NCBI RefSeq assembly: GCF_001664485.1
Contig: NZ_CP013630.1
Location: 2,979,001 to 3,043,000, forward strand
Direction: 5' to 3'
Source: Rhizobium sp. N324
Lineage (GTDB): Bacteria > Pseudomonadota > Alphaproteobacteria > Rhizobiales > Rhizobiaceae
Length of the DNA stretch: 64,000 bases
The translations under genes and the position numbers were made by a program. Under the pieces are notes generated by a model that was not told the DNA's origin, did no database searches, and saw only the letters and a program-made list of their open reading frames with translations. Position 1 is the first letter of the stretch. Each line of letters begins with the position of its first letter. This document shows, in pieces, positions 1 to 64,000 of the stretch.

Positions 1-1
1 C

Positions 2-1120
2 GACGAGCGCATTGGCCGCCTGGAAGGCCGCACGGAAAAGCCCTTCCTGCGCTCGCTGAAGATGCGTCTCATCGCCGCGATCAACGATCCGCGCTATCAC
101 TTTATGTTCTCCAACAATACGATCAGCGACACGATCACCGAGACCATCGCGCAGATTTTCCGCATTCCCGGCGAGAACCGGCCGATCTGCACCTTCCAGC
201 TGGCCGGCATTCCCTCCGAGGTGGTCAATTCGGTCGCCTCCGTCCTTTGCCGCATGGCCTTCGAAGTGGCGCTGTGGAGCGAAGGCGCCATCCATATGCT
301 GGTCGTCTGCGAGGAAGCCCACCGCTACATCCCCTCCGATCCCAGCCTCGGTTTCGTGCCGACGCGCCAGGCGATCGCCCGCATCGCCAAGGAGGGCCGC
401 AAATACGGCGTCTCGCTGGGGATCATCACCCAGCGGCCGGGTGAACTCGACCAGACGATCCTGTCGCAGTGCTCGACGCTGTTTGCCATGCGCCTGGCCA
501 ACGACCGCGACCAGGAAATCATCCGCTCGGCCATTCCCAACTCGTCGATCTCGACGACGAGCTTTATCTCCTCGATCGGCAACGGCGAGGCGATCGCATT
601 CGGCGAGGCGATCAGCGTGCCGATGCGCATGCGCTTTTCCCGCGTCGACGAGAGCTTGCTGCCGAAGGCTGCCAGCGCCAACAGCAAACACAGCGAGGAA
701 GATCCGGATACGGTCGATCTGCGCAAGATCGTCACCCGCATGCGGGCGGTGACCGTCGGACCCGACATTTCGAATTTCCAGCAGAGCTATGCTGCCTCAG
801 CGGCAGCCCCCGAGGAGGTTGACGCGACCGACGAGGATATCGACGACAAGCCCTATGCATCGCCTGCCCTCTCGTCTGCTCCGCTCGAATCCTACCGGCG
901 TGAGCTGCTGCCGCAGGCACCCCGGCTCGACCCCGCCGCGCCGCCGGCGATCGATCCCCGGCTGGACGCGCTCCGCCGCGAGATGCGCCGCGAAGAACCG
1001 GTCTTTCCCCGGCCGGCACCGCCAACGGATCAGCCCGCGGTCACCCGCCGGGAGCCCGGCACGTCGCTCCGCGAAAGCATCCTGAAGAAACCGCTGAGCA
1101 GCCTCTACAACAAGGATTGA
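2..1120 (+). CDS. HerA-like P-loop ATPase, C-terminal part (5' end outside window)
   Basis: The reading frame is open to the first bases of the window, so the true start and the Walker A motif lie upstream; the first in-frame ATG at 62 is internal. The visible part holds a Walker B-type stretch (LVVCEEAHRYIP) and a following segment (ITQRPGELDQTILSQC) typical of the HerA/DUF87 family of hexameric DNA-translocating ATPases. The C-terminal ~130 residues are proline- and charge-rich and probably disordered. HerA proteins act with nucleases in DNA end processing or in defence systems, but no NurA-like partner is visible. Its 3' end overlaps the convergent DapA-family gene by 16 bases. The family call is firm; the exact role is unknown. 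Confidence 0.85.
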   Translation, partial: DERIGRLEGRTEKPFLRSLKMRLIAAINDPRYHFMFSNNTISDTITETIAQIFRIPGENRPICTFQLAGIPSEVVNSVASVLCRMAFEVALWSEGAIHMLVVCEEAHRYIPSDPSLGFVPTRQAIARIAKEGRKYGVSLGIITQRPGELDQTILSQCSTLFAMRLANDRDQEIIRSAIPNSSISTTSFISSIGNGEAIAFGEAISVPMRMRFSRVDESLLPKAASANSKHSEEDPDTVDLRKIVTRMRAVTVGPDISNFQQSYAASAAAPEEVDATDEDIDDKPYASPALSSAPLESYRRELLPQAPRLDPAAPPAIDPRLDALRREMRREEPVFPRPAPPTDQPAVTRREPGTSLRESILKKPLSSLYNKD

Positions 1121-2019
1121 CGTTCCAGCGCGATCAGCGGCTCGGCCACCTGAAGGACACGCTGCCGGTCCGCGGCTCCGAGCGGCATGAGAGGCCGCGG
1201 CAGCTCCGCCCGGGTGAGCAAGAGATGCTCGACCAGCATATAGACCACGCGGATGCTTCCGAGTTCCTTGAACATCCTCCAAAGCGGCTCAAGGAGCCCA
1301 TCGAGCCTGCGTGTTTCGTTGCCGTCGCCTGTAATCGCCGCCTTGGTCAGGGCAAGGGCTGTGCGCGGCAGCAAGCCGCCGACGACGCTGTACCAGGCCT
1401 CGGCGCCAGAGAGCAGCGCCTCGGCCGCACCCCAGTCGCCGCTATAGCCGATCGCGAGATCGGTCTTCTCGCGCAATGCGGCGAGTTCCCCTCGCACATC
1501 GCCGTCGGCCGGCAGAGGCATCTTCACCGCCTTGATCGTCTCGATATCGGAGAGGCGCCGCAGTAGCTCGCGGCTAAAGGTGAAGTGGGTCGTGCCGGGA
1601 TTGTTATAGATGCAGAGCGGCAGCGCCGCCGCCTTCGTGACCGCCAGGAAATGCTGGTAGACCTCTTCCTGGGTCAAGGGCGTGTAGGACACCGGCGCCA
1701 GCAGAAGCGCATCCGCGCCGGCCGTTTCGGCATCCCTCGCAAGGTCGCAAGCGCTGTCTGTCCGCAGAGCGCCAACACCGACAACGATGGGAACACGCCC
1801 TTTGACGCATTCGACCGCCGCCTCGATGGCCCGCAACCGTTCCTCGCGCGTGAGGTAGGCATAGATCCCAGTGCTGCCGAGAAGGCCGATGGAGGCGACG
1901 CCCGCATCACACAAAGGCTCGAGCAGACGGCAAAGGGCTTCGGTGTCCACCCGGCCATCCGCATCGGCGGGGGTTGGCGGAAAGGCCGAAAGAACATGAA
2001 ACGGAGATGATGAAGACAT
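1105..2019 (-). CDS. Dihydrodipicolinate synthase (DapA/NanA) family lyase
   Basis: A protein of about 304 residues with the class I aldolase TIM barrel of the DapA/N-acetylneuraminate lyase family. The pyruvate-binding GSTG motif is near residues 48-51, the catalytic tyrosine lies in LCIYNNP (Y138), and the Schiff-base lysine is in IKAVK (K166). The start is the ATG at 2019; longer in-frame extensions read into the upstream LysE gene and look non-coding. It lies 22 bases downstream of a LysE-type exporter on the same strand, so the two probably form an operon controlled by the divergent MocR regulator. The true dapA normally sits elsewhere in the genome, so this is more likely a catabolic or 2-keto-acid aldolase paralogue. 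The substrate cannot be read from the sequence. Confidence 0.85.
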   Translation of the reverse strand: MSSSSPFHVLSAFPPTPADADGRVDTEALCRLLEPLCDAGVASIGLLGSTGIYAYLTREERLRAIEAAVECVKGRVPIVVGVGALRTDSACDLARDAETAGADALLLAPVSYTPLTQEEVYQHFLAVTKAAALPLCIYNNPGTTHFTFSRELLRRLSDIETIKAVKMPLPADGDVRGELAALREKTDLAIGYSGDWGAAEALLSGAEAWYSVVGGLLPRTALALTKAAITGDGNETRRLDGLLEPLWRMFKELGSIRVVYMLVEHLLLTRAELPRPLMPLGAADRQRVLQVAEPLIALERQSLL

Positions 2020-2041
2020 GATGCGATCCTGAGAAAAGCGG

Positions 2042-2662
2042 TCAATGGGAGAACAGCAGGCGCGATCCAGCGCCCGCGAAGAAGATGGCGAGGCTCCCCT
2101 CGATCCAGCGGCGCGCCCGCGCATAACCGCGCACCATAGGCGCCGTCGAAAACAGCACGGCATAACCGGAAAATATCGAGACCCCGAGGAGCACGCATCC
2201 GCCGAACGCCGTGACGGCGGTCTCGGGCGAGGCGCCGGGCTTCAGACCGAGCGACATGATTGCGACCCAGGCCAGAACCGCCTTCGGGTTTCCGAGGTGC
2301 ATCAGGATCCCGCGGCGATAGAGTGCGCCGAACTCCGCAGCAGGCCGGGCGAGTTCATCCGCCGGCGCATCCCGGGCAGTCGCCGAGCGGGCTGCTTTCC
2401 AGGCGAGCCAGAGGAGGTACAGCCCGCCCGCGATCTTGAGGACCAGCAGCGCGTGGGCGTAGCGAACAAGCAGTGTCGAGATGACCGTAACCGCGATCAG
2501 CCCCCAGCATGTCGACATTGTTATCACTCCGGCGGCAAGCGCCAGAGCCGGCCGGCGTCCTTGCCGCATCGCCACGTTCATGATGGCCATGTTGCTTGGC
2601 CCGGGACTGCCTGCCGCGATGACATAAGCGATATAGACGACGAGAAGATCTTGCATGTCCAT
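2042..2662 (-). CDS. LysE/RhtB family amino-acid exporter
   Basis: A small hydrophobic protein (~206 residues) with about six transmembrane segments. The early SPGPSN motif (SPGPSNMAIMNVAMRQG) is characteristic of LysE/RhtB translocators that export amino acids or derivatives from the cytoplasm. Two close ATG codons (2662 and 2656) are possible; a TTG further upstream is less likely. It is divergent from a MocR regulator whose start region abuts it, and it precedes a DapA-family lyase. That arrangement is common for amino-acid efflux under MocR control. The exported substrate is unknown. Confidence 0.88.
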   Translation of the reverse strand: MDMQDLLVVYIAYVIAAGSPGPSNMAIMNVAMRQGRRPALALAAGVITMSTCWGLIAVTVISTLLVRYAHALLVLKIAGGLYLLWLAWKAARSATARDAPADELARPAAEFGALYRRGILMHLGNPKAVLAWVAIMSLGLKPGASPETAVTAFGGCVLLGVSIFSGYAVLFSTAPMVRGYARARRWIEGSLAIFFAGAGSRLLFSH

Positions 2663-2704
2663 GTTTCCGAAATCGGCCAATTCACTTCCTTCTGCGCTAG
2701 AATT

Positions 2705-2750
2705 GGTCCATCATGAAGCACCATTTTCAACAATCTTCATGGACCATTTT
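2705..2750. promoter_or_regulatory. Probable MocR operator between lysE-like gene and regulator
   Basis: The inverted arms GGTCCAT (2705-2711) and ATGGACC (2739-2745) flank a direct repeat ACCATTTT (2720-2727 and 2743-2750) with a 23 bp period, about two helical turns. Direct repeats of this spacing between divergent genes are typical of MocR/PdxR binding sites. The ATG at 2739 falls inside the second arm, which favours the ATG at 2754 as the regulator's start. Confidence 0.5.
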
Positions 2751-2753
2751 GCA

Positions 2754-4256
2754 ATGTCGAAGCGGCGCAGCACCATCGAGATCCCATCGCTCAAAACCAT
2801 CGACCGAACCGCCGATGTCGGCCGCCAGCTTGCCCAGGCTCTGCGCAGCGCGATCTCACGCGCAGAACTCAGGCCTGGCGAGCGCCTCCCTTCGACGCGC
2901 ACCCTTGCTGCGTCCTTGAAGATAGCCCGCGGCACCGTCGTCGGAGTGTTCGATCAACTGACCGCCGAAGGCTACCTCGAAGCGAGGGTCGGGGCCGGAA
3001 CAAGTGTCGCCTCGGCCCTGGTGGACGCAACGCCGCCGTTTCCGCCCGCACCGGCAGCGCCGCCGGGCGCGGATGCCTTCGATCTGCCCTTCCCGGCGGC
3101 CCGGCTGATATCGATCGCCCGCGCCCTCACCCCTCACCCGCCCATTCCCTTCGCCATCGCCGTCCCGGCTGCCGGTATTGCGCCGGACGACAACTGGCGC
3201 CGTCTCGGCAATCGCGTGCGCGCATCGAAACAGGCAGCCCCCGCAAGCTATCAAAATCCCATGGGACTGCACGAGCTGCGGGTCGCCATCGCCGACCATG
3301 TCCGCCGCGCACGGGCCGTTCACTGCGAGCCGGAACAGGTGATCGTCACGTCGGGTACCCAGCAGGGCCTCTATCTGGCGGGGCGTGTCCTGCTGTCGCG
3401 CGACGATCCGGTATGGACCGAGGATCCGGCCTATCCCGGGCTCACGGCCGTGCTCGACGATCTCGGCGCACGGACACATCGCATCCCGGTCGATGCGCAG
3501 GGAATGAACGTGGAACGCGGCCTCGAACTTTGCCAGCAGGCGCGCGCCGCCTTCGTCACCCCTTCGCATCAATATCCGGTCGGCATGCCGCTCAGCATGG
3601 CCCGGCGCAACGCCCTGGCCGCCTGGGCCGACCAAAACCGCGCCTGGATCGTCGAGGACGATTACGACAGCGAGCTGCGTTATGCCGGGCACCCCTTCCC
3701 CTCGATGCAGGGATTGCGCCCCTCCCGCGTCATCTATCTCGGCACTTTCAGCAAGGTGCTCTTTCCATCGCTGCGCCTCGGCTATGTCATCGCCCCTGCC
3801 GCGCTCGCGGAAGCCTTCGCCGGCGCGCGCGCCATTCTCGACCGGCACTCGCCGACCGCAGAACAGCACGTCCTAGCCGCCTACATGAGGGAAGGCTATT
3901 TCGAAGCCCATATCCGGCGCATCCGCGGCCTCTATGCCGAACGCCGCGCAATCCTGCTCTCAAGCCTCGAGCGGGCCTTGCCTGAGGGATGCCGTATTCA
4001 GCCGAGCGACCAGGGCATGCACATTCTTCTATGGCTGCCCGAGGGGACCGACGACGTGCAGCTCGCAGCCCAGGCGCTATCGGCCGGCCTTGCGGTGCGC
4101 GCGATCTCGCCCATGTATGCCGCACGGCCGGCGCGCCCCGGCCTGATGCTGGGATTCGGTGGATTTCTGCCGGACCGGCTGCAGGCGGCGGTTGGCGAAC
4201 TCGTCAAATTGCTGAACCTGCAGATCTTCGGAGGCGGAGGCGAACGCCGAGGCTAA
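2754..4256 (+). CDS. MocR/PdxR-type GntR regulator with aminotransferase domain
   Basis: A fusion regulator of about 500 residues. The N-terminal GntR winged helix (LRPGERLPSTRTLAASL) is followed by a fold-type I aminotransferase-like domain. The PLP lysine is visible in GTFSKVLFPSLRLGY, and upstream of it lies the EDDYDSELRY segment. MocR proteins bind PLP or amino-acid aldimines and control neighbouring genes. The divergent LysE-like exporter and DapA-like lyase are the obvious targets. ATG 2754 was chosen over 2739 because the latter lies inside a putative operator. The 3' end overlaps convergent miaA by 4 bases. Confidence 0.9.
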   Translation: MSKRRSTIEIPSLKTIDRTADVGRQLAQALRSAISRAELRPGERLPSTRTLAASLKIARGTVVGVFDQLTAEGYLEARVGAGTSVASALVDATPPFPPAPAAPPGADAFDLPFPAARLISIARALTPHPPIPFAIAVPAAGIAPDDNWRRLGNRVRASKQAAPASYQNPMGLHELRVAIADHVRRARAVHCEPEQVIVTSGTQQGLYLAGRVLLSRDDPVWTEDPAYPGLTAVLDDLGARTHRIPVDAQGMNVERGLELCQQARAAFVTPSHQYPVGMPLSMARRNALAAWADQNRAWIVEDDYDSELRYAGHPFPSMQGLRPSRVIYLGTFSKVLFPSLRLGYVIAPAALAEAFAGARAILDRHSPTAEQHVLAAYMREGYFEAHIRRIRGLYAERRAILLSSLERALPEGCRIQPSDQGMHILLWLPEGTDDVQLAAQALSAGLAVRAISPMYAARPARPGLMLGFGGFLPDRLQAAVGELVKLLNLQIFGGGGERRG

Positions 4257-5149
4257 AGCATCAGCCGTTCCCAGCTGTCGTCCATCTGGTTGCGGAACCA
4301 TGTCATTTGACGCTTGGCATATTGCCGCGTCGCCGCGGCCCCCTTCTCCAGCACCTCGTCACGCGTCATCCCGCCATTGAGCATCGCCGCGATCTGCGAG
4401 ACTCCGATCGCCTTCATCACAGGCGCCTCGGCCGGCAGGTCGAGCGCAAGCAGCGCCCTCACCTCGTCTTCCGCGCCTTGGTCCAGCATCTTTTCGAAAC
4501 GCCCGTTGATGCGCTGATGCAGCACCGCCCGGTCCGGCAGCACGACGATCTTGCGAGCCTGGCCAGCGTCGATCACCACGGGTCCCGACCGGCCCTGGAA
4601 ATCGGCGATTGACCGTCCCGTCGCCTTGAACACTTCAAGCGCCCGGACGATGCGCTGCCCGTCCTGGCGATTGAGGCTTGCCGACATGGCAGGATCGATA
4701 GCCTCAAGTTCGGAATGGAGCCCCTCCGGCCCCTCCGCAAGCAGCCGCGTCCTGAGTTCCTCCCGCAGGTCCTCCGGGATCTGCGGCATGTCGGAGAGGC
4801 CGCCGGTCAGCGCCTTGAAATAAAGACCGGTGCCGCCGACGAAGACCGGCAGCCGGTCGGCGGCCCTGAGCGACGGCAGCAGCGTCGAGACATCGCGCAG
4901 CCAGCTGCCGGTGGAATAGGCCGCACCTGCCGGCACGTGGCCGTAGAGATGATGCGGCACACCCTGCATCTCCTCTTCCGACGGGCGCGCGGTCAGCACC
5001 CGCAGCGTATCGTAGACCTGCATGCTGTCGGCGTTGACGACCACGCCGTCATGGCGCTTGGCCAATTCGACGGCGAGCGCGGACTTGCCGCTGGCGGTCG
5101 GCCCGGTTATCAGGATCGCGTTCACTGTGCTCAGAAGGTTTTCCATCAT
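4253..5149 (-). CDS. miaA: tRNA dimethylallyltransferase MiaA
   Basis: About 298 residues, normal for MiaA, which transfers a dimethylallyl group to N6 of A37 in tRNAs reading UNN codons. The P-loop GPTASGKS lies at residues 16-23, followed by the NADSMQVY substrate motif, the GGTGLYFKAL motif, and the C-terminal RQYAKRQMTWFRN region. Two adjacent ATG codons (5149 and 5146) are possible starts. The first overlaps the divergent serB start codon in a CATG, so both promoters must lie within the neighbouring coding sequence. The miaA/serB divergent arrangement is common in rhizobia. Confidence 0.97.
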   Translation of the reverse strand: MMENLLSTVNAILITGPTASGKSALAVELAKRHDGVVVNADSMQVYDTLRVLTARPSEEEMQGVPHHLYGHVPAGAAYSTGSWLRDVSTLLPSLRAADRLPVFVGGTGLYFKALTGGLSDMPQIPEDLREELRTRLLAEGPEGLHSELEAIDPAMSASLNRQDGQRIVRALEVFKATGRSIADFQGRSGPVVIDAGQARKIVVLPDRAVLHQRINGRFEKMLDQGAEDEVRALLALDLPAEAPVMKAIGVSQIAAMLNGGMTRDEVLEKGAAATRQYAKRQMTWFRNQMDDSWERLML

Positions 5150-6038
5150 GGCTCTCGTTGCCACGCTTGTTGCCAATCCGTCAAATCCCGTGCTGACACC
5201 CAAGATCGCCGAACAGGCGGCCGAAGCGGTGAACGCTTCCGGCCTCTACTGGCTGGCAGACGGCATCGCCTGCGACATCGCGCTGCGTGACGGCACGGAT
5301 GCGCCAGCGGCCGAGGCTAATATTCTTGCCGTCATATCAGGCGCGCCGATCGACCTCGTGATCCAGGAGCAGGAGAGCCGCCGCAAGAAGCTGCTGATCG
5401 CCGATATGGATTCGACGATGATCGGCCAGGAATGCATCGACGAACTCGCTGCCGAAGTCGGCCTGAAGGAGAAGGTCGCGACCATTACCGCCCGCGCCAT
5501 GAACGGTGAGATCGCCTTCGAGCCCGCTTTGCGCGAACGCGTCGCCCTCTTGAAGGGCCTGCCGACATCGGTGGTCGACGGAGTGATCGCCAAGCGCATC
5601 ACGCTGACGCCGGGCGGCCCGGAACTGATCGCCACCATGAAGTCGAAAGGCCATTACACCGCCCTCGTCTCCGGCGGGTTCACCGTCTTCACCAGCCGCA
5701 TCGCCGCCACCCTCGGCTTCGACGAGAACCGTGCCAATACGCTGCTCGAAGAGGGCGGCATCCTCTCCGGCTTCGTCGCCGAACCGATCCTCGGCAAGCA
5801 GGCGAAGGTCGATGCGCTGAACGAGATTTCGGCTCAGCTCGGCATTTCGCCTGAAGACGCGATCGCCGTCGGCGACGGCGCCAACGACCTCGGCATGCTG
5901 CACCTCGCCGGCGCCGGCGTCGCCCTCCACGCCAAGCCCGCCGTCGCCGCCGAGGCACAGATGCGCATCAACCACGGCGACCTGACGGCGCTGCTCTATA
6001 TCCAGGGCTACCGGAAGACGGATTTCGTGACGGGTTGA
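5148..6038 (+). CDS. serB: Phosphoserine phosphatase SerB
   Basis: A 296-residue HAD-superfamily phosphatase that makes L-serine from O-phosphoserine, the last step of the phosphorylated serine pathway. HAD motif I is DMDST (nucleophile D86, acid D88), motif II is VSGGFT, and motif IV is GDGANDLGML. The N-terminal ~75 residues form the ACT-like extension seen in alphaproteobacterial SerB. The ATG at 5148 overlaps the miaA start codon on the other strand. Expression must be driven from within miaA. Confidence 0.97.
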   Translation: MALVATLVANPSNPVLTPKIAEQAAEAVNASGLYWLADGIACDIALRDGTDAPAAEANILAVISGAPIDLVIQEQESRRKKLLIADMDSTMIGQECIDELAAEVGLKEKVATITARAMNGEIAFEPALRERVALLKGLPTSVVDGVIAKRITLTPGGPELIATMKSKGHYTALVSGGFTVFTSRIAATLGFDENRANTLLEEGGILSGFVAEPILGKQAKVDALNEISAQLGISPEDAIAVGDGANDLGMLHLAGAGVALHAKPAVAAEAQMRINHGDLTALLYIQGYRKTDFVTG

Positions 6039-6064
6039 ATGTTCAATCGTGCTACAGAAAATGA

Positions 6065-6225
6065 ATGAGAAAGCGAGCTTTGACTGACGAACAGCTAGCA
6101 GAACTTCGCGCCTTGGAAGCGCTTGAGGATAAACATATCGTCCGGAAATAGAGGATGACCGCTGGCGGTTCGCGCGAAAGGGCAATCTCCGAAGGCCCTC
6201 AAATAGCTCACCATCTCTGGACGGC
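6065..6225 (+). pseudogene. Degenerate BrnA-like antitoxin fragment
   Basis: The frame from ATG 6065 encodes a 28-residue peptide (MRKRALTDEQLAELRALE...) and stops at 6149. One frame shift further on, the sequence continues as PEIEDDRWRFARKG. Joined, the two halves resemble the N-terminal part of BrnA-type antitoxins (LTDEQ...LEAL...DIPE...W..A.RG). No BrnT toxin is seen. I read this as a frameshifted, truncated remnant. The resemblance is from memory of the family, and the call is tentative. Confidence 0.35.
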
Positions 6226-6308
6226 TAATCCCCCCGGTCGATCCGAGCCATTCGGCACGCTATCCAACGCGTCGGCATGGAATTTGGCGCGAACGCTTAC
6301 CCCAATCT

Positions 6309-6447
6309 TCCTCATCCCTGTGCTCGTCACAGGGATCCAGCGCGCCCAAGTCCTTGGGCGCGGGAGACTCCTTCTCCGTGCAGAAGCGTCATTCACGGCG
6401 CCGACGCGCCGTGGCTGGATTTCTGTGACGAGCACAGGAATGAGGGA
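6309..6447. repeat. RIME-like intergenic mosaic palindrome
   Basis: A compound inverted repeat. The outer arms 6309-6340 and 6415-6447 match over about 32 bases (CCTGTGCTCGTCACAG on one side, CTGTGACGAGCACAGG on the other). They enclose a second palindrome at 6341-6362 (CGCGCCCAAG/CTTGGGCGCG) and a third around ACGGCGC/GCGCCGT near 6394-6412. Architecture and wording match the rhizobial intergenic mosaic elements (RIME). It sits between the convergent serB and degP genes and may also act as a bidirectional transcription end. Confidence 0.75.
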
Positions 6448-6501
6448 GGAAAAGTTGCGCGAGAACAGGAAACGCAGCGGCTCGGCACCGCCGCAGTCCC
6501 C

Positions 6502-8244
6502 TTACTCCATCGGCACCGCCACAAAGCGCAGATCGCCATTCGCCGATGCGATCATTAGCTGGGCGTTCCGGCGGCCCTCCTGCTTCAGCGATTTCACCTT
6601 GGCGGCGACCGCGTCCGGCGACTTCATGAACTCCTGCGCCACCTCGACGATCACGTCGCCGGGCTTCAGCCCTTTTTCGGCCGAGGCGGAGCCGGGCGTC
6701 ACCTCGGTCACGACGACACCGTCGACGCTTTCGGCGATGCCGAAAGCCTTGCGCGTCTCGGCGCTCAAAAGCGACAACGACAAGCCGAGCACATTCTTCG
6801 GCGTTGATGCATCCGGTGACACCTGGCCCTGCCCCTGGCCCTGGTGCTGGTCCGGCGCGCCCGGTGCAGGCTGGGCCTGATCGCCGGAATCCGGCTGGTC
6901 CATGTCGTTGTTCTCGTCCGGATCCGGGGTGATCACGCCGTCACCCTGCGAACCGTCGGGCGCCGCGTCGCCGGATGCCGCCGCCTGATCGCTGTCCTCG
7001 AGCCGGCCAAGCTTGACCTTGACGGTCTGCTCCTTGCCGTCGCGCAACACTACCACGTCGACTTCCTTGCCGACCGTGCTTTCCGCCACGACGCGCGGCA
7101 GATCGCGCATTTCGCTGACGGTCTTGCCGTCGAATTTCAAAATGACGTCGCCTGCCTTGATGGAACCGTCGTCGACCGGGCCGCCCTTGATGACGCCGGC
7201 GACCAGCGCGCCCTTGGCACTGTCGAGCCCGAGGCTGTCGGCGATATCGTCGGTCACCGGCTGGATGCGCACGCCGAGCCAGCCGCGCCGCGTCTCGCCA
7301 TATTCACGCAATTGGTCGACGACGCCGGAGGCAAGCTCGGAGGGGACCGAGAAGCCGATGCCGATCGAGCCGCCGCTCGGCGAAATGATCGCCGTGTTGA
7401 TGCCGATCACCTCACCCTTCATGTTGAAGAGCGGCCCGCCGGAATTGCCCTTGTTGATCGCCGCATCCGTCTGGATGAAGTTGTCATAGGGGCCGGCATT
7501 GATATTGCGGCCGCGCCCGGAAATGATGCCGACCGTCACCGAGCCGCCGAAGCCGAACGGGTTGCCGATCGCCATCACCCAATCGCCGATCCGCATCGTG
7601 CTGGAATCGCCGAATTTCACCGATTTCAGCGGCGTCTTCGGCTCGACCTTCAGCACCGAAAGGTCGGTTTTCGTATCCGTGCCGATCAGCTTTGCCTTGA
7701 GCTTCGAACCATTGGCGAAGTTGACTTCAATATCGTCGGCGCCCTCGATCACATGGTTGTTGGTTACGATATAGCCGGTCGGGTCGATGACGAAGCCGGA
7801 GCCGAGCGAGCTGACATTGTGGTTGCCGCCCTTGTTGCCCTGCTTCTTGTCGAAGAAGTCGTTGAAGAACTCCTGGAAAGGCGAGCCGTCGGGGGCGCGC
7901 GGCGCCGGGCCGACACCCTCGTCGTCCTTCACGTTCTGCGAGGTCGAGATGTTGACCACGGCGTCGAGCAGCCCCTCGGCGAGATCGGCGACCGACGCCG
8001 GACCGTTGTTCGGCACGCCGGCTTGAATTGGTGCGGCCGGCTGCGGTGCAGCGGCTGCAGGCGGCGTGGGCGCAGGAGCAGCCGTTTCCGGAGTAGCCGG
8101 AGCGGGTGCGACAACAGCTGGTGCTGTCGTTTCAGGCGCGGTTTGCGCATAGGCGACCCCGTTCATGCCGGCATGCGCAATCATTGCAGCGCTGGCCATA
8201 AGCGCGAGCGTTCGTCTGAAGGGCGAGCGATTCGTGGGGGCCAT
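6502..8244 (-). CDS. degP: DegP/Do-family periplasmic serine protease
   Basis: A 580-residue exported trypsin-like protease and chaperone (HtrA/Do family). An N-terminal signal segment ends near AYAQ at residues 31-34, followed by an Ala/Pro-rich linker (35-80). The protease domain carries the catalytic triad H164 (NNHVIEG), D194 (TDLSVLKV) and S268 (GNSGGPL). Two PDZ domains follow, separated by a Gln/Gly/Asp-rich linker. The ATG at 8244 has a good ribosome site (AGAGGAAG); an upstream extension is excluded because it precedes the signal peptide. It lies downstream of the hflKC operon but is separated from it by a terminator, so it has its own promoter in 8245-8385. Role: degradation of misfolded envelope proteins. 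Confidence 0.95.
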   Translation of the reverse strand: MAPTNRSPFRRTLALMASAAMIAHAGMNGVAYAQTAPETTAPAVVAPAPATPETAAPAPTPPAAAAPQPAAPIQAGVPNNGPASVADLAEGLLDAVVNISTSQNVKDDEGVGPAPRAPDGSPFQEFFNDFFDKKQGNKGGNHNVSSLGSGFVIDPTGYIVTNNHVIEGADDIEVNFANGSKLKAKLIGTDTKTDLSVLKVEPKTPLKSVKFGDSSTMRIGDWVMAIGNPFGFGGSVTVGIISGRGRNINAGPYDNFIQTDAAINKGNSGGPLFNMKGEVIGINTAIISPSGGSIGIGFSVPSELASGVVDQLREYGETRRGWLGVRIQPVTDDIADSLGLDSAKGALVAGVIKGGPVDDGSIKAGDVILKFDGKTVSEMRDLPRVVAESTVGKEVDVVVLRDGKEQTVKVKLGRLEDSDQAAASGDAAPDGSQGDGVITPDPDENNDMDQPDSGDQAQPAPGAPDQHQGQGQGQVSPDASTPKNVLGLSLSLLSAETRKAFGIAESVDGVVVTEVTPGSASAEKGLKPGDVIVEVAQEFMKSPDAVAAKVKSLKQEGRRNAQLMIASANGDLRFVAVPME

Positions 8245-8388
8245 CAAGCTTCCTCTTAGGGGGTAAATGCGCACATTGAGCACCAGCATAAGGCGGAATG
8301 ATGGAGGGCGAAATCACCTTTTCGCGAAATCCCCGTGCAATATGACGTACCCTCGCAAAAGCCTGATTATCTCGACCTTTTCACGAAA

Positions 8389-8416
8389 AAAGGGCCGGCA
8401 CTCGGGCCGGCCCTTT
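8389..8416 (-). terminator. Rho-independent terminator after hflC
   Basis: Perfect 11 bp stem AAAGGGCCGGC/GCCGGCCCTTT with a 6-base loop. Read on the minus strand it is followed by a run of T residues. It lies 37 bases beyond the hflC stop and ends the hflK-hflC transcript before degP. Confidence 0.85.
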
Positions 8417-8452
8417 CAGGATTGTCGGGATGCCAATGGCATCCCTTTGCCG

Positions 8453-9412
8453 TCAGTTCGCCGGCTGCGCGGGTGCTGTGGGAGCAGCCGCGCCGGGAAC
8501 TGCCGCAGCCGGATTTGTCGGCGCTTGCAGGGCGCCGGCGGCATTGTCGAAATAGCGGAAGAATTCCGTATTCGGCGACAACACCAGCGTCGTATCCTGC
8601 GACGAAAGCGCCGAGGAGTAGGCAGCCATCGAGCGATAGAACTCGAAGAAAGCCGGATCCTTGCTGAAGGCGTCGGCGAAGACGCGGTTGCGTTCCGCAT
8701 CACCTTGACCGCGCAGGATTTCCGCATCGCGCTGGGCGCCCGCGGTGAACTCGACGACCTGGCGGTCGGCGACGGCCCGGCGCCGCTGACCTTCTTCATT
8801 GCCCTCCGCGCGGATGCGCTCGGCTTCGGCCAGGCGTTCCGAGCGCATGGCGTTGTAGGTGTTGGGCGCAACCTCGGGCGAAAGGTCGGTGCGGCGGATG
8901 CGAACATCGTCGATATGCAGGCCGAGATTTTCGGCATCCGTGCGCAGGTCGTCCCGGATCTCCAGCATCATCGCGACACGTTCTTCCGAGAGTGCGGCAT
9001 TGTAGTCACGCAAGCCGTAGACGCGGCGAAGCGATGAATCGAGCTGCGCTCTCAGCCGCGCTTCCGCGGCCTCGCGATCGCCCGACACCGTTTCGCGGAA
9101 GCGGCGAACATCCGAGATATTGTAGATCACGAAGGCATCGACGTCGAAGGTCTGGCCGTCCTGAACCTGAACGCGGATATTGTCGAGATCGAGCCTCAGC
9201 GCCTGCTTTTCCACCAGTTGGACGCGGTCGGCATCCATGAACCCGAAGGGCAGCTTGAAATAGATGCCGGGTTCGGTCTTGACCGACTGGATCTGGCCGA
9301 AGCGGACGACGATCGCCTGCTCGCGTGCATTCACCACGAAGATCGACGAATAAAGCCCGACCAGCACGATGGCCAGGATGACGAGAATGATGGGAAGTCT
9401 GTTCGATGTCAT
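8453..9412 (-). CDS. hflC: HflC, SPFH-domain membrane protease regulator
   Basis: A 319-residue protein with one N-terminal transmembrane segment (residues ~7-28), then the SPFH/band 7 domain. Family landmarks include AREQAIVVRFG and the coiled-coil region rich in A/E/R (RLAEAERIRAEGNEEGQRRR). HflC pairs with HflK to form a large periplasmic cage around FtsH and modulates its proteolysis. The Ala/Pro-rich C-terminal tail is longer than in E. coli. It starts 4 bases after the hflK stop, showing a coupled operon, and is followed by a strong terminator. Confidence 0.96.
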   Translation of the reverse strand: MTSNRLPIILVILAIVLVGLYSSIFVVNAREQAIVVRFGQIQSVKTEPGIYFKLPFGFMDADRVQLVEKQALRLDLDNIRVQVQDGQTFDVDAFVIYNISDVRRFRETVSGDREAAEARLRAQLDSSLRRVYGLRDYNAALSEERVAMMLEIRDDLRTDAENLGLHIDDVRIRRTDLSPEVAPNTYNAMRSERLAEAERIRAEGNEEGQRRRAVADRQVVEFTAGAQRDAEILRGQGDAERNRVFADAFSKDPAFFEFYRSMAAYSSALSSQDTTLVLSPNTEFFRYFDNAAGALQAPTNPAAAVPGAAAPTAPAQPAN

Positions 9413-9415
9413 GGT

Positions 9416-10501
9416 TCAACCTCCCTGCTGCGCCGGCTTGCCGATCTCGTTGAGCGGCAGATAGGGCAACACACCCTGCTTCTCGTCGATGATGACCTTC
9501 TTCGAATTCTTCAGCACCTGTTCCATCGTTTCGATGAACAGCCGCTTGCGGGTCACTTCGGGAGCCTTCGAATATTCGTCGTTGATCGCGGTGAAACGCT
9601 GGGCCTCACCTTCCGCCTCCTTGACGACACGGTTCTTGTAGGCCGCCGCATCTTCACGGATTCGTGCCGCATCGCCTCGCGCCTGGCCGAGCTTCTGGTT
9701 CGTGTAGCGGTTGGCATCTTCGATCGTGCTGTCGCGGTCACGGCCGGCACGCTGCACTTCTTCGAAGGCATCGGCGACTTCGCGCGGTGGCGCCACGTTC
9801 TGGATCGTCACGCCGGTCACGGTCACGCCCGCGCCATAGCGGTTCATCGTATCCTGCACGATATTGAGCACATCCACTTCGATCGGCTGACGATTGCTGC
9901 GGAAGGCGTCCTGTGCCGGACGGCGCCCGACGATTTCGCGCATGGCGCTGTCGGAAACCTGCTGCAGGGTCTCTGCCGGATTTTCGACGTTGAAGAGATA
10001 GGCCTTGGGATCGCTGACGGTATAGAACACGGCGAACTGCACATTGATGACGCTCTTGTCGCTGGAGAGCATCAGCCCGTTCGAGGACGATGCAGAGGTC
10101 GCGCCGATATTCAGCTGTTGCACGGTCACCTTGACCGTCTCGACGGATTCCATCGGCCAGAAATGGAAATGCAGGCCGGGCATCGAAATCTCTTCCTTCG
10201 GCTTGCCGAAGCGCAGCTCGACGCCGCGTTCGTCCGGCTGCACCACGTAGACGCACTGGATCAGCCAGAAAACCGCAACGACCGCCGCGACGATCACCGC
10301 CACGCCGCCGTTGAAACCGCCGGGAACGATGTTGCGCAGCTGGTCCTGACCGCGCCGGATGATATCTTCCAGATCGGGCGGTCCGCCCTTGCCGCTGCCA
10401 CCGCCCCGCGGGCGGTTCGGCCCCTGGCCCCATGGTCCCTGATTATTACCGCCGCCGCCGCCCCAAGGGCCGCCGCCGCCATTCTGATTGCTCCAGGGCA
10501 T
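9416..10501 (-). CDS. hflK: HflK, SPFH-domain membrane protease regulator
   Basis: About 361 residues. A glycine-rich N-terminus (MPWSNQNGGGGPWGGGGG) is followed by a single membrane segment near residues 65-87 and the SPFH domain (YVVQPDERGVELRFGK), then a charged coiled coil. ATG 10501 is chosen because the Gly-rich start is standard for HflK; the upstream in-frame extension is not. It partners HflC to control FtsH. The region 10502-10650 between it and folA is AT-richer and must hold its promoter; nothing else is visible there. Confidence 0.96.
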   Translation of the reverse strand: MPWSNQNGGGGPWGGGGGNNQGPWGQGPNRPRGGGSGKGGPPDLEDIIRRGQDQLRNIVPGGFNGGVAVIVAAVVAVFWLIQCVYVVQPDERGVELRFGKPKEEISMPGLHFHFWPMESVETVKVTVQQLNIGATSASSSNGLMLSSDKSVINVQFAVFYTVSDPKAYLFNVENPAETLQQVSDSAMREIVGRRPAQDAFRSNRQPIEVDVLNIVQDTMNRYGAGVTVTGVTIQNVAPPREVADAFEEVQRAGRDRDSTIEDANRYTNQKLGQARGDAARIREDAAAYKNRVVKEAEGEAQRFTAINDEYSKAPEVTRKRLFIETMEQVLKNSKKVIIDEKQGVLPYLPLNEIGKPAQQGG

Positions 10502-10650
10502 CAAAACCTCGTTGTTCGTTAAGTCTTCCACGCATCCGGAACCGTGGGGGCTGACCGGTGGATGCGTTGGTGACCGTTATAGGTATCGCCGCATCGGCTT
10601 TCAACGCAACGTGAGAAACTTGGTCAATTTAATTGGAAAATAGTTCATTT

Positions 10651-11169
10651 TCAGCCGTGGCGGCGCTCATAGACGACGTAGCGCGTGGCATAACCGTCCT
10701 TCTCGCCGGCCGGAACCGCGAGTGTTTCCCCTGCCCGCCAGATCTCGGGATCGATCGCAGGGAACGATGCATCTCCATCGAGATCGGCCTCGACATGCGT
10801 GATGCACATCCGATCGGCCAGACCGATCGCCTGGGCATAGACCTGCCCGCCGCCGATAATGCAGATCTCGTCGACACCAGTTTCACGCGCCAACCTGTCG
10901 GCCGCCGTCATCGCCTCCGGCAGCGAATGCGCCATGGAGACATCGGGATGATCTATCGCCGCCTGCCTGGAGATGACGACGTTCGGCCGCCCCGGCAGCG
11001 GCTTTCCGATCGATTCATAGGTCTTGCGGCCCATGACCACAGGCTTGCCCAATGTCAACGCCTTAAAGCGCTTAAGATCGCTCGACAGCCGCCAGGGCAT
11101 GTCGCCGTCGCGGCCGATAATACCGTTTCGGGCAACGGCTGCGATAATGGTCCTGCGGATATCAGCCAT
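10651..11169 (-). CDS. folA: Dihydrofolate reductase
   Basis: A 172-residue enzyme that reduces dihydrofolate to tetrahydrofolate with NADPH. Landmarks are GIIGRDGDMPWRLSSDLKRF (catalytic acid in SSDL), the nucleotide-binding PVVMGRKTYESIG and GRPNVVISR segments, and the late IIGGGQVYAQA motif. The ATG at 11169 lies 13 bases beyond the thyA stop, the usual thyA-folA operon of rhizobia. Because thyA is severed upstream, folA has lost its normal operon promoter. It must now rely on an internal promoter or on readthrough from the recombinase operon. Confidence 0.97.
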   Translation of the reverse strand: MADIRRTIIAAVARNGIIGRDGDMPWRLSSDLKRFKALTLGKPVVMGRKTYESIGKPLPGRPNVVISRQAAIDHPDVSMAHSLPEAMTAADRLARETGVDEICIIGGGQVYAQAIGLADRMCITHVEADLDGDASFPAIDPEIWRAGETLAVPAGEKDGYATRYVVYERRHG

Positions 11170-11182
11170 GGAATGTCCCGGA

Positions 11183-11473
11183 TCAGACGGCGATCGGCGC
11201 CTTGATGCTGGCATCGGCCTCGTAGCCGATCAGCTCGAAATCGTCGAAGGTGAAGCCGAAGATATCCTTCGCATCAGGCTTGATGCGCATGAAGGGCAGC
11301 GGCTTCGGCCGGCGCGCCAGCTGCAGCTTCGCCTGGTCGAAATGGTTGTGATAAAGATGGGCATCGCCAAGCGTATGAACGAAATCGCCGGGCTTCAACC
11401 CCGTCACCTGAGCCACCATCATCGTCAAAAGCGCGTAGGAAGCGATGTTGAACGGCTTTCCGGCATTCCACAT
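11183..11473 (-). pseudogene. thyA: thyA, 3' remnant (last ~90 codons of thymidylate synthase)
   Basis: From [10 protein letters not shown] to the conserved end IKAPIAV the protein matches the C-terminal third of thymidylate synthase, including [19 protein letters not shown] (dUMP-binding). The N-terminal two thirds, with the catalytic cysteine region, are missing. Before the homology the sequence reads MWNAGK in place of the expected ..FLGV. An in-frame TAA lies two codons further upstream (11477-11479). The break therefore lies at about codon 170 of a 264-codon gene and coincides with the end of an integrated element. This fragment alone cannot be an active enzyme. Confidence 0.93.
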
Positions 11474-11504
11474 TTTTTATCACCTTTTTTTATCAATCTA
11501 GGCA
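11440..11504. other. Left junction (att site) of the integrated island in thyA
   Basis: The thyA homology stops near 11460. It is followed by two direct copies of a T-tract box, TTTTTTATCA (11473-11482) and TTTTTTTATCA (11485-11495), which are absent from coding thyA. The shared bases around AGKPFN versus the expected LGVPFN suggest an imperfect core repeat. The partner site is not in the window. The region 11505-11770 holds no gene that I can support. Confidence 0.6.
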
Positions 11505-11770
11505 ACATCTCGAAAAATGAAGGGTGATGCGAACCAGGCCGAAGCAAGCATGAACCATTGCTAGAGCAGCTTTGGACTGGATCTAGGCAATCGCCTTGAA
11601 AAAGGCGACAGACGCGAACAGAGCTCGGGCTTGTAGGCCAGCGCCCTTTGAATAGCAAGATTCTTTGCGCGATACGTTGATTCGTCAGTGGCCGACACAA
11701 TCCAAAACTTCGGCCGATAGGGCAGCTACGCCTGGGGTGCGCATGCGGAGATAGTAGGCGGCGCTACGAC

Positions 11771-13477
11771 TTACACGAGGACGGCAAGCCGAGCTTCAGC
11801 GGACGCTCTGTCTCCTCGATCGATATCCCGAAGTAGCTGCCTCTTCTCTTCCGACTTTGTTAGCCGTCTGTTTGTCGTCTCCAGATGAAGCTCTTTCTGA
11901 CGAATTTCTCCATCGAGTTCCTGCGACTTGAACTCTTTGCCCCGCCTCAAACGACGGTCGAGCTCTCGTCCGATATAAGGTTTCAACCCCTCTGGCGAGA
12001 GGTGGTTGGTATCCTTATGTACGCGGGTGACCAGCGTTTCGATGAAACTCGAGTTCGGGCTCAGTCCTTGTATTGTCGAGCCGTAGGCGTCGAGCGCGAC
12101 GCAAATCTTCTTCGTTACATAAGTTGCACGGAACCGATGGTAGCTGCAGTCAAATATCCCAGCTTTACGGAAACACTCGATGGATATCTTCGTAAGGCTG
12201 TCGCCTTGAAGAACTTCGCCAGTCTTTTGCGAAAGAAAGACAAACTGGCTCGGCGGTCGTCCCTTCTTCAAATTTACCTCGACGATCGCAGCGCGCTCGA
12301 CGTCGACGTAGTCTAGGGTGACATCCAGAAGGAACAGGTCGGGATAGATCGTGTGCCAAGTCCCCCCTTTTGTGAAGATTTTGATACCCCATCTGCTGCC
12401 CCTTGATCGGAGCTCGTCGAGCTGCTCGCGAGTCGGAAGATCAGTGAGGCGAACGCCGAGGACCGATGCTCGCCTCGCGCCAGTGTACTCACCCCATAGA
12501 AACAATAAGGTATCGCGGGTCGCATGACGGTGCGACGCGGCTACACGATGAACATTACGGATTCCCGGTTCGTCGGGCGTGCCGCGATCCGCAGCGTTGC
12601 CACGCTTATCGCGTAGCGTGACAATCGATACCCACTGTCGGATCCGCCGACCGCTTGGCATTACGCCATAGTGCACCCGACCTGTGACAGGTGGTCTCTG
12701 CCTTTGGCTCTGCGCTTGATCTAACTCGACCACACCACGGATACGCCCAGTTTTCTCAGCCCAAGTGAGAAAGCGAAAAATTACGGAAAGATAGTTGTTG
12801 AAGGTCCTTGCCCATATGTTCCGCCCTTCGTCATTCAAGATCGCGGCGTCAACATGTCGAATCGAACTGCGATAGTTGCGAAGGCGGCCGTCGGTGAGAT
12901 GCCTCAGCTGCCATCCCTTCTTTCGGCAGTGCCGAAGAAATCGTCTGAGGATGCTCGCGTCCCTTTTCGCCGTCAGTAAGCTTACCCCGTCCTTCACTAC
13001 GCGATCTCGTAGAAAGTCGGAGGCATCCTCGTCGATCCTATCACCCCACAAAAGGACGGGTATAGTGTAGGTTTCACCGTCGAATTCGAAAGTTACGAAT
13101 TCGATCTCGCCAGTGTCTAGCCGGTCGAGACGAGCTTTCGTTTCCACGAGGTCAATAACATTCGACTGTGGACCGTCTAGCCCCTTCTCTATGTCGGCAA
13201 CCCGGACTTGGTGGCTGACAAAAAGCTCCGACGCCAACTCGTCAAACTCGGCGGTGATCCTCCGGAGCGCAGTGTTCTGTCTAAGCGCCGACCGACCAAC
13301 CCCCAGCAAGTCTGCCAGCCAGCCGCGTTTGACCCCCTTCTCATCTGCTTCGAGTCTGCCGGAGGCTCTGGCAGCATCCAAGGCTTCCTGTCCACGACGA
13401 CCGTGCGCAACCGCTTTGTCCCGATTGGACAAACCACGAAGATCGCCCCAGATATCATCAAGGTTTTCCAGCTTCAT
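11771..13477 (-). CDS. Tyrosine recombinase, last gene of the four-gene module
   Basis: A 568-residue site-specific recombinase. The N-terminal half contains helical DNA-binding-like segments (LLGVGRSALRQ near residue 57). The C-terminal half has the catalytic signature: box I arginine in GARRASVLG (R335/336), a beta-strand lysine region around KGGTWHTIYP (370-379), HxxR in YHRFRATYV (H447, R450) and a candidate nucleophile Y501 in LKPYIGRE. A lysine- and glutamate-rich coiled coil ends the protein. Its start overlaps the preceding gene by 4 bases, showing translational coupling. It is the gene nearest the thyA junction. The recombinase call is strong; its individual role in the trio is unknown. 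Confidence 0.85.
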   Translation of the reverse strand: MKLENLDDIWGDLRGLSNRDKAVAHGRRGQEALDAARASGRLEADEKGVKRGWLADLLGVGRSALRQNTALRRITAEFDELASELFVSHQVRVADIEKGLDGPQSNVIDLVETKARLDRLDTGEIEFVTFEFDGETYTIPVLLWGDRIDEDASDFLRDRVVKDGVSLLTAKRDASILRRFLRHCRKKGWQLRHLTDGRLRNYRSSIRHVDAAILNDEGRNIWARTFNNYLSVIFRFLTWAEKTGRIRGVVELDQAQSQRQRPPVTGRVHYGVMPSGRRIRQWVSIVTLRDKRGNAADRGTPDEPGIRNVHRVAASHRHATRDTLLFLWGEYTGARRASVLGVRLTDLPTREQLDELRSRGSRWGIKIFTKGGTWHTIYPDLFLLDVTLDYVDVERAAIVEVNLKKGRPPSQFVFLSQKTGEVLQGDSLTKISIECFRKAGIFDCSYHRFRATYVTKKICVALDAYGSTIQGLSPNSSFIETLVTRVHKDTNHLSPEGLKPYIGRELDRRLRRGKEFKSQELDGEIRQKELHLETTNRRLTKSEEKRQLLRDIDRGDRASAEARLAVLV

Positions 13478-14097
13478 TCGACTAACCGCAGATATGGCGT
13501 TTTGCCCCGTCGCTTTCTTCCTGGCCTGTCCTGGCGCGGGCTAGACCGCGGCTCAGCTCGAGCGTTGTGTCCAGGGGCCTCTTCGGTCAGCGCCCGTAGT
13601 CGCTTCAGTTCCGCTACTGCGCTGTCGCGTTCGTCTTCGACTTTGCGCAACCGCTCGATCTCGCGGCTCATTGCCTTGGCGTCCTCGGCCTCGAGCCGCG
13701 CCTTCGACCATTGAGCGAGATAATCGCGCCTTGCGATCCGTTCTTGCATCTCCTCAGGCGTCAACACAGGCGTCGTTTTCGGCTTCTCTGTCCGCTGTTC
13801 CTGGGTAGGTCGCCGTTTGTTTATCGACTCTAAAAGCCTTTTGATCTCAGAGACCAGCCCTCCGCATGTGGGATGCGTCCTCGTGAGAATGTTTGTGTTG
13901 GTCACTGGAAACACACCGACCTGCGGCATCAGAAAATCTCGCGTGCCATCCAGCGTCTTAGGAAACGTCGTCCAGTCCTCGACCGTCGCCTTGCCTTCGT
14001 CGACCGCCGTGAGATAATCTCGCAACCGCTTCACACGTTCTTCGTTAGTGGGGAGCTTCTTTCGAGCACGGTTCTCTTTATCGCTCATTTGAGACAT
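13474..14097 (-). CDS. Small coiled-coil protein of the recombinase module
   Basis: A 207-residue, highly charged protein with no enzymatic motif. Residues ~120-170 (QWSKARLEAEDAKAMSREI onward) form a predicted coiled coil, and the C-terminus is basic (RPGRKRRGK), suggesting DNA or protein binding. It overlaps the upstream recombinase by 20 bases and the downstream one by 4 bases, so it is an integral part of the operon. By position and size it could be the small accessory protein of GInt elements, but I cannot confirm homology from the sequence. Confidence 0.75.
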   Translation of the reverse strand: MSQMSDKENRARKKLPTNEERVKRLRDYLTAVDEGKATVEDWTTFPKTLDGTRDFLMPQVGVFPVTNTNILTRTHPTCGGLVSEIKRLLESINKRRPTQEQRTEKPKTTPVLTPEEMQERIARRDYLAQWSKARLEAEDAKAMSREIERLRKVEDERDSAVAELKRLRALTEEAPGHNARAEPRSSPRQDRPGRKRRGKTPYLRLVE

Positions 14098-16105
14098 CCT
14101 CCAATTGCAATGCCGGTCGGGGCTCGAGCTTTCCTCGGAACGCTAGAAACTTCATGGTCCGCTCGTCCTGAAGTTCTTGAAACAATGTTCCCTCGAGTAG
14201 CGCCGGGACCGGCTCGCCGCGTAACTTGATAACCTCGTCCATCACTGCCCTTGTCTTGCGGGCAGACAAGCAGAATGGACAACCAGACCCACAGACCTCC
14301 GGTGCTGCATGGGTAAGGTCAGGTCCTTGCCCTTCTTTGCCGCTCAGTCGGCGGCAGAACTCCCTCGGCGCTCTTCCCGAATAGTTCCAATGAAAACAAA
14401 TACCCCAGTCTTGCATGATGACCATAACACCATGATTTTTGAACAACTGGGCGACGGCGGACGCCACGTTTCTCATCGTTACGACTTTGAGGTTGTCTTT
14501 GATGACCGCTTTGATCTTTTCGCCGAGCCTTAGGATCGTGAGCGCGGGCGTCCCGCCATAATTCTCTTGTCCTTCAAGAACGCTTTCGACGACGTTCTGG
14601 ACGTACCGCCACTCCTCTTCGTCCCAAAGGGCTGCAACATCCGGGTCAAGCGCGGTGTATCGACGGGTGACGGATATATTTTCCTGGTCGAGCATGTTAG
14701 CCACGCCCTCGATGGAACTCTCGTATTTCCAATAGTACAAGGTAGGCGAAAACCGTCGGAACTGACGAAGTTGCCAGTGCCAGCGCTCCCATTCCGAAGT
14801 TTTGCTTCGGAATTTTGGTAACTTGTAAACGGACGCAAGGTGGTTGGCTCCGCTGTTGGTAAAGTTAACCAACTCTGCCCGGCGATCGTGCACATTCGAG
14901 AACTGAAACATCCGCGGAGAGGCGTCTGGAGGAAGGTACGTCATCACCGCTTCAAGCTGCTGCACAGTGAAAACGACAGCTTCGACTGCCGGCATCAAGC
15001 GGACGTCCGGACGCCTTTTTTTCAGCCTTGGCACCTTGATCCACCATTGCCCCGACGGATCTTTGTACAAGCAATCTTTTTCGAGCATGCGGATTTGCGC
15101 GGGACGCACCGGCAGGTGTGCGAGAAGAAGCCCGAAGCTATTCTTCAGCAACAATCTCATTTTCGCGTTGATTGCTCCTGCGAGTTCGCGACTGACGGAT
15201 GCGCTGGCAGCTAGACGCTCCTTATATTCCTTAACTACCGAAGGACCGTCGATAGCCACGGCGCGCCCAAAGTGGTGAGCAAACTCGAATACCAGACGCG
15301 GGGGAGGAATGGGCGTGTGTTGAATTTGATCAGTCTTGCGGTCAGCCTCCTCCTCGGGAGCAACGGAGATGGGGTCGACCTCAATGCTGCGTGCATCCAT
15401 ATGGAAGCGCAGTGCATACATATGGTCGCAGACAATGAAGGAGCGATCATAAGCGCTGCGAGTTGGTTTCCTAGTTGGCGACGCTTTGGGGACCGCCTCT
15501 TCATTTGCCCACCTGCGGGTGTGTTGCAAAAACGTCTGTTTTACAGATTTGTTTCTCCAGCCATCTTTCAAGTTCAGCTCTCTGCAAATCAACCTCAGGC
15601 TTGCATGGCCATCTACATCAAGCCAATTAGCCGGCAACTCGGCGAGCTGAGCGTATTCGCTCAACTTCGCGTCCAGATAAGCTGCGAATCCGAGCAGCCC
15701 CTCCGCCCCTTCGATGGCCTTCCGCAATACTGCATGGAGGTCCCTGGGCAGTAGACGCGAAAGGTCATAGATCCCGATTCGAGCGACAGCCGACAGAATG
15801 TGGAGCATGTTGTCGATCCATTTTTTGTGGCTCAATGGCCCCAGATCGGCAATGTCGGACTGCCGGACCCAAAAGGCGGCTTCCTTCGCGGTGCGGTAAA
15901 GGCTGGGCGTGTCTTTCAGCTTGCGATTCGGCGTGAGCATGTAGTCGAAATCGGCGAAGACTGCTTTTCCCGTGGCCCGGTCTACGCCCAAAGGCCATTG
16001 GTCCATCGAGTACGGGGTTTCGCCAAGCCATTCGGCCTTTCGTTCCGCGTCGCGCGGCCCGTTGGGCGACAGAATTGAACTCCCGGAACCGGATATCTTG
16101 TCCAT
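14078..16105 (-). CDS. Large tyrosine recombinase with C-terminal cysteine cluster
   Basis: A 675-residue protein. Recombinase signatures are VRPAQIRML (R334), the lysine-rich PRLKKRRPD (357-366), a box II motif HWQLRQFRR (H443, R447) and the nucleophile in TRRYTALDP (Y483). These fit the R-K-H-R-Y pattern of tyrosine recombinases. Unusually, about 190 residues follow the nucleophile and carry a CGSGCPFC cluster (C605, C609, C612) that could bind zinc. It is separated by 3 bases from the upstream 1,094-residue gene. Function: strand exchange for island integration or excision, by inference. Confidence 0.85.
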   Translation of the reverse strand: MDKISGSGSSILSPNGPRDAERKAEWLGETPYSMDQWPLGVDRATGKAVFADFDYMLTPNRKLKDTPSLYRTAKEAAFWVRQSDIADLGPLSHKKWIDNMLHILSAVARIGIYDLSRLLPRDLHAVLRKAIEGAEGLLGFAAYLDAKLSEYAQLAELPANWLDVDGHASLRLICRELNLKDGWRNKSVKQTFLQHTRRWANEEAVPKASPTRKPTRSAYDRSFIVCDHMYALRFHMDARSIEVDPISVAPEEEADRKTDQIQHTPIPPPRLVFEFAHHFGRAVAIDGPSVVKEYKERLAASASVSRELAGAINAKMRLLLKNSFGLLLAHLPVRPAQIRMLEKDCLYKDPSGQWWIKVPRLKKRRPDVRLMPAVEAVVFTVQQLEAVMTYLPPDASPRMFQFSNVHDRRAELVNFTNSGANHLASVYKLPKFRSKTSEWERWHWQLRQFRRFSPTLYYWKYESSIEGVANMLDQENISVTRRYTALDPDVAALWDEEEWRYVQNVVESVLEGQENYGGTPALTILRLGEKIKAVIKDNLKVVTMRNVASAVAQLFKNHGVMVIMQDWGICFHWNYSGRAPREFCRRLSGKEGQGPDLTHAAPEVCGSGCPFCLSARKTRAVMDEVIKLRGEPVPALLEGTLFQELQDERTMKFLAFRGKLEPRPALQLEDVSNER

Positions 16106-16108
16106 GAG

Positions 16109-19100
16109 TCACCATGGCCTGAGAGCGGGAACGGAAGGATCGGCCCAGATTTGTTTCCGGAGGATCGTGGCTTCGTCCCAGATGTCGATGTTTTGCCCGC
16201 GCGTCATGAGCTCTTCGATGCTCTCGATCAACTTGAGTCTTGGCAGCCAAACTTCCATCCATCGCTCTGGTCGAGTTCGAGAGAACTCGTCTTCGGCGCT
16301 CCTCAGGCCGATCCCCCAGGCTTGCACCAGCGCCGTTTGGACCGGGTCAGCTACGAACATCAATTGTGGACAATTGCGCTCGCAGTCTTGCTGGGTGCAC
16401 AAGGTGCCGGCCGAACCTGGCCTGCCAAGCCTGTCGCCGCACAGGGTGCCGAAACCCGTACGCCTCATCCTCCCGCTTCGACGGCGCTCGGCCAGAGCTT
16501 CGTCGGAAATCCCCAAGGCGTTGGCCAATTCGTTATCGTCATGGACGATGATCGTCTGTGCGTCCGTTAGGTACGACCGTGTCACTTTATCGCGGATAAG
16601 AGTCTCCGGAGGTCGGGAATGGTAGTCCCTCCAAGATACGTCCTCGGTGTGTTGACCGAGCGCACGGCTGACGTTGATGATACCCTTGTCCAACAAACCT
16701 TGAAGCAGCAAGCGAGAGGTTCGGAACATAGATGGGACGATGTTCATTCCGGCGAGTATCGGTTTCGTCTGACAAATCTCTCGGATGTGGTCGCGTGCAG
16801 CCCATTCGGAAAGAGCTCTAATGCGCCCATGGTGGCACATGAGGAAGAGACGATTAGACCACGATGAGGAGCCGCGGAGATGGTGGGTCGCCGCCTTCAT
16901 CCAGTCGAGCATCTGGATCTCGCGACCGTTCGCCGGAAGGTCGATGTGGATCACTTTGGGCGCGCCACCCTTCCTCTTGACGCCTACAATCTCGGCTATT
17001 TGATCGTCTACCGACCGGGTGAAATCGGTCGGAAGCTCGCGACCTACCGCGGTGTTCGGCCCCTTAGAGGCGAGACAAGCCAGCACCGCGGCAGACGAAC
17101 AATCGACGTGCGGCACGAGGTATGCCTGCAACTGCGACCGGGGGCCATAAAGCTTGGCCAATTGCTTCGCGACGCGCCGGTTCTTCCAGTCAGATGCGAT
17201 CGATCCGTTGTATTTCTTCATGATAAAAAGGTATCGGGCCAGTCCGGTTTCCGAGAACTCCTCCGGGAGTATAGTATCCAGATGTGGCGAGGCGTGCCCC
17301 CTCAAGAATATGTCTTCCAACCGTTCGTCTTCCCCCTCCTGACGTTCGATATTCGCAATCAGCCGCTGTCCGTAATCGAAATGGTCGCGCCACTTGCAAA
17401 AGCTCTCCCAGCCTGCCTCGGATGCCGCGTCCAAGCGCTGGCGAAGCACGACTTTTACAGCTTCGTCCGGATCGTTTCTCAGACTTTCATCAGCCTGTAC
17501 CTGGCGAGCGATAGCCGACACGAACTCCGGTACTTCTTTCGCCCCCAGACCGACGTCGACGCTGAGTACGACGGACTCCAAAAGCTCGATATAGCGTTCG
17601 ACGGAGTTCGTTGTGACGGGGGCTGCGCTTTTTCCCAACTTCGGCGCTTCGACGACGGTTCGCAATTGGGTCGTCTCTACCCTTGCAAGCTTTTTGAGTG
17701 GCCGCACACCGGACGGCATGAGATCGCATGATTTCAGCAACTTGATCAGATGGTTGGCCAAGCCCACGAATGAGTTGGTCATGACACGCGTTTTTTCCGC
17801 CACCGACGTTGCGCGCAATGACGCCAGTAGCCTTGTCCAAGCGTATTCGCTGCCTCTCGCTAGCGAGCCATCCGACTGGTACAGGCTATGTGCGATCGGT
17901 GACGCAGTCTCGAATACAGAGAGGGCGACGCCATAAACCTCGAACGCCCGCCTGAACGACATTTCGGCTAGCGTCTCAAGGAAAGTCTCGCTTAAAGAAA
18001 TAGATACGGCTTCCGGAAACCCGAGGGCTGTGATTCGCGCGAATTCGAACGGCGTACCCTCATGGACAAAGTTGCCCGGCTTCGAAAGAAACTCCCCCAT
18101 TATCCTCTTGTCTGCAGTCTCCAGGATGGTCTTGAGGGCGGTCCTGCCAAGAGAGGATCCGGCGATACCGGCCGCAGCAGCAGCCGCTCTCCTGCTGATT
18201 TTGCCGCGAAAGAGCTTTACGCACTCGCCGTTTACGTAGTCCCGCAGGCGGGCCTCTTCTTCCGCGTTCGGCACTTCTCTCTCTGCGGTCCGACGCGAGT
18301 TCGGCAACCCTTGAATGCCTTTGGCCTTCTTACCGTACTCGAGGAGCAGTTCTGATATCTCCTTCGACGTTTTGATGTCTCTCAAGCTCACCCCAAACGC
18401 GGAGGCGAGCTGCTGTCGGCAAACTTCTCCGTTGACGACCTGGAGCGTCCGGTTGGCAAGGCTTTCCTTCAACCACTCCCGTACCTCCTCCGTCTTCGTG
18501 CCGATGGTGCCCCGAAGTTTGCTGAGCTCCACATCGAACTTGGCTAGGATATCCTTCTGAGCCCTCACCGACGAGACTGCGCAGTTCAGCTCGCCCGCGT
18601 AGTGTCGCCGAGAAACCTGGTTTTTGTTCTTCATCGAAACGAGCGTACCAGAGTTAAGGTCTCGAAGAAGTCGCTCGGAAAGGCGCGCTCGCAATCGAAC
18701 CGTCTCCTCCGTCTTTATGCGGTTTTCCTCATAAGAACGGCCCGCATTTGCAAGGTGTTGCCGAACCTTGAGAGGATCGGGCTTGTAACCGTCAACAGAG
18801 ATGCGGTCCGACCAGCGCTGAAGCGGTGCTTCAAGCTCTGGCATCCTTTTGTGCGTGGGGATGCCGAACGCATTGTAAACCTGCCGCCTACTCGCTTTTC
18901 CCCGAAAGACGTCCAGACTGCGCTCGGCGAACCGTTGGGAAAACCACGCCTCGATCTCGTCCGCCCTTTGTGCAAGAGGTGGAGATTGTGCGGGTTGAGA
19001 CAGATGGCGCTCGAGACTCGTGAACACCAGACCATATCGATCGGACGACCTGCGCGCACTGCGAAACAAACACAGGTATCGGCTGCGAAGGATGCCTCCG

Positions 19101-19393
19101 TTTGCGTTTCGCGCCAGCTTTCCATCCGCCATATCGCAGTGAAGGAACGCCGCTAGGACAACCCGCTCAGACCAAAAGCGGTCTTGCAGGTTGGATTGGC
19201 TTGGATCAATGACCTGGTGATCCTCTAGCAGCTTGCGAAGGTCGCCCGGTTCGAGACCCAATAGACTGGAGTAATGATCCCGGTCCACGACTGGCGCAAT
19301 CGCAGGGATGCTTCCGTCAAGGTAATTCCGACAGAATCTGGCGACGGCTTTCTCGGCGCGTGATGCGTCTTCGGACCGCGTGTGCGATGTCAT
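16109..19393 (-). CDS. Very large divergent recombinase-like protein, first gene of the module
   Basis: About 1,094 residues from ATG 19393, which has a GAGGAG ribosome site; a GTG at 19414 is less likely. Most of the protein is unrecognised. In the last ~200 residues, FRTSRLLLQG and, about 20 residues later, LGQHTEDVSWRDY look like eroded box II and tyrosine regions of tyrosine recombinases (compare HxxR and LGHss..TxxxY). A cysteine cluster (LCTQQDCERNCPQ) follows, echoing the one in the next gene. It is the promoter-proximal gene of the operon. Possibly a structural or regulatory recombinase subunit; catalytic competence is doubtful. Confidence 0.7.
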   Translation of the reverse strand: MTSHTRSEDASRAEKAVARFCRNYLDGSIPAIAPVVDRDHYSSLLGLEPGDLRKLLEDHQVIDPSQSNLQDRFWSERVVLAAFLHCDMADGKLARNANGGILRSRYLCLFRSARRSSDRYGLVFTSLERHLSQPAQSPPLAQRADEIEAWFSQRFAERSLDVFRGKASRRQVYNAFGIPTHKRMPELEAPLQRWSDRISVDGYKPDPLKVRQHLANAGRSYEENRIKTEETVRLRARLSERLLRDLNSGTLVSMKNKNQVSRRHYAGELNCAVSSVRAQKDILAKFDVELSKLRGTIGTKTEEVREWLKESLANRTLQVVNGEVCRQQLASAFGVSLRDIKTSKEISELLLEYGKKAKGIQGLPNSRRTAEREVPNAEEEARLRDYVNGECVKLFRGKISRRAAAAAAGIAGSSLGRTALKTILETADKRIMGEFLSKPGNFVHEGTPFEFARITALGFPEAVSISLSETFLETLAEMSFRRAFEVYGVALSVFETASPIAHSLYQSDGSLARGSEYAWTRLLASLRATSVAEKTRVMTNSFVGLANHLIKLLKSCDLMPSGVRPLKKLARVETTQLRTVVEAPKLGKSAAPVTTNSVERYIELLESVVLSVDVGLGAKEVPEFVSAIARQVQADESLRNDPDEAVKVVLRQRLDAASEAGWESFCKWRDHFDYGQRLIANIERQEGEDERLEDIFLRGHASPHLDTILPEEFSETGLARYLFIMKKYNGSIASDWKNRRVAKQLAKLYGPRSQLQAYLVPHVDCSSAAVLACLASKGPNTAVGRELPTDFTRSVDDQIAEIVGVKRKGGAPKVIHIDLPANGREIQMLDWMKAATHHLRGSSSWSNRLFLMCHHGRIRALSEWAARDHIREICQTKPILAGMNIVPSMFRTSRLLLQGLLDKGIINVSRALGQHTEDVSWRDYHSRPPETLIRDKVTRSYLTDAQTIIVHDDNELANALGISDEALAERRRSGRMRRTGFGTLCGDRLGRPGSAGTLCTQQDCERNCPQLMFVADPVQTALVQAWGIGLRSAEDEFSRTRPERWMEVWLPRLKLIESIEELMTRGQNIDIWDEATILRKQIWADPSVPALRPW

Positions 19394-19657
19394 TCGAACA
19401 AGTCTCCTCAACACGCGCGCTCCATCGCTCCCCCGCCACCTTCAACGGCGACGACGGTCGGTTCGGCTGCGTTTCTTAGGACGTGCGGGCGATCTCAGCC
19501 CACGCCGATAGGTGAAACAACTGGAATTGCGGACGGATTCGTGGTACCTGTTCTAACGTTTCGGCTCCATTTCAGGCCGAAGCTCTGCAGCAGGGGCCGA
19601 TATCGATTAAGCGTTCAAGGACCATAACTGACACCAGGCTATCCGGAATCCGAGCGC

Positions 19658-20182
19658 ATGAAAAGCCCCCTCCCCGAAATATCAGTTAAGGACTGCCCAA
19701 CGATGGAAACTGAGCTTGCTGTTCCAACCCTGGATATCGATTCGGATGGGCTGGACGAGTTGCACGCTCGCGTAAGTGCAGATATCGCCGCCCTAGAGCA
19801 TTCGATGGCAGCCTGGGGACAGGCGATCACCCAACGCAGAAAGATGCTCGCGCTTATCGATGAAATGAGGGGGCGGACGAACCCTCACGCTGAGAGCGTC
19901 TGGATCGGTACGAACAGGCCGACGCGCCACCGCCGCAAATCCGACGGCGAGGCAAGTGCTAGCGAAAAGGTTAGAAAAGCCGCCATAAGAGTGCTCAAAC
20001 AAGCACAAAGGCCGCTCGGCAGGACTGAATTGCTTCAGTTCATCACCGCAATGGGTGTCGCGGTGCCTGGTAAAGACCCGGCAAAATTCGTCGGTCGCGT
20101 ACTTTGGCGAGACAGTCAGTTCGTCAACGAGGGCGATGGATATAAACTTGTCGACCCGTCCATCCCGCTCCCCGAAAACTAG
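19658..20182 (+). CDS. Small protein with C-terminal winged-helix (HARE-HTH-like) domain
   Basis: A 174-residue protein. Residues ~25-60 are helical, possibly a coiled coil (ALEHSMAAWGQAITQRRKML). A basic linker (RPTRHRRKSDGE) leads to a C-terminal winged-helix-like domain (KAAIRVLKQAQRPLGRTELL ... GRVLWRDSQFVNEGDGYKL). This pattern, a helix followed by LVDxxx wing strands, resembles HARE-HTH modules found in nucleases and transcription factors. It is the first cargo gene, divergent from the recombinase operon, and could regulate it. The alternative ATG at 19703 cannot be excluded. The 260 bases upstream contain nothing else I can identify. Confidence 0.6.
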   Translation: MKSPLPEISVKDCPTMETELAVPTLDIDSDGLDELHARVSADIAALEHSMAAWGQAITQRRKMLALIDEMRGRTNPHAESVWIGTNRPTRHRRKSDGEASASEKVRKAAIRVLKQAQRPLGRTELLQFITAMGVAVPGKDPAKFVGRVLWRDSQFVNEGDGYKLVDPSIPLPEN

Positions 20183-20314
20183 CGTCATCCATCTGCGGGA
20201 GTCGAACCCACCTTCGGAAAGAAAGGCGACGCATGGGCGTTCAAGCCCGCGCGTGCGATCATCCCGTCCCCTACGGGGACGGCAGTCGTCGGTGGCCTGC
20301 TCTGCTCAGCAATA

Positions 20315-20443
20315 AAAGACCCCGAGGTACCATTCGTATTTTTAAATGAAGACTCCACTTCTCGCACGGAGATGCCGAATTAAAGGCACCATATTTAATT
20401 GGAGTCTTCCTTTTGGCATCTGCAGAGTGCCATTGGGGTCTTT
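20315..20443. repeat. Nested and crossing inverted repeats in a 600-base gene-free stretch
   Basis: Three complementary pairs occur: AAAGACCCC (20315-20323) with GGGGTCTTT (20435-20443); GAAGACTCC (20348-20356) with GGAGTCTTC (20401-20409); and GATGCC (20371-20376) with GGCATC (20415-20420). The second and third pairs interleave in pseudoknot fashion inside the first. A separate 8 bp hairpin (CCGTCCCC/GGGGACGG) lies at 20264-20282. The surrounding 20183-20787 has no supported gene. It could be a structured RNA, a recombination site or a miniature inverted-repeat element. Confidence 0.45.
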
Positions 20444-20787
20444 GTTTAGCTGTGGCGAAATCGAACGTTTGTGATACCCCGGTTGACGGGACCGCAACGA
20501 CGACCGGTGAAATGGCGTTGCGTGAAGTCTTGCTTTACGGGCGACTAAGAGGCCGCGCCCCCCTGGGGAAGCACCGAGCGGCCAATTCGTAGACGCCGAT
20601 TGTCATGATGATAGGCAGACGAATCCGTCGGTGCCAATGCCTCGGAACACGCCATTCCCGTGTTTTTTGTATTCGCGACCAGCTCAGGTCACATTTTTTG
20701 CGCGTCAGCGAGCATCATCAATCGTGCACGAGGTGGGATTATTCACTTCAAAGCGAATTCGGCCAGCGCCTCCTCGATCTCGGTCAG

Positions 20788-21438
20788 TTAACCGAAATCC
20801 ATCTCCAGCACGCGCGCAAACGTTGCCTTAGCGGAATCCGTGAAATGGACGACCGCTGCTCGGTCCTGGAGCTTCTCAAGGAGTGTATCGACTTGAAACG
20901 AGCGGATTTTCCCATCAGCGACGACTGCGGGGGTTCCGGCCTCTATCTCATCCCTGGTCGGCCACGGATGGTCATACCACACGTGGTTGTACCAATTCGA
21001 ATTCTTGGGAAACGTCTCTACGCACTTCCATGCCATAAGCGACAAAGCCGACTGTGCATCCGCCACATCTCCGAGGTCGGCAATCGAGGGCTCGATGCTG
21101 CCGCCCCAAAATTCCTCATGTCCGCTGTCAGTTCCGAGTTTCACCTCGAGGAGCCAATCGCCTTTCTGGGGATGGTTGGATGCGTCGCCGCCCTTCGTAA
21201 ACAGGAAGGACGTGTTGTAGATCGGCATGAAATCCCAGGTCCACCGTCCGAATGGCGACGCTCCCCTCCCAGGCGGCATCGCGCACAATAAATTCGCCCA
21301 TTGATAGAAGGTCCGGTCTGGGAATTGGTCGATGACCAGACTGATCGTGTCGAGCGTTCGTCGTTGATATGCGTAGAGAAGCCGGTAGGCGGCGCGGACG
21401 TCCTCAAGCGCTTGTGTCAGATTATTTTCGCCAGGCAT
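20788..21438 (-). CDS. Unknown protein, second gene of a two-gene operon
   Basis: A 216-residue protein that I do not recognise. It is predicted cytoplasmic: no signal peptide or membrane segment, and rich in aromatic residues (WTWDFMPIYNTSFLF, NSNWYNHVWYDHPWPT). It contains a strand-like GDWLLEVKLGTDSG that echoes the EAKLGTG of its partner, hinting at a related nuclease-like fold, but the usual catalytic triad is not clear. The start overlaps the end of the upstream gene by 22 bases, implying translational coupling and a shared function. In island cargo such pairs are often restriction-like or defence modules; here that is inference only. Confidence 0.6.
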   Translation of the reverse strand: MPGENNLTQALEDVRAAYRLLYAYQRRTLDTISLVIDQFPDRTFYQWANLLCAMPPGRGASPFGRWTWDFMPIYNTSFLFTKGGDASNHPQKGDWLLEVKLGTDSGHEEFWGGSIEPSIADLGDVADAQSALSLMAWKCVETFPKNSNWYNHVWYDHPWPTRDEIEAGTPAVVADGKIRSFQVDTLLEKLQDRAAVVHFTDSAKATFARVLEMDFG

Positions 21439-22187
21439 TGGTTCCCCTGAAAATCGTATGCGGAAATCTCGTCGATCGCCGACTGGGTGAAGCGTCGCGC
21501 CGAATGCAAATCGCGGAGAAGGTCGACGTGGCGGTAGTTGGCGAGCGCGAGCGCGCCTATGACGTCATTCAGCACGCGCCGTTCGCTTGACCTCGCGGAG
21601 TTTTCCAGCTGCTGTTGGACAGCATCGGCTATTTCTCCCCAAGTCGCCGCAACAACGTTGAGCGGTGTTCCCGTCGACGTAAGATCAGAGACAATTCTCT
21701 CCACGGTAAGGGCCTTATTGGTGCCCAGCCCACCGAGCGCCAGCAGGTAAACACTTGTGGCAGCGTCACCTTCCTCTGTCCTCAATTTTTCGAATGCGGT
21801 CCACTGACGTCGCCATTGCTCCGCATATTGCGACGCGCCGGTTCCGAGCTTCGCCTCGACGATGAAGTCGATCCGCACTGTTGGATCGCCGACTTCAAAA
21901 CGAAGGATAACGTCGGGTTCCACGGTATAGCCGCGATCATCCGCTTCGGCGAAGCGTGGCCAGAAGTCGGCGCTAATGAGTTCCACAACCTTGTAGTCAG
22001 GCAGCGTGCTTCCAATCGCACGACGGAGTATCTGCCAAAGAACTGGCCCCTCAAGATATGTCAGTCGACCAAAGGCAGACGCAGTCAGAAGGTCTTCCGA
22101 GGCGCGAAAAACCTCGCGCCAACTCGATCCAGGTTCGATGTCAGTTCCAATTGTTCCTGCCTTGCCACTGGTCAGGGCTATCAGCAT
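21417..22187 (-). CDS. Unknown protein with PD-(D/E)XK nuclease-like motif
   Basis: About 256 residues from ATG 22187, preceded by TGGAG about 10 bases upstream; a longer in-frame extension to 22349 is very arginine-rich and probably non-coding. The central segment has EPDVILRFEVG followed by IDFIVEAKLGTGASQY. This fits the D...(E)xK core of PD-(D/E)XK nucleases, with an acidic residue on one strand and E-x-K on the next. The remainder is helical. It is coupled to the following gene by a 22-base overlap. A restriction or anti-mobile-element role is plausible but unproven. It might also be a non-enzymatic DNA-binding relative. Confidence 0.6.
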   Translation of the reverse strand: MLIALTSGKAGTIGTDIEPGSSWREVFRASEDLLTASAFGRLTYLEGPVLWQILRRAIGSTLPDYKVVELISADFWPRFAEADDRGYTVEPDVILRFEVGDPTVRIDFIVEAKLGTGASQYAEQWRRQWTAFEKLRTEEGDAATSVYLLALGGLGTNKALTVERIVSDLTSTGTPLNVVAATWGEIADAVQQQLENSARSSERRVLNDVIGALALANYRHVDLLRDLHSARRFTQSAIDEISAYDFQGNQCLAKII

Positions 22188-22491
22188 CCGCAGAACTCCA
22201 GCAATTTTACAGTCCGTGACCGCGTGGCCGCGTGGGCGTGGGCGTGGGCGGGCTTCAGTACCACGACCCCCTGAGTCGCGAAACAGAACGCGCTTGGGAG
22301 GATGCTTTCGCCGACGGTGAAACGTCTCATACCCATGCTTTGCCGTCATGACCCGACATGATCACTTTAATTGTGTGGTAGGGTAGTTTCCCCTTGCTCT
22401 CTTCGGTTCGTCGTTAACCGCCCTCGCCGATTTTCGGTTTTCAGGACTTTGGCATTGGCTCATGACGAGCCCGGCGACGCGACGGGGAACC

Positions 22492-23592
22492 ATGAGCAGC
22501 ATCATTACCAACAACGGCGCGACAACGGCCCTTGCGACCTTGCGCGCGATCGGTGCGCGGCTTACCGACACCTCGCAGCAGATGTCGTCGGGCTTGAGGG
22601 TCAAGACGGCCGCCGACAATGCGGCTTACTGGTCCATCTCCACCTCGATGCGATCGGACGTGAAGGCCATGAATGTCGTCAATGACAGCGTGGGCCTGGC
22701 TCAGGGTGTGGTGGATACCGCCTACGCGGGGATGGAAAGTGTACTCGAGAGTTTCGTTGAAATCAGGAACCTCGTGATCACCGCGAGCGACATGCCGCAG
22801 CCGGGTATGAAGGACGCGGTCAAGCCGACATTCAGCCTCGATCCGGAATACGCGAAATCCGACGTCTCCAAGATCGATCAACGGATACAGACCCTCCAGG
22901 ACCAGGCGAAAGCCGCCATGTTGTCCGCTTCGTTCTCGGGTGTGAACCTGCTCTATCACGGCAAGAACGAAGACGAAAAGGCGAGCGCGCAGGTGTTCAA
23001 CTTCACCATCGGCTACGCCGACGGCAAGGTTCAGACATTGAACGTCAAGGCCATGGACACGCTGCTTCTCAACGACGACTTCGGTAGCTTTCCGACGACC
23101 TTTCCGGGAGAGTTCAACCCGGAGCAAACGCTGTTCGACGGCAGCGACACCATCAACGCTCCTGGGTCGTTCACGCCCTTGGGGGTGTATTGGTACAACA
23201 TCCCGGTTTCCAACCCGACGACGGGCGATCCGGAGGCCTATCCTGTCGAGCCGACCTATGTTCTACAGGCGCTCGAAAACCACGTCGTACGCTTCGGATC
23301 GGATAGACAGGGACTCTACAGCAACTTCGTGGCGAACCTGGACCAGAAGATTCAGGCGATCACTTCGAAAATGGCGTATGTCGGCACGGTGCAGAAATCG
23401 CTGGAGATGTACGACGAGATCAACAACAAGATGATCGATTCCGCGACCAGCGGCATCGGCCGCCTCGTGGACGCCGACATGGAAACGACGGCAAGCAAGC
23501 TGCGCGCGCTGCAAACCCAACAGCAGCTCGCCACGCAGAGCTTGGGGATCGCCAATGCAGCGCCAGGAAACCTGATGCAGTTGTTCAGCTAA
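22492..23592 (+). CDS. Flagellin
   Basis: About 366 residues with the conserved flagellin ends. The N-terminus has SSIITNNGATTALATLR and LSSGLRV-like TSQQMSSGLRVKTAADNAAYWSI; the C-terminus has ASKLRALQTQQQLATQSLGIAN and a short LMQLFS end. The variable central domain is short. ATG 22492 is chosen because the protein then begins MSSIITN, as in rhizobial flagellins. It is isolated from any flagellar cluster and sits in island cargo. Its last 4 bases overlap a convergent serine recombinase gene. It may encode an alternative filament subunit exported by the chromosomal flagellar machinery. Confidence 0.93.
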   Translation: MSSIITNNGATTALATLRAIGARLTDTSQQMSSGLRVKTAADNAAYWSISTSMRSDVKAMNVVNDSVGLAQGVVDTAYAGMESVLESFVEIRNLVITASDMPQPGMKDAVKPTFSLDPEYAKSDVSKIDQRIQTLQDQAKAAMLSASFSGVNLLYHGKNEDEKASAQVFNFTIGYADGKVQTLNVKAMDTLLLNDDFGSFPTTFPGEFNPEQTLFDGSDTINAPGSFTPLGVYWYNIPVSNPTTGDPEAYPVEPTYVLQALENHVVRFGSDRQGLYSNFVANLDQKIQAITSKMAYVGTVQKSLEMYDEINNKMIDSATSGIGRLVDADMETTASKLRALQTQQQLATQSLGIANAAPGNLMQLFS

Positions 23593-24146
23593 TCACGCCG
23601 TCCTATAAGTCTGGCTAGTGTTCTCGGGTGCACCCGGTATCGTCGGGCAACCTCCTGAGCATCCTCCCCGTCTACGACGACCGCATTATAGGCCAGCGTG
23701 CACTCGTCTTCCGTTAGAGAAGGTCGCCGGCCGAGCCGTTGGCCTCGAGCACGCGCGGCTTCAAGCCCCGCCCGGGTTCGCTCCCTTACAAGCGAGCGCT
23801 CGAATTCGGCCATGGCAGCCATCAAATGGAATACGAGCCGTCCGCTTGCGGAGCTGGTATCTATGTTTTCTGTCAGACTGAGGAATTCCACTTTTCGTTT
23901 CGTAAGGCGTTCGATGATTCCAATCAGGTCTTGAATTGATCGGCCAAGGCGATCGAGTCTCCAGACCACTAGGGTATCGCCCGGCTTCAGTGACCGAAGT
24001 GCCGCTGCCAAACCAGGTCTCCTTAATTTTGCTCCCGAGATGCCCTGATCTTCGAAAATCCGGTCGCAAACCTCCCGCAGAGCCGCCATCTGGAGGTCGA
24101 GGCGCTGATCGTGTGTTGAGACCCGGGCGTACCCCACCTTTGCCAT
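23589..24146 (-). CDS. Serine recombinase (resolvase/invertase, TnpR/Pin type)
   Basis: A 185-residue protein with the catalytic serine in YARVSTHDQ (S10), the DRLGRS motif, the RERTRAGLEAARARGQRLGRR hinge and a C-terminal Hin-type helix-turn-helix (AQEVARRYRVHPRTLARLI). Length and layout are complete. It could be a transposon resolvase or a DNA invertase. Its 3' end overlaps the flagellin gene, an arrangement reminiscent of flagellar phase-variation modules. I could not find paired inversion sites around the flagellin promoter by eye. The upstream region contains repeated GACAAAA boxes (near 24253 and 24279) that might be part of a res site. Confidence 0.92.
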   Translation of the reverse strand: MAKVGYARVSTHDQRLDLQMAALREVCDRIFEDQGISGAKLRRPGLAAALRSLKPGDTLVVWRLDRLGRSIQDLIGIIERLTKRKVEFLSLTENIDTSSASGRLVFHLMAAMAEFERSLVRERTRAGLEAARARGQRLGRRPSLTEDECTLAYNAVVVDGEDAQEVARRYRVHPRTLARLIGRRD

Positions 24147-24335
24147 GTTTTATTCCATCCTCCGCGCCGCTTGACAGAATGCAGCGTTTTCGACGTGCGA
24201 GTGCGCGGGGTTGCATGATTTCAATCCGGGAATGGTTGCAATGACTTAGGCAAGTGACAAAACATTTCCCGAGCGATGACAAAAACGCTCGTATCTAGTC
24301 GCCGGCGGTAACGAATTACGCTCTGTCCTCCACCG

Positions 24336-24965
24336 ATGAAGCTGGCGACTTTCGGTGATCTCGCCCAGCAGCTCATTGACGTCTGGATTTCCCGCAATGA
24401 CGTCGAGCATTCTACCGTGCTATCGAACCTGATTAGCGATCGGCTTTCCGCGAATATGGTGCTTGCCATCATCGAAATGACTAACGGCAGCCCTACCGAG
24501 TTTGAAGTGAATCTCGTCCGCGACTACAGCGTTCCAACCAGCTACACAGACGTCCCTGAAGTCTTGAAATCGCGACTCCCAATGCTTCCTGCAGGACGTC
24601 TTCACCCTTCCATCCTGAAGGCGATCACCGGCCGCCGGCCTTCGCTCATCTCTGAAACCGTCCGCCACGACAACATGCAAACCAACTTCGAGATGCTGGC
24701 GCTTCCTCGCAAAGCCGCGAAGCCGAGAGGCGACTGGTGCCTCGTCCTCGGTGTCGTGAATTATATCCTGATGTCTTCGGCAATACCGAAAGACCTCGAC
24801 GACGTCGATTTGGCCATCCTCCAATTGCTTCGGGAAGGACTGCAGATGCGAGAGATCGGCCACCGGGTTCAGCTCTCTCCACGCACGGTCGAGCATCGTG
24901 TGGAGCGTCTCAAGGCGATGACCGGAGCAAAAACGCTCCATGATCTAGTCGCGCGCTCCCTGTAA
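24336..24965 (+). CDS. LuxR-family transcriptional regulator
   Basis: A 209-residue protein. The C-terminal ~60 residues form a LuxR/FixJ helix-turn-helix (DVDLAILQLLREGLQMREIG, then VQLSPRTVEHRVERLKAMTG). The N-terminal ~145 residues do not match a receiver or autoinducer-binding domain that I recognise and may sense an unknown signal. It is divergent from the serine recombinase and followed by an unrelated secreted protein. It might control the neighbouring flagellin, but there is no direct evidence. Confidence 0.82.
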   Translation: MKLATFGDLAQQLIDVWISRNDVEHSTVLSNLISDRLSANMVLAIIEMTNGSPTEFEVNLVRDYSVPTSYTDVPEVLKSRLPMLPAGRLHPSILKAITGRRPSLISETVRHDNMQTNFEMLALPRKAAKPRGDWCLVLGVVNYILMSSAIPKDLDDVDLAILQLLREGLQMREIGHRVQLSPRTVEHRVERLKAMTGAKTLHDLVARSL

Positions 24966-25161
24966 AAATCGGCATCGTTAAACGGTCGCTAACGCTAACC
25001 GCTGTTCTCGAAGTCTCGATTTCTCTGGGAGGGTGGAATCCCCCTCGGAAATTGCCGAAATCACAATTCCGACGCGGCAACTTCCAGTGGCTGCTCCTGT
25101 TGGAGAAGCTCATTGTCCGGTCGTTGTCCGGCAATGACCATCCGAGGTATCCGAGGGATTC

Positions 25162-25917
25162 ATGAGAGCCGCTATCCTACATCTCGTCACCGCGCTCACG
25201 CTGAGCGCGGCGTCCGCGTCTACTTCGCTGGCAGCCGAACTTGACATCAATGGAATTGCACTTGGGACGAGTGCCGACCAAGTCATCGCGAGATTCCAGG
25301 AGGCCCGCCCGGAAGCTCAGTACGAGTTCGTGCGCTGGAAACTCCCGGAAGGCAGCGAATGGGTCGCCAACGGCAGGACCCTGTACAACGACCTCGCAAA
25401 TCCGGACGATATGGAACACGAGCGTATGCAATTCGCGTTCACGGGCCTCGGGTCTGGCAACAAACTGTTTGCGGCCAGCCGCGAGTTGAAGTTCAGGCCG
25501 TCGCAACGACCGACGACTGAGTCGGTCTATGCGGCGGCCGTCCAGAAATTCGGGGAGCCTTCGGTAACCGGGAAGAGCACCACCGGCATCTGGGCAGCAT
25601 GGAAATTCAGTTCAGCGGACGCAAAGGCCGAAAAACTCGAGTCACCGATGGCCTGCATTGGTACGAGCGATTTCCCCGTAGGCCTTGACGAATTCACCGC
25701 AAAGAGAATGAAGCAGTCCGCGAGCATGTGCGGCATCTATATCGACGTTGACGTCCGGGGAGACGAGACGGGCCTAGCGACCGAACTCAACATGAAGATG
25801 ACGGACCAGTTGCATCTCGAGCAGGATTTCGATGCGGACAATGCCGACGCCCGAAAACGGATCGATGCGGCAAAAGCCAAGAACGTTGGAAATGCGGCAC
25901 CCCCTCCAAAACTTTAG
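25162..25917 (+). CDS. Secreted protein of unknown function
   Basis: A 251-residue protein with a typical Sec signal peptide (residues 1-24, ending ASTSLAAE). The mature part begins with a pattern (LDINGIALGTSADQVIARF) seen in small periplasmic proteins that place a short IxLGxS segment after the signal. Two conserved-looking cysteines (in PMACIGTSD and SMCGIYI) may form a disulphide. The tail is charged and Ala/Lys-rich. ATG 25162 has a GAGGG ribosome site. No family assigned; probably periplasmic. Confidence 0.75.
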   Translation: MRAAILHLVTALTLSAASASTSLAAELDINGIALGTSADQVIARFQEARPEAQYEFVRWKLPEGSEWVANGRTLYNDLANPDDMEHERMQFAFTGLGSGNKLFAASRELKFRPSQRPTTESVYAAAVQKFGEPSVTGKSTTGIWAAWKFSSADAKAEKLESPMACIGTSDFPVGLDEFTAKRMKQSASMCGIYIDVDVRGDETGLATELNMKMTDQLHLEQDFDADNADARKRIDAAKAKNVGNAAPPPKL

Positions 25918-26024
25918 CTATATCGGAGCGGCAAGAACTGGGCAGGGCTACCAAATGAAATGGTAGCCCTGCCCAAATTATGAAGCAAATCTCCTGGTTT
26001 GGAGTGCCACCCCGCAACAGTGAA

Positions 26025-26157
26025 TTACTCGTCGAGGCGGTTTTCAACTTTTTTTCTGCTGTTACCGACGGCCTTTGGCCTCGTAGCGGACTTCGTGATC
26101 CTGGCCTGCGGCCACACGGGCGCGGTCCTGGTTGCGGCTACGCGTGCTCTTCGACAT
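26025..26157 (-). pseudogene. Frameshifted DUF3606-like small stress protein
   Basis: ATG 26157 starts MSKSTRSRNQDRARV...GQDHEVRYEAKGRR and stops at 26062. In the next frame the sequence continues as KAVGNSRKKVENRLDE and stops at 26025. Together these match the two conserved ends of small rhizobial DUF3606-type proteins (EVRYEAKK... and AVKKVGNSRKKVE), with the middle missing. I read it as an internal deletion with frameshift. A promoter resembling the general-stress consensus lies upstream. The rest of 25918-26381 contains no other gene that I can support. Confidence 0.5.
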
Positions 26158-26188
26158 TCTATTACCTCCGACTGGTTGCCCTGCTTCT

Positions 26189-26214
26189 AACCCAGTTGGA
26201 TTCCACAAAGTTCC
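26189..26214 (-). promoter_or_regulatory. Candidate RpoE2/EcfG-type promoter
   Basis: On the minus strand GGAAC (26214-26210) is followed after 18 bases by GTT (26191-26189), matching the rhizobial general-stress pattern GGAAC-N18/19-TT. It lies about 30 bases upstream of the DUF3606-like start. Confidence 0.4.
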
Positions 26215-26456
26215 GGCGGCACCGTCGGCTCAATTGAATTTCAAATTAAATGCGGGCACGTTGGTGAGAAGCGGCCGTGAGATTGCCCGGAGTTCCCTGC
26301 TAGAGCCCGTCTGGGCAACACGAGATGACGGTCGACGCTGCGATCGCCGCCGCGATCGGATGTTGATCTTCGGGATTGTGAGTTAACCCCACGGATCATA
26401 TATTCGGCACAGGCACACAAAAGCTAAAGGAGGTTGCCTATGACACCGCGGGACGC

Positions 26457-27293
26457 CTGATCCAGAATTATCGTGACTTCTGCCTTTCCAAAGGCATCGA
26501 CTACGCATGCATTCAGTCCGTACAGCCGCACGACGACTCCACGCTCTTCTGCAGCGCTGGGATGCAGCAGTACAAGCCCCTCTTCTCCGATCCATCCTGT
26601 AAAGGAACCGTCGCGAACAGCCAGGCCTGCCTGCGCATGGGCGACCTCGACGACATCGGCGACGGCACGCATTTCCTGCACTTCACCATGCTCGGATTGT
26701 TCTCCTTCCGTCAAATGACGGTCGGTGAAGCAATCGATTTCTGGCTGGATTTTCTTGGGACGCTCGGGCTCATGCCCGACCATGCCACTATCCATCCAGA
26801 CAAGCTGGGGGAGTGGACGCCTCTGTATCGCGGTCGTGTGCCCATCAAGCCCGATCCTGAATGCACATGGAGCGACGGCAATATCAGCGGATACTGCACG
26901 GAGTTCTACAAAGAGGGGATTGAGATCGGCAATATCGTCAATCCGCTGGGGACCTGTATTGACGTGGGGTTCGGGCTCGAGCGGCTCGACATGCTGATCA
27001 ACGGAACGCCACCGGCTACCGTACTTGATACGCTAGCTTCCACGGCAATGACGGTTATCCGGTCCGGTTACGTCCCGGGCAACAAGGAACAAGGATACGT
27101 CCTCCGCAAGCTGCTCAGGCGCATTTACCTGATGGGCGGACAGGTAGAACATCCCTTCTTCATTGAAGAGGTCGAACGGCAGAAACGCCTAGTCCTCAGG
27201 TACGAACGTCTTCGCCACCAACACCCTGGAAAGTCGAAGGACTGGTGGTTCGATACCCACGGGATCGACCTCAATCTCCTAAAGGATGCCTAA
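26457..27293 (+). CDS. Alanyl-tRNA synthetase-like catalytic-domain protein (start uncertain)
   Basis: The frame encodes the class II aminoacylation core of AlaRS in compact form: motif 2-like LFCSAGMQQYKPLF, HFLHFTMLGLFSF (compare HHTFFEMLGNFSF), the tri-strand CTEFYKEG and motif 3 DVGFGLERLD. The editing and C-Ala domains are absent. The frame is open back to 26382 without a good ATG before 26562, yet AlaRS similarity begins well upstream of 26562. A strong AAAGGAGG site precedes ATG 26440 in a different frame, which ends after six codons at a TGA overlapping an in-frame CTG (26457). So either initiation is non-canonical or coupled, or the 5' end carries a frameshift. Likely a paralogue used in peptide or carrier aminoacylation, not housekeeping alaS. 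Confidence 0.7.
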   Translation: MIQNYRDFCLSKGIDYACIQSVQPHDDSTLFCSAGMQQYKPLFSDPSCKGTVANSQACLRMGDLDDIGDGTHFLHFTMLGLFSFRQMTVGEAIDFWLDFLGTLGLMPDHATIHPDKLGEWTPLYRGRVPIKPDPECTWSDGNISGYCTEFYKEGIEIGNIVNPLGTCIDVGFGLERLDMLINGTPPATVLDTLASTAMTVIRSGYVPGNKEQGYVLRKLLRRIYLMGGQVEHPFFIEEVERQKRLVLRYERLRHQHPGKSKDWWFDTHGIDLNLLKDA

Positions 27294-27384
27294 TCAAAAT
27301 ACGTGAGGGCTCAACAGAGCCCTCTCCTTCAAAGCCTTAGGCAACGGCACGACACCCTTTGGCTGCCGTGCTCGTCGAAGCCTC

Positions 27385-28482
27385 CTATGCAGACTTCGCC
27401 ACTACTCGGGTGGCAGCGGGATAGTCGATGTAGCCTTCGGGGCCCTGGGTGAACCACGTCGACGCATCGTCCGGGGCGCACGGAATGCCTTCCGCCAGAC
27501 GGTAAGGCAGGTCGGGGTTAGAAATGAACGGACGTCCGAACGCGACCGCATCACCGATACCCGCACTCAACTCGGCCTGCGCACGAACCATATCGAAGTC
27601 GGAGTTCAGGATGAGTGGCCCCTTGAAGGCGCTCCGCAGCTGTGACGCGAGCGGGTCCATGTCGCCGACACCGAACGTGCCGGTCAACGGAGGCTCACGC
27701 AGTTCAAGATGGGCGATACCGATGCTCGACAGGGCCTCGGCCGCAGCAATGAACACGGGTAGCGGGTTGCTGTCCTTGACGCCCTGCGTCTCGCCGTTTG
27801 GCGACAAACGGACGCCGGTTCGGTCGCCGCCGATGGTATCGACGACCGCTTGGGTGGTCTCGCGCAGGAACCTAACACGGTTTTCGATCGATCCGCCGTA
27901 ATGGTCGTCCCGGAAGTTCGAGCTGTCGCGCAGGAACTGGTCGATCAGATAACCATTCGCAGCATGCAACTGGACGCCGTCGAACCCCGCTTCCATTGCG
28001 TTCTTGGCACCGTCACGGAAGTGCTGGACTATCTCTGCGATCTCGTCGACGCTGAGCGCACGCGCCTCCTCGTATGGCTTCTTGCCGTCGTAGGTGTGGG
28101 CTTGGCTTGGCGCGATCGTCGCCGAGGCGGACACAGGCTGGCCGCCGTCGAGGAAGCTCGAGTGAACGACGCGACCCATTTGCCACAGCTGGGCGATGAT
28201 CCGGCCGCCGTTTTCGTGGACCGCGTCGGTGACTTTTCGCCAGCCAGCGATCTGCTCGGGCAGCCACAGTCCCGTGGCGTACGGCCAGCCAAGCCCGAGC
28301 TGGTTGATCCCGATGGCTTCGCTGATGATGAGGCCGGCAGAGGCGCGCTGGGCGTAGTAGTCGACCATAATCGGTGTTGGAATATGACTACGTGTGCCGC
28401 GCGCGCGGGTCATTGGAGCCATCAGAATACGGTTGGGAGCCTTGATAGCGCCAAGTTGAATTGGATCAAACAAGCTGGTCAT
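27385..28482 (-). CDS. Old Yellow Enzyme family ene-reductase (NemA-like)
   Basis: A 365-residue FMN-dependent TIM-barrel reductase acting on activated C=C bonds, nitro groups or N-ethylmaleimide-type electrophiles with NAD(P)H. Landmarks are LFDPIQLGAIKAPNRILMAPMTR at the start, HAANGYLIDQFL (substrate-binding H/N pair), DDHYGGSIENR and the phosphate-binding GDAVAFGRPFISNPDLP. ATG 28482 is chosen because MTSLFDP matches the family start. It lies 34 bases downstream of an SDR gene in the same orientation, so the two probably form an electrophile-detoxification operon regulated by the divergent LysR protein. Confidence 0.93.
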   Translation of the reverse strand: MTSLFDPIQLGAIKAPNRILMAPMTRARGTRSHIPTPIMVDYYAQRASAGLIISEAIGINQLGLGWPYATGLWLPEQIAGWRKVTDAVHENGGRIIAQLWQMGRVVHSSFLDGGQPVSASATIAPSQAHTYDGKKPYEEARALSVDEIAEIVQHFRDGAKNAMEAGFDGVQLHAANGYLIDQFLRDSSNFRDDHYGGSIENRVRFLRETTQAVVDTIGGDRTGVRLSPNGETQGVKDSNPLPVFIAAAEALSSIGIAHLELREPPLTGTFGVGDMDPLASQLRSAFKGPLILNSDFDMVRAQAELSAGIGDAVAFGRPFISNPDLPYRLAEGIPCAPDDASTWFTQGPEGYIDYPAATRVVAKSA

Positions 28483-28516
28483 GGGGAATTCCTTGGGAGA
28501 AAGTGGAATGCGCGCC

Positions 28517-29272
28517 TCAAACGAGGCGCGATCCCCCGTCAACATTGAGAACGGCACCGTTCATCCAGCCGTTGGCCATCAGGAAGACGACCGCCGCACC
28601 CGCTTCTTCCGCGGTGCCGAGGCGGTGCAGCGGGAGCGCCTGCTTGAGGGAGGCGACGTATGCGTCGCGGCCTTCGCCCAGTGCCTTGGAAAGGATCGGA
28701 GTGTCGATCGGGCCGGGAGAAAGAGTGTTCACGCGGCGCGGCGCGAGTTCGAGTGCAAGTCCACGTCCTAAGGCTTCCATCGCGGCGGAAGCCGATGCGA
28801 GGATGGCGGTGCCGTAGGCGTTCGGGCGATCTGCAAGAGCGCCGGAAATCAGGGTGATGGATGCGTCTTCGGCAAGCTTGTCGCCGAGAGCGCGGAGCGT
28901 GTGGACTGCCGCCCAGATGCGCTCGTCGAAGGCGCGCTTCAAATACGACACATCGGCTTCCAGCACCTTTCCGGCGACGAAAGTGCCCGCAAGCAAAACA
29001 AGGTGGTCGACACGGTCGATAGTAGCCACAGCTTCGGCGATCGAAGCCGCGTTGGTTACGTCGGCTGCGCGCCAATCGTCGAGGCCGTTCTCGGAGGCAG
29101 CCTGCTGGGCGCGCTGGCGGTCGTTGCCGATAACGGTGACCTTTGCGCCGGCGGCCTTGGCCTGGATGGCAGCGGCGAGGCCGATACCGGATGTGCCCCC
29201 GAAAATAAGGACCCTTTTGCCTTCGAGCGAGGAAGTAAAGTTACCCGTGGGAACCGTAACTGTCTGGTTCAT
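28517..29272 (-). CDS. SDR-family protein lacking the usual YxxxK active site
   Basis: A 251-residue short-chain dehydrogenase/reductase fold. The cofactor motif GGTSGIGLA is intact, as are the serine strand (ISGALADR), SPGPIDTPIL and a normal C-terminus (GAVLNVDGGSRLV). Where the catalytic YxxxK should stand the sequence reads ILASASAAMEAL, with neither tyrosine nor lysine. It may bind NAD(P) without classical SDR catalysis, or use another mechanism. It is the first gene of the operon with the ene-reductase and is divergent from a LysR regulator. Confidence 0.9.
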   Translation of the reverse strand: MNQTVTVPTGNFTSSLEGKRVLIFGGTSGIGLAAAIQAKAAGAKVTVIGNDRQRAQQAASENGLDDWRAADVTNAASIAEAVATIDRVDHLVLLAGTFVAGKVLEADVSYLKRAFDERIWAAVHTLRALGDKLAEDASITLISGALADRPNAYGTAILASASAAMEALGRGLALELAPRRVNTLSPGPIDTPILSKALGEGRDAYVASLKQALPLHRLGTAEEAGAAVVFLMANGWMNGAVLNVDGGSRLV

Positions 29273-29371
29273 TTCGTCTCTCCTTTGTTAGCGGGCTGGT
29301 GTCCAGCGCCGATGAGTAAGAATTAAATCCAATCCGCGCGCTTGATAATCGGGCCGTATTTCGTTTTAATA

Positions 29372-29386
29372 GTTCCATGGTGGAAC
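29372..29386. promoter_or_regulatory. Palindrome overlapping the LysR start codon
   Basis: GTTCCA-TGG-TGGAAC is a perfect 6+6 inverted repeat spanning the regulator's ATG (29377). It lies in the 104-base divergent region shared with the SDR gene and is a candidate autoregulatory operator. Confidence 0.4.
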
Positions 29387-30336
29387 AAATCGGAATTGAC
29401 AGGCTGACCGGGATCATCGCTTTCGCCCGCTCGGCCTCCTTAGGAAGCTACACGGCGGCTGCCCGTTCGCTGTCGATCTCGCCCTCAGCGGTAAGCAAAA
29501 GCGTCCAACGACTTGAGGAGAACCTCGGGATCAGTCTCTTCAGCCGAACCACGCGATCGCTCACGCTGACTGCCGAGGGTCGTGATCTGCACGAACGCGC
29601 GTTGCGCCTGCTCCGCGAGGCCGAAGAAATCGAGCAGGCGGCAGTCGCGGCTCGCGGCGAACCTTCCGGGACGCTCAAGGTGACGGCACCGTTACCGATC
29701 GGCGCGAACCTGATCGCTCCCGCCCTGCCCCGTTTCAGGGAGCGTTTTCCGAAAGTCTCGGTGGACCTCCGGCTCGGCGACACGTTCACGGATATCATCG
29801 AGGAAGGCATCGACGTCGCGATCCGCGTCGGCGAGCCAGCGGACTCGCGCTTGATCGCCAGAAAGCTTGCTCCGAACCGCGTCTGCGCATTCGCATCGCC
29901 GGATTACATCAAACGACGTGGAGTTCCCGCGCGGCCGGAGGACCTTGTCCACCACGACTGCGTCAACTTCCGGCTCCAGAGCACGGGCCAAACGTTGCGC
30001 TGGCCGTTCAAGGTCGGGGATCGAGTCCTTGAAATCGTTCCTAACGCCACGATCGTCGTCGACAACAGTGACGCCGTGCGAGCTATTGTTGTTGCGGGCG
30101 GTGGTATCGGCATGTCTCCGACGTACATCGCGGCTCCGTACCTCGAGAGCGGCGAGTTGGTGCCCGTTCTCAAGGAATACGCGGTCGACCGCTTCAACAT
30201 TACCGCCCTCTGGCCAGAGAGCCGCCGAGGAAACCCCACCGTAAAGGCGTTCGTCGCTTTTCTCGGAGAAGTTTTCCCTGCCGAGGCGGCATGGGATCGC
30301 ATCTTCGCAGCCAGCGAAGCTGCCCCACCGTCGTGA
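29377..30336 (+). CDS. LysR-family transcriptional regulator (CrgA-like)
   Basis: A 319-residue LTTR. The N-terminal winged helix includes GSYTAAARSLSISPSAVSKS and LFSRTTRSLTLTAEG; the effector-binding domain contains TAPLPIGANLIAPALPRF and the late GGGIGMSPTYIA. It is divergent from the SDR/ene-reductase operon with a 104-base spacer, so it very likely controls it in response to an electrophile or quinone. This inference rests on gene arrangement typical for the family. Length is normal and the gene appears intact. Confidence 0.92.
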   Translation: MVEQIGIDRLTGIIAFARSASLGSYTAAARSLSISPSAVSKSVQRLEENLGISLFSRTTRSLTLTAEGRDLHERALRLLREAEEIEQAAVAARGEPSGTLKVTAPLPIGANLIAPALPRFRERFPKVSVDLRLGDTFTDIIEEGIDVAIRVGEPADSRLIARKLAPNRVCAFASPDYIKRRGVPARPEDLVHHDCVNFRLQSTGQTLRWPFKVGDRVLEIVPNATIVVDNSDAVRAIVVAGGGIGMSPTYIAAPYLESGELVPVLKEYAVDRFNITALWPESRRGNPTVKAFVAFLGEVFPAEAAWDRIFAASEAAPPS

Positions 30337-30384
30337 AGTACGTCGATAAGACCATAGTTCATGAACGCGCAATTAGGCTGCAGT

Positions 30385-31109
30385 TCAAAATCTCGGCCGT
30401 CCTGATCGACGTGACATAGGTGGCATTGGTCTACCAAACCCGCGTATGGACGTGCCAGACAGCATGTGGTCCACCACGCTCTGGCGGTCCACGGGCGTCG
30501 CGATCACACGCCCGCCGAGAGCGTAGCTCAACCACCAAAGTACTCCTGTCGATGACATCCGGGCCAGTGGAAACTCGGCGTCACCAAAATCGAGGAAAAC
30601 GGGACGCTTGCCTCCTCTCCAGCGCTCGATGAGCGCTGCGACGCGATCAAATAGCAGCCATGAGCGGGCATCGGTCTCGGCTCCGACCGGCGGAGCATTG
30701 AGCAACGCTTCGCGGACGAGAGGTCTCGTTTGAGACGAGTACCATCGACAATCCAGATCATGGAACCGTAGAACGCCTCGCGAGAAGCCCTCTCCTGCGG
30801 CGAGATCGTCGAGTGTTGGAATTCGACTACGGTGCCGCTCGCTGTTTTCACATCGGCAATGTGGACCTCGCCGTCCGCAGCCCGATGATGAACCTCCTGC
30901 CATTCCGACGGAAACAGGTTCTTCCACGCCCGATGCCATTCCGTCTCGGGTTCCCACCATCGATCACAAGCAGCGGTGCTGACGTGCGCCCAGTGATGCA
31001 GCCGCTTGAGACCGCACTTGGCGAGCGTCGGCGATCCGCATCCGGGGCAACTCCCGCGGACGCCGGTCGTCGCTTCTTGGCGGATTCCGTCTACGAATGC
31101 GAATTTCAT
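30385..31109 (-). pseudogene. CoiA-like competence protein gene with a frameshift
   Basis: From ATG 31109 the frame encodes a CoiA-type N-terminus: CPGCGSPTLAKCGLKRLHHWAH (zinc-finger-like), WHRAWKNLFP, then the nuclease-like HIADVKTASGTVVEFQHS (D...ExQ core) and MIWIVDGTRLKRD. At about 30,740 family-like coding shifts to the adjacent frame (RPLVREALLNAPPVGAETD... VFLDFGDAEFP) and runs to 30385. The two halves together give a normal-length protein. Either the gene is broken or there is a one-base sequence error. A nuclease-like role in DNA processing is presumed for intact relatives. Confidence 0.7.
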
Positions 31110-31545
31110 TGTTATCTCCAAACAGCCGTGAGCAACGCCCGAAACGACGCAAGCTCGGTTCACAGGGGAAAATGGCGGGCGGCTTGAGTACCGCTTGGAG
31201 GTTCTTCGGGCAGTTTCGACTGCCTCATGTTCTTCTTCGTCTGGTCCGCCTGACGAATAAGCTGAGGCTATTAGCCGACACGCCAGAATCAACTACATCG
31301 ACGGCGTTATGCACTGATTAGTACCGGTTGCCGCCGTTCTTATGTATAGGGGCTAAATTGTATATTCGCCTTGTTCGAACCGGGGGCGATGATGGGCAGG
31401 AAGCTTACAATCATCTTCGCAGCAGGTGTCCCCATTAGGAACAACAGCAAGCTCCGGGAGTTAATGCTTCAGTCGGGCGTAAGTGTAATCGGAGCGCGGC
31501 GCTCTCCTCATTCCTCGGGTATCCGAGGTTGCTTCCAGCTTGCGA
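31110..31545. other. Gene-free stretch
   Basis: No supported gene. Short open frames here have no family features and no ribosome sites. The stretch holds the promoter region of the CoiA-like gene at its left edge and leads into a tRNA-like 3' end at its right edge. Confidence 0.5.
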
Positions 31546-31582
31546 GCTGTGACGCAGGGTTCGAATCCCTGCCCCGACAACC
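31546..31582 (+). other. tRNA 3'-end-like fragment (possible att remnant)
   Basis: The sequence contains a textbook T arm, CAGGG-TTCGAAT-CCCTG, followed by CCCCGACAACCA, which looks like an acceptor strand with CCA. No matching 5' acceptor (GTCGGGG), D arm or anticodon arm is found upstream, and the acceptor spacing is one base long. It is therefore not a functional tRNA. Such 3' fragments are commonly left by integrases at tRNA genes. Confidence 0.35.
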
Positions 31583-31626
31583 ATGTTCGATACAATCGAA
31601 AAAGCCTGCGATTTCTCGTCGGGCTA

Positions 31627-31830
31627 CCTCATCCTGACCTCGACACGGCACCCCTTCGCCGAGGGATGGCCTAATCACCTCGCCATCGAACTGCGCCACG
31701 CCATCAGCGCGATGAGTTTCGATCAGTTTGCATCGCCAAGGTCCCACCCCGCCACGCTGTCTGCCACGGTGATGAGGATGTCCGCTCCTTCCAAGGTCAG
31801 GGTGATTTCCACGCTCCCTCCATCGTCATT
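31627..31830 (-). pseudogene. Decayed histidine-kinase ATPase fragment (copy A)
   Basis: Read on the minus strand, one frame gives GSVEITLTLEGADILITVADSVAG and continues after shifts into SKLIALMA and KGCRVEVR. A second copy at 49,995-50,190 shares roughly three quarters of its bases and preserves a clearer DxGxG-like DDNGSG. Both look like the C-terminal end of a HATPase domain in HWE/HisKA_2-type sensor kinases. Multiple frame breaks make this non-functional. Family assignment is tentative. Confidence 0.35.
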
Positions 31831-31977
31831 AGGGAGGCATACTTGAAGGCATGCGACGTCCGCTTTCGGAATGGTGATCAGATGCGGCAGCCCGCGGCTA
31901 GGAAGACGGAGAACCGGTTCTGTGTTAGCCTGGCTAAACTTTGCGCATGCGATCTGTGGGAACTTCTCGGAGGGCGA

Positions 31978-33660
31978 ATGGCGAGCGTTCCTGTCAAGCG
32001 ACGGCTGGCTGCGATCATGGCCACGGATGTGGTTGGCTTTGCCCGCCTCATGGAGAGTGACGAAGAGGCGACCCTTGCTCTGATCAAGGCGTTGCAGGCT
32101 GAGGTCCTCGCGCCGAACATCGAGCGCAATGGCGGCACGATATTCAAGCTGATTGGCGACGGAACCTTGTCTGTGTTCGATTCCGTCTCAGGAGCGGTCG
32201 AATGCGCGATGGCTATCCAACGCGAACTCGTGCGCCGCGAGCCGGAAAGCGCCCGCGCGGTTCTCAGAATCGGGATCAACCTCGCCGACGTGTTGGTTGA
32301 CGGATCGGATATGTTTGGCGACGGCGTGAACGTCGCTTCCCGGATTGAGGCGCGTGCCGCACCCGGCGGCATCTGTATCAGCGATGGTGTCTACCACCAG
32401 ATCGTCGCGCGGCTCGGCGACGAGTTCGTGGAGGGCGGCGAAAAACGTCTGAAGAATATCGAGCGGCCCGTTCGCGTCTGGTACTGGCACCCGCGTCATG
32501 CGGGAACCGTGAATGCGGAGCCCTCGCGCCTTGTTGAACCACCGTCATTGGACACGGAAAAAGTCCTGGTCAGGGTTGGGGTCATCTTATCACCCCTTCC
32601 GCATCAGCAGGAAGTCGTGGGACTGATCACCTCCTGCCTTGAACAGTTTCTTTCCGACAGACATTGGATCGACGTCGCGTCCCTATCGGCGGCTGATATG
32701 GGCAGCCGTACCCACGACTACACGGTCAGCATCGGCGTCCATGGGGCTGGTCCGTTCCGATTGAACGTCAGATTCTTGCGCAGCACGGCCACGTCCATCC
32801 TCTGGTCAAGGACCTTCGATCTGCCTGCGGATTACGATATCGACGCCATTGAATCAGTAGCGGCGGACATCGTCTCGCTGGTGGTAGACAAGGTGCTTTT
32901 CACCGCATCACATACCATTGCGAAGAAGCCGGAGGCTTCCTGGTCGGCATATGAGAATTTTCTCTACGGAAGGATGCTCGACGCGAAACATCTGCTGCCC
33001 GAAGCAGAACCCTTCTACCGCAAAGCGACGGAACTCGATCCAGCCCTGATTGACGCGAACGCAGCGTATGCCATCGCATTGGCTTTTCGCTTCTCTATGG
33101 AAGGGGTGATCGAGCGGCTGCATCATGCCGACGAAATTTCTCGCACTGCCTTACGGCTGGACAATAATCACGCCTTCTCCCACTATGCGGCGGCGTTGGT
33201 TCAACTGACGATGCGAAACTATGACGGAGCGGAATCCCATTACGTCAAAGCACGCGACCTAGCGCCAGGTGACATTGAAATTCGGGCCGATCATGCCGAG
33301 TTTCTTCACTATGTCGGCGATCTGGACAAAGCCGCAAACGAAATCGACGAATGCTTCAGGAAGTCGAAGTATCCGCCAGTGTGGTTTTGGACAGTCAGGG
33401 GGATTATCCGATTTCAGCAAGGCCGGCCGGATGCAGCCGTTCAGGATTTCGAGAACCTTCCGAACAAGTCGTGGCGGACCCTTTTTTTGCTTGCCGCAGC
33501 TCATGCATCGTGTGGTGACGAAGCGCGACGGGAGTCCCGTGAGGTCGAGGCGCGCAGCCTCCAGCCAGCGCTGAGCCCAGAGTTGATCCGAAGAACATTT
33601 CCATATCGCGACGAAGATGCGATTGCGAAGCTCCTTGGCGCTTTCGGAACCGCAACGTAG
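31978..33660 (+). CDS. Class III adenylate/guanylate cyclase with C-terminal TPR region
   Basis: About 560 residues from ATG 31978 with a GGAGGG ribosome site. The N-terminal cyclase domain begins RRLAAIMATDVVGFARLM, with metal-binding D residues in ATDVVGF and GDGTLSVF, and ends with the GDGVNVASRIEARA and GEKRLKNIERPV motifs. The central region resembles the TolB-like segment of rhizobial cyclases (PLPHQQEVVGLI), and the C-terminal third has TPR-like helices (AEPFYRKATELDPALIDANA). Rhizobia carry many such cyclases making cAMP from ATP. No membrane segment is seen. Substrate preference and signal are unknown. Confidence 0.92.
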   Translation: MASVPVKRRLAAIMATDVVGFARLMESDEEATLALIKALQAEVLAPNIERNGGTIFKLIGDGTLSVFDSVSGAVECAMAIQRELVRREPESARAVLRIGINLADVLVDGSDMFGDGVNVASRIEARAAPGGICISDGVYHQIVARLGDEFVEGGEKRLKNIERPVRVWYWHPRHAGTVNAEPSRLVEPPSLDTEKVLVRVGVILSPLPHQQEVVGLITSCLEQFLSDRHWIDVASLSAADMGSRTHDYTVSIGVHGAGPFRLNVRFLRSTATSILWSRTFDLPADYDIDAIESVAADIVSLVVDKVLFTASHTIAKKPEASWSAYENFLYGRMLDAKHLLPEAEPFYRKATELDPALIDANAAYAIALAFRFSMEGVIERLHHADEISRTALRLDNNHAFSHYAAALVQLTMRNYDGAESHYVKARDLAPGDIEIRADHAEFLHYVGDLDKAANEIDECFRKSKYPPVWFWTVRGIIRFQQGRPDAAVQDFENLPNKSWRTLFLLAAAHASCGDEARRESREVEARSLQPALSPELIRRTFPYRDEDAIAKLLGAFGTAT

Positions 33661-33704
33661 GTGTTAACAGTGCCCAATCAACGGCACCGTCCATCGCGCT
33701 CCTA

Positions 33705-34478
33705 TTAAAGCATTCCCAGCTGCAACACCGGCTCCCCCGACGCGGAGACAATGGTCGAACCATATGGCTCCCGCGACGTCACCATGATCTCGTCATTCGC
33801 GAGCGGTCGGGCCAGCGCCTTCGCTTCCTCCCATGGTGCACGCATCCAAACATCGGTTTCTTCTTTCGTCAGGAGCAGAACCGGCATCGCCTTCCCGTGG
33901 ATCGGTTTGACGACGTCGTTGGGATCGGTCGTCAAGAAGGCATAGAGGTCGTCCATCGTCAGGCCATCCTTGACCTTCCGAACGCTTTGCCATTGCGGAA
34001 CGTGAATACCCGCAAAGAACATCAGTGGCTTGCTTTCATCTCGGGCGAACCAGGCGTTCGGCGTGCTGCCACCCTCTTCCTTGCTGGCGGGGTCCGGCTC
34101 CGCGAAACTGGTCACCGGAACGATGCAACGGCTCTGGACACCGAACCATTTTTTCCAATGCGGGAGATTGAGATTTCGGACGTTGGTGGTGCCCTTATCG
34201 GGCTCCATCCGGATGAGCATTTCCATGTCGACGGGCTTGCCCTTTTGCCGCAGTTTCTCGGCTCGGGCTTCAGCCGCCTGCTTGATCGCGAAAAACGGCG
34301 ACGGCAATCCCCACCGCGCATGCACAAGCTGCTTGCGGCCGTCGGCGGTGTTGCGAACGACGGGTCCCATCTGGTCTGGGTTCATTTGATAGGCTGGCAT
34401 TAGGTTGATCAGGCTCTCGACGTCCTGCGCCCATTTGCTGACCCAATCCTTGTCCTCCATGCGGTAGAGATTGCACAT
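33705..34478 (-). CDS. SRAP-family (HMCES/YedK) abasic-site DNA-binding protein
   Basis: A 257-residue protein beginning MCNLYRM, with Cys2 as the invariant residue that forms the thiazolidine crosslink to abasic sites after Met removal. Other landmarks are [36 protein letters not shown] and HGKAMPVLL, whose histidine is catalytic. SRAP proteins shield abasic sites in single-stranded DNA during replication. A distant paralogue lies at 52,875-53,591. It is convergent with the cyclase gene. Confidence 0.92.
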
Positions 34479-34695
34479 CGAGCAACGTCCTCCCCTTCCT
34501 GTTCGGACAGCCTATGCATTCCTGACGAGACGTCAAACGCTGACCCGTGGGCTTACAATGCCAGATCGAATTGCTTGGGGGGCGGCCTTCTCGCCCTCGC
34601 CGCCATCCCTCCAGGTGTGCCGAAGCCTCCGCGCAGAATGTCATTGAAGGCATCAAGATTTCGTCTTGAATAGCCCGAAAATGGCGCAAGCGACT

Positions 34696-35196
34696 TCAAA
34701 GCCGACTTCTCCGTCTCATCTCGTGGCGAGCGAGGTCAGCTTCTTTGAAATGCTCATCATTTGGATTGAAGAAGTAGCTGAGGATGTTTTCCAAAACATC
34801 GTCCAGCGACGTCAGTTTCTTTGTGAAATCGCCTGGGCCTGGCCCCGGCGTCCATGCCCATACGCAAATGTTCCAGTCGCCTGTCTCTCCCCAAAGCGTC
34901 AACGTAGGCATCCATGTCTTGTCATTGCCCTCCTCGTCGAGCCAACAGAGTTCGTCGCCGGGAAGCCTATTGCCGCCGCTGGTTTCCGGCAGAGAGATTG
35001 GATAGCCAGACGGATAGCCGGCATGCGTACTTATGAAAAATGGGAAATCTCCGACAAATAGCCCGTTCCTTCGCAGCTTTTCGATAAATTCTGGAGGCAG
35101 AAGACGCTCCTTGGGATGCCGCAAGTTCTCGAGGCGCTGTGCCTCAAGGCTGTCCTGCAGCATTTTTTCCCGGTTCCGTTTCGAGTTTCTGCCCAT
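34696..35196 (-). CDS. Hypothetical protein, last gene of the nuclease/membrane-protein operon
   Basis: About 166 residues from ATG 35196 (MGRNSKRNREKML). It is soluble, starts with a basic coiled segment and has an aromatic-rich centre (GDWNICVWAWTPGPGPG). No family recognised. It begins 20 bases after the membrane-protein stop, so it is probably co-transcribed with it and the SNase-like gene. A good internal codon pattern and the operon position support it being real. Confidence 0.6.
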   Translation of the reverse strand: MGRNSKRNREKMLQDSLEAQRLENLRHPKERLLPPEFIEKLRRNGLFVGDFPFFISTHAGYPSGYPISLPETSGGNRLPGDELCWLDEEGNDKTWMPTLTLWGETGDWNICVWAWTPGPGPGDFTKKLTSLDDVLENILSYFFNPNDEHFKEADLARHEMRRRSRL

Positions 35197-35216
35197 TCCT
35201 GTAAGCCCTTTCTTGA

Positions 35217-36089
35217 TCAGTCTGATGCTCGCCAACGAGACAGCAGGGTTCGAAGTCCGTCGACAATGACTTGGTGCTGAGGAATGGCGTCCTTATCGAA
35301 GCTCAGCCGCGCGTACATTCGCAAGTCCTTCAAGTCGACATTTCCCTCGCATCTCTGGAATGGGGCATAACATTCGATCACGATGTCCTCACTGGGACCG
35401 AATTTATACCAATAGGTCATCTGCAAGCTGCCTGTCGGAACCACGGTATGCCAAAGGCCGTGCTCCTCGACACTACCTGGGGAACGACCGTCGAGCTGCC
35501 TCGCTTCCTTCAGCCATTCAATCGATCTTCGCCCGTGCGAACGATCGTCATCGTATCCGACGACCCATAAAGCTTCCACAACCGACTCGTCAGGTCTCGG
35601 GTTTGGCCTCGCGCGCTCCTTTGGTCGGTTGGTCGCTCCGCTATAGACGATCTCTCCCTCGGGCATATCGAGGCTGGGTATCCAAAATTGCAGAGAGGCT
35701 TGTTTTCGTGGCGGGCAGTTGAAGCTCGTCGGATTCGGGCGACTAGCATAGTAGCCCCACGGGATATCATAAGGCTGCGAGGCAAGGGCGACACGGATTG
35801 GATGGCTCAGCTCGACGAGCCTACGCCTTCGCCATATCAACTCGCGTTCAGCAAGCGATCCGCTGGAAAGTCCCTTGCTGCACGCCAGATTGTAGATTTC
35901 TTCTCTGGTCTCGTTCATCGGCAGCACGAGGGCTGGAGCCCTGGTGGCCAGCAGCAACATGGGCACGAGGATGATAGCCGCGAGTATAAGAAGGATCGCC
36001 CAAAGGGCAAAGGTCAGGACGAGACGGGTAAATGCGTAGGCAGGCGTCAATAAACCATTCAAAACGCGAAAAGGTCCGCCCGAATTCAT
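35217..36089 (-). CDS. Membrane-anchored protein of unknown function
   Basis: About 290 residues. One long hydrophobic stretch near residues 18-48 (RLVLTFALWAILLILAAIIL) anchors a large soluble domain. That domain contains a possible Cys pair (NLACSKG, FNCPPRK) and a C-terminal part resembling a ligand-binding beta domain. No family recognised. ATG 36089 starts 2 bases after the SNase-like stop, and the next gene follows after 20 bases, defining a three-gene operon. Confidence 0.6.
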   Translation of the reverse strand: MNSGGPFRVLNGLLTPAYAFTRLVLTFALWAILLILAAIILVPMLLLATRAPALVLPMNETREEIYNLACSKGLSSGSLAERELIWRRRRLVELSHPIRVALASQPYDIPWGYYASRPNPTSFNCPPRKQASLQFWIPSLDMPEGEIVYSGATNRPKERARPNPRPDESVVEALWVVGYDDDRSHGRRSIEWLKEARQLDGRSPGSVEEHGLWHTVVPTGSLQMTYWYKFGPSEDIVIECYAPFQRCEGNVDLKDLRMYARLSFDKDAIPQHQVIVDGLRTLLSRWRASD

Positions 36090-36091
36090 CG

Positions 36092-36873
36092 TTATCCCCT
36101 GCACCATGGCCGAGGCGTCGGCGGACAGTTCCTTGTGCCGCAGACGAATGGTACCGCAAGGCCCTCACTGATTAGGATGCTCCCGACATCCTTTCCGTCA
36201 ACCAGCAGCGTCCCACAGGACCGGCCGTGGTTGCACTTGCTGGTGCCCTCGGTGCCAGCCGCGCACGCGCATGCGACTTTGTCAGCTGGGTGCTGCCGCG
36301 GGCGACGAGTTCTCGAAGCCGTGCCGACGCCCGCTCGCCCTGTTGGCGCTCGTATTCGCACTTGGGCGAGAACTTCTCCGGCGTGTTGAAGCCCACTAAC
36401 CTGGTCCCTGCTGCCTCGCCAACGACATGGACCGTGTCTCCGTCAGTCACCGTGAATTCCTGGTTCAGCGGGGTTCTAGCCGTCGCGGGAGCAGACTGAA
36501 ACTGGCCTTGTCCGAATTCGAATACGTGCTGGGCGATCGCAACAGCGGCGATGAACAGGAACCCAATGACCAGATTTCGGAAACGCCACTTCAACCGTCT
36601 GCCCACGCGACCAAAGCGAGGCCGGAACAATTTCATTGGCTGATGGCGAGACCTACTGCGGACGACAGGTCGAGGAGGCAATGCAATCACATTGTTCGGC
36701 CGCCCGAGAATTTCGAAAATCTTCCGCCACTGTTTATCGGAAAGGCGAGCCTGTCCGCCTGATCGTTGGAGACGCGCGTGAATGTCGGTAAGGAAGGCTC
36801 GCTGCCAAGCTGGCAAATTCTGACGGAGCAGTGCTGCTTCGATGTCGTTTCGCAGGTTTCCAGCCGGGTCCAT
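36092..36873 (-). pseudogene. Membrane-anchored thermonuclease (SNase)-like gene with a frameshift
   Basis: ATG 36873 opens a frame with an N-terminal helical domain (SDKQWRKIFEILGRPN), a membrane segment (RNLVIGFLFIAAVAIAQ) and the start of an SNase domain (VTDGDTVHVVGEAAGTRLVGFNTPE). Near 36,285 the family sequence shifts frame (QLTK to VACACAAGTE) and continues with KCNHGRSCGTLLVDGKDVG to the stop at 36092. The key SNase residues (Asp of DGDT, Arg in TRLVGF, Arg in GRSCG) are present across the two frames. It is a broken gene or a sequence error. It heads a three-gene operon. Confidence 0.75.
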
Positions 36874-36966
36874 GGCTCTGTCGCTTTGTAGGGATAGCCA
36901 CACCTAAGCAGGAAGCTCAGAAGAAATTGTAAATTAACGGTAACCGATGTTCCACTAACACGTAAA

Positions 36967-37938
36967 TCAGGTTGCGCCGGACTCCGATTTCGCCTTTTGT
37001 TCGCCAATCTGAGCTTTAGACGACGTGGCTTGAGAGGGATGATAATTGTGCCAATAATCTACAAACGCCCGCAATTTGGGTAGCGCTTGTTTTCGGTCCG
37101 GAAAATAGATGAAAAAACCAGGACTCGGGGGCATGAACGTTTCGAGGCAGGTTTCAAGGAGACCCTGGCGGATCAGCGGCTCGACAACAACCTCGATATT
37201 GTAGGCTAGACCTACTCCTGCTTGCGCTGCCGAGAGGGAAGTTGCAGGTCCATTCACTGTTAGAGGTCCCTCCACGTCCATCACGAAAGCTCGGGTTCCA
37301 TTCTCCTCGGTATGCTCTACAAAATCCCAGCGGTAGACCGCGCCTCCAGCCAGCCGAATATTGATGCAGGCATGATGCTCAAGTTCTTCCGGCCGCAGAG
37401 GCTGGCCGCGCTCTGCAAAGTAAGCAGGTGACCCCACGACAACCCTCGGAGAAGCTGGGGTGAGCCGTACGGCGACCATATCCTGTGCGATCATCTCCCC
37501 GATCCTGATGCCGGCGTCGTAGCCTTCGCCGGCGACATCGACAAAACGGTCCTCAAAGACCAGTTCAAGTTCGATGTCCGGGTAGGCGTCGGCAAATCCC
37601 TTGAGCATGGGTTCGACAAGCGTCTGTGCCACGTAAGGGACGCTCAACCGCAACAGCCCTCTGGGGTTATCACTGAGGCGCTGAGCCGCCTCATATGCAG
37701 CTTCAACGTATGCGATGCCCGCTGAAGCCTGCTCCAAAAAGAGTTGTCCCGCTTGGGTAAGGCCAACAGAACGAGTTGTGCGCGTGAACAGCGGCGCGCC
37801 CACTCGCGCTTCCAATTGCTTGATAGTCCAACTGATCGCAGCAGGTGTCACCCCGAGTTCGAGCGCAGCAGCAGTAAAGCTGCGTCGTTCAGCGACACGG
37901 GTGAAAACGACTATTCCATCCAGTAGGTCCGCTCGCAT
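36967..37938 (-). CDS. LysR-family transcriptional regulator
   Basis: A 323-residue LTTR starting at ATG 37938. The helix-turn-helix is RSFTAAALELGVTPAAISWTI, followed by LFTRTTRSVGLTQAG and the effector domain with RLSVPYVAQTLVEPML and GVGLAYNIEVVV. It is divergent from a Tat-exported alpha/beta hydrolase with a 96-base spacer that contains two copies of ATTATCAAATC (37938-37948 and about 37978-37988), a plausible regulator site. It presumably controls the hydrolase. Confidence 0.9.
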   Translation of the reverse strand: MRADLLDGIVVFTRVAERRSFTAAALELGVTPAAISWTIKQLEARVGAPLFTRTTRSVGLTQAGQLFLEQASAGIAYVEAAYEAAQRLSDNPRGLLRLSVPYVAQTLVEPMLKGFADAYPDIELELVFEDRFVDVAGEGYDAGIRIGEMIAQDMVAVRLTPASPRVVVGSPAYFAERGQPLRPEELEHHACINIRLAGGAVYRWDFVEHTEENGTRAFVMDVEGPLTVNGPATSLSAAQAGVGLAYNIEVVVEPLIRQGLLETCLETFMPPSPGFFIYFPDRKQALPKLRAFVDYWHNYHPSQATSSKAQIGEQKAKSESGAT

Positions 37939-38034
37939 TATCAAATCTACCTTATAAACTCATTTAGTTTTTTGCAGATTATCAAATCGAATTCCACCAA
38001 ATATCTTCAGAAGCTTAGTGAGGAGATGCCGCCA

Positions 38035-39039
38035 ATGCCCATTACATCGATCACACGCCGGAGCCTCGGTCTCGTTATTGGGGCGACCGCCGTTCTCTTC
38101 AGCACAGGAAAAAATACCATGGCACAGACACTGACCGAACGAAGCCAACCAGTGCCGCAGAAACTCAGCTTTGAAAGCGGTGACGGGTTCGTCGTAGCCA
38201 ATCTTTATCTTCCGGAGGGATATGATCCATCGCGCCGCTATCCAGCCGTCGCGATCGGCGGATCGCTAACCTCGGTGAAGGAGCAGATGGGGGGAAACTA
38301 TGCTGGCGAGCTTGCCCGGCGCGGCATCATTGCGCTCGCAATTGACTATCGCAATTACGGTGAGAGTAGCGGTGCGATGCGGCAGTTCGAGGACCAAGCT
38401 TCAAAGGCAGAGGACTTGTCGGCCGCCTTGCGGTACCTGAAGAAACGTAGCGACGTCGCCGGGACCGGTGTCCTCGGAATTTGCACGTCCGGCGGCACGG
38501 CACTTTACACGGCTGCGAAGGACCCCAACGTGGGCGCGTTGGCCGCTGTCGCAGGTTTTTTCTCCGACCCGGAGCTGGTGTCGAAGATGTTCGGCGGCAA
38601 AGAGGGTATCGACAGCCGGATCGCGGCAGGTCGAGAGGCGCGTAAGCGCTATGACGATGAAGGGGTAATCCAAACGGTCTTCGCCTATATGCCGAACGAC
38701 AAAACTGCGGTGAGCTCCGGCCCCAACGAATACTATATGGATCAGTCACGCGGCGGGAGCGTTCGTGCCTGGCGCAACGAGTTTGCGGTTATGGCCTGGG
38801 AGCCTTGGCTTGCGTTTGACCCTTTGGCGCAGGCTCCCCATGTTACGGCACCAGCACTCGTCGTTCACTCAGATGGTGCGGCGTTCCCTGATCAGGCTCG
38901 CAAAGTGTATGACCTTTTGGCAGGCCCGAAAGAATTACATTGGACAGAGGGAAAACACTACGACTTTTACGACCAAGCTGAGACAGTGCGTCAAGCTGCT
39001 GACCGTGTTGCGTCACACTTCCACAGCAAGCTCAGTTAA
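38035..39039 (+). CDS. Tat-exported alpha/beta hydrolase (dienelactone-hydrolase-like)
   Basis: About 334 residues from ATG 38035, preceded by a GAGGAG site. The N-terminus carries a twin-arginine signal (TRRSLGLVIGATAVLF), so the protein is probably exported folded. The hydrolase core contains YPAVAIGGSLTSVKEQMGG, ALAIDYRNYGES, a nucleophile-elbow variant GICTSGG, a late acid strand (ALVVHSDGAAFPD) and the histidine in EGKHYDFYD. The elbow has Cys-Thr-Ser rather than a plain GxSxG, as in YcjY-like hydrolases. It is divergent from a LysR regulator. Substrate unknown. Confidence 0.88.
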   Translation: MPITSITRRSLGLVIGATAVLFSTGKNTMAQTLTERSQPVPQKLSFESGDGFVVANLYLPEGYDPSRRYPAVAIGGSLTSVKEQMGGNYAGELARRGIIALAIDYRNYGESSGAMRQFEDQASKAEDLSAALRYLKKRSDVAGTGVLGICTSGGTALYTAAKDPNVGALAAVAGFFSDPELVSKMFGGKEGIDSRIAAGREARKRYDDEGVIQTVFAYMPNDKTAVSSGPNEYYMDQSRGGSVRAWRNEFAVMAWEPWLAFDPLAQAPHVTAPALVVHSDGAAFPDQARKVYDLLAGPKELHWTEGKHYDFYDQAETVRQAADRVASHFHSKLS

Positions 39040-39059
39040 GGCGACGCCGAGGAGACGGT

Positions 39060-39480
39060 TGTCCAGGTGAAGCGATGAAGGTTTGGGGTGGCAGAAGCGT
39101 TCAAGGGTGTCTTGCCGTTCCACGGCAGGAGCGCTTCAATTTGGCTCTGCTTGTGTCCGTTGATGATGGCGGTGAGCGTATTGGTCAGGTAAGCCTGCGG
39201 ATCAACAGCCGCGCAGTTCGGCCTCGATCCGATACAGGTCTCCGATCCGTTTGATGCCGTACTCGGCAATAGGTGCTGTTCCGTTACGGGTGATCTCCAC
39301 CAGCTTGCGGCGAGCGTGTGCCCAACAATAGGCAAGCCGAATGTCCGGGCCAATCCGATCTGGTGCATCAGCCTGTTGTATCCGGCATAGCCCCTTGACC
39401 TTGTCGGGCCATTGGCCGATGAGCCTCACGTCCGCTCCGCTGCGTCGTGAGAACCTCCAATGTAGTATCCATGGAGAAAC
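39060..39480 (-). pseudogene. IS66-family transposase remnant
   Basis: Two broken frames on the minus strand match the end of IS66 TnpC: RLAYCWAHARRKLVEITRNG with GDLYRIEAELRG, then AYLTNTLTAIINGHKQSQIE and LLPWN. They are separated by a frame break and lack the N-terminal and catalytic regions. No terminal repeats are evident. It is a decayed insertion between the hydrolase and the imuC gene. Confidence 0.8.
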
Positions 39481-39559
39481 TCGTTGTCGCTCGTCCATGG
39501 AAACTCGATCACAGATCAGGCGACAGCGGGCAATGTGGGAACAGAACACCGGTTACGTT

Positions 39560-42500
39560 CTAATGAAAATTCCGGCTTTTCACCTTCAGCTGATCGATGT
39601 GGAGGTCAGGAATGAAGATATCCCGCGACTTCATTCCTTGCCCCGCCGGCTCCCGCGAATCCGGCCTGCCTGGGGTGCCATGGCCGAATTCGTCACCCCT
39701 TCCCGTCGGCAATCGGAATTCCAGATCGCGATCGGCAAGACCCGTTAGGCTTCCCGACAGATCAAACAGCTGCTGGGCAACCAGGTGAACGACATCGCCT
39801 TCGCGTTGGATGCGGCCGTTGATCGCCATCATGGAAGCCCCGAGTGCAATACGCCTCGACCGCTCGAACAGCTTCGGCCAGATGACTACGTTGGCGACGC
39901 CGGTCTCGTCCTCAATCGTCATGAAGATCACGCCCTTCGCGGAGCCGGGCCGTTGGCGAACCAGCACCAGTCCGGCTGCCATGCGCCATCGGCCATCGCG
40001 AGCCGACATTGCCTCCGCACAGGTAACGACACGACGCTCGACCAATTTCCTGCGCAGGAAGCTGACAGGATGCTCCCGCAAGGTCAGCCCGGTATGCCCA
40101 TAGTCGAGGACGACATTGTGCCCTAGCGTCATCTGCCGAAGTTCGACCGCCGGCTCCTGCTGCTCGGTAATCGTTCTCGCCTCGCGTTCGGCCGCGGCCG
40201 CAAAGAGAGGCAGCGGCTCGTCACGGAGCGCCTTGATCGCCCAAAGCGCATCACGACGTTCCAGCCCGAGAGATGGCAGGAAGGCATCCGCTTCGGCAAG
40301 CTTCACCAGCGACGCGGCCGGCACACCGGACCGTCGCCACATATCGTCGACGTTGTCGAAGGGCTGATCGGCACGGGCGGCAACAATGCGGGCGGCATCC
40401 GCGGTGGCGAGGCCCCGCACCATTCGCATGCCAAGGCGGACGGCATGTCGATCCGAGCCGTCGATGGTCTCGAGCGTGCAGTCCCATCGTGACTGGTTGA
40501 TGCAGACCGGCCGAACCTCGACACCGTGCTCCCGCCCATCCCGAACGATTTGGGCCGGCGCATAGAAGCCCATCGGCTGGGAGTTCAAAAGCGCCGCGCA
40601 GAAGACGTCAGGAAAGTGGCATTTGATATAGCTCGACGCATAGGCGATCAACGCAAAGCTTGCCGCGTGGCTCTCGGGAAAGCCGTAGCTACCGAAGCCT
40701 TCCAGCTGGCCGAATGTCCGTTTCGCAAATTCTGGCGAATAACCGTTGCGGATCATGCCGGAGACGAGCTTGTCCTCGAATTTGCTGACGCCCCCGGTGA
40801 ACTTGAAGGTCGCCATTGCCCGACGCAACTGGTCCGCCTCCCCGCCTGAGAACCCGGCGCAGACCATCGCCACTTTCATCGCCGATTCCTGGAATAGCGG
40901 CACGCCCAGCGTCTTGTGGAGGACCGCCTCCAGCTCGGGCGTCGGGTATTCGACCTTCTCCTTGCCTTCCCGGCGGCGAAGGTAGGGATGCACCATGTCA
41001 CCCTGGATTGGTCCCGGCCGCACGATGGCCACCTGGATGACGAGATCGTAAAAGGTCCTTGGTTTCATGCGGGGCAGCATGCTCATCTGCGCCCGACTCT
41101 CGATCTGGAACGTGCCCAGCGTGTCGGCCTTGCGGATCATGGCGTAGGTGGCCTGGTCCTCCTGAGGAATGGTCGCGAGATCGAGATTGATCCCCTTCTC
41201 CTCGCGTAGGAACGCAAAGCTCTTGGCCATGCAGGTGAGCATGCCGAGCGCCAACACGTCGACCTTCATGAATTTCAGCGCTTCGACGTCGTCCTTGTCC
41301 CATTCGATCACCTGACGATCCACCATGGATGCGGGTTCGATCGGAACCAGGTCGTCCAGACGATCATGCGTCAGGACGAAACCGCCGGGATGCTGCCCGA
41401 GATGGCGAGGCGCTCCCATCAGCTGCTGGGCAAGCTGAAGCGTCAGAGCGAGCCGCCGGTCTTCCGGATTGAGGTTGAGGTCTCTGACCTGCTTCTCGTC
41501 AACCGCTTCCGACCAGGCCCAACCGCCCGACGACAGTGCCTTGATCAGGTCCTCCGGCAGGCCGAGCGCCTTGCCGACATCCCGGATCGCACCCTTTGTC
41601 CGGTATCGGGTGACCGTCGCGCAGAGCGCCGCCTTGTGATGCCCATAGGTCTTGTAAATCCACTGGATGACCTCCTCGCGGCGCTCGTGCTCGAAATCCA
41701 CATCGATGTCGGGTGGTTCGTCGCGTTCCTGCGAAACGAAGCGCTCGAACAGGAGGTCGTTGGTATCCGGATCGATGGAGGTGATGCCGAGCACGAAACA
41801 GACGGCCGAGTTAGCGGCAGAACCACGCCCCTGACAGAGGATGTCCTGAGATCGAGCGAACCGGACGATGGAGAAAACCGTCAAAAAATAGGGGGCATAG
41901 CGCATGGTTTCGATCAGCGCGAGTTCATGGCGGATGATCTTTTCCACGTGGGAAGGCAGCCCTTCTGGATAGCGGTTGGGCACGCATTCCCAGACATAAT
42001 GCTCCAGCGACTGCTGGGCAGTCATTTCTGGGACGATGGCTTCCTCCGGATACTGGTAGGTCAACTCTTCCATGCTGAAGCGACAGCGCTCGACGATCTC
42101 CATCGTCCGGGCGAGCGCTTCCGGATAGCGACCGAACAGACGCTCCATCTCTCCCGGCGGCTTGAGGAACCTGTCGGCGTGCCGCTCACGCTCGAAGCCC
42201 ACGTCGTCGATTGTGCTTCCCGTGCGGATACAGGTCACCACGTCCTGGAGCTGACGGCGGTTGGGCTCGTGAAACAGGACGTCATTAGTGACGACGGTCT
42301 TCACCCGGTATCGAGCTGCCATGTTCGAGATTTCGTGTAGCCGCATCTGGTCGTTCGGTCGCCGGCGCAGGCAGAGCGAAACATAGGCGCGGTCGCCGAA
42401 AACCTCAGCCATCTTTCGAAGCTGGATCGCGCAGGTCTCGTCGGGCAGGTCGGGCACGAGGACGCCGATAAGGCCGTCGGAATAGATGGCGACGTCGTCG

Positions 42501-42823
42501 AGAGTGAGGATGCAGTTGGCTTTGCCGCCTCTGCCTTTGCCGAGCGTCAGCAGCCGGGTTAGCCTCGAATAGGCGGCCCGGTCCGTAGGGTAGACCAGGA
42601 TCGACATGCCGTCCGCCAAATCGAGCCGGCAGCCGACGACCAGCCGTAGGCCTGTGGCACGAGACGCCTCGAGCGCCCGCACGGTGCCAGCGAGCGAATT
42701 GCGGTCGACTATGCCAAGCGCCTCGATTCCCAGTTCCTTTGCCGTCGCAAACAGCTCTTCCGCCGAGGATGCACCTCTGAGGAAGCTGAAATGGGTCGTG
42801 ACATGGAGTTCGGCGTATCTCAT
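39560..42823 (-). CDS. imuC: Error-prone DNA polymerase ImuC (DnaE2)
   Basis: A 1,087-residue C-family polymerase. ATG 42823 gives the standard start [17 protein letters not shown], a PHP domain. The palm aspartates lie in [16 protein letters not shown], and later landmarks are [31 protein letters not shown] and a C-terminal OB domain. It performs translesion synthesis with ImuA and ImuB as part of the SOS mutasome. Its start overlaps the imuB stop by 4 bases. The operon lies under a clear SOS box at 45,060. The C-terminal tail (to ...KVKSRNFH) is slightly extended. Confidence 0.96.
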
Positions 42824-44334
42824 GCGAAGATTCCATGGATGAACCAGCGATGCGAGCCGGTATCGAGATCGACGCCGTCGCCGGAGCGGTAAATCCAGTA
42901 GCGCTCGCCGCTCTCGTCCTCGACTGTGAAATAGTCGCGGACGGCAGCCCATTCCGACGTTCGTTGCCACCACTCTCCGAAGATGCGCTCCGGTCCGTCC
43001 GCCCGCTTCACACGCCGCCGTTTGCCGCGCCACGTAAACCAGACGGGCGGATGATCAGGTAGCAGAGCCATGACTTCGATTAGTTCAGGACGGTCCATCA
43101 GGCGGACCGGACGTGGCCAGGTCATCGGCCAGTTTTGTCCAATTTCGGCGGCCACGGGCGATACGCGTTGGATCGATCGCTCCGGGACATCGCTGGCGAC
43201 CGGTGCCACGCGATAGATGCGATAGGTTCCTCGGTTGCCCAGGACATCGACGAAAGCACCGACATCGACCGCGGCATCTTCTACCAGGCTGGAAGCGATT
43301 TGCTTGTCCTCGAGTGGCTCGACCATGGTTGCGGCGAGACTGAGTTTCTCGATGCCGAACCCGGGATCGATCTTCTCGATGCGATCACGCAGCAGCTTGG
43401 TCAGCCAGCCAACGTCGCGCACGGGCTTTGCTGTCCCTGCCCGTAGTGCCTGGATCGTATTGTCGACGCGGTGGACGATCAGGTCGGCGCGGCGGACACC
43501 CAGTCCTTTTGCCTGGAGTTCCAGACAGAGCTTCGTCACGAGCCGCGCGATGTATTTTCCGATGGTCTCTGCTGCGCCAATCGGCTCGGCGAAAGCACGG
43601 TGGACTTCGATGATCTCGGGACCACGGATCGGATCAATCGGCTCGGCAATACGGCCCATCATCTGGTCGACACGACGGCCGATCTCAGGACCAAAGCGAA
43701 GGGCCAACGGCGCACGCGGTGTCGCGGCCAGCTCGCCAACGGTTTGGAAGCCGAGAGTGCGCAGACTGATCACGGTCTCGGAACTGAGCCGCAGCGACGA
43801 GAGCGGAAGCCGCGCAACTGCGTCAGCAGTCCTCCCTGCGGAAATGACCTTGGTCTCGGCCATCATGGACCGCGCCAAACCGTATGCAGCTCCCCAGGTA
43901 TCGGCGACGACCGCACGAGCCGGCAGACCCCGTGCACGAAACCGGTTCACGAGACCGGACAGCATCAGCTCCTCGCCGCCCTGGAGATGATCGGCTCCTT
44001 CAGTGTCCATCACGATGCCATCCGGCGGATCGGCTGCCACGACCGGCGAATATTGAGACAGCGCCCAGAGCGTCAGCCGTTCGAGCGCCGCACGATCTGC
44101 GGCGGGATCGGCATGGACCATATGAAGACCATGGACCAATGCCTGGGCCTTCGCAGCGGCCATGCCAACGTGCAAGCCATGCCTGCCGGCGTTTGCGTCG
44201 ACAGCGGATAGCCATCGTTTCGAGCCGCTCCTGGCGACAACGACCAGCGGACCGTCACCCGGGATGGACGGATCGGCGCGTCTGATCCGATCTGTCGCCA
44301 GCGTCGGAAAGAAGACTGATACGACCCTTGGCAT
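42820..44334 (-). CDS. imuB: ImuB, Y-family-like mutasome hub protein
   Basis: A 504-residue protein related to Y-family polymerases but without the catalytic acidic residues; it begins [19 protein letters not shown]. The little-finger-like region and the C-terminal segment ([20 protein letters not shown] ... [14 protein letters not shown]) are typical. ImuB links ImuC to the beta clamp and ImuA. ATG 44334 lies inside the end of imuA (80-base overlap), and its stop overlaps the imuC start by 4 bases, so the three genes are tightly coupled. Confidence 0.95.
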
Positions 44335-45010
44335 CGCATGCACCTATTTCGAAATCTGCGCTTTCACCTGCCTTGACCCTGATCAGCTCGGCCAACCATC
44401 GGGCTCGCCCAACGCCCGGAACTGGAAGTGGCTCGGAGGGCAGAACCGATATCCTCCATCGCGTTGCCGCTGCCGTCGGATGTCCGAAATCCCCCGCCTC
44501 GGTCTGCCGTCGCCATCGTCGGATGATCAGACCGATAGTGCCGGAACCCTCCGCCGCCAGCTGGAGACGGCGCGAAATCACCATCGGCAAACGCACAGTT
44601 TCGGCGACGACCGCGCCTAGTCCCCGGAACCGCAAGGCCTCTTCGAAGGCTTCAAGGACATATTCCTCTTTGATCGCTTCGACATAGATGACGCGATCAG
44701 GGTGGAGACCGACCTGGGCCAATGCGGGAGCGAACAGGTCCGGCCGAGCCAGGCACCAGACGACCATGCCCTTCGTCCGGGCCGCGATCCCAGCAACAAA
44801 GAGCGCGGCCGCGGCCCCGTCAACGGCCCCTGCTCCGCCTCCGGCGAACTCATGGACAGCGCCATGGGCCAACCCGCCGCCCGGAAGGCGTTCGTCGATG
44901 TCGGCCACACCGAATGGAATGACCGACTTGGATCGCGCGACCGCCCCTTCGAGGTGCTGAATACGACCTCGAAGGTCGGAGATAATTGGGTTCGCGGCGA
45001 TCTGCGCCAT
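44255..45010 (-). CDS. imuA: ImuA, RecA-like mutasome protein
   Basis: A 251-residue protein of the ImuA/SulA-like family, related to RecA but lacking a complete Walker A. Visible motifs are PFGVADIDERLPGGGLAHGAVHEF and a late RRRLQLAAEGSGTIGLIIRRW-like segment. It is the first gene of the imuABC operon. An SOS box lies 50 bases upstream of ATG 45010. The 3' end overlaps imuB by about 80 bases, a common feature of this operon. Confidence 0.93.
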   Translation of the reverse strand: MAQIAANPIISDLRGRIQHLEGAVARSKSVIPFGVADIDERLPGGGLAHGAVHEFAGGGAGAVDGAAAALFVAGIAARTKGMVVWCLARPDLFAPALAQVGLHPDRVIYVEAIKEEYVLEAFEEALRFRGLGAVVAETVRLPMVISRRLQLAAEGSGTIGLIIRRWRRQTEAGDFGHPTAAATRWRISVLPSEPLPVPGVGRARWLAELIRVKAGESADFEIGACDAKGRISLLSDAGDRSDQTRRSVHPG

Positions 45011-45059
45011 TCGGAGCCTTTACCAAAATCGGGTTTCCATCTCGTTCAAAAGCGAGTAC

Positions 45060-45074
45060 GTTCTCTATTTGTTC
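45060..45074. promoter_or_regulatory. Alphaproteobacterial LexA (SOS) box
   Basis: GTTC-TCTATTT-GTTC is an exact match to the alphaproteobacterial LexA site GTTC-N7-GTTC, placed 50 bases upstream of imuA. A further GTTC precedes it at 45043-45046. It predicts DNA-damage induction of imuABC. Confidence 0.85.
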
Positions 45075-45298
45075 CCTATCGGAATGTGAGTCAATGTGCA
45101 TATGCGGGCGAGCAGCTTTCGAACTGCAACCCAGCGGCATGATCGGAAGCCGAAGATCGAATGGATTCAAACGAGTATGGATGAACTGTCCACAGGCGCT
45201 AAAATGTCATCGATAAGAAAAAATTCCTGTCCAAAACTCCCGGCGCTACTCGTTCCTGACGTCTTGTCGATACGGTGCAAAGCACAGGAGAAAAGTAG

Positions 45299-45655
45299 AT
45301 GACGGAGAACGTGATCTCATTTGACGAGAGCCAGCAGAGATTGGAGGGCACGCCCTTCGGCGTCACTGCCGACGAACTGCGCATAACCGCCATTGCGGCC
45401 AAAATCGAATTCGCGAGAAGCGAACTGCAGACGGTCCAAGCCTATATTGACGTCGTCTACGCGGGAAGGGTCGCTGTGACGGCGGATGACGGCAGCGAGC
45501 TACCTGTCGACACGCTTGCGCATCTCGGCAGCATCCTTTCTAACTACGAGCAGTCGTTGTTCGATCAGATCGCGAAGCTTGAATATGAGCAGGAGATGCT
45601 GCTCTTCCCGCCAGACGAAGACGAGGACTCGCCGGATGGCGACCGCCTTTCGTAA
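45299..45655 (+). CDS. Small acidic protein of unknown function
   Basis: A 118-residue protein, helical in the centre (ITAIAAKIEFARSELQTVQA; LFDQIAKLEYEQEML) and acidic at the end (PPDEDEDSPDGDRLS). ATG 45299 has an AGGAG site about 10 bases upstream. It lies between imuA and dinB, with dinB starting 19 bases after its stop, so the two are probably co-transcribed. No family recognised. Confidence 0.65.
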   Translation: MTENVISFDESQQRLEGTPFGVTADELRITAIAAKIEFARSELQTVQAYIDVVYAGRVAVTADDGSELPVDTLAHLGSILSNYEQSLFDQIAKLEYEQEMLLFPPDEDEDSPDGDRLS

Positions 45656-45674
45656 GCAAATCGCCCCAACAACC

Positions 45675-46775
45675 ATGAGCGACGCGCCACACGACACAGC
45701 CAATCGACAGCGCAAGGTTATCCATATCGACATGGATGCATTCTACGCATCCGTCGAGCAACGGGATGATCCCGATCTTCGCGGCAAGCCCGTTGCCGTC
45801 GGCGGCTCGGAGGCACGCGGCGTCGTCGCTGCGGCAAGCTACGAGGCTCGCAAATTTGGTGTTCACTCGGCCATGCCATCAATAACGGCCAAGCGGAAGT
45901 GTCCCGACTTGATCTTCGTCAGACCGCGTTTCGACGTTTACAAAGCCGTCTCCCACCAAATTCGAGAAATCTTTGCCGAGTACACGCCGTTGATTGAACC
46001 TCTCTCGCTCGACGAAGCCTACCTCGACGTTACCGAAAACCTTAAAGGCATGGACATCGCGACCGAGATCGCACTGGAGATACGCGCCAAGATCAAGGCG
46101 GCTACCGGACTGAACGCGTCTGCAGGGATTTCCTACAATAAGTTCCTGGCGAAGATGGCGAGCGACCTCAACAAGCCGAACGGCCAAGCGGTCATCACGC
46201 CGAAAAAAGGCCCGGGCTTTGTGGAGGTCCTGCCCGTCAAGAAATTCCACGGCGTCGGCCCAGCGAAAGCCGAGAAGATGAACCGGCTTGGCATCGAGAC
46301 CGGCGCTGACCTCAAAGCGCGCAGCCTCGAATTCCTGATCGACCATTTCGGAAAGTCAGGCCCCTACTTCCATGGTATCGCACGCGGCATTGACGACCGG
46401 CAGGTTAAACCCAACCGCGTCAGAAAATCCTTTGGCGCGGAAGATACGTTCAAGGTGGACATTCATTCGTTCGATCCGGCCTGGGAAGGCATCCGGCCGT
46501 TGATTGAGAAGGTGTGGACCTATTGCGATGCCAATTAAATCAGCGCCAAAACGGTGACGCTCAAGGTGAAGTACGACAACTTCACTCAGATCACTCGGAG
46601 CAAGACGACTGCGATGCCCTGCGGCTCATACGCCGTTTTGGAGGATGCTGTGAACTCGCTGCTGCGGGCGGTTTTTCCAGTCAGCCGAGGCATCAGACTG
46701 CTCGGCGTGACATTGTCGTCATTGGAACGCAAGGCTGCGGACCGCGAACCGCCGCAGTTGCTACTGTTCACGTAG
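45675..46775 (+). pseudogene. dinB: dinB (DNA polymerase IV) interrupted by an in-frame stop
   Basis: From ATG 45675 the protein shows the Y-family core: IHIDMDAFYASVEQ, PLSLDEAYLDVT (catalytic acids), SAGISYNKFLAKMAS, HhH motifs KFHGVGPAKAEKM and the start of the little finger. At 46536 a TAA follows ..WTYCDAN. The same frame then continues with ISAKTVTLKVKYDNFTQITRS to a natural end at 46775 (PPQLLLFT). A single change of GAA or a double change of GGA would create the stop. The truncated 287-residue product lacks most of the little-finger domain and the clamp-binding C-terminus, so it is probably inactive unless the stop is read through. Confidence 0.88.
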
Positions 46776-46913
46776 CTGTGCTGGCCTTTCCTGTTTCAGG
46801 CGCTTGCTTAGCGACAGCCGATATAGGCTGAGTAGGCCGACGATACGCTAATCTACCCGGCTAAGGCGTCCCCGATTCAGAGCCTCAACATCAGGTCGTA
46901 AGCCATTGAAAAA

Positions 46914-46954
46914 TGATTCGTTTCGAGTCGGAACGAATCACCGTCGCACGACTT
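46914..46954 (+). promoter_or_regulatory. ku promoter: RpoE2-like elements within palindromes
   Basis: GGAAC (46930-46934) and TT (46953-46954) are 18 bases apart, fitting the general-stress sigma pattern GGAAC-N18/19-TT, about 35 bases before the first ku ATG. The GGAAC also forms part of a perfect inverted repeat, GATTCGTT-N9-AACGAATC (46914-46938). A second palindrome, CGAATC-ACT-GATTCG, follows at about 46,962-46,976. Stress control of NHEJ by RpoE2 is known in Sinorhizobium. Confidence 0.55.
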
Positions 46955-46988
46955 TGAGTCGCGAATCACTGATTCGGAGCGTCGCGTC

Positions 46989-47894
46989 ATGGCGTCAGGA
47001 CACCGTGCCCAGTGGAAGGGCTTTCTGAAAGTTGGAGAAGTCAGCTGCGGGGTGGCCCTCTACACGGCTGCCTCCACGGCTGAACGCATCACCTTCAACA
47101 CCGTCAACAAAGCAACGGGCAACCGGGTGAACCGCATTTTCGTCGACGGCGAGACCGAAGAGCCGGTCCCGAAAGAGGAGCAGACCAAGGGTTTCGAGGT
47201 CGACGACGGTCGTTACATCATGATCGATCCAGAAGAGATCGCCGCAGCGATCCCCCAGAGCGACAAGACGCTGGAGATTGAGGCGTTTGTCCCCTGCTCC
47301 GAGATAGACGACGTCTATTTTGACAAGCCTTACTACCTGACCCCGAGCGACCGTGCCGGATCGGACGCGTTCACGCTTCTCCGGGATGGAATGAAAAAAG
47401 CGAAGGTCGCCGCCATTGCGAAAGCAGTCCTGTTCCGGCGAATGCGTACGGTACTCATTCGCCCGCACGGCAACGGGATGATCGCCACGACCCTGCAATA
47501 CAATTACGAGGTACGATCTTCGAAGGCCGCATTCGAGGAGATACCGAAGTTGAAGATCGAAGGTGAGATGCTCGATCTCGCCAAGCACATCATCTCGACG
47601 AAGCTCGGGGAGTTCGATCCGGCCACCTTCGACGACCGTTACGAACAGGCGGTCGCGGAACTCGTGAAAGCCAAGATCGAAGGCAAGTCGCTTCCCAAGC
47701 CGAAAAAGGTACAGGTCTCAAAACCCAATGAGCTTCTTGCGGCCCTTCGCGAAAGCGCGGGCCTTGCAGGCAAATCCTCTGGACAACCGAAACGCACGGC
47801 CGCCAATGCCAACAAGGGCGCTCAACGGCAGCGCGCGACGCGCGGAGCGGCCAAGTCCGCCGCACCAGCCTCCCCGCAGCGTAAAGCTGGATAG
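46989..47894 (+). CDS. ku: Ku-type DNA end-binding protein (first of a tandem pair)
   Basis: A 301-residue bacterial Ku homologue: opening QWKGFLKVGEVSCGVALY, FNTVNKATGNRV, KGFEVDDGRYIMIDPEEIA, YFDKPYYLTPSD and a basic Ala/Lys-rich C-terminal tail (residues ~255-301) that in Ku proteins aids DNA threading and ligase recruitment. Ku binds double-strand ends for non-homologous end joining. It lies 11 bases upstream of a second ku gene, an arrangement like Sinorhizobium ku3-ku4, where the pair act together. No ligD is visible in the window. Confidence 0.95.
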   Translation: MASGHRAQWKGFLKVGEVSCGVALYTAASTAERITFNTVNKATGNRVNRIFVDGETEEPVPKEEQTKGFEVDDGRYIMIDPEEIAAAIPQSDKTLEIEAFVPCSEIDDVYFDKPYYLTPSDRAGSDAFTLLRDGMKKAKVAAIAKAVLFRRMRTVLIRPHGNGMIATTLQYNYEVRSSKAAFEEIPKLKIEGEMLDLAKHIISTKLGEFDPATFDDRYEQAVAELVKAKIEGKSLPKPKKVQVSKPNELLAALRESAGLAGKSSGQPKRTAANANKGAQRQRATRGAAKSAAPASPQRKAG

Positions 47895-47905
47895 GACAGT
47901 GAACA

Positions 47906-48718
47906 ATGGCACCCCGCCCCTACTGGAAAGGCTACCTCAAGCTATCCCTCGTCACCTGCCCGGTGGCGATGTCGCCGGCGACATCGGACTCCGAGAAAGT
48001 TCGCTTCCATACGCTCAATCGCGCTACTGGCAATCGCGTCGTCTCCAGATACATGGACTCCGTCACGGGGAAACCAGTCAAGGACGAAAACGAGGCCAAG
48101 GGCTACGCCCGCGGCGAGAACGACTATGTCATCCTGACGGACGAAGACTTGGACGCTGTGGCGCTCGACACCGTGCGAACGATTGACATCGAAAAGTTCG
48201 TTCCTGCCGAATCCATCGGCTGGACCTATCTGGAGAAAGCCCACTACCTAACGCCTGACGATCCGGTCGGCCATGAGGCCTTCTCCGTGATCCGCGACGC
48301 CATGAAGGCCTCGAAGGTTGTTGGGGTTTCCAGACTGGTCATCGGTCGCCGGGAACGAGCGGTCATTCTCGAGTCCCGCGACGAAGGCATCGTGCTTTGG
48401 ACCCTTCGCTTCGGCGACGAGGTGCGTCCGGAAGAATCCTACTTCGAAGGGATCGACAGCGACTCCGAGAAGGATGCCCTCCCCTTGGTGGAGAAGCTGA
48501 TCAAACAGCGGACGAAACATTGGTCACCGACCATGGTCACCGATCCCATACAGGAAGCCTTACTGGCCCTCATCGAGGAGAAGAAGAAGGCACTGAAACC
48601 GAGGAAGACCACGAAAGGCAAGAAACCTGAAACCGCTCCGGCCTCCAATGTCGTCAACATCATGGATGCCCTTCGCAAGTCCGTCGAGAACGACTTGAAA
48701 TCGCGTAAGGCCGGTTGA
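47906..48718 (+). CDS. ku: Ku-type DNA end-binding protein (second of a tandem pair)
   Basis: A 270-residue Ku homologue (YWKGYLKLSLVTCPVAM, HTLNRATGNRVVSRYMD, KGYARGENDYVILTDEDL, LEKAHYLTPDD). The C-terminal tail is shorter and less basic than in its upstream partner. Divergence between the two suggests a heterodimer and not a recent duplication. The ribosome site is in the short spacer. Confidence 0.95.
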   Translation: MAPRPYWKGYLKLSLVTCPVAMSPATSDSEKVRFHTLNRATGNRVVSRYMDSVTGKPVKDENEAKGYARGENDYVILTDEDLDAVALDTVRTIDIEKFVPAESIGWTYLEKAHYLTPDDPVGHEAFSVIRDAMKASKVVGVSRLVIGRRERAVILESRDEGIVLWTLRFGDEVRPEESYFEGIDSDSEKDALPLVEKLIKQRTKHWSPTMVTDPIQEALLALIEEKKKALKPRKTTKGKKPETAPASNVVNIMDALRKSVENDLKSRKAG

Positions 48719-48727
48719 GCAGGTCTC

Positions 48728-48817
48728 ATGAGCGAAATCGCGAATGCACCGAAGGAAGTCGCAGTCGCCTCCTGGACGCCGACCCATTCAAACCCCATCG
48801 GTCACGGTCCGCCATAG
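48728..48817 (+). CDS. Possible 29-residue small protein
   Basis: ATG 48728 opens ten bases after the second ku stop and encodes MSEIANAPKEVAVASWTPTH... ending at TAG 48815. The spacing suggests co-translation with ku, but there is no recognisable family. It could equally be the start of a gene lost by deletion. Low confidence. Confidence 0.25.
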   Translation: MSEIANAPKEVAVASWTPTHSNPIGHGPP

Positions 48818-48870
48818 TCACGCCACGGGTTGGGACCAACACCGCTTTTATAACAACCGAGTGGCGAAGA

Positions 48871-49482
48871 ATGAGATTGCTGGTTCTCCTTGCTGCGGCC
48901 CTTTTCCTGACAGCGGCGCATGCCCAAGCCCAAGTTTACGCGCCGTATGATGGATACGAGGAATACGACCCCTATGGGTATGATGACCCTTACAGCCGGT
49001 ATCCCCCGCCTCCCTACTACGAGCCAGAACCTGGTTATCGGGAACCGTTGCAAGAACGAAGGGAGCCATCGACGCGAGTTGGAAGGGGAGCCATCGTCAT
49101 CGCCACGCGTGAGCACACCCTTATCTACACGACAGCGAGCGGAGAGCAGTTCGCGTACCCCATTGCCGTCGGTCGCGAAGGCAAACAGTGGTACGGCTCA
49201 ACCCGGGTGGTATCCAAGCGAATGCATCCCGAGTGGCGGCCAACGGCGGGCATGCGGCAGAAGAACCCGAGGCTTCCCGCGGTTGTGAAAGCCGGCCCTG
49301 CCAATCCGCTTGGAACCCGCGCGATTTACCTGGCCGACGGGCTGCTGCGCATACATGGAACCAACGATCCTTCCTCAATCGGAACCAATGCTTCGAGCGG
49401 TTGCTTTCGGATGTACCGCGAGGACGTCGAGGAACTCTACGATATGGTCCGGCCGGGGACCCAAGTGATCGTCCGGCGCTGA
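48871..49482 (+). CDS. L,D-transpeptidase (YkuD family)
   Basis: A 203-residue exported protein. The signal peptide is residues 1-20 (LLVLLAAALFLTAAHAQA), followed by a Tyr/Pro/Glu-rich linker. The YkuD domain carries the catalytic motif HGTNDPSSIGTNASSGCFRM (HGT...SxGCxRM; nucleophile Cys). Such enzymes make 3-3 crosslinks in peptidoglycan or attach proteins to it. ATG 48871 is chosen to begin at the signal peptide. It is a stand-alone gene between the ku pair and small stress genes. Confidence 0.93.
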   Translation: MRLLVLLAAALFLTAAHAQAQVYAPYDGYEEYDPYGYDDPYSRYPPPPYYEPEPGYREPLQERREPSTRVGRGAIVIATREHTLIYTTASGEQFAYPIAVGREGKQWYGSTRVVSKRMHPEWRPTAGMRQKNPRLPAVVKAGPANPLGTRAIYLADGLLRIHGTNDPSSIGTNASSGCFRMYREDVEELYDMVRPGTQVIVRR

Positions 49483-49642
49483 TCCCTTCAAAATGCTAAG
49501 GAGTCTGCTCGTCGCCAACGCCGGTGCTCGTGTTCTGCTGGGGTAACCCGAGGTTCACCATCTCACCAAAGTATGCGTGCAGTGATGCACCGCTCCAGTT
49601 GATTTCAAAGGGATTACGGGCTGGTATGGGACGTGCAAATCT

Positions 49643-49897
49643 ATGGCTCCAGTCATGCAGCGCTACGAGATACAAGCACTCGAAAACGGAATGTGGTCGG
49701 TCGTCGATCATCAGACCGGCAGCCCGCTCGTCGACCGGGAAGGTTCGACCGAAAAATCGAGGCTGGAAGCCCAGGCCTGGGCCGATTTCCGCAACGGCAT
49801 GTTGGTCCCTCCGGCAAAGGAGCGGATGTCCTCGCGGCTCCAAAAGATGCGTCGCGCCTGGCAACTGCTGTCTGGGAAGCGTAACCCATCGGTGTAG
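49643..49897 (+). CDS. Small hypothetical protein
   Basis: An 84-residue protein (YEIQALENGMWSVVDHQTGSP...) whose opening beta-strand pattern with a central Trp is like small rhizobial proteins describing modified repeats, but no family is assigned. The end is basic and helical. ATG 49643 or 49658 is possible. The following 630 bases contain no complete gene, only a decayed kinase fragment and a palindromic motif pair. Confidence 0.5.
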   Translation: MAPVMQRYEIQALENGMWSVVDHQTGSPLVDREGSTEKSRLEAQAWADFRNGMLVPPAKERMSSRLQKMRRAWQLLSGKRNPSV

Positions 49898-49994
49898 TCC
49901 TTGCCATCGGGCATACCCGTCTGAGCGACAGGCTTAATCTTTTGGCCATCTCTGCTGGCCAGAACGCCGACAAACCTAAGCTCACAGGCGACGA

Positions 49995-50190
49995 CGTCAG
50001 CCTGACGTCGACACGGCACTCCTTCTCCGATGGAAGCCTGATCACCTTGCCGTCGAATTGCGCCGCCATAAGCTGAACGAGTTTCGGTTCCCCCGCCGGC
50101 CCCGAGGTCGGGGGACGCCCGAACCGTTGTCGTCCACGGTGAGGAAGAGGTAGTCCGCCTCCGTGACCACGATTCCCGTCCCGTCACTTA
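49995..50190 (-). pseudogene. Decayed histidine-kinase ATPase fragment (copy B)
   Basis: On the minus strand one frame reads GIVVTEADYLFLTVDDNGSGVP. After a frame change the end reads LVQLMAAQFDGKVIRL and ECRVDVRL. DDNGSG fits the DxGxG box of HATPase domains, and the end resembles the final strands of HWE/HisKA_2 kinases. About 100-190 bases are repeated in diverged form at 31,627-31,830. No upstream kinase sequence remains. Confidence 0.4.
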
Positions 50191-50342
50191 GAAGACTTTC
50201 AACCGCCCCGAAACGCAGGGTGCTTCCGGGAAAGGAAGGCTCAGAAGGAGACCGATAACATACACCAACTGCGCCTTCCTTCCGTCGTCCATCAGGGGTT
50301 GGACACCAAACGCTAGGCCAGTTGGTGGGCGCGTGGAAGCCC

Positions 50343-50470
50343 GGACTTAGGTCCCGTGCGCTATCGCACCAAAGAGCGTCTATTGCCGACCCAGTTCATG
50401 ATCACTACGCGCGCCGCAGAGCGTGCCCCTCTCCCCTGCTGACGCCGATCCGTCGCTAGGACCTAAGTCC
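50343..50470. promoter_or_regulatory. Inverted pair of GGACCTAAGTCC motifs upstream of a BON gene
   Basis: GGACTTAGGTCC (50343-50354) and its exact reverse complement GGACCTAAGTCC (50459-50470) face each other 104 bases apart. The second lies 58 bases before the BON gene start. Related copies occur at 51582, 53729 and 54129, each before another gene. Probably a regulator site or promoter element. Confidence 0.5.
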
Positions 50471-50528
50471 CGGCCATGAACCAAATTGACTTCCCGCTGT
50501 TTCTTTCACAGCACGAAGGAGGACTGCC

Positions 50529-50789
50529 ATGAGTTTCGAGCCCGAAAGCCTCGCCCACGATCAGCTTGCGAATGTGCAAGCGGCGGTGTCCATGGAACCG
50601 GAATTGGAAAGCTCGTCGATCTCTGTGAGTATGGTCGGCAGAAGCGTGCTGCTGGAGGGCAATGTGGCGGACTACGGTGATCGGGAGAAAGCGACGGCGA
50701 TCGCCGCGTTGATCGCGGGCCCGGAAAACGTGAGCGACAGAATGCGAGACCGGGATGAGATGGCATCTACCTCGCCTACTCAGGAGTAA
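50529..50789 (+). CDS. Small BON-domain protein
   Basis: An 86-residue protein. One BON-like alpha-beta unit (VQAAVSMEPELESSSISVSM followed by VLLEGNVADYGDREKATAIA and a late GPENVSDRM) covers most of it. There is no signal peptide, unlike OsmY, so it may act in the cytoplasm or bind membranes peripherally. The ribosome site GAAGGAGG is strong. A GGACCTAAGTCC motif precedes it. A paralogue with the same layout lies at 53,787. Confidence 0.8.
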   Translation: MSFEPESLAHDQLANVQAAVSMEPELESSSISVSMVGRSVLLEGNVADYGDREKATAIAALIAGPENVSDRMRDRDEMASTSPTQE

Positions 50790-50829
50790 TCGTCGCCCCT
50801 GTCCGTTTTTCGATCCGATAATGCGGATT

Positions 50830-51033
50830 TCAATGAAGAGTGATCGCTCGCTCCGGCACCGCGATCTCCTCCGCGACGAGGCCATTGAGCGCGACGGCCA
50901 CCTCATCGAGAGACCAGCCAACACTGAGAGCGTGATCAATCATCAGATGAAATTCGGTTCCAAGAGATTCCTTGCAGTCGTGAATACGATCAGACGAGAC
51001 AACAATTTGACGCGCATTTAGGATTCTGGGCAT
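50830..51033 (-). CDS. Small hypothetical protein
   Basis: A 67-residue protein starting at ATG 51033 (MPRILNARQIVVSSDRI). The segment FHLMIDHALSVGWSLDEVAVALNGLV has the pattern of small rhizobial proteins of unknown function with a single amphipathic helical pair. It might be regulatory. No neighbour shares its strand closely. Moderate confidence that it is expressed. Confidence 0.45.
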   Translation of the reverse strand: MPRILNARQIVVSSDRIHDCKESLGTEFHLMIDHALSVGWSLDEVAVALNGLVAEEIAVPERAITLH

Positions 51034-51173
51034 GGCCTTGTCCACTTCTCCGAAGATAACAGGCCTAACATGCCATTGTTCCCAACATGACCTTGGGCAG
51101 GCGATTCTCAGGCTTCGGGATCGACACGAAAGCGCATGCTTCCAACGGTGGCAGAGTACTATCAGCCCTCCGC

Positions 51174-51407
51174 CTATTGTGGCGATGTGTCCGGGTCCAA
51201 AATTCCACGCGCTGCGTCTACGAGCGGCCTCAGTTGATGAAGTTCATGGACGCCCTGCTGGTATAGCTCGATGATGATGGCGGCTACACGTTCGGCTTCG
51301 TCAGAGGGAGACGGGACGTTGTTGGCAGAGCAGAATTCCTCGAGGACTATCTGGCACTTCGATAAGTCTTCCGATGTCAGCGGCTGGTCATGCCGGTGAT
51401 AGCTCAT
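51174..51407 (-). CDS. Small hypothetical helical protein
   Basis: A 77-residue protein from ATG 51407 (MSYHRHDQPLTSEDLSKCQ) with two helices (IVLEEFCSANN; AERVAAIIIELYQQGVHEL). Such short acidic helical proteins are common and unannotated in Rhizobium plasmid and accessory DNA. No function can be assigned. Confidence 0.5.
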   Translation of the reverse strand: MSYHRHDQPLTSEDLSKCQIVLEEFCSANNVPSPSDEAERVAAIIIELYQQGVHELHQLRPLVDAARGILDPDTSPQ

Positions 51408-51581
51408 CGCTCTTTCTCTCATTCTTCACCATCCGTGTCGTGCCCTGAGATGGTTTCGGGTCGGTCGCGGTTCAAGAGCAGCTGGCAGCTGGTGCTCCAA
51501 GCGCAGACCAAGGCCGAGCTATCCTATCAGTGAGCGACCGCGAAAACGGGAATTCCGGCTTCTGACGCCCGGTGGTATCCC

Positions 51582-51592
51582 GGACTTAGGTC
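51582..51592. promoter_or_regulatory. GGACTTAGGTC motif upstream of the SASA gene
   Basis: Another copy of the recurring motif, here in the reverse orientation (CCCGGACTTAGGTCGGGG), 143 bases before the SGNH/SASA gene. The flanking CCCG/CGGG extends the palindrome. Confidence 0.4.
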
Positions 51593-51734
51593 GGGGTGGC
51601 AGCCAGACGATCTCTTTCTTAGGATGTCCGAGCAAGCAGATGTTGCTGAGCTAAAAGTAACCTTCATGGCGTGAGCAGCTTTGACAGGGTCAAACCAGGC
51701 TAAACGTCATCGGATGATCTTTAAAGGTAACGAC

Positions 51735-52673
51735 ATGCGCAAAACAATAGTGTTCGGTCTGGCGGCTTTGATCGCCGTGTACTTTGTCGGCGGCGAGAGC
51801 GCGAGACATGAGATATTTCCTTGGCCGCAACTTTCCGCGCTGAAGAAAACGGTTGGCGGAGAGAAGCCGGCGGCTCCAAGCCGTTACACCTTCGACGACA
51901 AGGAGCGACTCATCGGCGATGAAACAAAATCGGCTGTGCCCTGCCCGGTTCAAACCGATCGAACTGCCGTCCTACTCATTCTAGGCCAATCGAACGCCGC
52001 CAACGACGGTGGGCAACGGTACCGGTCAAATTATGGCGCTCGCGTTGTAAACGCCTTTGACAAGCGGTGCTTCGTCGCGGCGTCGCCACTTCTTGGATCG
52101 ACCGATACCAAGGGAGAGTACTGGACGCGTCTTGGCAACGAACTGATCGCCTCGGGCCAAAATGACAACGTCATCCTCGCACCGCTCGCCTATTCCGGCT
52201 CTGAGGTCGCACGATGGGCGAAAGGCGGTGACCTCAATCCGGTGCTGATCGACACAATGAAGCAGCTTCAGGACTCCGGCCATCGGGTAACGAGCGTCCT
52301 TTGGGTACAAGGAGAGAAGGACCTTGTTTTGGGCACCACCACGGAGGCCTATCAGGAGCGGTTCATGTCGATGGTCGATACATTGCGCCAGCACGGCGTC
52401 GAGGCACCCGTTTACATTTCGATCGCATCGAAGTGCCTCGAACCGAGCAACGGCGGCTTCAAGGAGCATATTCCAGACAACGTGATCGTACGGGCGCAAA
52501 TGGCCCTGGCGAAAAGCGGCCACGGCATCCGAGAGGGCGTGGATTCTGACGCGCTGCTCGATGGAGACGACCGCTACGACGATTGCCACATCGGGGGCTC
52601 AGGCGCTGAGAAAGTCTCGCTGGCCTGGCTGGACCTTCTGAGCGGCGACCGCCGCCTGGAAAGCTCGCGATAG
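51735..52673 (+). CDS. Membrane-anchored SGNH hydrolase with SASA-like domain
   Basis: About 312 residues from ATG 51735. The N-terminal hydrophobic stretch (IVFGLAALIAVYFVGG) is a signal or anchor. The hydrolase blocks are LILGQSNAAN (block I with GQSN serine), an SGSEVARWAKGGD segment, VLWVQGEKD (block III) and DDCHIGGSG (catalytic D-x-x-H). This is the layout of sialate O-acetylesterase-like (SASA) carbohydrate esterases. It is probably periplasmic, acting on acetylated polysaccharide. The gene stands alone. Confidence 0.85.
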   Translation: MRKTIVFGLAALIAVYFVGGESARHEIFPWPQLSALKKTVGGEKPAAPSRYTFDDKERLIGDETKSAVPCPVQTDRTAVLLILGQSNAANDGGQRYRSNYGARVVNAFDKRCFVAASPLLGSTDTKGEYWTRLGNELIASGQNDNVILAPLAYSGSEVARWAKGGDLNPVLIDTMKQLQDSGHRVTSVLWVQGEKDLVLGTTTEAYQERFMSMVDTLRQHGVEAPVYISIASKCLEPSNGGFKEHIPDNVIVRAQMALAKSGHGIREGVDSDALLDGDDRYDDCHIGGSGAEKVSLAWLDLLSGDRRLESSR

Positions 52674-52742
52674 TCTTGTCGGCGATTTCATTCTTTTGGT
52701 CCGTGCGAAATCTTCCTGAATTACCGGGGGCCCGAAACAGAA

Positions 52743-52768
52743 AGATGCCCCGCAGAACGGAGCATCTT
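52743..52768. terminator. Hairpin between convergent genes
   Basis: AGATGCCCCG...CGGAGCATCT forms a stem of 6-7 bp with additional inner pairs, lying between the esterase and the convergent SRAP gene. There is no strong T run, so its terminator activity is uncertain. Confidence 0.35.
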
Positions 52769-52874
52769 GTATCAGGCTGATGCCGCCTTATTAGCGATGC
52801 GGCACCGAGGGGGCGGATTAAGTAGCAGGATGACACAGTTCAAAAAATCGTCAATTTACCTGAACTCAGTAATC

Positions 52875-53591
52875 CTACTGCGGAACCTGGTCGGCGCTCA
52901 GATCAACGGGGCTTATGACCTCCGGCCCTACGTTTCTGACGGTCAATATGCGACGGGTAATGGGCCACATCGTCATCGCGTCGTCATCGAAGGGCCTCAT
53001 CAGGCCGCGTGGGTCTGGGTCTGCTGACAGCCAACGCTGGTAATCCTCGGGACGAAGCACGACCGGCATCCGATCATGGATTGTCGCCATCATCTCATTC
53101 GCGGGACAGGTGACGACAGCGAAGCTACGGATGTCGATGCCGACCGGGTGACGCCATACTTCCCAGATGCCTGCCAGCGCAAACATCGACCGGTCCCTCA
53201 TGGCGATCGCGTAAGGCTGCTTCTTGGCCGACCCGGTAATGTCCAGCCACTCGAAGAAGCCGCTAATCGGGATCAGGCAGCGGCGCGATCGGTAAGCGTC
53301 CCGGAATAACTCATTCGAAGCTATGTCCTCACGGCGCGCGTGGACGGGCGGCTGACGATGCGGCCGATCCATCCAAGACGGAACAAGGCCCCAGCAAGCG
53401 ACGGCAATGGAAGGCTTAGGACGATCGCGCTGGCGTTCCGCGTCTTGAGTGATGATATGGTACACCTCGGTGGGGGCACCGTTGTATCTGGGGAGGCGGC
53501 CGCCCAAATCGTCGACGTTGCCCCGCTCAGCGAAGCTAAAACTTTCGGCCAGCTCCTTAAATGAATGATTGATGTAGATGCGGCGGCACAT
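52875..53591 (-). CDS. SRAP-family (HMCES/YedK) abasic-site DNA-binding protein, second paralogue
   Basis: A 238-residue protein beginning MCRRIYINH (Cys2 nucleophile), with RYNGAPTE (catalytic Asn region), ACWGLVPSW, ARREDIASNELFRDAYRSRRC, CLIPISGFFEWLD (catalytic Glu) and TIHDRMPVVL (catalytic His). All SRAP active-site elements are present and closer to the canonical YedK than in the copy at 33,705. It protects abasic sites in single-stranded DNA. Two divergent SRAP genes in one window fit the damage-tolerance theme of the region. Confidence 0.94.
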   Translation of the reverse strand: MCRRIYINHSFKELAESFSFAERGNVDDLGGRLPRYNGAPTEVYHIITQDAERQRDRPKPSIAVACWGLVPSWMDRPHRQPPVHARREDIASNELFRDAYRSRRCLIPISGFFEWLDITGSAKKQPYAIAMRDRSMFALAGIWEVWRHPVGIDIRSFAVVTCPANEMMATIHDRMPVVLRPEDYQRWLSADPDPRGLMRPFDDDAMTMWPITRRILTVRNVGPEVISPVDLSADQVPQ

Positions 53592-53728
53592 GCGAAAATC
53601 TCATACATATTCCTGAGCGGCCGATATGGGCGGTCAGAGCATCACGTCAATACATAGCGGTCTTGAGCATTTTCCGATCTCCCTGCGTCATTCAGGCAGT
53701 CGTAACAAACTATCGTCTCCCGATTGGG

Positions 53729-53739
53729 GGACCTAAGTC
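53729..53739. promoter_or_regulatory. GGACCTAAGTC motif upstream of the second BON gene
   Basis: GGGGGACCTAAGTCGGGC is the forward copy of the recurring motif, 47 bases before the second BON gene, a similar placement and orientation to that before the first BON gene (50459). Confidence 0.5.
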
Positions 53740-53786
53740 GGGCTGGCGACCTCAGGGCTCGCTACACATATTGTTTTTGAGGCAAT

Positions 53787-54095
53787 ATGAGGTCCATGGG
53801 AGGGGCAGGACGGAACGGGAACAAGAAAATGAAGTTTGGCCCCAACAATCATGGGGAGCACTGTCCAGAAGGCCACAGCACGGCGGCGACCATCGCGACC
53901 ATCTCGGCAGCTCTTGCCGCCGATCCGGACGTTGACAGCAGCGCCGTCGAAATCAGAATGCTCGGTCCGGTCGTTCTGCTCGAAGGCTACATAACAAAGG
54001 CCTCAGATCGCGACAAAATCATCTCGCTCGCAGCATCCATCGTCGGCTGGGACAACGTCCAAGACCGGATGCTGAGCCGCATTCCGCCACAGTAG
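53787..54095 (+). CDS. Small BON-domain protein
   Basis: Up to 102 residues; ATG codons at 53787, 53796 and 53829 are possible and no ribosome site decides between them. The BON-like unit (ATIATISAALAADPDVDSS ... VVLLEGYITKASDRDKIIS ... GWDNVQDRML) matches the layout of the protein at 50,529. The N-terminus (FGPNNHGEHCPEGH) carries His/Cys residues. No signal peptide. The paired motif upstream suggests co-regulation of both BON genes. Confidence 0.78.
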   Translation: MRSMGGAGRNGNKKMKFGPNNHGEHCPEGHSTAATIATISAALAADPDVDSSAVEIRMLGPVVLLEGYITKASDRDKIISLAASIVGWDNVQDRMLSRIPPQ

Positions 54096-54128
54096 TGGAT
54101 GTCAGTTGGCGGCACCCAATTTGATTTA

Positions 54129-54196
54129 GGACCAAAGTCGGACCAAACCTCGGCACTAAGTCCTACCCCCGGAACCCATCCTCGTTTTTCCGGTTT
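54129..54196 (+). promoter_or_regulatory. Motif copies and RpoE2-like promoter before the DUF1236 gene
   Basis: GGACCAAAGTC (54129-54139) and CACTAAGTCC (54153-54162) are diverged copies of the recurring motif. They are followed by GGAAC (54171-54175) and TTT (54194-54196) with an 18-base gap, matching the rhizobial general-stress promoter pattern. Confidence 0.45.
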
Positions 54197-54237
54197 GGCC
54201 CCGAGCGGACCTAACCGCATCAAGGAGGAAGATCAGA

Positions 54238-54537
54238 ATGAAAATCAAAGCACTAGGAATTGCCGCCGGCATCCTGGCGGCATCGGCATCCGCCTTTGCG
54301 CAGTCTACGACAGTCATTGCGTCACCGCCGGAGAAGGTGGTGACCTTTGTCCAAAAGGCTCCCGCCCCGACTGAACGCGTCGTGGTGAAGGAGAAGGTTG
54401 TCGTCGGGCAGCCGCTGCCGGAAACGGTGGTCGTGACGCCAATTCCCGATGACCCGACATATGCATACGCGATCGTCAACGATGAGCGTGTGATCGTCGA
54501 GCCTTCCACGCGGAAGGTGATCCAGGTCGTCAAGTGA
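54238..54537 (+). CDS. DUF1236-type small periplasmic protein
   Basis: A 99-residue protein with a signal peptide (residues 1-21, ending ASAFAQ). The C-terminal DUF1236-like unit (YAYAIVNDERVIVEPSTRKVIQVV) is a short beta repeat common in rhizobial periplasmic proteins. GGAGGAAG precedes ATG 54238. A GC hairpin (GGCGGCTCGAGCCGCC) follows the stop, probably separating it from the larger DUF1236 gene downstream. Function unknown; stress-linked by promoter inference. Confidence 0.85.
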   Translation: MKIKALGIAAGILAASASAFAQSTTVIASPPEKVVTFVQKAPAPTERVVVKEKVVVGQPLPETVVVTPIPDDPTYAYAIVNDERVIVEPSTRKVIQVVK

Positions 54538-54542
54538 CCGAC

Positions 54543-54558
54543 CGGCGGCTCGAGCCGC
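54543..54558 (+). terminator. GC-rich hairpin after the DUF1236 gene
   Basis: GGCGGCTC-GAGCCGCC is a perfect 8 bp palindrome six bases after the stop codon. It lacks a T tract, so it may attenuate more than terminate. Confidence 0.4.
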
Positions 54559-54636
54559 CCCTTCCAACAACAAGGGCACGCATGCACCGCACGAGAATGC
54601 GGATTGCATCGCGTGTCCAAATCTCGGAGATCGATC

Positions 54637-55515
54637 ATGAAAAGCAGCCATCTCGCCATTCTGGCCGCGGCGCTCTCGCTCGGCGTGTCGCCGCTCGCAG
54701 CGCTGCCAGCCGCAGCCCAGCAGGACACGCAGAAGAGCGGCCAGACCCAGTCCGGGTCGCAGTCTGACTCACAGTCCGGCTCTAGCGCCAGCGGCAAGAG
54801 CACCGGCACCGACTGTACGCCAGACGCTTCGGGAGCCTGCCCGCAGGGCAAGGGGCAGTCGTCACAGCAGAAGCCCGCTCAAGGTTCGGACACCCAAAAG
54901 AGCGCGCAGCAACCTTCGAACGACAACACTTCGACGAGCGGAAGCGCGTCGGGAAAGACTTCGACTGAAACCAAGCCTGGTTCGACGGACGCCAGTGGAG
55001 GCACGACCACCGAACAGAAGGCCACCACCAAGTCTGGCACTACTGACGCAGGCGGCTCGGCCACCACAGGCTCGAAGAGCAGCACGCAGACTACCAAGCC
55101 CGCAGAGGGAACCGGCAGCGGCAGCACCACGCAAAGCGGTGATGCGTCGAAGCAGTCGACCGATCAGAACGCTACGACGACGAACAAAACCTCTTCCGAA
55201 ACCAACGTCAACAACAACACCACGACTAATAACCAGACATCGAACACCAAAACCAACGTCAACATCTCGGTCGAGCAGCAGACCGAAATTCGAACCGTGG
55301 TGAAGGAGGTTCATGTTGCGCCGGTGAAGGAAGTGGACTTCACGGTCTCCGTCGGAACGAAAATTCCGAAGAAGGTCCGGCTTGAAAAGCTGCCGACGCG
55401 CATCGTGAAGATCGTCCCGCAATACGAAGGCTATCGGTTCTTCATCCTTGCAGACGGCCGGATCGTCATTGTCGATCCCGATGCTCTGACGATCGTCTAC
55501 ATCATCGAGGCATAA
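54637..55515 (+). CDS. Exported low-complexity protein with C-terminal DUF1236 domain
   Basis: A 292-residue protein. The signal peptide spans residues 1-27 (ending LPAAAQQ). A ~175-residue Ser/Thr/Gln/Gly/Asn-rich linker is probably disordered, with a possible Cys pair (DCTPDASGACP). The C-terminal ~70 residues form the DUF1236 unit (VPQYEGYRFFILADGRIVIVDPDALTIVYII). ATG 54637 follows a CGGAGA site. It sits downstream of a smaller DUF1236 gene. It may be a periplasmic or surface matrix protein; role unknown. Confidence 0.85.
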   Translation: MKSSHLAILAAALSLGVSPLAALPAAAQQDTQKSGQTQSGSQSDSQSGSSASGKSTGTDCTPDASGACPQGKGQSSQQKPAQGSDTQKSAQQPSNDNTSTSGSASGKTSTETKPGSTDASGGTTTEQKATTKSGTTDAGGSATTGSKSSTQTTKPAEGTGSGSTTQSGDASKQSTDQNATTTNKTSSETNVNNNTTTNNQTSNTKTNVNISVEQQTEIRTVVKEVHVAPVKEVDFTVSVGTKIPKKVRLEKLPTRIVKIVPQYEGYRFFILADGRIVIVDPDALTIVYIIEA

Positions 55516-55524
55516 CCAGGCATT

Positions 55525-55554
55525 CCCCGGCGGCGCGTCTTTCCGCCGCCGGGG
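55525..55554 (+). terminator. Strong hairpin after the large DUF1236 gene
   Basis: CCCCGGCGGCG and CGCCGCCGGGG pair as an 11 bp GC stem with an 8-base loop, ten bases past the stop. The lack of a T run leaves its activity open. Confidence 0.5.
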
Positions 55555-55567
55555 ACAGGAGTATTCA

Positions 55568-55813
55568 ATGATATATCGTCAAGAAAAACGGTCTGGCATC
55601 GCCTTTCCGATCGTCGTCATCTTGATCGCGATGGTGACCATCGTGGGCAGTCTCGCACTTTCTTCAGGTTCCCGTTCGCCCGCACGGGTTTGGGTTCCCC
55701 AGAGTTCGGCGGGACAGTTATCCTATCGTGGCGGCGTCAACGCTTTGAGTGTGGACGCTATGACTGGGGCTTTGCCGGTGAACCACCGAGGAACTCTCGT
55801 TGCTCGTCCATGA
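55568..55813 (+). CDS. Small membrane or exported protein
   Basis: An 81-residue protein with a single hydrophobic segment (residues 12-31, IAFPIVVILIAMVTIVGSLA). A strong GGACAGGAG site precedes ATG 55568. No family recognised. It follows the DUF1236 pair and may belong to the same envelope-stress group. The 185 bases after it hold nothing I can identify. Confidence 0.55.
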   Translation: MIYRQEKRSGIAFPIVVILIAMVTIVGSLALSSGSRSPARVWVPQSSAGQLSYRGGVNALSVDAMTGALPVNHRGTLVARP

Positions 55814-55998
55814 AGTTGATTGCCGTTCAGACGGCGACGTGACTGCTCACCAGTCCATCGCGAGTGAGACGATTCCGTACATCTCTCTTTCATGGTCGTA
55901 CCCTACGGCCGAACATGCGGTTTCCGAAATGGCGGCAATGGCTCCTTCCCGGAGCGGTCGCCCTACCAGCTTATTGCGACCAAGCGCAGTTGCCTGAC

Positions 55999-56842
55999 TC
56001 ATCGCCTGTCGTCGCGCTTCTCCTGTGACATCAACTGGCCGATCGCAGTCGCGGAAAGCGCCTCGGCGGCGTACCCGAATGTGCCGGCAGACTTCACCTC
56101 CTCCGCAGCCCGTAGTAACGCTCCAAGTGCAGTCCGCGCAAATGATCCGCCGACACTCACCCGTCGCACTCCGGCCGCCGAGAGTTCGGCAACGAAATAA
56201 CTTTGTCCGCGCAACCCCATGACGACGTTGACCGGCTTATCCACGCCGGCACAGACCGTTCGGATCGCTTCGATATCCGGCAAGCCTGGGCCGTAAAGCA
56301 CATCCGCCCCAGCGGCCGAAAATGCCTGTAATCGTCGGATGGTATCGTCTAGATCAGGCCGTTCCCAAAGATAGTTCTCTGCTCGCGCTGTTAGGAGGAA
56401 AGGCCGGCCACGCGCCGCCTCGGCCGCAGCCTGAACGCGCTCGGTGGCATGGGACAGATCATAGATTGGCCTGGCGCGATCGCCGGTCGCGTCTTCGATC
56501 GATCCGCCCACAAGTCCGACCTCGTTCGCCAGGAGGATTGTCTTCGGCACAGGGTTCCGGCGCGGCACCGAAGCCATCTTCCAGGTCGGCTACAACAGGC
56601 AAATCGGTGGCTTGGACGATTTCGGCAGCGTTCTCCAAGATTTCGCCTCGTCCAAGACTTGCGAACGAGTCCAGCTTGCCTTTCGAAAAAGCGTACCCCG
56701 CGCTGGTCGTCGCAAGTGCTTCAAATCCGAGGCTCGACAGGAGACGTGCCGAACCAGCGTCCCACGGGTTGGGGATCACGAAAGCACTATCCCGCTGATG
56801 GAGCGCCTTTAGTAGCTTGTACTTCCCCTCTTGGTCCAGCAT
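55999..56842 (-). pseudogene. Isocitrate lyase/PEP mutase-family gene with a frameshift
   Basis: ATG 56842 opens FVIPNPWDAGSARLLSSLGF, TTSAGYAFSKG and VVADLEDGFG, the start of an ICL/PEP-mutase barrel (oxaloacetate decarboxylase-like group). Near 56,550 the family sequence moves to the adjacent frame (LLANEVGLVGGSIEDATGD, with metal-binding E/D) and continues through FLLTARAENYLW and RRVSVGGSFAR to 55999. The combined length is normal (~280 residues). Either the gene is broken or there is a sequencing slip. Confidence 0.8.
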
Positions 56843-57003
56843 CGCTCCCCTCCCCAGTTGGTTGCGGCGAGCCTAGCAGGCGCGCACGGTATGTGAACAC
56901 TGCTTAGGTCATACGATGCAGAGGATTCTTCCAGGGGCTGTTGCGCCATCCCCTTCCCGCCCCCACGCAGCCATCCCCATTAAAAAGATCGCATCCAGCC
57001 GCC

Positions 57004-57588
57004 TCAGAGCGCAACGCCATTGTTGATCGCCCAGGCACTGAAACGCTCTCTGGCGGCAGGCCTGCGCTCTATCGCCCCTCGCAATCGCCGACTTGCCTCG
57101 TCTTTGTCGCCTGCGAGCCATGCCGCGCTGACTGACAACAGAGACGGGCTATTCCGAAGGGCAGCAGCGAGATGCGATATGTCGCGATGAGTTTCGAGCC
57201 ATGGGAAGCCGACGGACAGCATTTTTTCCACGAGATCAGCGGAGATCAAATCCAGGTTTGAGCCCGACTCAATCGCCCACCAATGATCCTCGCCATAGGC
57301 GAGGCTCCCTAGTCGTTCCCGAATTGTCGACTCGTATTCCTTGGGTTTTCCATGCATTTCGACCTTTCCTGCAAGAGCTGCAACCGCGGCCACGTAGACT
57401 CCAAGGTTGACGACAAACTTTCCATTTTTACCGGAATTCGAACTGCTCGCTTGGACGTTCACGATCAGCCAGTTCTCGCCATCGGCCCGGTGCCAATTGC
57501 GTCCCGTCTTTTTGAAGCCACGCACTTTCAGCAGGTCCGCGAATCCGAGCTTGATTACCTGATCGATACTACGCGCAATCTCGCCCAT
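57004..57588 (-). CDS. DUF4304-type hypothetical protein
   Basis: A 194-residue protein starting MGEIARSIDQVIKLGFADLL. The pattern GFKKTGRNWHR...ENWLIVNVQASSSNSGKNGKFVVNLGVY is that of DUF4304 proteins, a small family often linked to polymorphic-toxin immunity or domesticated cargo. The C-terminus is helical and resembles a repeat scaffold. No toxin partner is adjacent. Confidence 0.75.
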   Translation of the reverse strand: MGEIARSIDQVIKLGFADLLKVRGFKKTGRNWHRADGENWLIVNVQASSSNSGKNGKFVVNLGVYVAAVAALAGKVEMHGKPKEYESTIRERLGSLAYGEDHWWAIESGSNLDLISADLVEKMLSVGFPWLETHRDISHLAAALRNSPSLLSVSAAWLAGDKDEASRRLRGAIERRPAARERFSAWAINNGVAL

Positions 57589-57689
57589 GTAATTCCTCTC
57601 CAGTACCTGTAGCCATTGCCCAGCATGTATCCGCAGTCACCGTGTCGCCAGGTGCAGTTCGCTATATAGATTGAAATGACGAGAAACGC

Positions 57690-57925
57690 TGGGGAGCTGC
57701 TTTCGACTCTCTGATCCGCTGAAAGTGTTCGCTCGAACAGAAGTTCGTTGTCCTTCTCGCCGACGTGTTTCCACCCAGCCGCTCGATAAAACCGTTCCGC
57801 TCTGGTGCTTCGATCAGTGGTCAGCCATGCGCATTCAAATCCCGCTGACTGGAGGCAGAAGCGGGCTTCTGCGAGAAGACGTGAGAAGCTTGCAGATGTT
57901 TCGAAATTTTGCGGATCGGTCGTTA
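57690..57925 (-). pseudogene. GNAT acetyltransferase C-terminal fragment
   Basis: On the minus strand the frame encodes FSRLLAEARFCLQSAGFECA and STRAERFYRAAGWKHVGE, the late helix and strands of a GNAT N-acetyltransferase. The frame begins just after a TGA and lacks motif A. It then runs into unrelated sequence at its 3' end. No other gene is seen in 57,589-57,979. Confidence 0.55.
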
Positions 57926-57979
57926 GCGATCAAGCCTGTGCCGAATTATGGGTGATTGGCCCCAGTTAGGACAGGCTGG

Positions 57980-59035
57980 CTACCACGTATCGAGCAAACT
58001 ACAAGCTGGCGACGTCAAGTCGACCAAGCGAAACAAGTGGTAGCTTCCATTTTGCTGCACATCCCTTCGTGCATAACCCTTTGGGATTCGAGCTTTGACC
58101 TGTACCCGGCGGTCGGCGCACGCAAACAGGGCAGCAGCAATAGCCTGCACTTTGGGACCACCTGCGAAGACGCTGATCACAGCCCGCTCCCCAACCTTCA
58201 TCGCATATTCCTCGAAGGTTTTGAGATACACGTCGATCGAGAAGGACCCAATTCTCCGAACCTCCTCGTCACCCAGTCGGTACATTTCCGTGATCTTGGC
58301 AACCTGCTGGTTGAGAAGAGTGTCGAGGTATGTATGACGTTCGCTCTGCGGAACAAGAACCGCCACCCTTTCGGGGCTGAATTCGTCCACTAGGCCGTAG
58401 AACATGTCGGCGTCGCCGCCGATGCCCACGATAAGAAATTTCTCCTCTCCCATGCCCCCACTACCATTGAGCAGTGGCACTGTTTCGTATCGGTCAACAG
58501 CGCTCGAAAACTCCGCCAATCCAGACGGAGGTGCATAGGAGCCCTCCGCATATCCGAAATCCACCGCCGGAAATGCGCCGATGCTGCCAAATCCGAATGC
58601 CACCAACCACTGGATATAAACGCGCGGCATTGTAGAGCAATCGACAAACACCCGTCGCAGACTTCCATGGTAGGTTCCGATCTGCCGGGCGAGTTCGGTG
58701 AGGGTGTGTCCGAGCGTATTGATGTTCTTGAGGAATTCCGTCGACGGAGCCAGCTTTATCTCGGTAATTGCGACGTCCCATTCCCTCGCAAGGTCGACAA
58801 GCTTTTTACGGTTGCCTTCAATAGCTTGATCGCCTGTATCCGCGAGTTCAAAATCCAGAACCAAGATGCGCTTGATATTCAGCGCGACGTGGGATTCCAG
58901 CGCCAGAAATCGCGACTCCCACCCCAGCGCGAATATCGCGATGTCGGCTGTGATGTTTTCCAGCTCATCGCCGCCCTTCAGCAGTTTGTGACCGACCGCT
59001 ATGTTGCCGCAGACGCTATACTGCTCGGTCATCAT
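57980..59035 (-). CDS. Unknown protein, third gene of the phosphoesterase-ATPase operon
   Basis: A 351-residue soluble protein that I do not recognise. The N-terminal half alternates strands and helices (IAIFALGWESRFLAL, IKRILVLDFELADTGD) with a striking VFVDCSTMPRVYIQW motif. The second half has another Rossmann-like start (KFLIVGIGGDADMFYGLV, RVAVLVPQSERHTYL) and a FAGGPKVQAIAAALFA segment. This suggests two alpha/beta domains, possibly ligand or nucleotide binding. Tandem ATG codons (59035, 59032) overlap the stop of the ATPase gene, so the two are translationally coupled. Confidence 0.7.
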   Translation of the reverse strand: MMTEQYSVCGNIAVGHKLLKGGDELENITADIAIFALGWESRFLALESHVALNIKRILVLDFELADTGDQAIEGNRKKLVDLAREWDVAITEIKLAPSTEFLKNINTLGHTLTELARQIGTYHGSLRRVFVDCSTMPRVYIQWLVAFGFGSIGAFPAVDFGYAEGSYAPPSGLAEFSSAVDRYETVPLLNGSGGMGEEKFLIVGIGGDADMFYGLVDEFSPERVAVLVPQSERHTYLDTLLNQQVAKITEMYRLGDEEVRRIGSFSIDVYLKTFEEYAMKVGERAVISVFAGGPKVQAIAAALFACADRRVQVKARIPKGYARRDVQQNGSYHLFRLVDLTSPACSLLDTW

Positions 59036-61095
59036 CGGTCTCGTACCTCAAACAGCGAACCTTGGCGCAGACCCACGTCATCTGCGGGCGGGAAGAGCTC
59101 ATCGAGAACGCTGTCGGCCCATTCTTCCGCGGTCTGGCTCCGATTGAGCAACAGCTCGACGACCCTCCCAGCCGGCAGAACGTTCACCACATAGGGACCT
59201 CGATAGGAAAACTGGAAGTGTGGTGCGAACCGACGGTGAAGGCGTACGGTGATTTCGTTTGCTTCGGGATTGTGCTCGGCGGCCTCGAGCTTCCCTTTTT
59301 CAGAGACCTCTCGAATGAAGCCGTCCTTCTCCGCACGCCTCAGGATTTCATCAATCTTCGTTCCGATCGGGTCAAGACCCGCGGCCAGCGCGCGCATTTC
59401 CGCACGATTAATACGGAAGAGCCCGCGCTCGGTCGTAGTTGCCGCCTGTCGCTCAATGACATCTGTTTGTAGACGAGATGTCAGTCGGCCTAGAGCGCGA
59501 ACCATCCTCACGCTCTCTTCTTCAAAGGGCTGGGAAAGCGACGCCAGACCCTGAAGCTTTTTCTCGGAGGCCGCGGTTACCGCGCTTCGCTGTTTCTCCA
59601 GGTTCACCGGATGGTCCGAATTGATGAATTCCAGGAGACGCTTGGGTGACGTGCCGGACACCTCCTCCGAATAAATTGCACCCATTATGTCGAGAAAATC
59701 GCGGATGCAGAGATCGCTGAGCTGGATGATCATCTGGTAGCCGACATATGGATATTCGTGGAGGCGAAGTATCCTGCAGGCCTCCAAGAAAGCCCACCCC
59801 TGCTTTCGCGCAATTACGCGTTTCAACAGCACCGTATCAACGCGACGCTCTGGCTTTGGCCGGACGTCTTCCGACAGCTGAGCGAGCGCCAGTCCTTCGA
59901 CGTACAGTCCAGCCTTGGAGTTGAGCGGGAACTGCCCCCTCTCGGCTTTGGTGACATGCATTTCGAAGAAATGACGGGCGTCTTCGGCGATCCTGACCAG
60001 TCGTTGCCTGCCTTCCGACGATCCAGATTCGATCACCCGCTCGATGATCTGATTGACCGACATCTTTCCAAGGCGGTTCCTTAGCGAGAACGCGGTCAAT
60101 GGATCGTTACGACGGAGTTCGTCTTTTAGGGGCTCGGGAAGCGCATAGAAGAGCCTGAGCGACGCGACGTTTTGGCAAAGGGTGGCGAACTCGCTGTCCG
60201 TAGCGGAGTCCAGGTTTTCGACATCCCGATCAGCGCTCGACAGCGACTGCCCCGGAATTACTGTCCTGATCGTGTCGTATATGCCGCCGATAAAGGCGAG
60301 GACCCATTTGACCTCGCCCCTTGTCTTCCGAACGATCGTGTTCAGGAACTGTTGTTGTAGTGGCGTCAATGCCTCGCAGTCGTCAATCATGATCTTAAAC
60401 TGCAGGGGCTGGTCGGTTGCGAAAGCCGGGCCGGATATAAGTGGTGAAATCGCTTTCACGACCTTGTTGATCAAGGATCCCGGGTCGGTGGCGAAGAACA
60501 TCTCGCGCGCCTTCTCGCTGCCGACGAAGAAGGCATTGAAGCAGTTGTCGATATAACGGGAGACCAACCTCCTAAGCTCGCCTAGCCCAAAGAAATCTTG
60601 ACGGCCGCCGATCTCTAGGAAGTGCAGCACTTCGCGATGTATCGCCAACGCGGCGTCGCGATCCTCCGTCCCGGTGTAACCGAGGTTCCCCTCCTCTCTT
60701 AGTGCGGAGATTGTTTCCAGCAGCCGCTCGATGATTTTCAGTTCGAGATAGTGCGAGAAAATTACGAACTGCCGATTTTTGACCGCCTCGGGATCAAGCC
60801 TGATCGGACCGGGGATGAGAGTGAGCGCAGCGTTGTCTATTAGGGGTGAAAAGGTCTCGTTAAGCTGAAAGAACACCCCATACCACGGCAAAATGCCGAC
60901 CTGCTTGGCGAGGTTGGCATCTTCCAGGATGTGGAAGGTGGACAACGACCGGAGGATGCTCGTCTTCCCGCTGCCTCGCGTGCCGGAGACAAATATCGGC
61001 TTTTTCGCCTTCGATATTTCGCGCGATTTCTGACTGAACCACAAAACCGGGCGGCTCTCGTACTCAATTCGATTAGGGCCGAATGGATTTTGCAT
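59032..61095 (-). CDS. P-loop ATPase, second gene of the phosphoesterase-ATPase operon
   Basis: A 687-residue protein. Walker A is GTRGSGKTSI (residues ~38-47) and Walker B is FKIMIDDCEAL. The layout, a P-loop NTPase followed by a long helical region and a winged-helix-like C-terminus (EILRRAEKDGFIREVSEKG), resembles STAND-type or KAP-like signalling NTPases. It starts 1 base after the phosphoesterase stop and its own stop overlaps the next start, so all three proteins are probably made in fixed ratio. A sensor or effector ATPase in a defence-like module is my inference. Confidence 0.8.
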   Translation of the reverse strand: MQNPFGPNRIEYESRPVLWFSQKSREISKAKKPIFVSGTRGSGKTSILRSLSTFHILEDANLAKQVGILPWYGVFFQLNETFSPLIDNAALTLIPGPIRLDPEAVKNRQFVIFSHYLELKIIERLLETISALREEGNLGYTGTEDRDAALAIHREVLHFLEIGGRQDFFGLGELRRLVSRYIDNCFNAFFVGSEKAREMFFATDPGSLINKVVKAISPLISGPAFATDQPLQFKIMIDDCEALTPLQQQFLNTIVRKTRGEVKWVLAFIGGIYDTIRTVIPGQSLSSADRDVENLDSATDSEFATLCQNVASLRLFYALPEPLKDELRRNDPLTAFSLRNRLGKMSVNQIIERVIESGSSEGRQRLVRIAEDARHFFEMHVTKAERGQFPLNSKAGLYVEGLALAQLSEDVRPKPERRVDTVLLKRVIARKQGWAFLEACRILRLHEYPYVGYQMIIQLSDLCIRDFLDIMGAIYSEEVSGTSPKRLLEFINSDHPVNLEKQRSAVTAASEKKLQGLASLSQPFEEESVRMVRALGRLTSRLQTDVIERQAATTTERGLFRINRAEMRALAAGLDPIGTKIDEILRRAEKDGFIREVSEKGKLEAAEHNPEANEITVRLHRRFAPHFQFSYRGPYVVNVLPAGRVVELLLNRSQTAEEWADSVLDELFPPADDVGLRQGSLFEVRDR

Positions 61096-61096
61096 T

Positions 61097-62428
61097 TTAA
61101 TTGCCCTTCACCCGGATACGCCAACTTTTGTTCGGCCTGTTGAGGTCATCGATCTCGATCCAGTGCGACGCATGAAGCATAATGAGGGCGTCTTCTAGGG
61201 CCTCTCCCTGGAAGTCGAAACCAGCCAAATCCTGGACTTCGTTCCAGAAAAGCAAATCTCCGCTTCGCTCTTCCTTATACTGTTTCAGCCGGCGAAACAG
61301 TTCGTAGATTTTGCTGTCGATATTCGCGCGTGAGGGCGAAATTGTCGAAATAAAACAATGTGCGGCCTCAACCAGAGTGCCATCTTCAGACCTGGCACGA
61401 TGGGGTATCAGCCGTATCCCCACGAGATCGTCATGTTCGCTTATGTAGAATACGATCTCGTTGAAGCCATCCTTGATCTCCGGGGCCGAAATGAGAACCA
61501 GTTTGCTGTCTGGAAGGCGAGGATCGCTGACGACTTCAACTGGATCCTGATGAATGTGCCCGTGAAGATAGACGATCGGCCGATTGAGACCGAGAATTTG
61601 GCTTCGAACAAAACCAGCGTTCAGCATTTCCCCGTAAGGCGAAATACGCGGTATCTTTTGCGGAAGCAGATTATGGTGTCCAACAAGCACGCCAAATGTG
61701 GCGTCACCCTCATCCAGCGTTCTTTGCACGGCGTCCAGCATCTGCGGCATTACATATGGTGTGTCGAGCTGACCGTAGTACTGCTCCACGAGCTTGGCAG
61801 GGGGGATGGTGGGAGCCGCCGAAGGGTCGACTTCCGCCCCTGGCAAACTGCCAAGGTCGAGTGCTGCCGTGTGCGTGTCGGCGGCCTGAAGTTTGTCGCG
61901 TAAAAACTCCGGCAGGTTATGCAATTCCCAACTCCCGACGGCGGTGTTCAGAAGGATCAGATTGAGCGAGCAGTCCTTGCCAGTCAGTTTGACCTGGACG
62001 GGTTGCTCGGAGGGGACCTTCTCCCAGTGATATTTTGCTGCCAGCTGGGCCATGGCGCGAAATTTCTCCAAGCGTCCCAGGTCCCGAGCGTCCGCTCGAT
62101 TGACGTCATGATTTCCCGGGACAAATAGAAGCGGTGTCTCGATTTCTTTGCCATTGCGCCGACATAGCAACGTGAAATGTCGAAAAACCCCTTCGAGATA
62201 CTCCGATCGCCCAGCCGTCGTGAAATCGCCGACGAAGACGACACCATGACAGCTTGGCCCTGTCGACAATTGGCCGATCTTTCGGAGAATTGCCGGGAAC
62301 GATGAACGACGAAGACCGTCCGTAATTCCGGGGGCGAACTGGCGATCCTTTGCGTCGAGATTGCTTTGGTGGAGCCGCCAGTCCGGATAGTGGATGTCAC
62401 CAATTTGAAGAATTCGAACTCGCCGCAT
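61097..62428 (-). CDS. Calcineurin-like metallophosphoesterase, first gene of the operon
   Basis: About 443 residues from ATG 62428 (an ATG at 62443 is also possible). All metallophosphoesterase blocks are present: GDIHYPD, VVFVGDFTTAG, FVPGNHDVN, LVGHHN and YLHGHIHQD. The C-terminal ~100 residues, after the catalytic domain, look like a winged helix (WNEVQDLAGFDFQGEALEDA). The enzyme could act on nucleotides, cyclic nucleotides or nucleic acid. It heads a coupled three-gene operon and follows a dGTPase-family gene on the same strand 245 bases away. Confidence 0.88.
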   Translation of the reverse strand: MRRVRILQIGDIHYPDWRLHQSNLDAKDRQFAPGITDGLRRSSFPAILRKIGQLSTGPSCHGVVFVGDFTTAGRSEYLEGVFRHFTLLCRRNGKEIETPLLFVPGNHDVNRADARDLGRLEKFRAMAQLAAKYHWEKVPSEQPVQVKLTGKDCSLNLILLNTAVGSWELHNLPEFLRDKLQAADTHTAALDLGSLPGAEVDPSAAPTIPPAKLVEQYYGQLDTPYVMPQMLDAVQRTLDEGDATFGVLVGHHNLLPQKIPRISPYGEMLNAGFVRSQILGLNRPIVYLHGHIHQDPVEVVSDPRLPDSKLVLISAPEIKDGFNEIVFYISEHDDLVGIRLIPHRARSEDGTLVEAAHCFISTISPSRANIDSKIYELFRRLKQYKEERSGDLLFWNEVQDLAGFDFQGEALEDALIMLHASHWIEIDDLNRPNKSWRIRVKGN

Positions 62429-62688
62429 CAAGCACCCCCCCATGATGCAACGATTACAACGACCCGTTGAGGTTTGCGAGACGTCACCGACGATTTTAAC
62501 GAGATAAGTTGTACGCCGATGCCCGGAGATGCCACCGACGACGAGGCTTGCGCCGTCCTCCGTGACGCCGCGAAGGCGAAGAGGCCTCCTGATGCAAGGC
62601 CCCTAATCTGAACGCTGGGCCGCTTGGTAGCTGTCAGCGGTACACACCCGGAGCTTTGGCGCAGGCCTCCGGGTGACTCGATGAAAGC

Positions 62689-64000
62689 CTAAATGGGCTT
62701 AAACATGCTCTCAGCGGCATCCGACCGGAGGCGGGCCCAGAATTCCACCGCATATCTGTCGGTCATGCCCGCAACGAAATCGCATATGTGGCGAGCCTTC
62801 AGCGCTTCATCTTTACCAGCGTCCTGCACCTGCTTGCGCACGTCATCAGGCATAAGGAGATGTCCGTTCTCCTTCTGGAGCGCGTCGAAAATATCTTCGA
62901 CAAGCTCTGTTCCGCGGTATTCACCGAGCTTCACGCGGTTTGAATAGATCGTCGAGAGGTACGTGTATTGTTTGAGAATCTCGACCTTGATCCGCGTTTC
63001 CTTGACGAGGCTAACCTTCGACAGCGCCGGGCACTCTTCATTGACCTTGAGTTCAACGTCGTTGATGAATTCTTTCACCAGTTCCGAGCTGAGTTCCATC
63101 CTCTTCCCGGCGTCCATATTTAGATCGCGAGATGCTCTCATTGCACCGATGAAGTTCGCCATATCGTCCTGCTTGCGAGCTTCGCCATCGTCCGACGTCT
63201 TCGGTTCTCCTGTCGCGAAAATATCGCTGAAAATCGCCACAAACGTTGCCTGCACCTTCGAAACCGTCACGGTCTCTCCGATATCGTCCTCAATCTGCTC
63301 GGTCACCACTTCCGCAACGCGCTTCAGCAAGTCGTCATCCGTTGCCAGGATCGACGCGGGCGTGAGGAAGCCCGCCTTTAGGCTGTCTTCCAAGTCATAG
63401 ACCGAGTACGCGATGTCGTCTGCGATATCCATAATCGCGCATTCTACGGTCTTTAGCTTTTCGCCTTCCGGAAGCGATTTACCGCCTAATACCTTACGCT
63501 TAATCTCGGCGACAATCTTGGCCTCGGATGCGTAGTAACCCTTTTTGGGCTTCTTGGCGTCGGGACGTTTGACAGGAATTTCAGTGTCGTACTTCAAAAT
63601 GGCGGCAAGCGTCCTGAAGCACAAATTCAGACCGGCCCTGAAGTCGCCCTCGACGGGCGCGTCGTACTTCGCCTTCTTTTCCAGCCTGCTCAATATCCGC
63701 AGTGTCTGAGCGTTCCCCTCGAAGCCGCCGTAAAGCCTCATTTTGCCGTCAAGCGCCCGCTCACCGTTGTGGCCGAACGGCGGGTGCCCAATGTCGTGCA
63801 CGAGGCCAGCTGCTGCGCAAAGTCGGCTGTCGATTTTCTTGTCGCCGAGCGCCAATTTGAAAACATCGTTCAGGCGGTCGGCGATACCCTCCGCAATCTG
63901 CGCCACTTCAAGCGAATGGGTCAGACGATTGCGGAAGAAATCCGATTCATGTCCAGGGAAGACCTGCGTCTTTCCCTGCAACCTTCTAAAGCTCGCACTG
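62689..64000 (-). CDS. dGTPase-family HD phosphohydrolase (5' end outside window)
   Basis: The frame is open to the window edge; upstream of the TTG at 63981 it still reads SASFRRLQGKTQVFP, the standard dGTPase N-terminal block, so the start lies outside. The HD motifs are NRLTHSLEV and LVHDIGHPPFGHNGE, followed by the family-typical DIADDIAYSVYDLEDSL. These enzymes hydrolyse dGTP to deoxyguanosine and triphosphate. Some members are antiphage effectors that starve phage of dNTPs. Whether this one is housekeeping or defensive is undecided, but its place beside the phosphoesterase-ATPase operon favours an accessory role. Confidence 0.9.
   Translation of the reverse strand, partial: SASFRRLQGKTQVFPGHESDFFRNRLTHSLEVAQIAEGIADRLNDVFKLALGDKKIDSRLCAAAGLVHDIGHPPFGHNGERALDGKMRLYGGFEGNAQTLRILSRLEKKAKYDAPVEGDFRAGLNLCFRTLAAILKYDTEIPVKRPDAKKPKKGYYASEAKIVAEIKRKVLGGKSLPEGEKLKTVECAIMDIADDIAYSVYDLEDSLKAGFLTPASILATDDDLLKRVAEVVTEQIEDDIGETVTVSKVQATFVAIFSDIFATGEPKTSDDGEARKQDDMANFIGAMRASRDLNMDAGKRMELSSELVKEFINDVELKVNEECPALSKVSLVKETRIKVEILKQYTYLSTIYSNRVKLGEYRGTELVEDIFDALQKENGHLLMPDDVRKQVQDAGKDEALKARHICDFVAGMTDRYAVEFWARLRSDAAESMFKPI

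Follow-up and report, generated by a model that had tools for sequence, protein, structure and literature searches.

A putative multi-recombinase element splits thyA and carries a complete second thyA in Rhizobium sp. N324 and related genomes

The thymidylate synthase gene thyA of Rhizobium sp. N324 (genome G000) is divided into two parts by a large inserted element. Very probably, this element is site-specific, bears a recombinase gene set in the order D-C-B-A, cuts thyA at a conserved core and compensates for the damage with a complete thyA of its own. The stretch of DNA analysed here, called the window, comprises 64,000 nucleotides (G000:C1:2979001-3043000) and contains the right end of the element (Table 1).

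The split thyA gene and its replacement

The frame at window positions 11183-11473 (minus strand) encodes 96 amino acids and matches positions 174-266 of the 266 positions of PF00303 with an E value of 6.6e-35. As described in the initial annotation, this frame begins at an ATG two codons past an in-frame stop and is preceded by foreign DNA. The annotation had placed the join at position 11,474. This point was found to be that of the element-borne ATG. On the gene strand the native thyA DNA starts at AACATC (11449 downward), and upstream of it follow a 6-bp spacer (11450-11455) and then the element (from 11456 upward). A PF00303 search of the whole genome located the missing 5' two thirds (PF00303 1-178), for which a search had been proposed, beyond the window at G000:C1:3073275-3073799 (minus strand). 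The two parts are 82.8 kb apart on the same strand of one 4.64-Mb contig. Thus, the original claim that an integrated island cuts thyA and leaves its last third alone next to folA is correct, with the 5' part at the far side of the island. The G+C content of 3-kb blocks was 0.63-0.66 in window 1-9000 versus 0.55-0.63 in island blocks. Four examined genomes of the same genus (G029, G128, G194 and G250) each have one ThyA, which is uninterrupted and has the core LGVPFN.

Table 1. Features at the right end of the element in the window
Feature	Position	Strand	Remarks
folA (DHFR)	10651..11169	-	start 13 nt behind thyA stop; alternative start 11214
native thyA 3' third (ThyA C-terminal remnant)	11183..11449	-	PF00303 174-266, from junction reading
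right spacer	11450..11455	-	CCGTTC on gene strand (junction alignment); left junction CCCTTC
element	11456..64000, continuing past the window to G000:C1:3073274	.	82,819 bp without spacers
element-borne ATG	11471..11473	-	in frame with thyA 3' remnant, after AAGGTGAT
gene A	11771..13477	-	568 aa, tyrosine recombinase; PHROG integrase E 2.2e-5
gene B	13474..14097	-	207 aa, small protein between C and A; position kept in 9/9 elements
gene C	14078..16105	-	675 aa, putative tyrosine recombinase, motif-based; NCBIfam integrase match weak, E 0.023
gene D	16109..19414	-	1101 aa, putative large tyrosine recombinase, motif-based

The abruptness of the join would by itself also fit an assembly error, considered at the outset, or an old thyA duplicate. 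Since the halves lie on one contig and nine other genomes are cut at the same place, an assembly error is extremely unlikely, and the duplicate is to be judged alike: the same junction was found in ten genomes, in seven of which both halves share a contig, while in G525, G1113 and G1166 they lie on two.

The PF00303 search of G000 yielded three matches, all on the minus strand, namely the 5' part, the 3' part and a full-length ThyA (PF00303 1-266). The latter is encoded at C1:3072234-3073127 (minus strand), outside the window and directly behind the 5' fragment. A search of the same genome for ThyX (PF02511) gave no match. The initial annotation had expected thymine auxotrophy unless the element restored the 3' end, as e14 does for icd, or a second thyA or ThyX came to the rescue. 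One of these ways out is indeed present, the complete second thyA, and auxotrophy is therefore not expected. The ThyX route found no support in the genome, and the e14/icd model had to be abandoned: unlike in that case the target frame is not restored, but the 5' fragment reads 18 codons into the element to a stop and is followed by a whole, diverged gene. From this stop it is another 87 nt to the conserved start of the replacement protein. The replacement protein of G000 (gene at L005:12231-13175, minus strand) has 314 amino acids and is 47-48% identical to native ThyA. It contains the blocks PPCH (the active-site block) and QRSCD...GNPFN, both of which we take to be catalytic.

We infer a working replacement enzyme and a mobile island. 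The element would thus make good the cut by means of a whole thyA from a different lineage, located just within its left end. From this observed place the replacement would be expressed by the native thyA promoter, reading through the 5' fragment. Because the replacement is the only whole thyA, a cell that lost the element in any way except clean excision should become auxotrophic for thymine, and this would aid retention. The second thyA of the island probably keeps the cell alive and binds it to the island.

The D-C-B-A genes, element ends and distribution

Using A, 297 genomes of the family were searched, which gave eight matches at E <= 0.001; strong matches besides its own were G014 and G202. 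The C profile likewise gave eight matches in 397 genomes of the order, with G493 and G525 as the strong ones besides its own, and among 385 genomes of the class only its own and one partial match were obtained. Additionally, the replacement ThyA profile was run on all 148 genomes of the genus, 15 of which were then searched with PF00303. Nine genomes contain a split thyA, the replacement and D, C, B and A (G000, G014, G202, G493, G525, G1113, G1082, G1166 and G1198), and all nine elements cut thyA at the same codon. In a tenth genome, G1090, the two fragments and the replacement occupy a stretch of about 6 kb, in which no recombinase match was found.

The replacement is located directly behind the 5' fragment in eight of the nine elements and in G1090. 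The exception is G493, where it lies at the opposite end, 35 kb from the 5' fragment. D-C-B-A directly follows the replacement in eight of nine elements, with cargo in between in G000, and the operon reaches an element end only in G000 and G493. This arrangement suggests a core element thyA-D-C-B-A which cargo would have entered at three different places. In G493 the interrupted gene is itself of the replacement type (64-71% identical to replacement ThyA), and elements have therefore struck more than once. The G493 loci L134 and L136 also illustrate that a replacement-type gene is not safe from being cut. About 5.5 kb separate this thyA from folA, and the two are on opposite strands.

Gene A has R335, K370, H447, R450, H492 and Y501 invariant in all nine elements. 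The corresponding sets are R334, K362, R450 and Y483 for gene C and R792, R898, H922 and Y931 for gene D (both 9/9), and on these motifs C and D are putative tyrosine recombinases. No NCBIfam model scored above its cut-off. Family searches gave no supporting match for D as a recombinase and no family above chance for B. Profile comparison of A with C and D by hhalign gave probabilities of 0.4 and 7.9, which lend no support. The AlphaFold models of C and D, built on five-sequence alignments, were poor (mean pLDDT 43.8 and 57.9), and a Foldseek search of the D model against the PDB returned 53 matches, none with E <= 0.001, so that the fold gives no support either. The A profile gave six matches up to E 1 among PDB sequences, the best an unlikely one (0.0033) and the next XerC-like (0.031). 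Among plasmid records A matched one, over 14% of its length, and D none.

The replacement proteins are 66-77% identical to that of G000, while the recombinases are conserved far less (A 22-32%, C 22-25%, D 23-25%). A protein so conserved beside such divergent recombinases points to an association that is old and has been kept. The operon of G1113 is 73-81% identical to that of G014, a member of another genus, but only distantly similar to the operon of G000, which belongs to the same genus as G1113. This argues for horizontal spread.

Weak relatives of the recombinases apparently behave differently. Among these, five of the eight A matches and five of the eight C matches come from genomes with a single full-length ThyA, and the recombinases of these ten genomes must therefore have other targets or roles; in one of the ten, G092, the ThyA is of the replacement type. 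Distant C relatives of 807-822 codons were observed at L035, L036 and L145 (G603, G616 and G1029). Since G603 and G616 have one intact ThyA each, these relatives probably use other targets.

Read on the gene strand, the left junction is GGCGTG-N6-TTTTCC and the right one GGAAAA-N6-AACATC, apart from small variations. The ends form imperfect inverted repeats flanking a 6-bp spacer in all ten junction pairs, for example GATGTCGGAAAA and TTTTCCGACATC in G014. Left and right spacers are unequal in every pair (Table 2), although four pairs are near-equal (one base apart in G000, G014 and G1082, two in G1090), a difference which drift could explain. The right spacer encodes PF in nine of ten cases (AF in G493), the left one in five. 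This coding pattern suggests that the right spacer is the target's own and the left one imported. The imperfect match at the junction, which the initial annotation had noticed and attributed to a diverged core repeat, is thereby explained: the match is indeed imperfect, but it is better read as a differing 6-bp spacer plus an inverted-repeat arm, because the element's own end sits there.

Table 2. Spacers at the two ends, gene strand
Genome	Left	Right
G000	CCCTTC	CCGTTC
G014	CCCTTC	CCGTTC
G202	AAGGAC	CCGTTC
G493	CCGTTT	GCCTTC
G525	CCGAGG	CCGTTC
G1113	TGTTTC	CCGTTC
G1090	CCATTC	CCGTTT
G1082	CCGTTC	CCATTC
G1166	CTGAGG	CCGTTC
G1198	CCCTAT	CCTTTC

We propose that the D-C-B-A recombinases would recognise the conserved thyA stretch GGCGTG-CCNTTC-AACATC, which codes for LGVPFN, and recombine there across six spacer base pairs for which no match is required, thereby cutting thyA. 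Alternatively, an element of the usual kind, a prophage or an ICE with a standard integrase, might have hit thyA by chance, with a phage-type thyA as mere cargo. Thymidylate synthases often occur in phages (matches in 3757 of 50,697 phage records), but the nearest phage ThyA is just 49.7% identical, the link recurs in nine of nine elements whose recombinases are 22-32% identical, and the identical core expected from a standard integrase disagrees with spacers that differ at the two ends. We therefore consider a chance hit quite unlikely and retain the site-specific element.

All ten elements provide an in-frame ATG ahead of the 3' remnant with no intervening stop. In the other two frames an ATG precedes a stop in none and in five of ten. 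Under a Markov null the probability of the in-frame ATG was 0.16-0.39 per element and 3.7e-6 jointly, the joint value being subject to the relatedness of the right ends: a clear relationship joins those of G014, G202, G1113 and G1090, and a relationship also seems to exist within the pairs G1166/G1198 and G493/G525, so that there were fewer than ten events. A candidate folA ATG lies 12-13 nt past the thyA stop in six of ten genomes (G000, G1113, G1090, G1082, G1166 and G1198) and overlaps or nearly abuts this stop in G014 and G525; the scripted search at the ten right ends gave no candidate in G202 and G493. A simple scan of 11100-11800, run without a rhizobial promoter model, found no outward promoter. 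The ATG and the spacing suggest a device of the element by which ribosomes would be kept running on into folA, in G000 13 nt further on, through translational coupling.

Replacement-type thyA in the genus

The replacement type was detected in 54 of 148 genus genomes at E <= 4.3e-157. Six of the 54 have four matches, two have two, and in 46 it is the sole match, two of the latter being drafts only 73% and 82% complete. A PF00303 check of six of the 46 confirmed a single ThyA in each. Of the nine replacement-only loci examined, seven are from genus members, one is from R. mongolense and one from a Hyphomicrobiales MAG. All nine retain a recognisable native upstream leader, and folA lay within about 3 kb in seven; in G1145 and G1143 no folA was found within roughly 9 kb at the locus.

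Intermediates between the complete elements and these loci form a decay series (G1090, G1068, G1127). In G1068 most of the 5' piece is lost and about 26 native codons are left of it, together with the leader, the replacement and the 3' remnant. In G1127 leader and replacement share one contig, and a frame-broken 3' remnant in two frames lies beside folA on another. These loci also bear on the idea that the two thyA fragments make up a working split enzyme to which the full copy is incidental. Such an enzyme could use the in-frame ATG of the 3' fragment, found in 10/10, but it would have to tolerate a left spacer coding for residues other than PF in half of the elements, a 3' piece in two frames in G1127 and the loss of most of the 5' piece in G1068. 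Moreover, in all 12 genomes with split or partial remnants the replacement matches PF00303 over its full length. A split enzyme is thus very improbable, and the replacement remains the preferred source of activity.

The 52 rows of a ThyA tree included 15 of the 46 sole carriers and a further three. In this tree the replacement type forms one group (99/95) that adjoins ThyA of Erythrobacteraceae and other sphingomonads and is distant from the native rhizobial proteins. Elements are interleaved with sole carriers, and by the starred branches the sole carriers need at least five changes. We read several takeovers from this tree, which does not give their direction. The replacement-type ThyA could accordingly have been resident first in some rhizobial lineages and captured by elements later, as the interleaving and the 46 of 148 genomes with the replacement type as the only match would allow. 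Against this order of events stand the native leader kept at 9/9 examined sole-carrier loci, the native thyA remnants flanking the replacement in G1068 and G1127 and the grouping with Erythrobacteraceae instead of native rhizobial ThyA. We regard a resident origin as rather unlikely. The element's gene probably displaced native thyA in the genus, and the intermediates together with the tree suggest that decaying elements would leave the replacement behind as the resident thyA.

The target core is altered in 36 of 39 replacement-type genes (LG[N/A] versus LG[V/L/I]), by which the left half-site GGCGTG is changed. The residue after LG is N in 22, A in 14, L in two and C in one of these 39 genes, compared with V in 69, L in 14, I in five and C in two of 90 other ThyA. 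This recoding may shield the element's own thyA copy from the element. The replacement of G1082 retains LGLPFN. On the Rhizobium leguminosarum plasmid pRlX5 (L220:11851-13634) a thyA with the core LGAPFN is immediately followed by a folA-like frame. Its ThyA is 60.8% identical to the replacement ThyA and falls outside the replacement family; no D-C-B-A operon match was found within 25 kb of it. This thyA represents a possible source lineage of the replacement gene. Because of the cores in G1082 and pRlX5 the immunity idea is weak, and the core change may predate the element.

Tentatively, and with more doubt than confidence, we extend these observations to an undescribed element family for which thyA would be both docking site and hostage. 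Its recoded thyA copy would be uncuttable by the element, folA would be kept translated, and loss would be punished by thymineless death, a form of addiction through a housekeeping gene; by decay such elements would have displaced the native gene in roughly one third of the genus genomes sampled (54/148 carry the type). Excision may then leave the wrong spacer behind, and five of the ten left spacers would alter the PF residues. If the proposed displacement by elements is right, mobile elements and not mutation or plain gene transfer would explain the foreign thymidylate synthase at the native locus in many species of the genus. Hostage-taking as a means of retention would be directly testable, because thymine auxotrophy is an easy read-out.

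Known systems and island cargo

Among the papers listed in literature searches, no title or abstract described a thyA-targeting element. The closest precedent is the tmk island of Pseudomonas putida KT2440. Its target, which it splits, is essential for dTTP synthesis, and the island encodes a dNMPK, PP_1964, which was shown to be essential and to take over from the split gene; four orthologues, including two tyrosine recombinases, flank the islands at the tmk site (PMC10653934). Both are large islands that split a near-vital gene of dTTP synthesis and carry a gene for the same activity. They differ in target and host (tmk in Gammaproteobacteria) and in the gene carried, which is a distantly related kinase in the tmk island and a whole homologue of the target in the rhizobial elements.

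Tn552-II, a Tn554-type transposon, carries tgl, which resembles its target and which its authors suggest may rescue target function, and it imports its spacer from the donor site (PMC12486829, in part). A target-like gene and a putatively imported spacer are common features. Unlike the rhizobial elements, Tn552-II has TnpABC only, a 7-bp spacer, a length of 9 kb and Staphylococcus as host, and its target is a YolD-like gene or a plasmid, without a known vital role in that part of the source (PMC12486829). The rhizobial spacer behaviour fits the donor-carried spacer of the Tn554 family.

SEs (strand-biased circularizing integrative elements) have a four-gene recombination module and inverted repeats around a 6-bp spacer; the target's 6 bp end up at one end and the imported 6 bp at the other (PMC10214605, in part). 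The rhizobial elements share the imperfect inverted repeats, the 6-bp spacer (10/10), the pattern of target and imported spacers and the presence of a four-gene module. SEs differ by intA-tfp-intB-srap at the left end and by their restriction to Gammaproteobacteria in the consulted part of that paper, which reports none in its Alphaproteobacteria set and describes no target-gene replacement there (PMC10214605).

GInts encode three integrase-like proteins plus one small protein on islands of up to at least 76 kb, with imperfect repeats and an outward promoter that keeps the target expressed, as far as the main text goes (PMC5385486). Three tyrosine-recombinase-type proteins (C and D by motif only) with one small protein were likewise found in 9/9 rhizobial elements. 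In contrast to ginA-B-C-D, where the small gene is last and the operon delimits one end, B is third of four. The gene targets named in the main text are ssb and an ABC transporter gene, thyA being absent (PMC5385486).

By target, carriage of a whole target homologue and gene order, the rhizobial family appears to be set apart from all of these, and it would extend multi-recombinase elements with non-matching 6-bp spacers to Alphaproteobacteria. That a large element can use a near-vital gene as landing site has precedents in tmk of P. putida and, as suggested, in Tn552-II. What the thyA case would add is an association that is old and has recurred, with nine or more carriers and recognisable stages of decay.

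The picture of the cargo is based on selected island frames that were scanned. Two adjacent Ku genes (PF02735, window 46989-48718), a DnaE-type polymerase (39560-43033), an ImuB-like protein (42820-44343) and two SRAP proteins (33705-34478 and 52875-53591) were observed, a predicted DNA-repair cargo. Defence-like cargo was seen at window 57980-62443, L004:1998-15529 and L005:3517-11252. Matches to defence-related models in the scanned frames were CARF6 (E 1e-198), PDC-S73, MkoC, type IV restriction and IetA-like. The defence-like cargo also includes an ORC-CDC6-like ATPase, a metallophosphatase, Mrr-type nucleases, a QueC-like protein, nSTAND and helicase proteins, a SIR2-like protein and an AAA/M41 protein with an IetA-like score. 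Finally, a flagellin gene (window 22462-23592) and a resolvase-type recombinase gene (23589-24146) are present inside the island.
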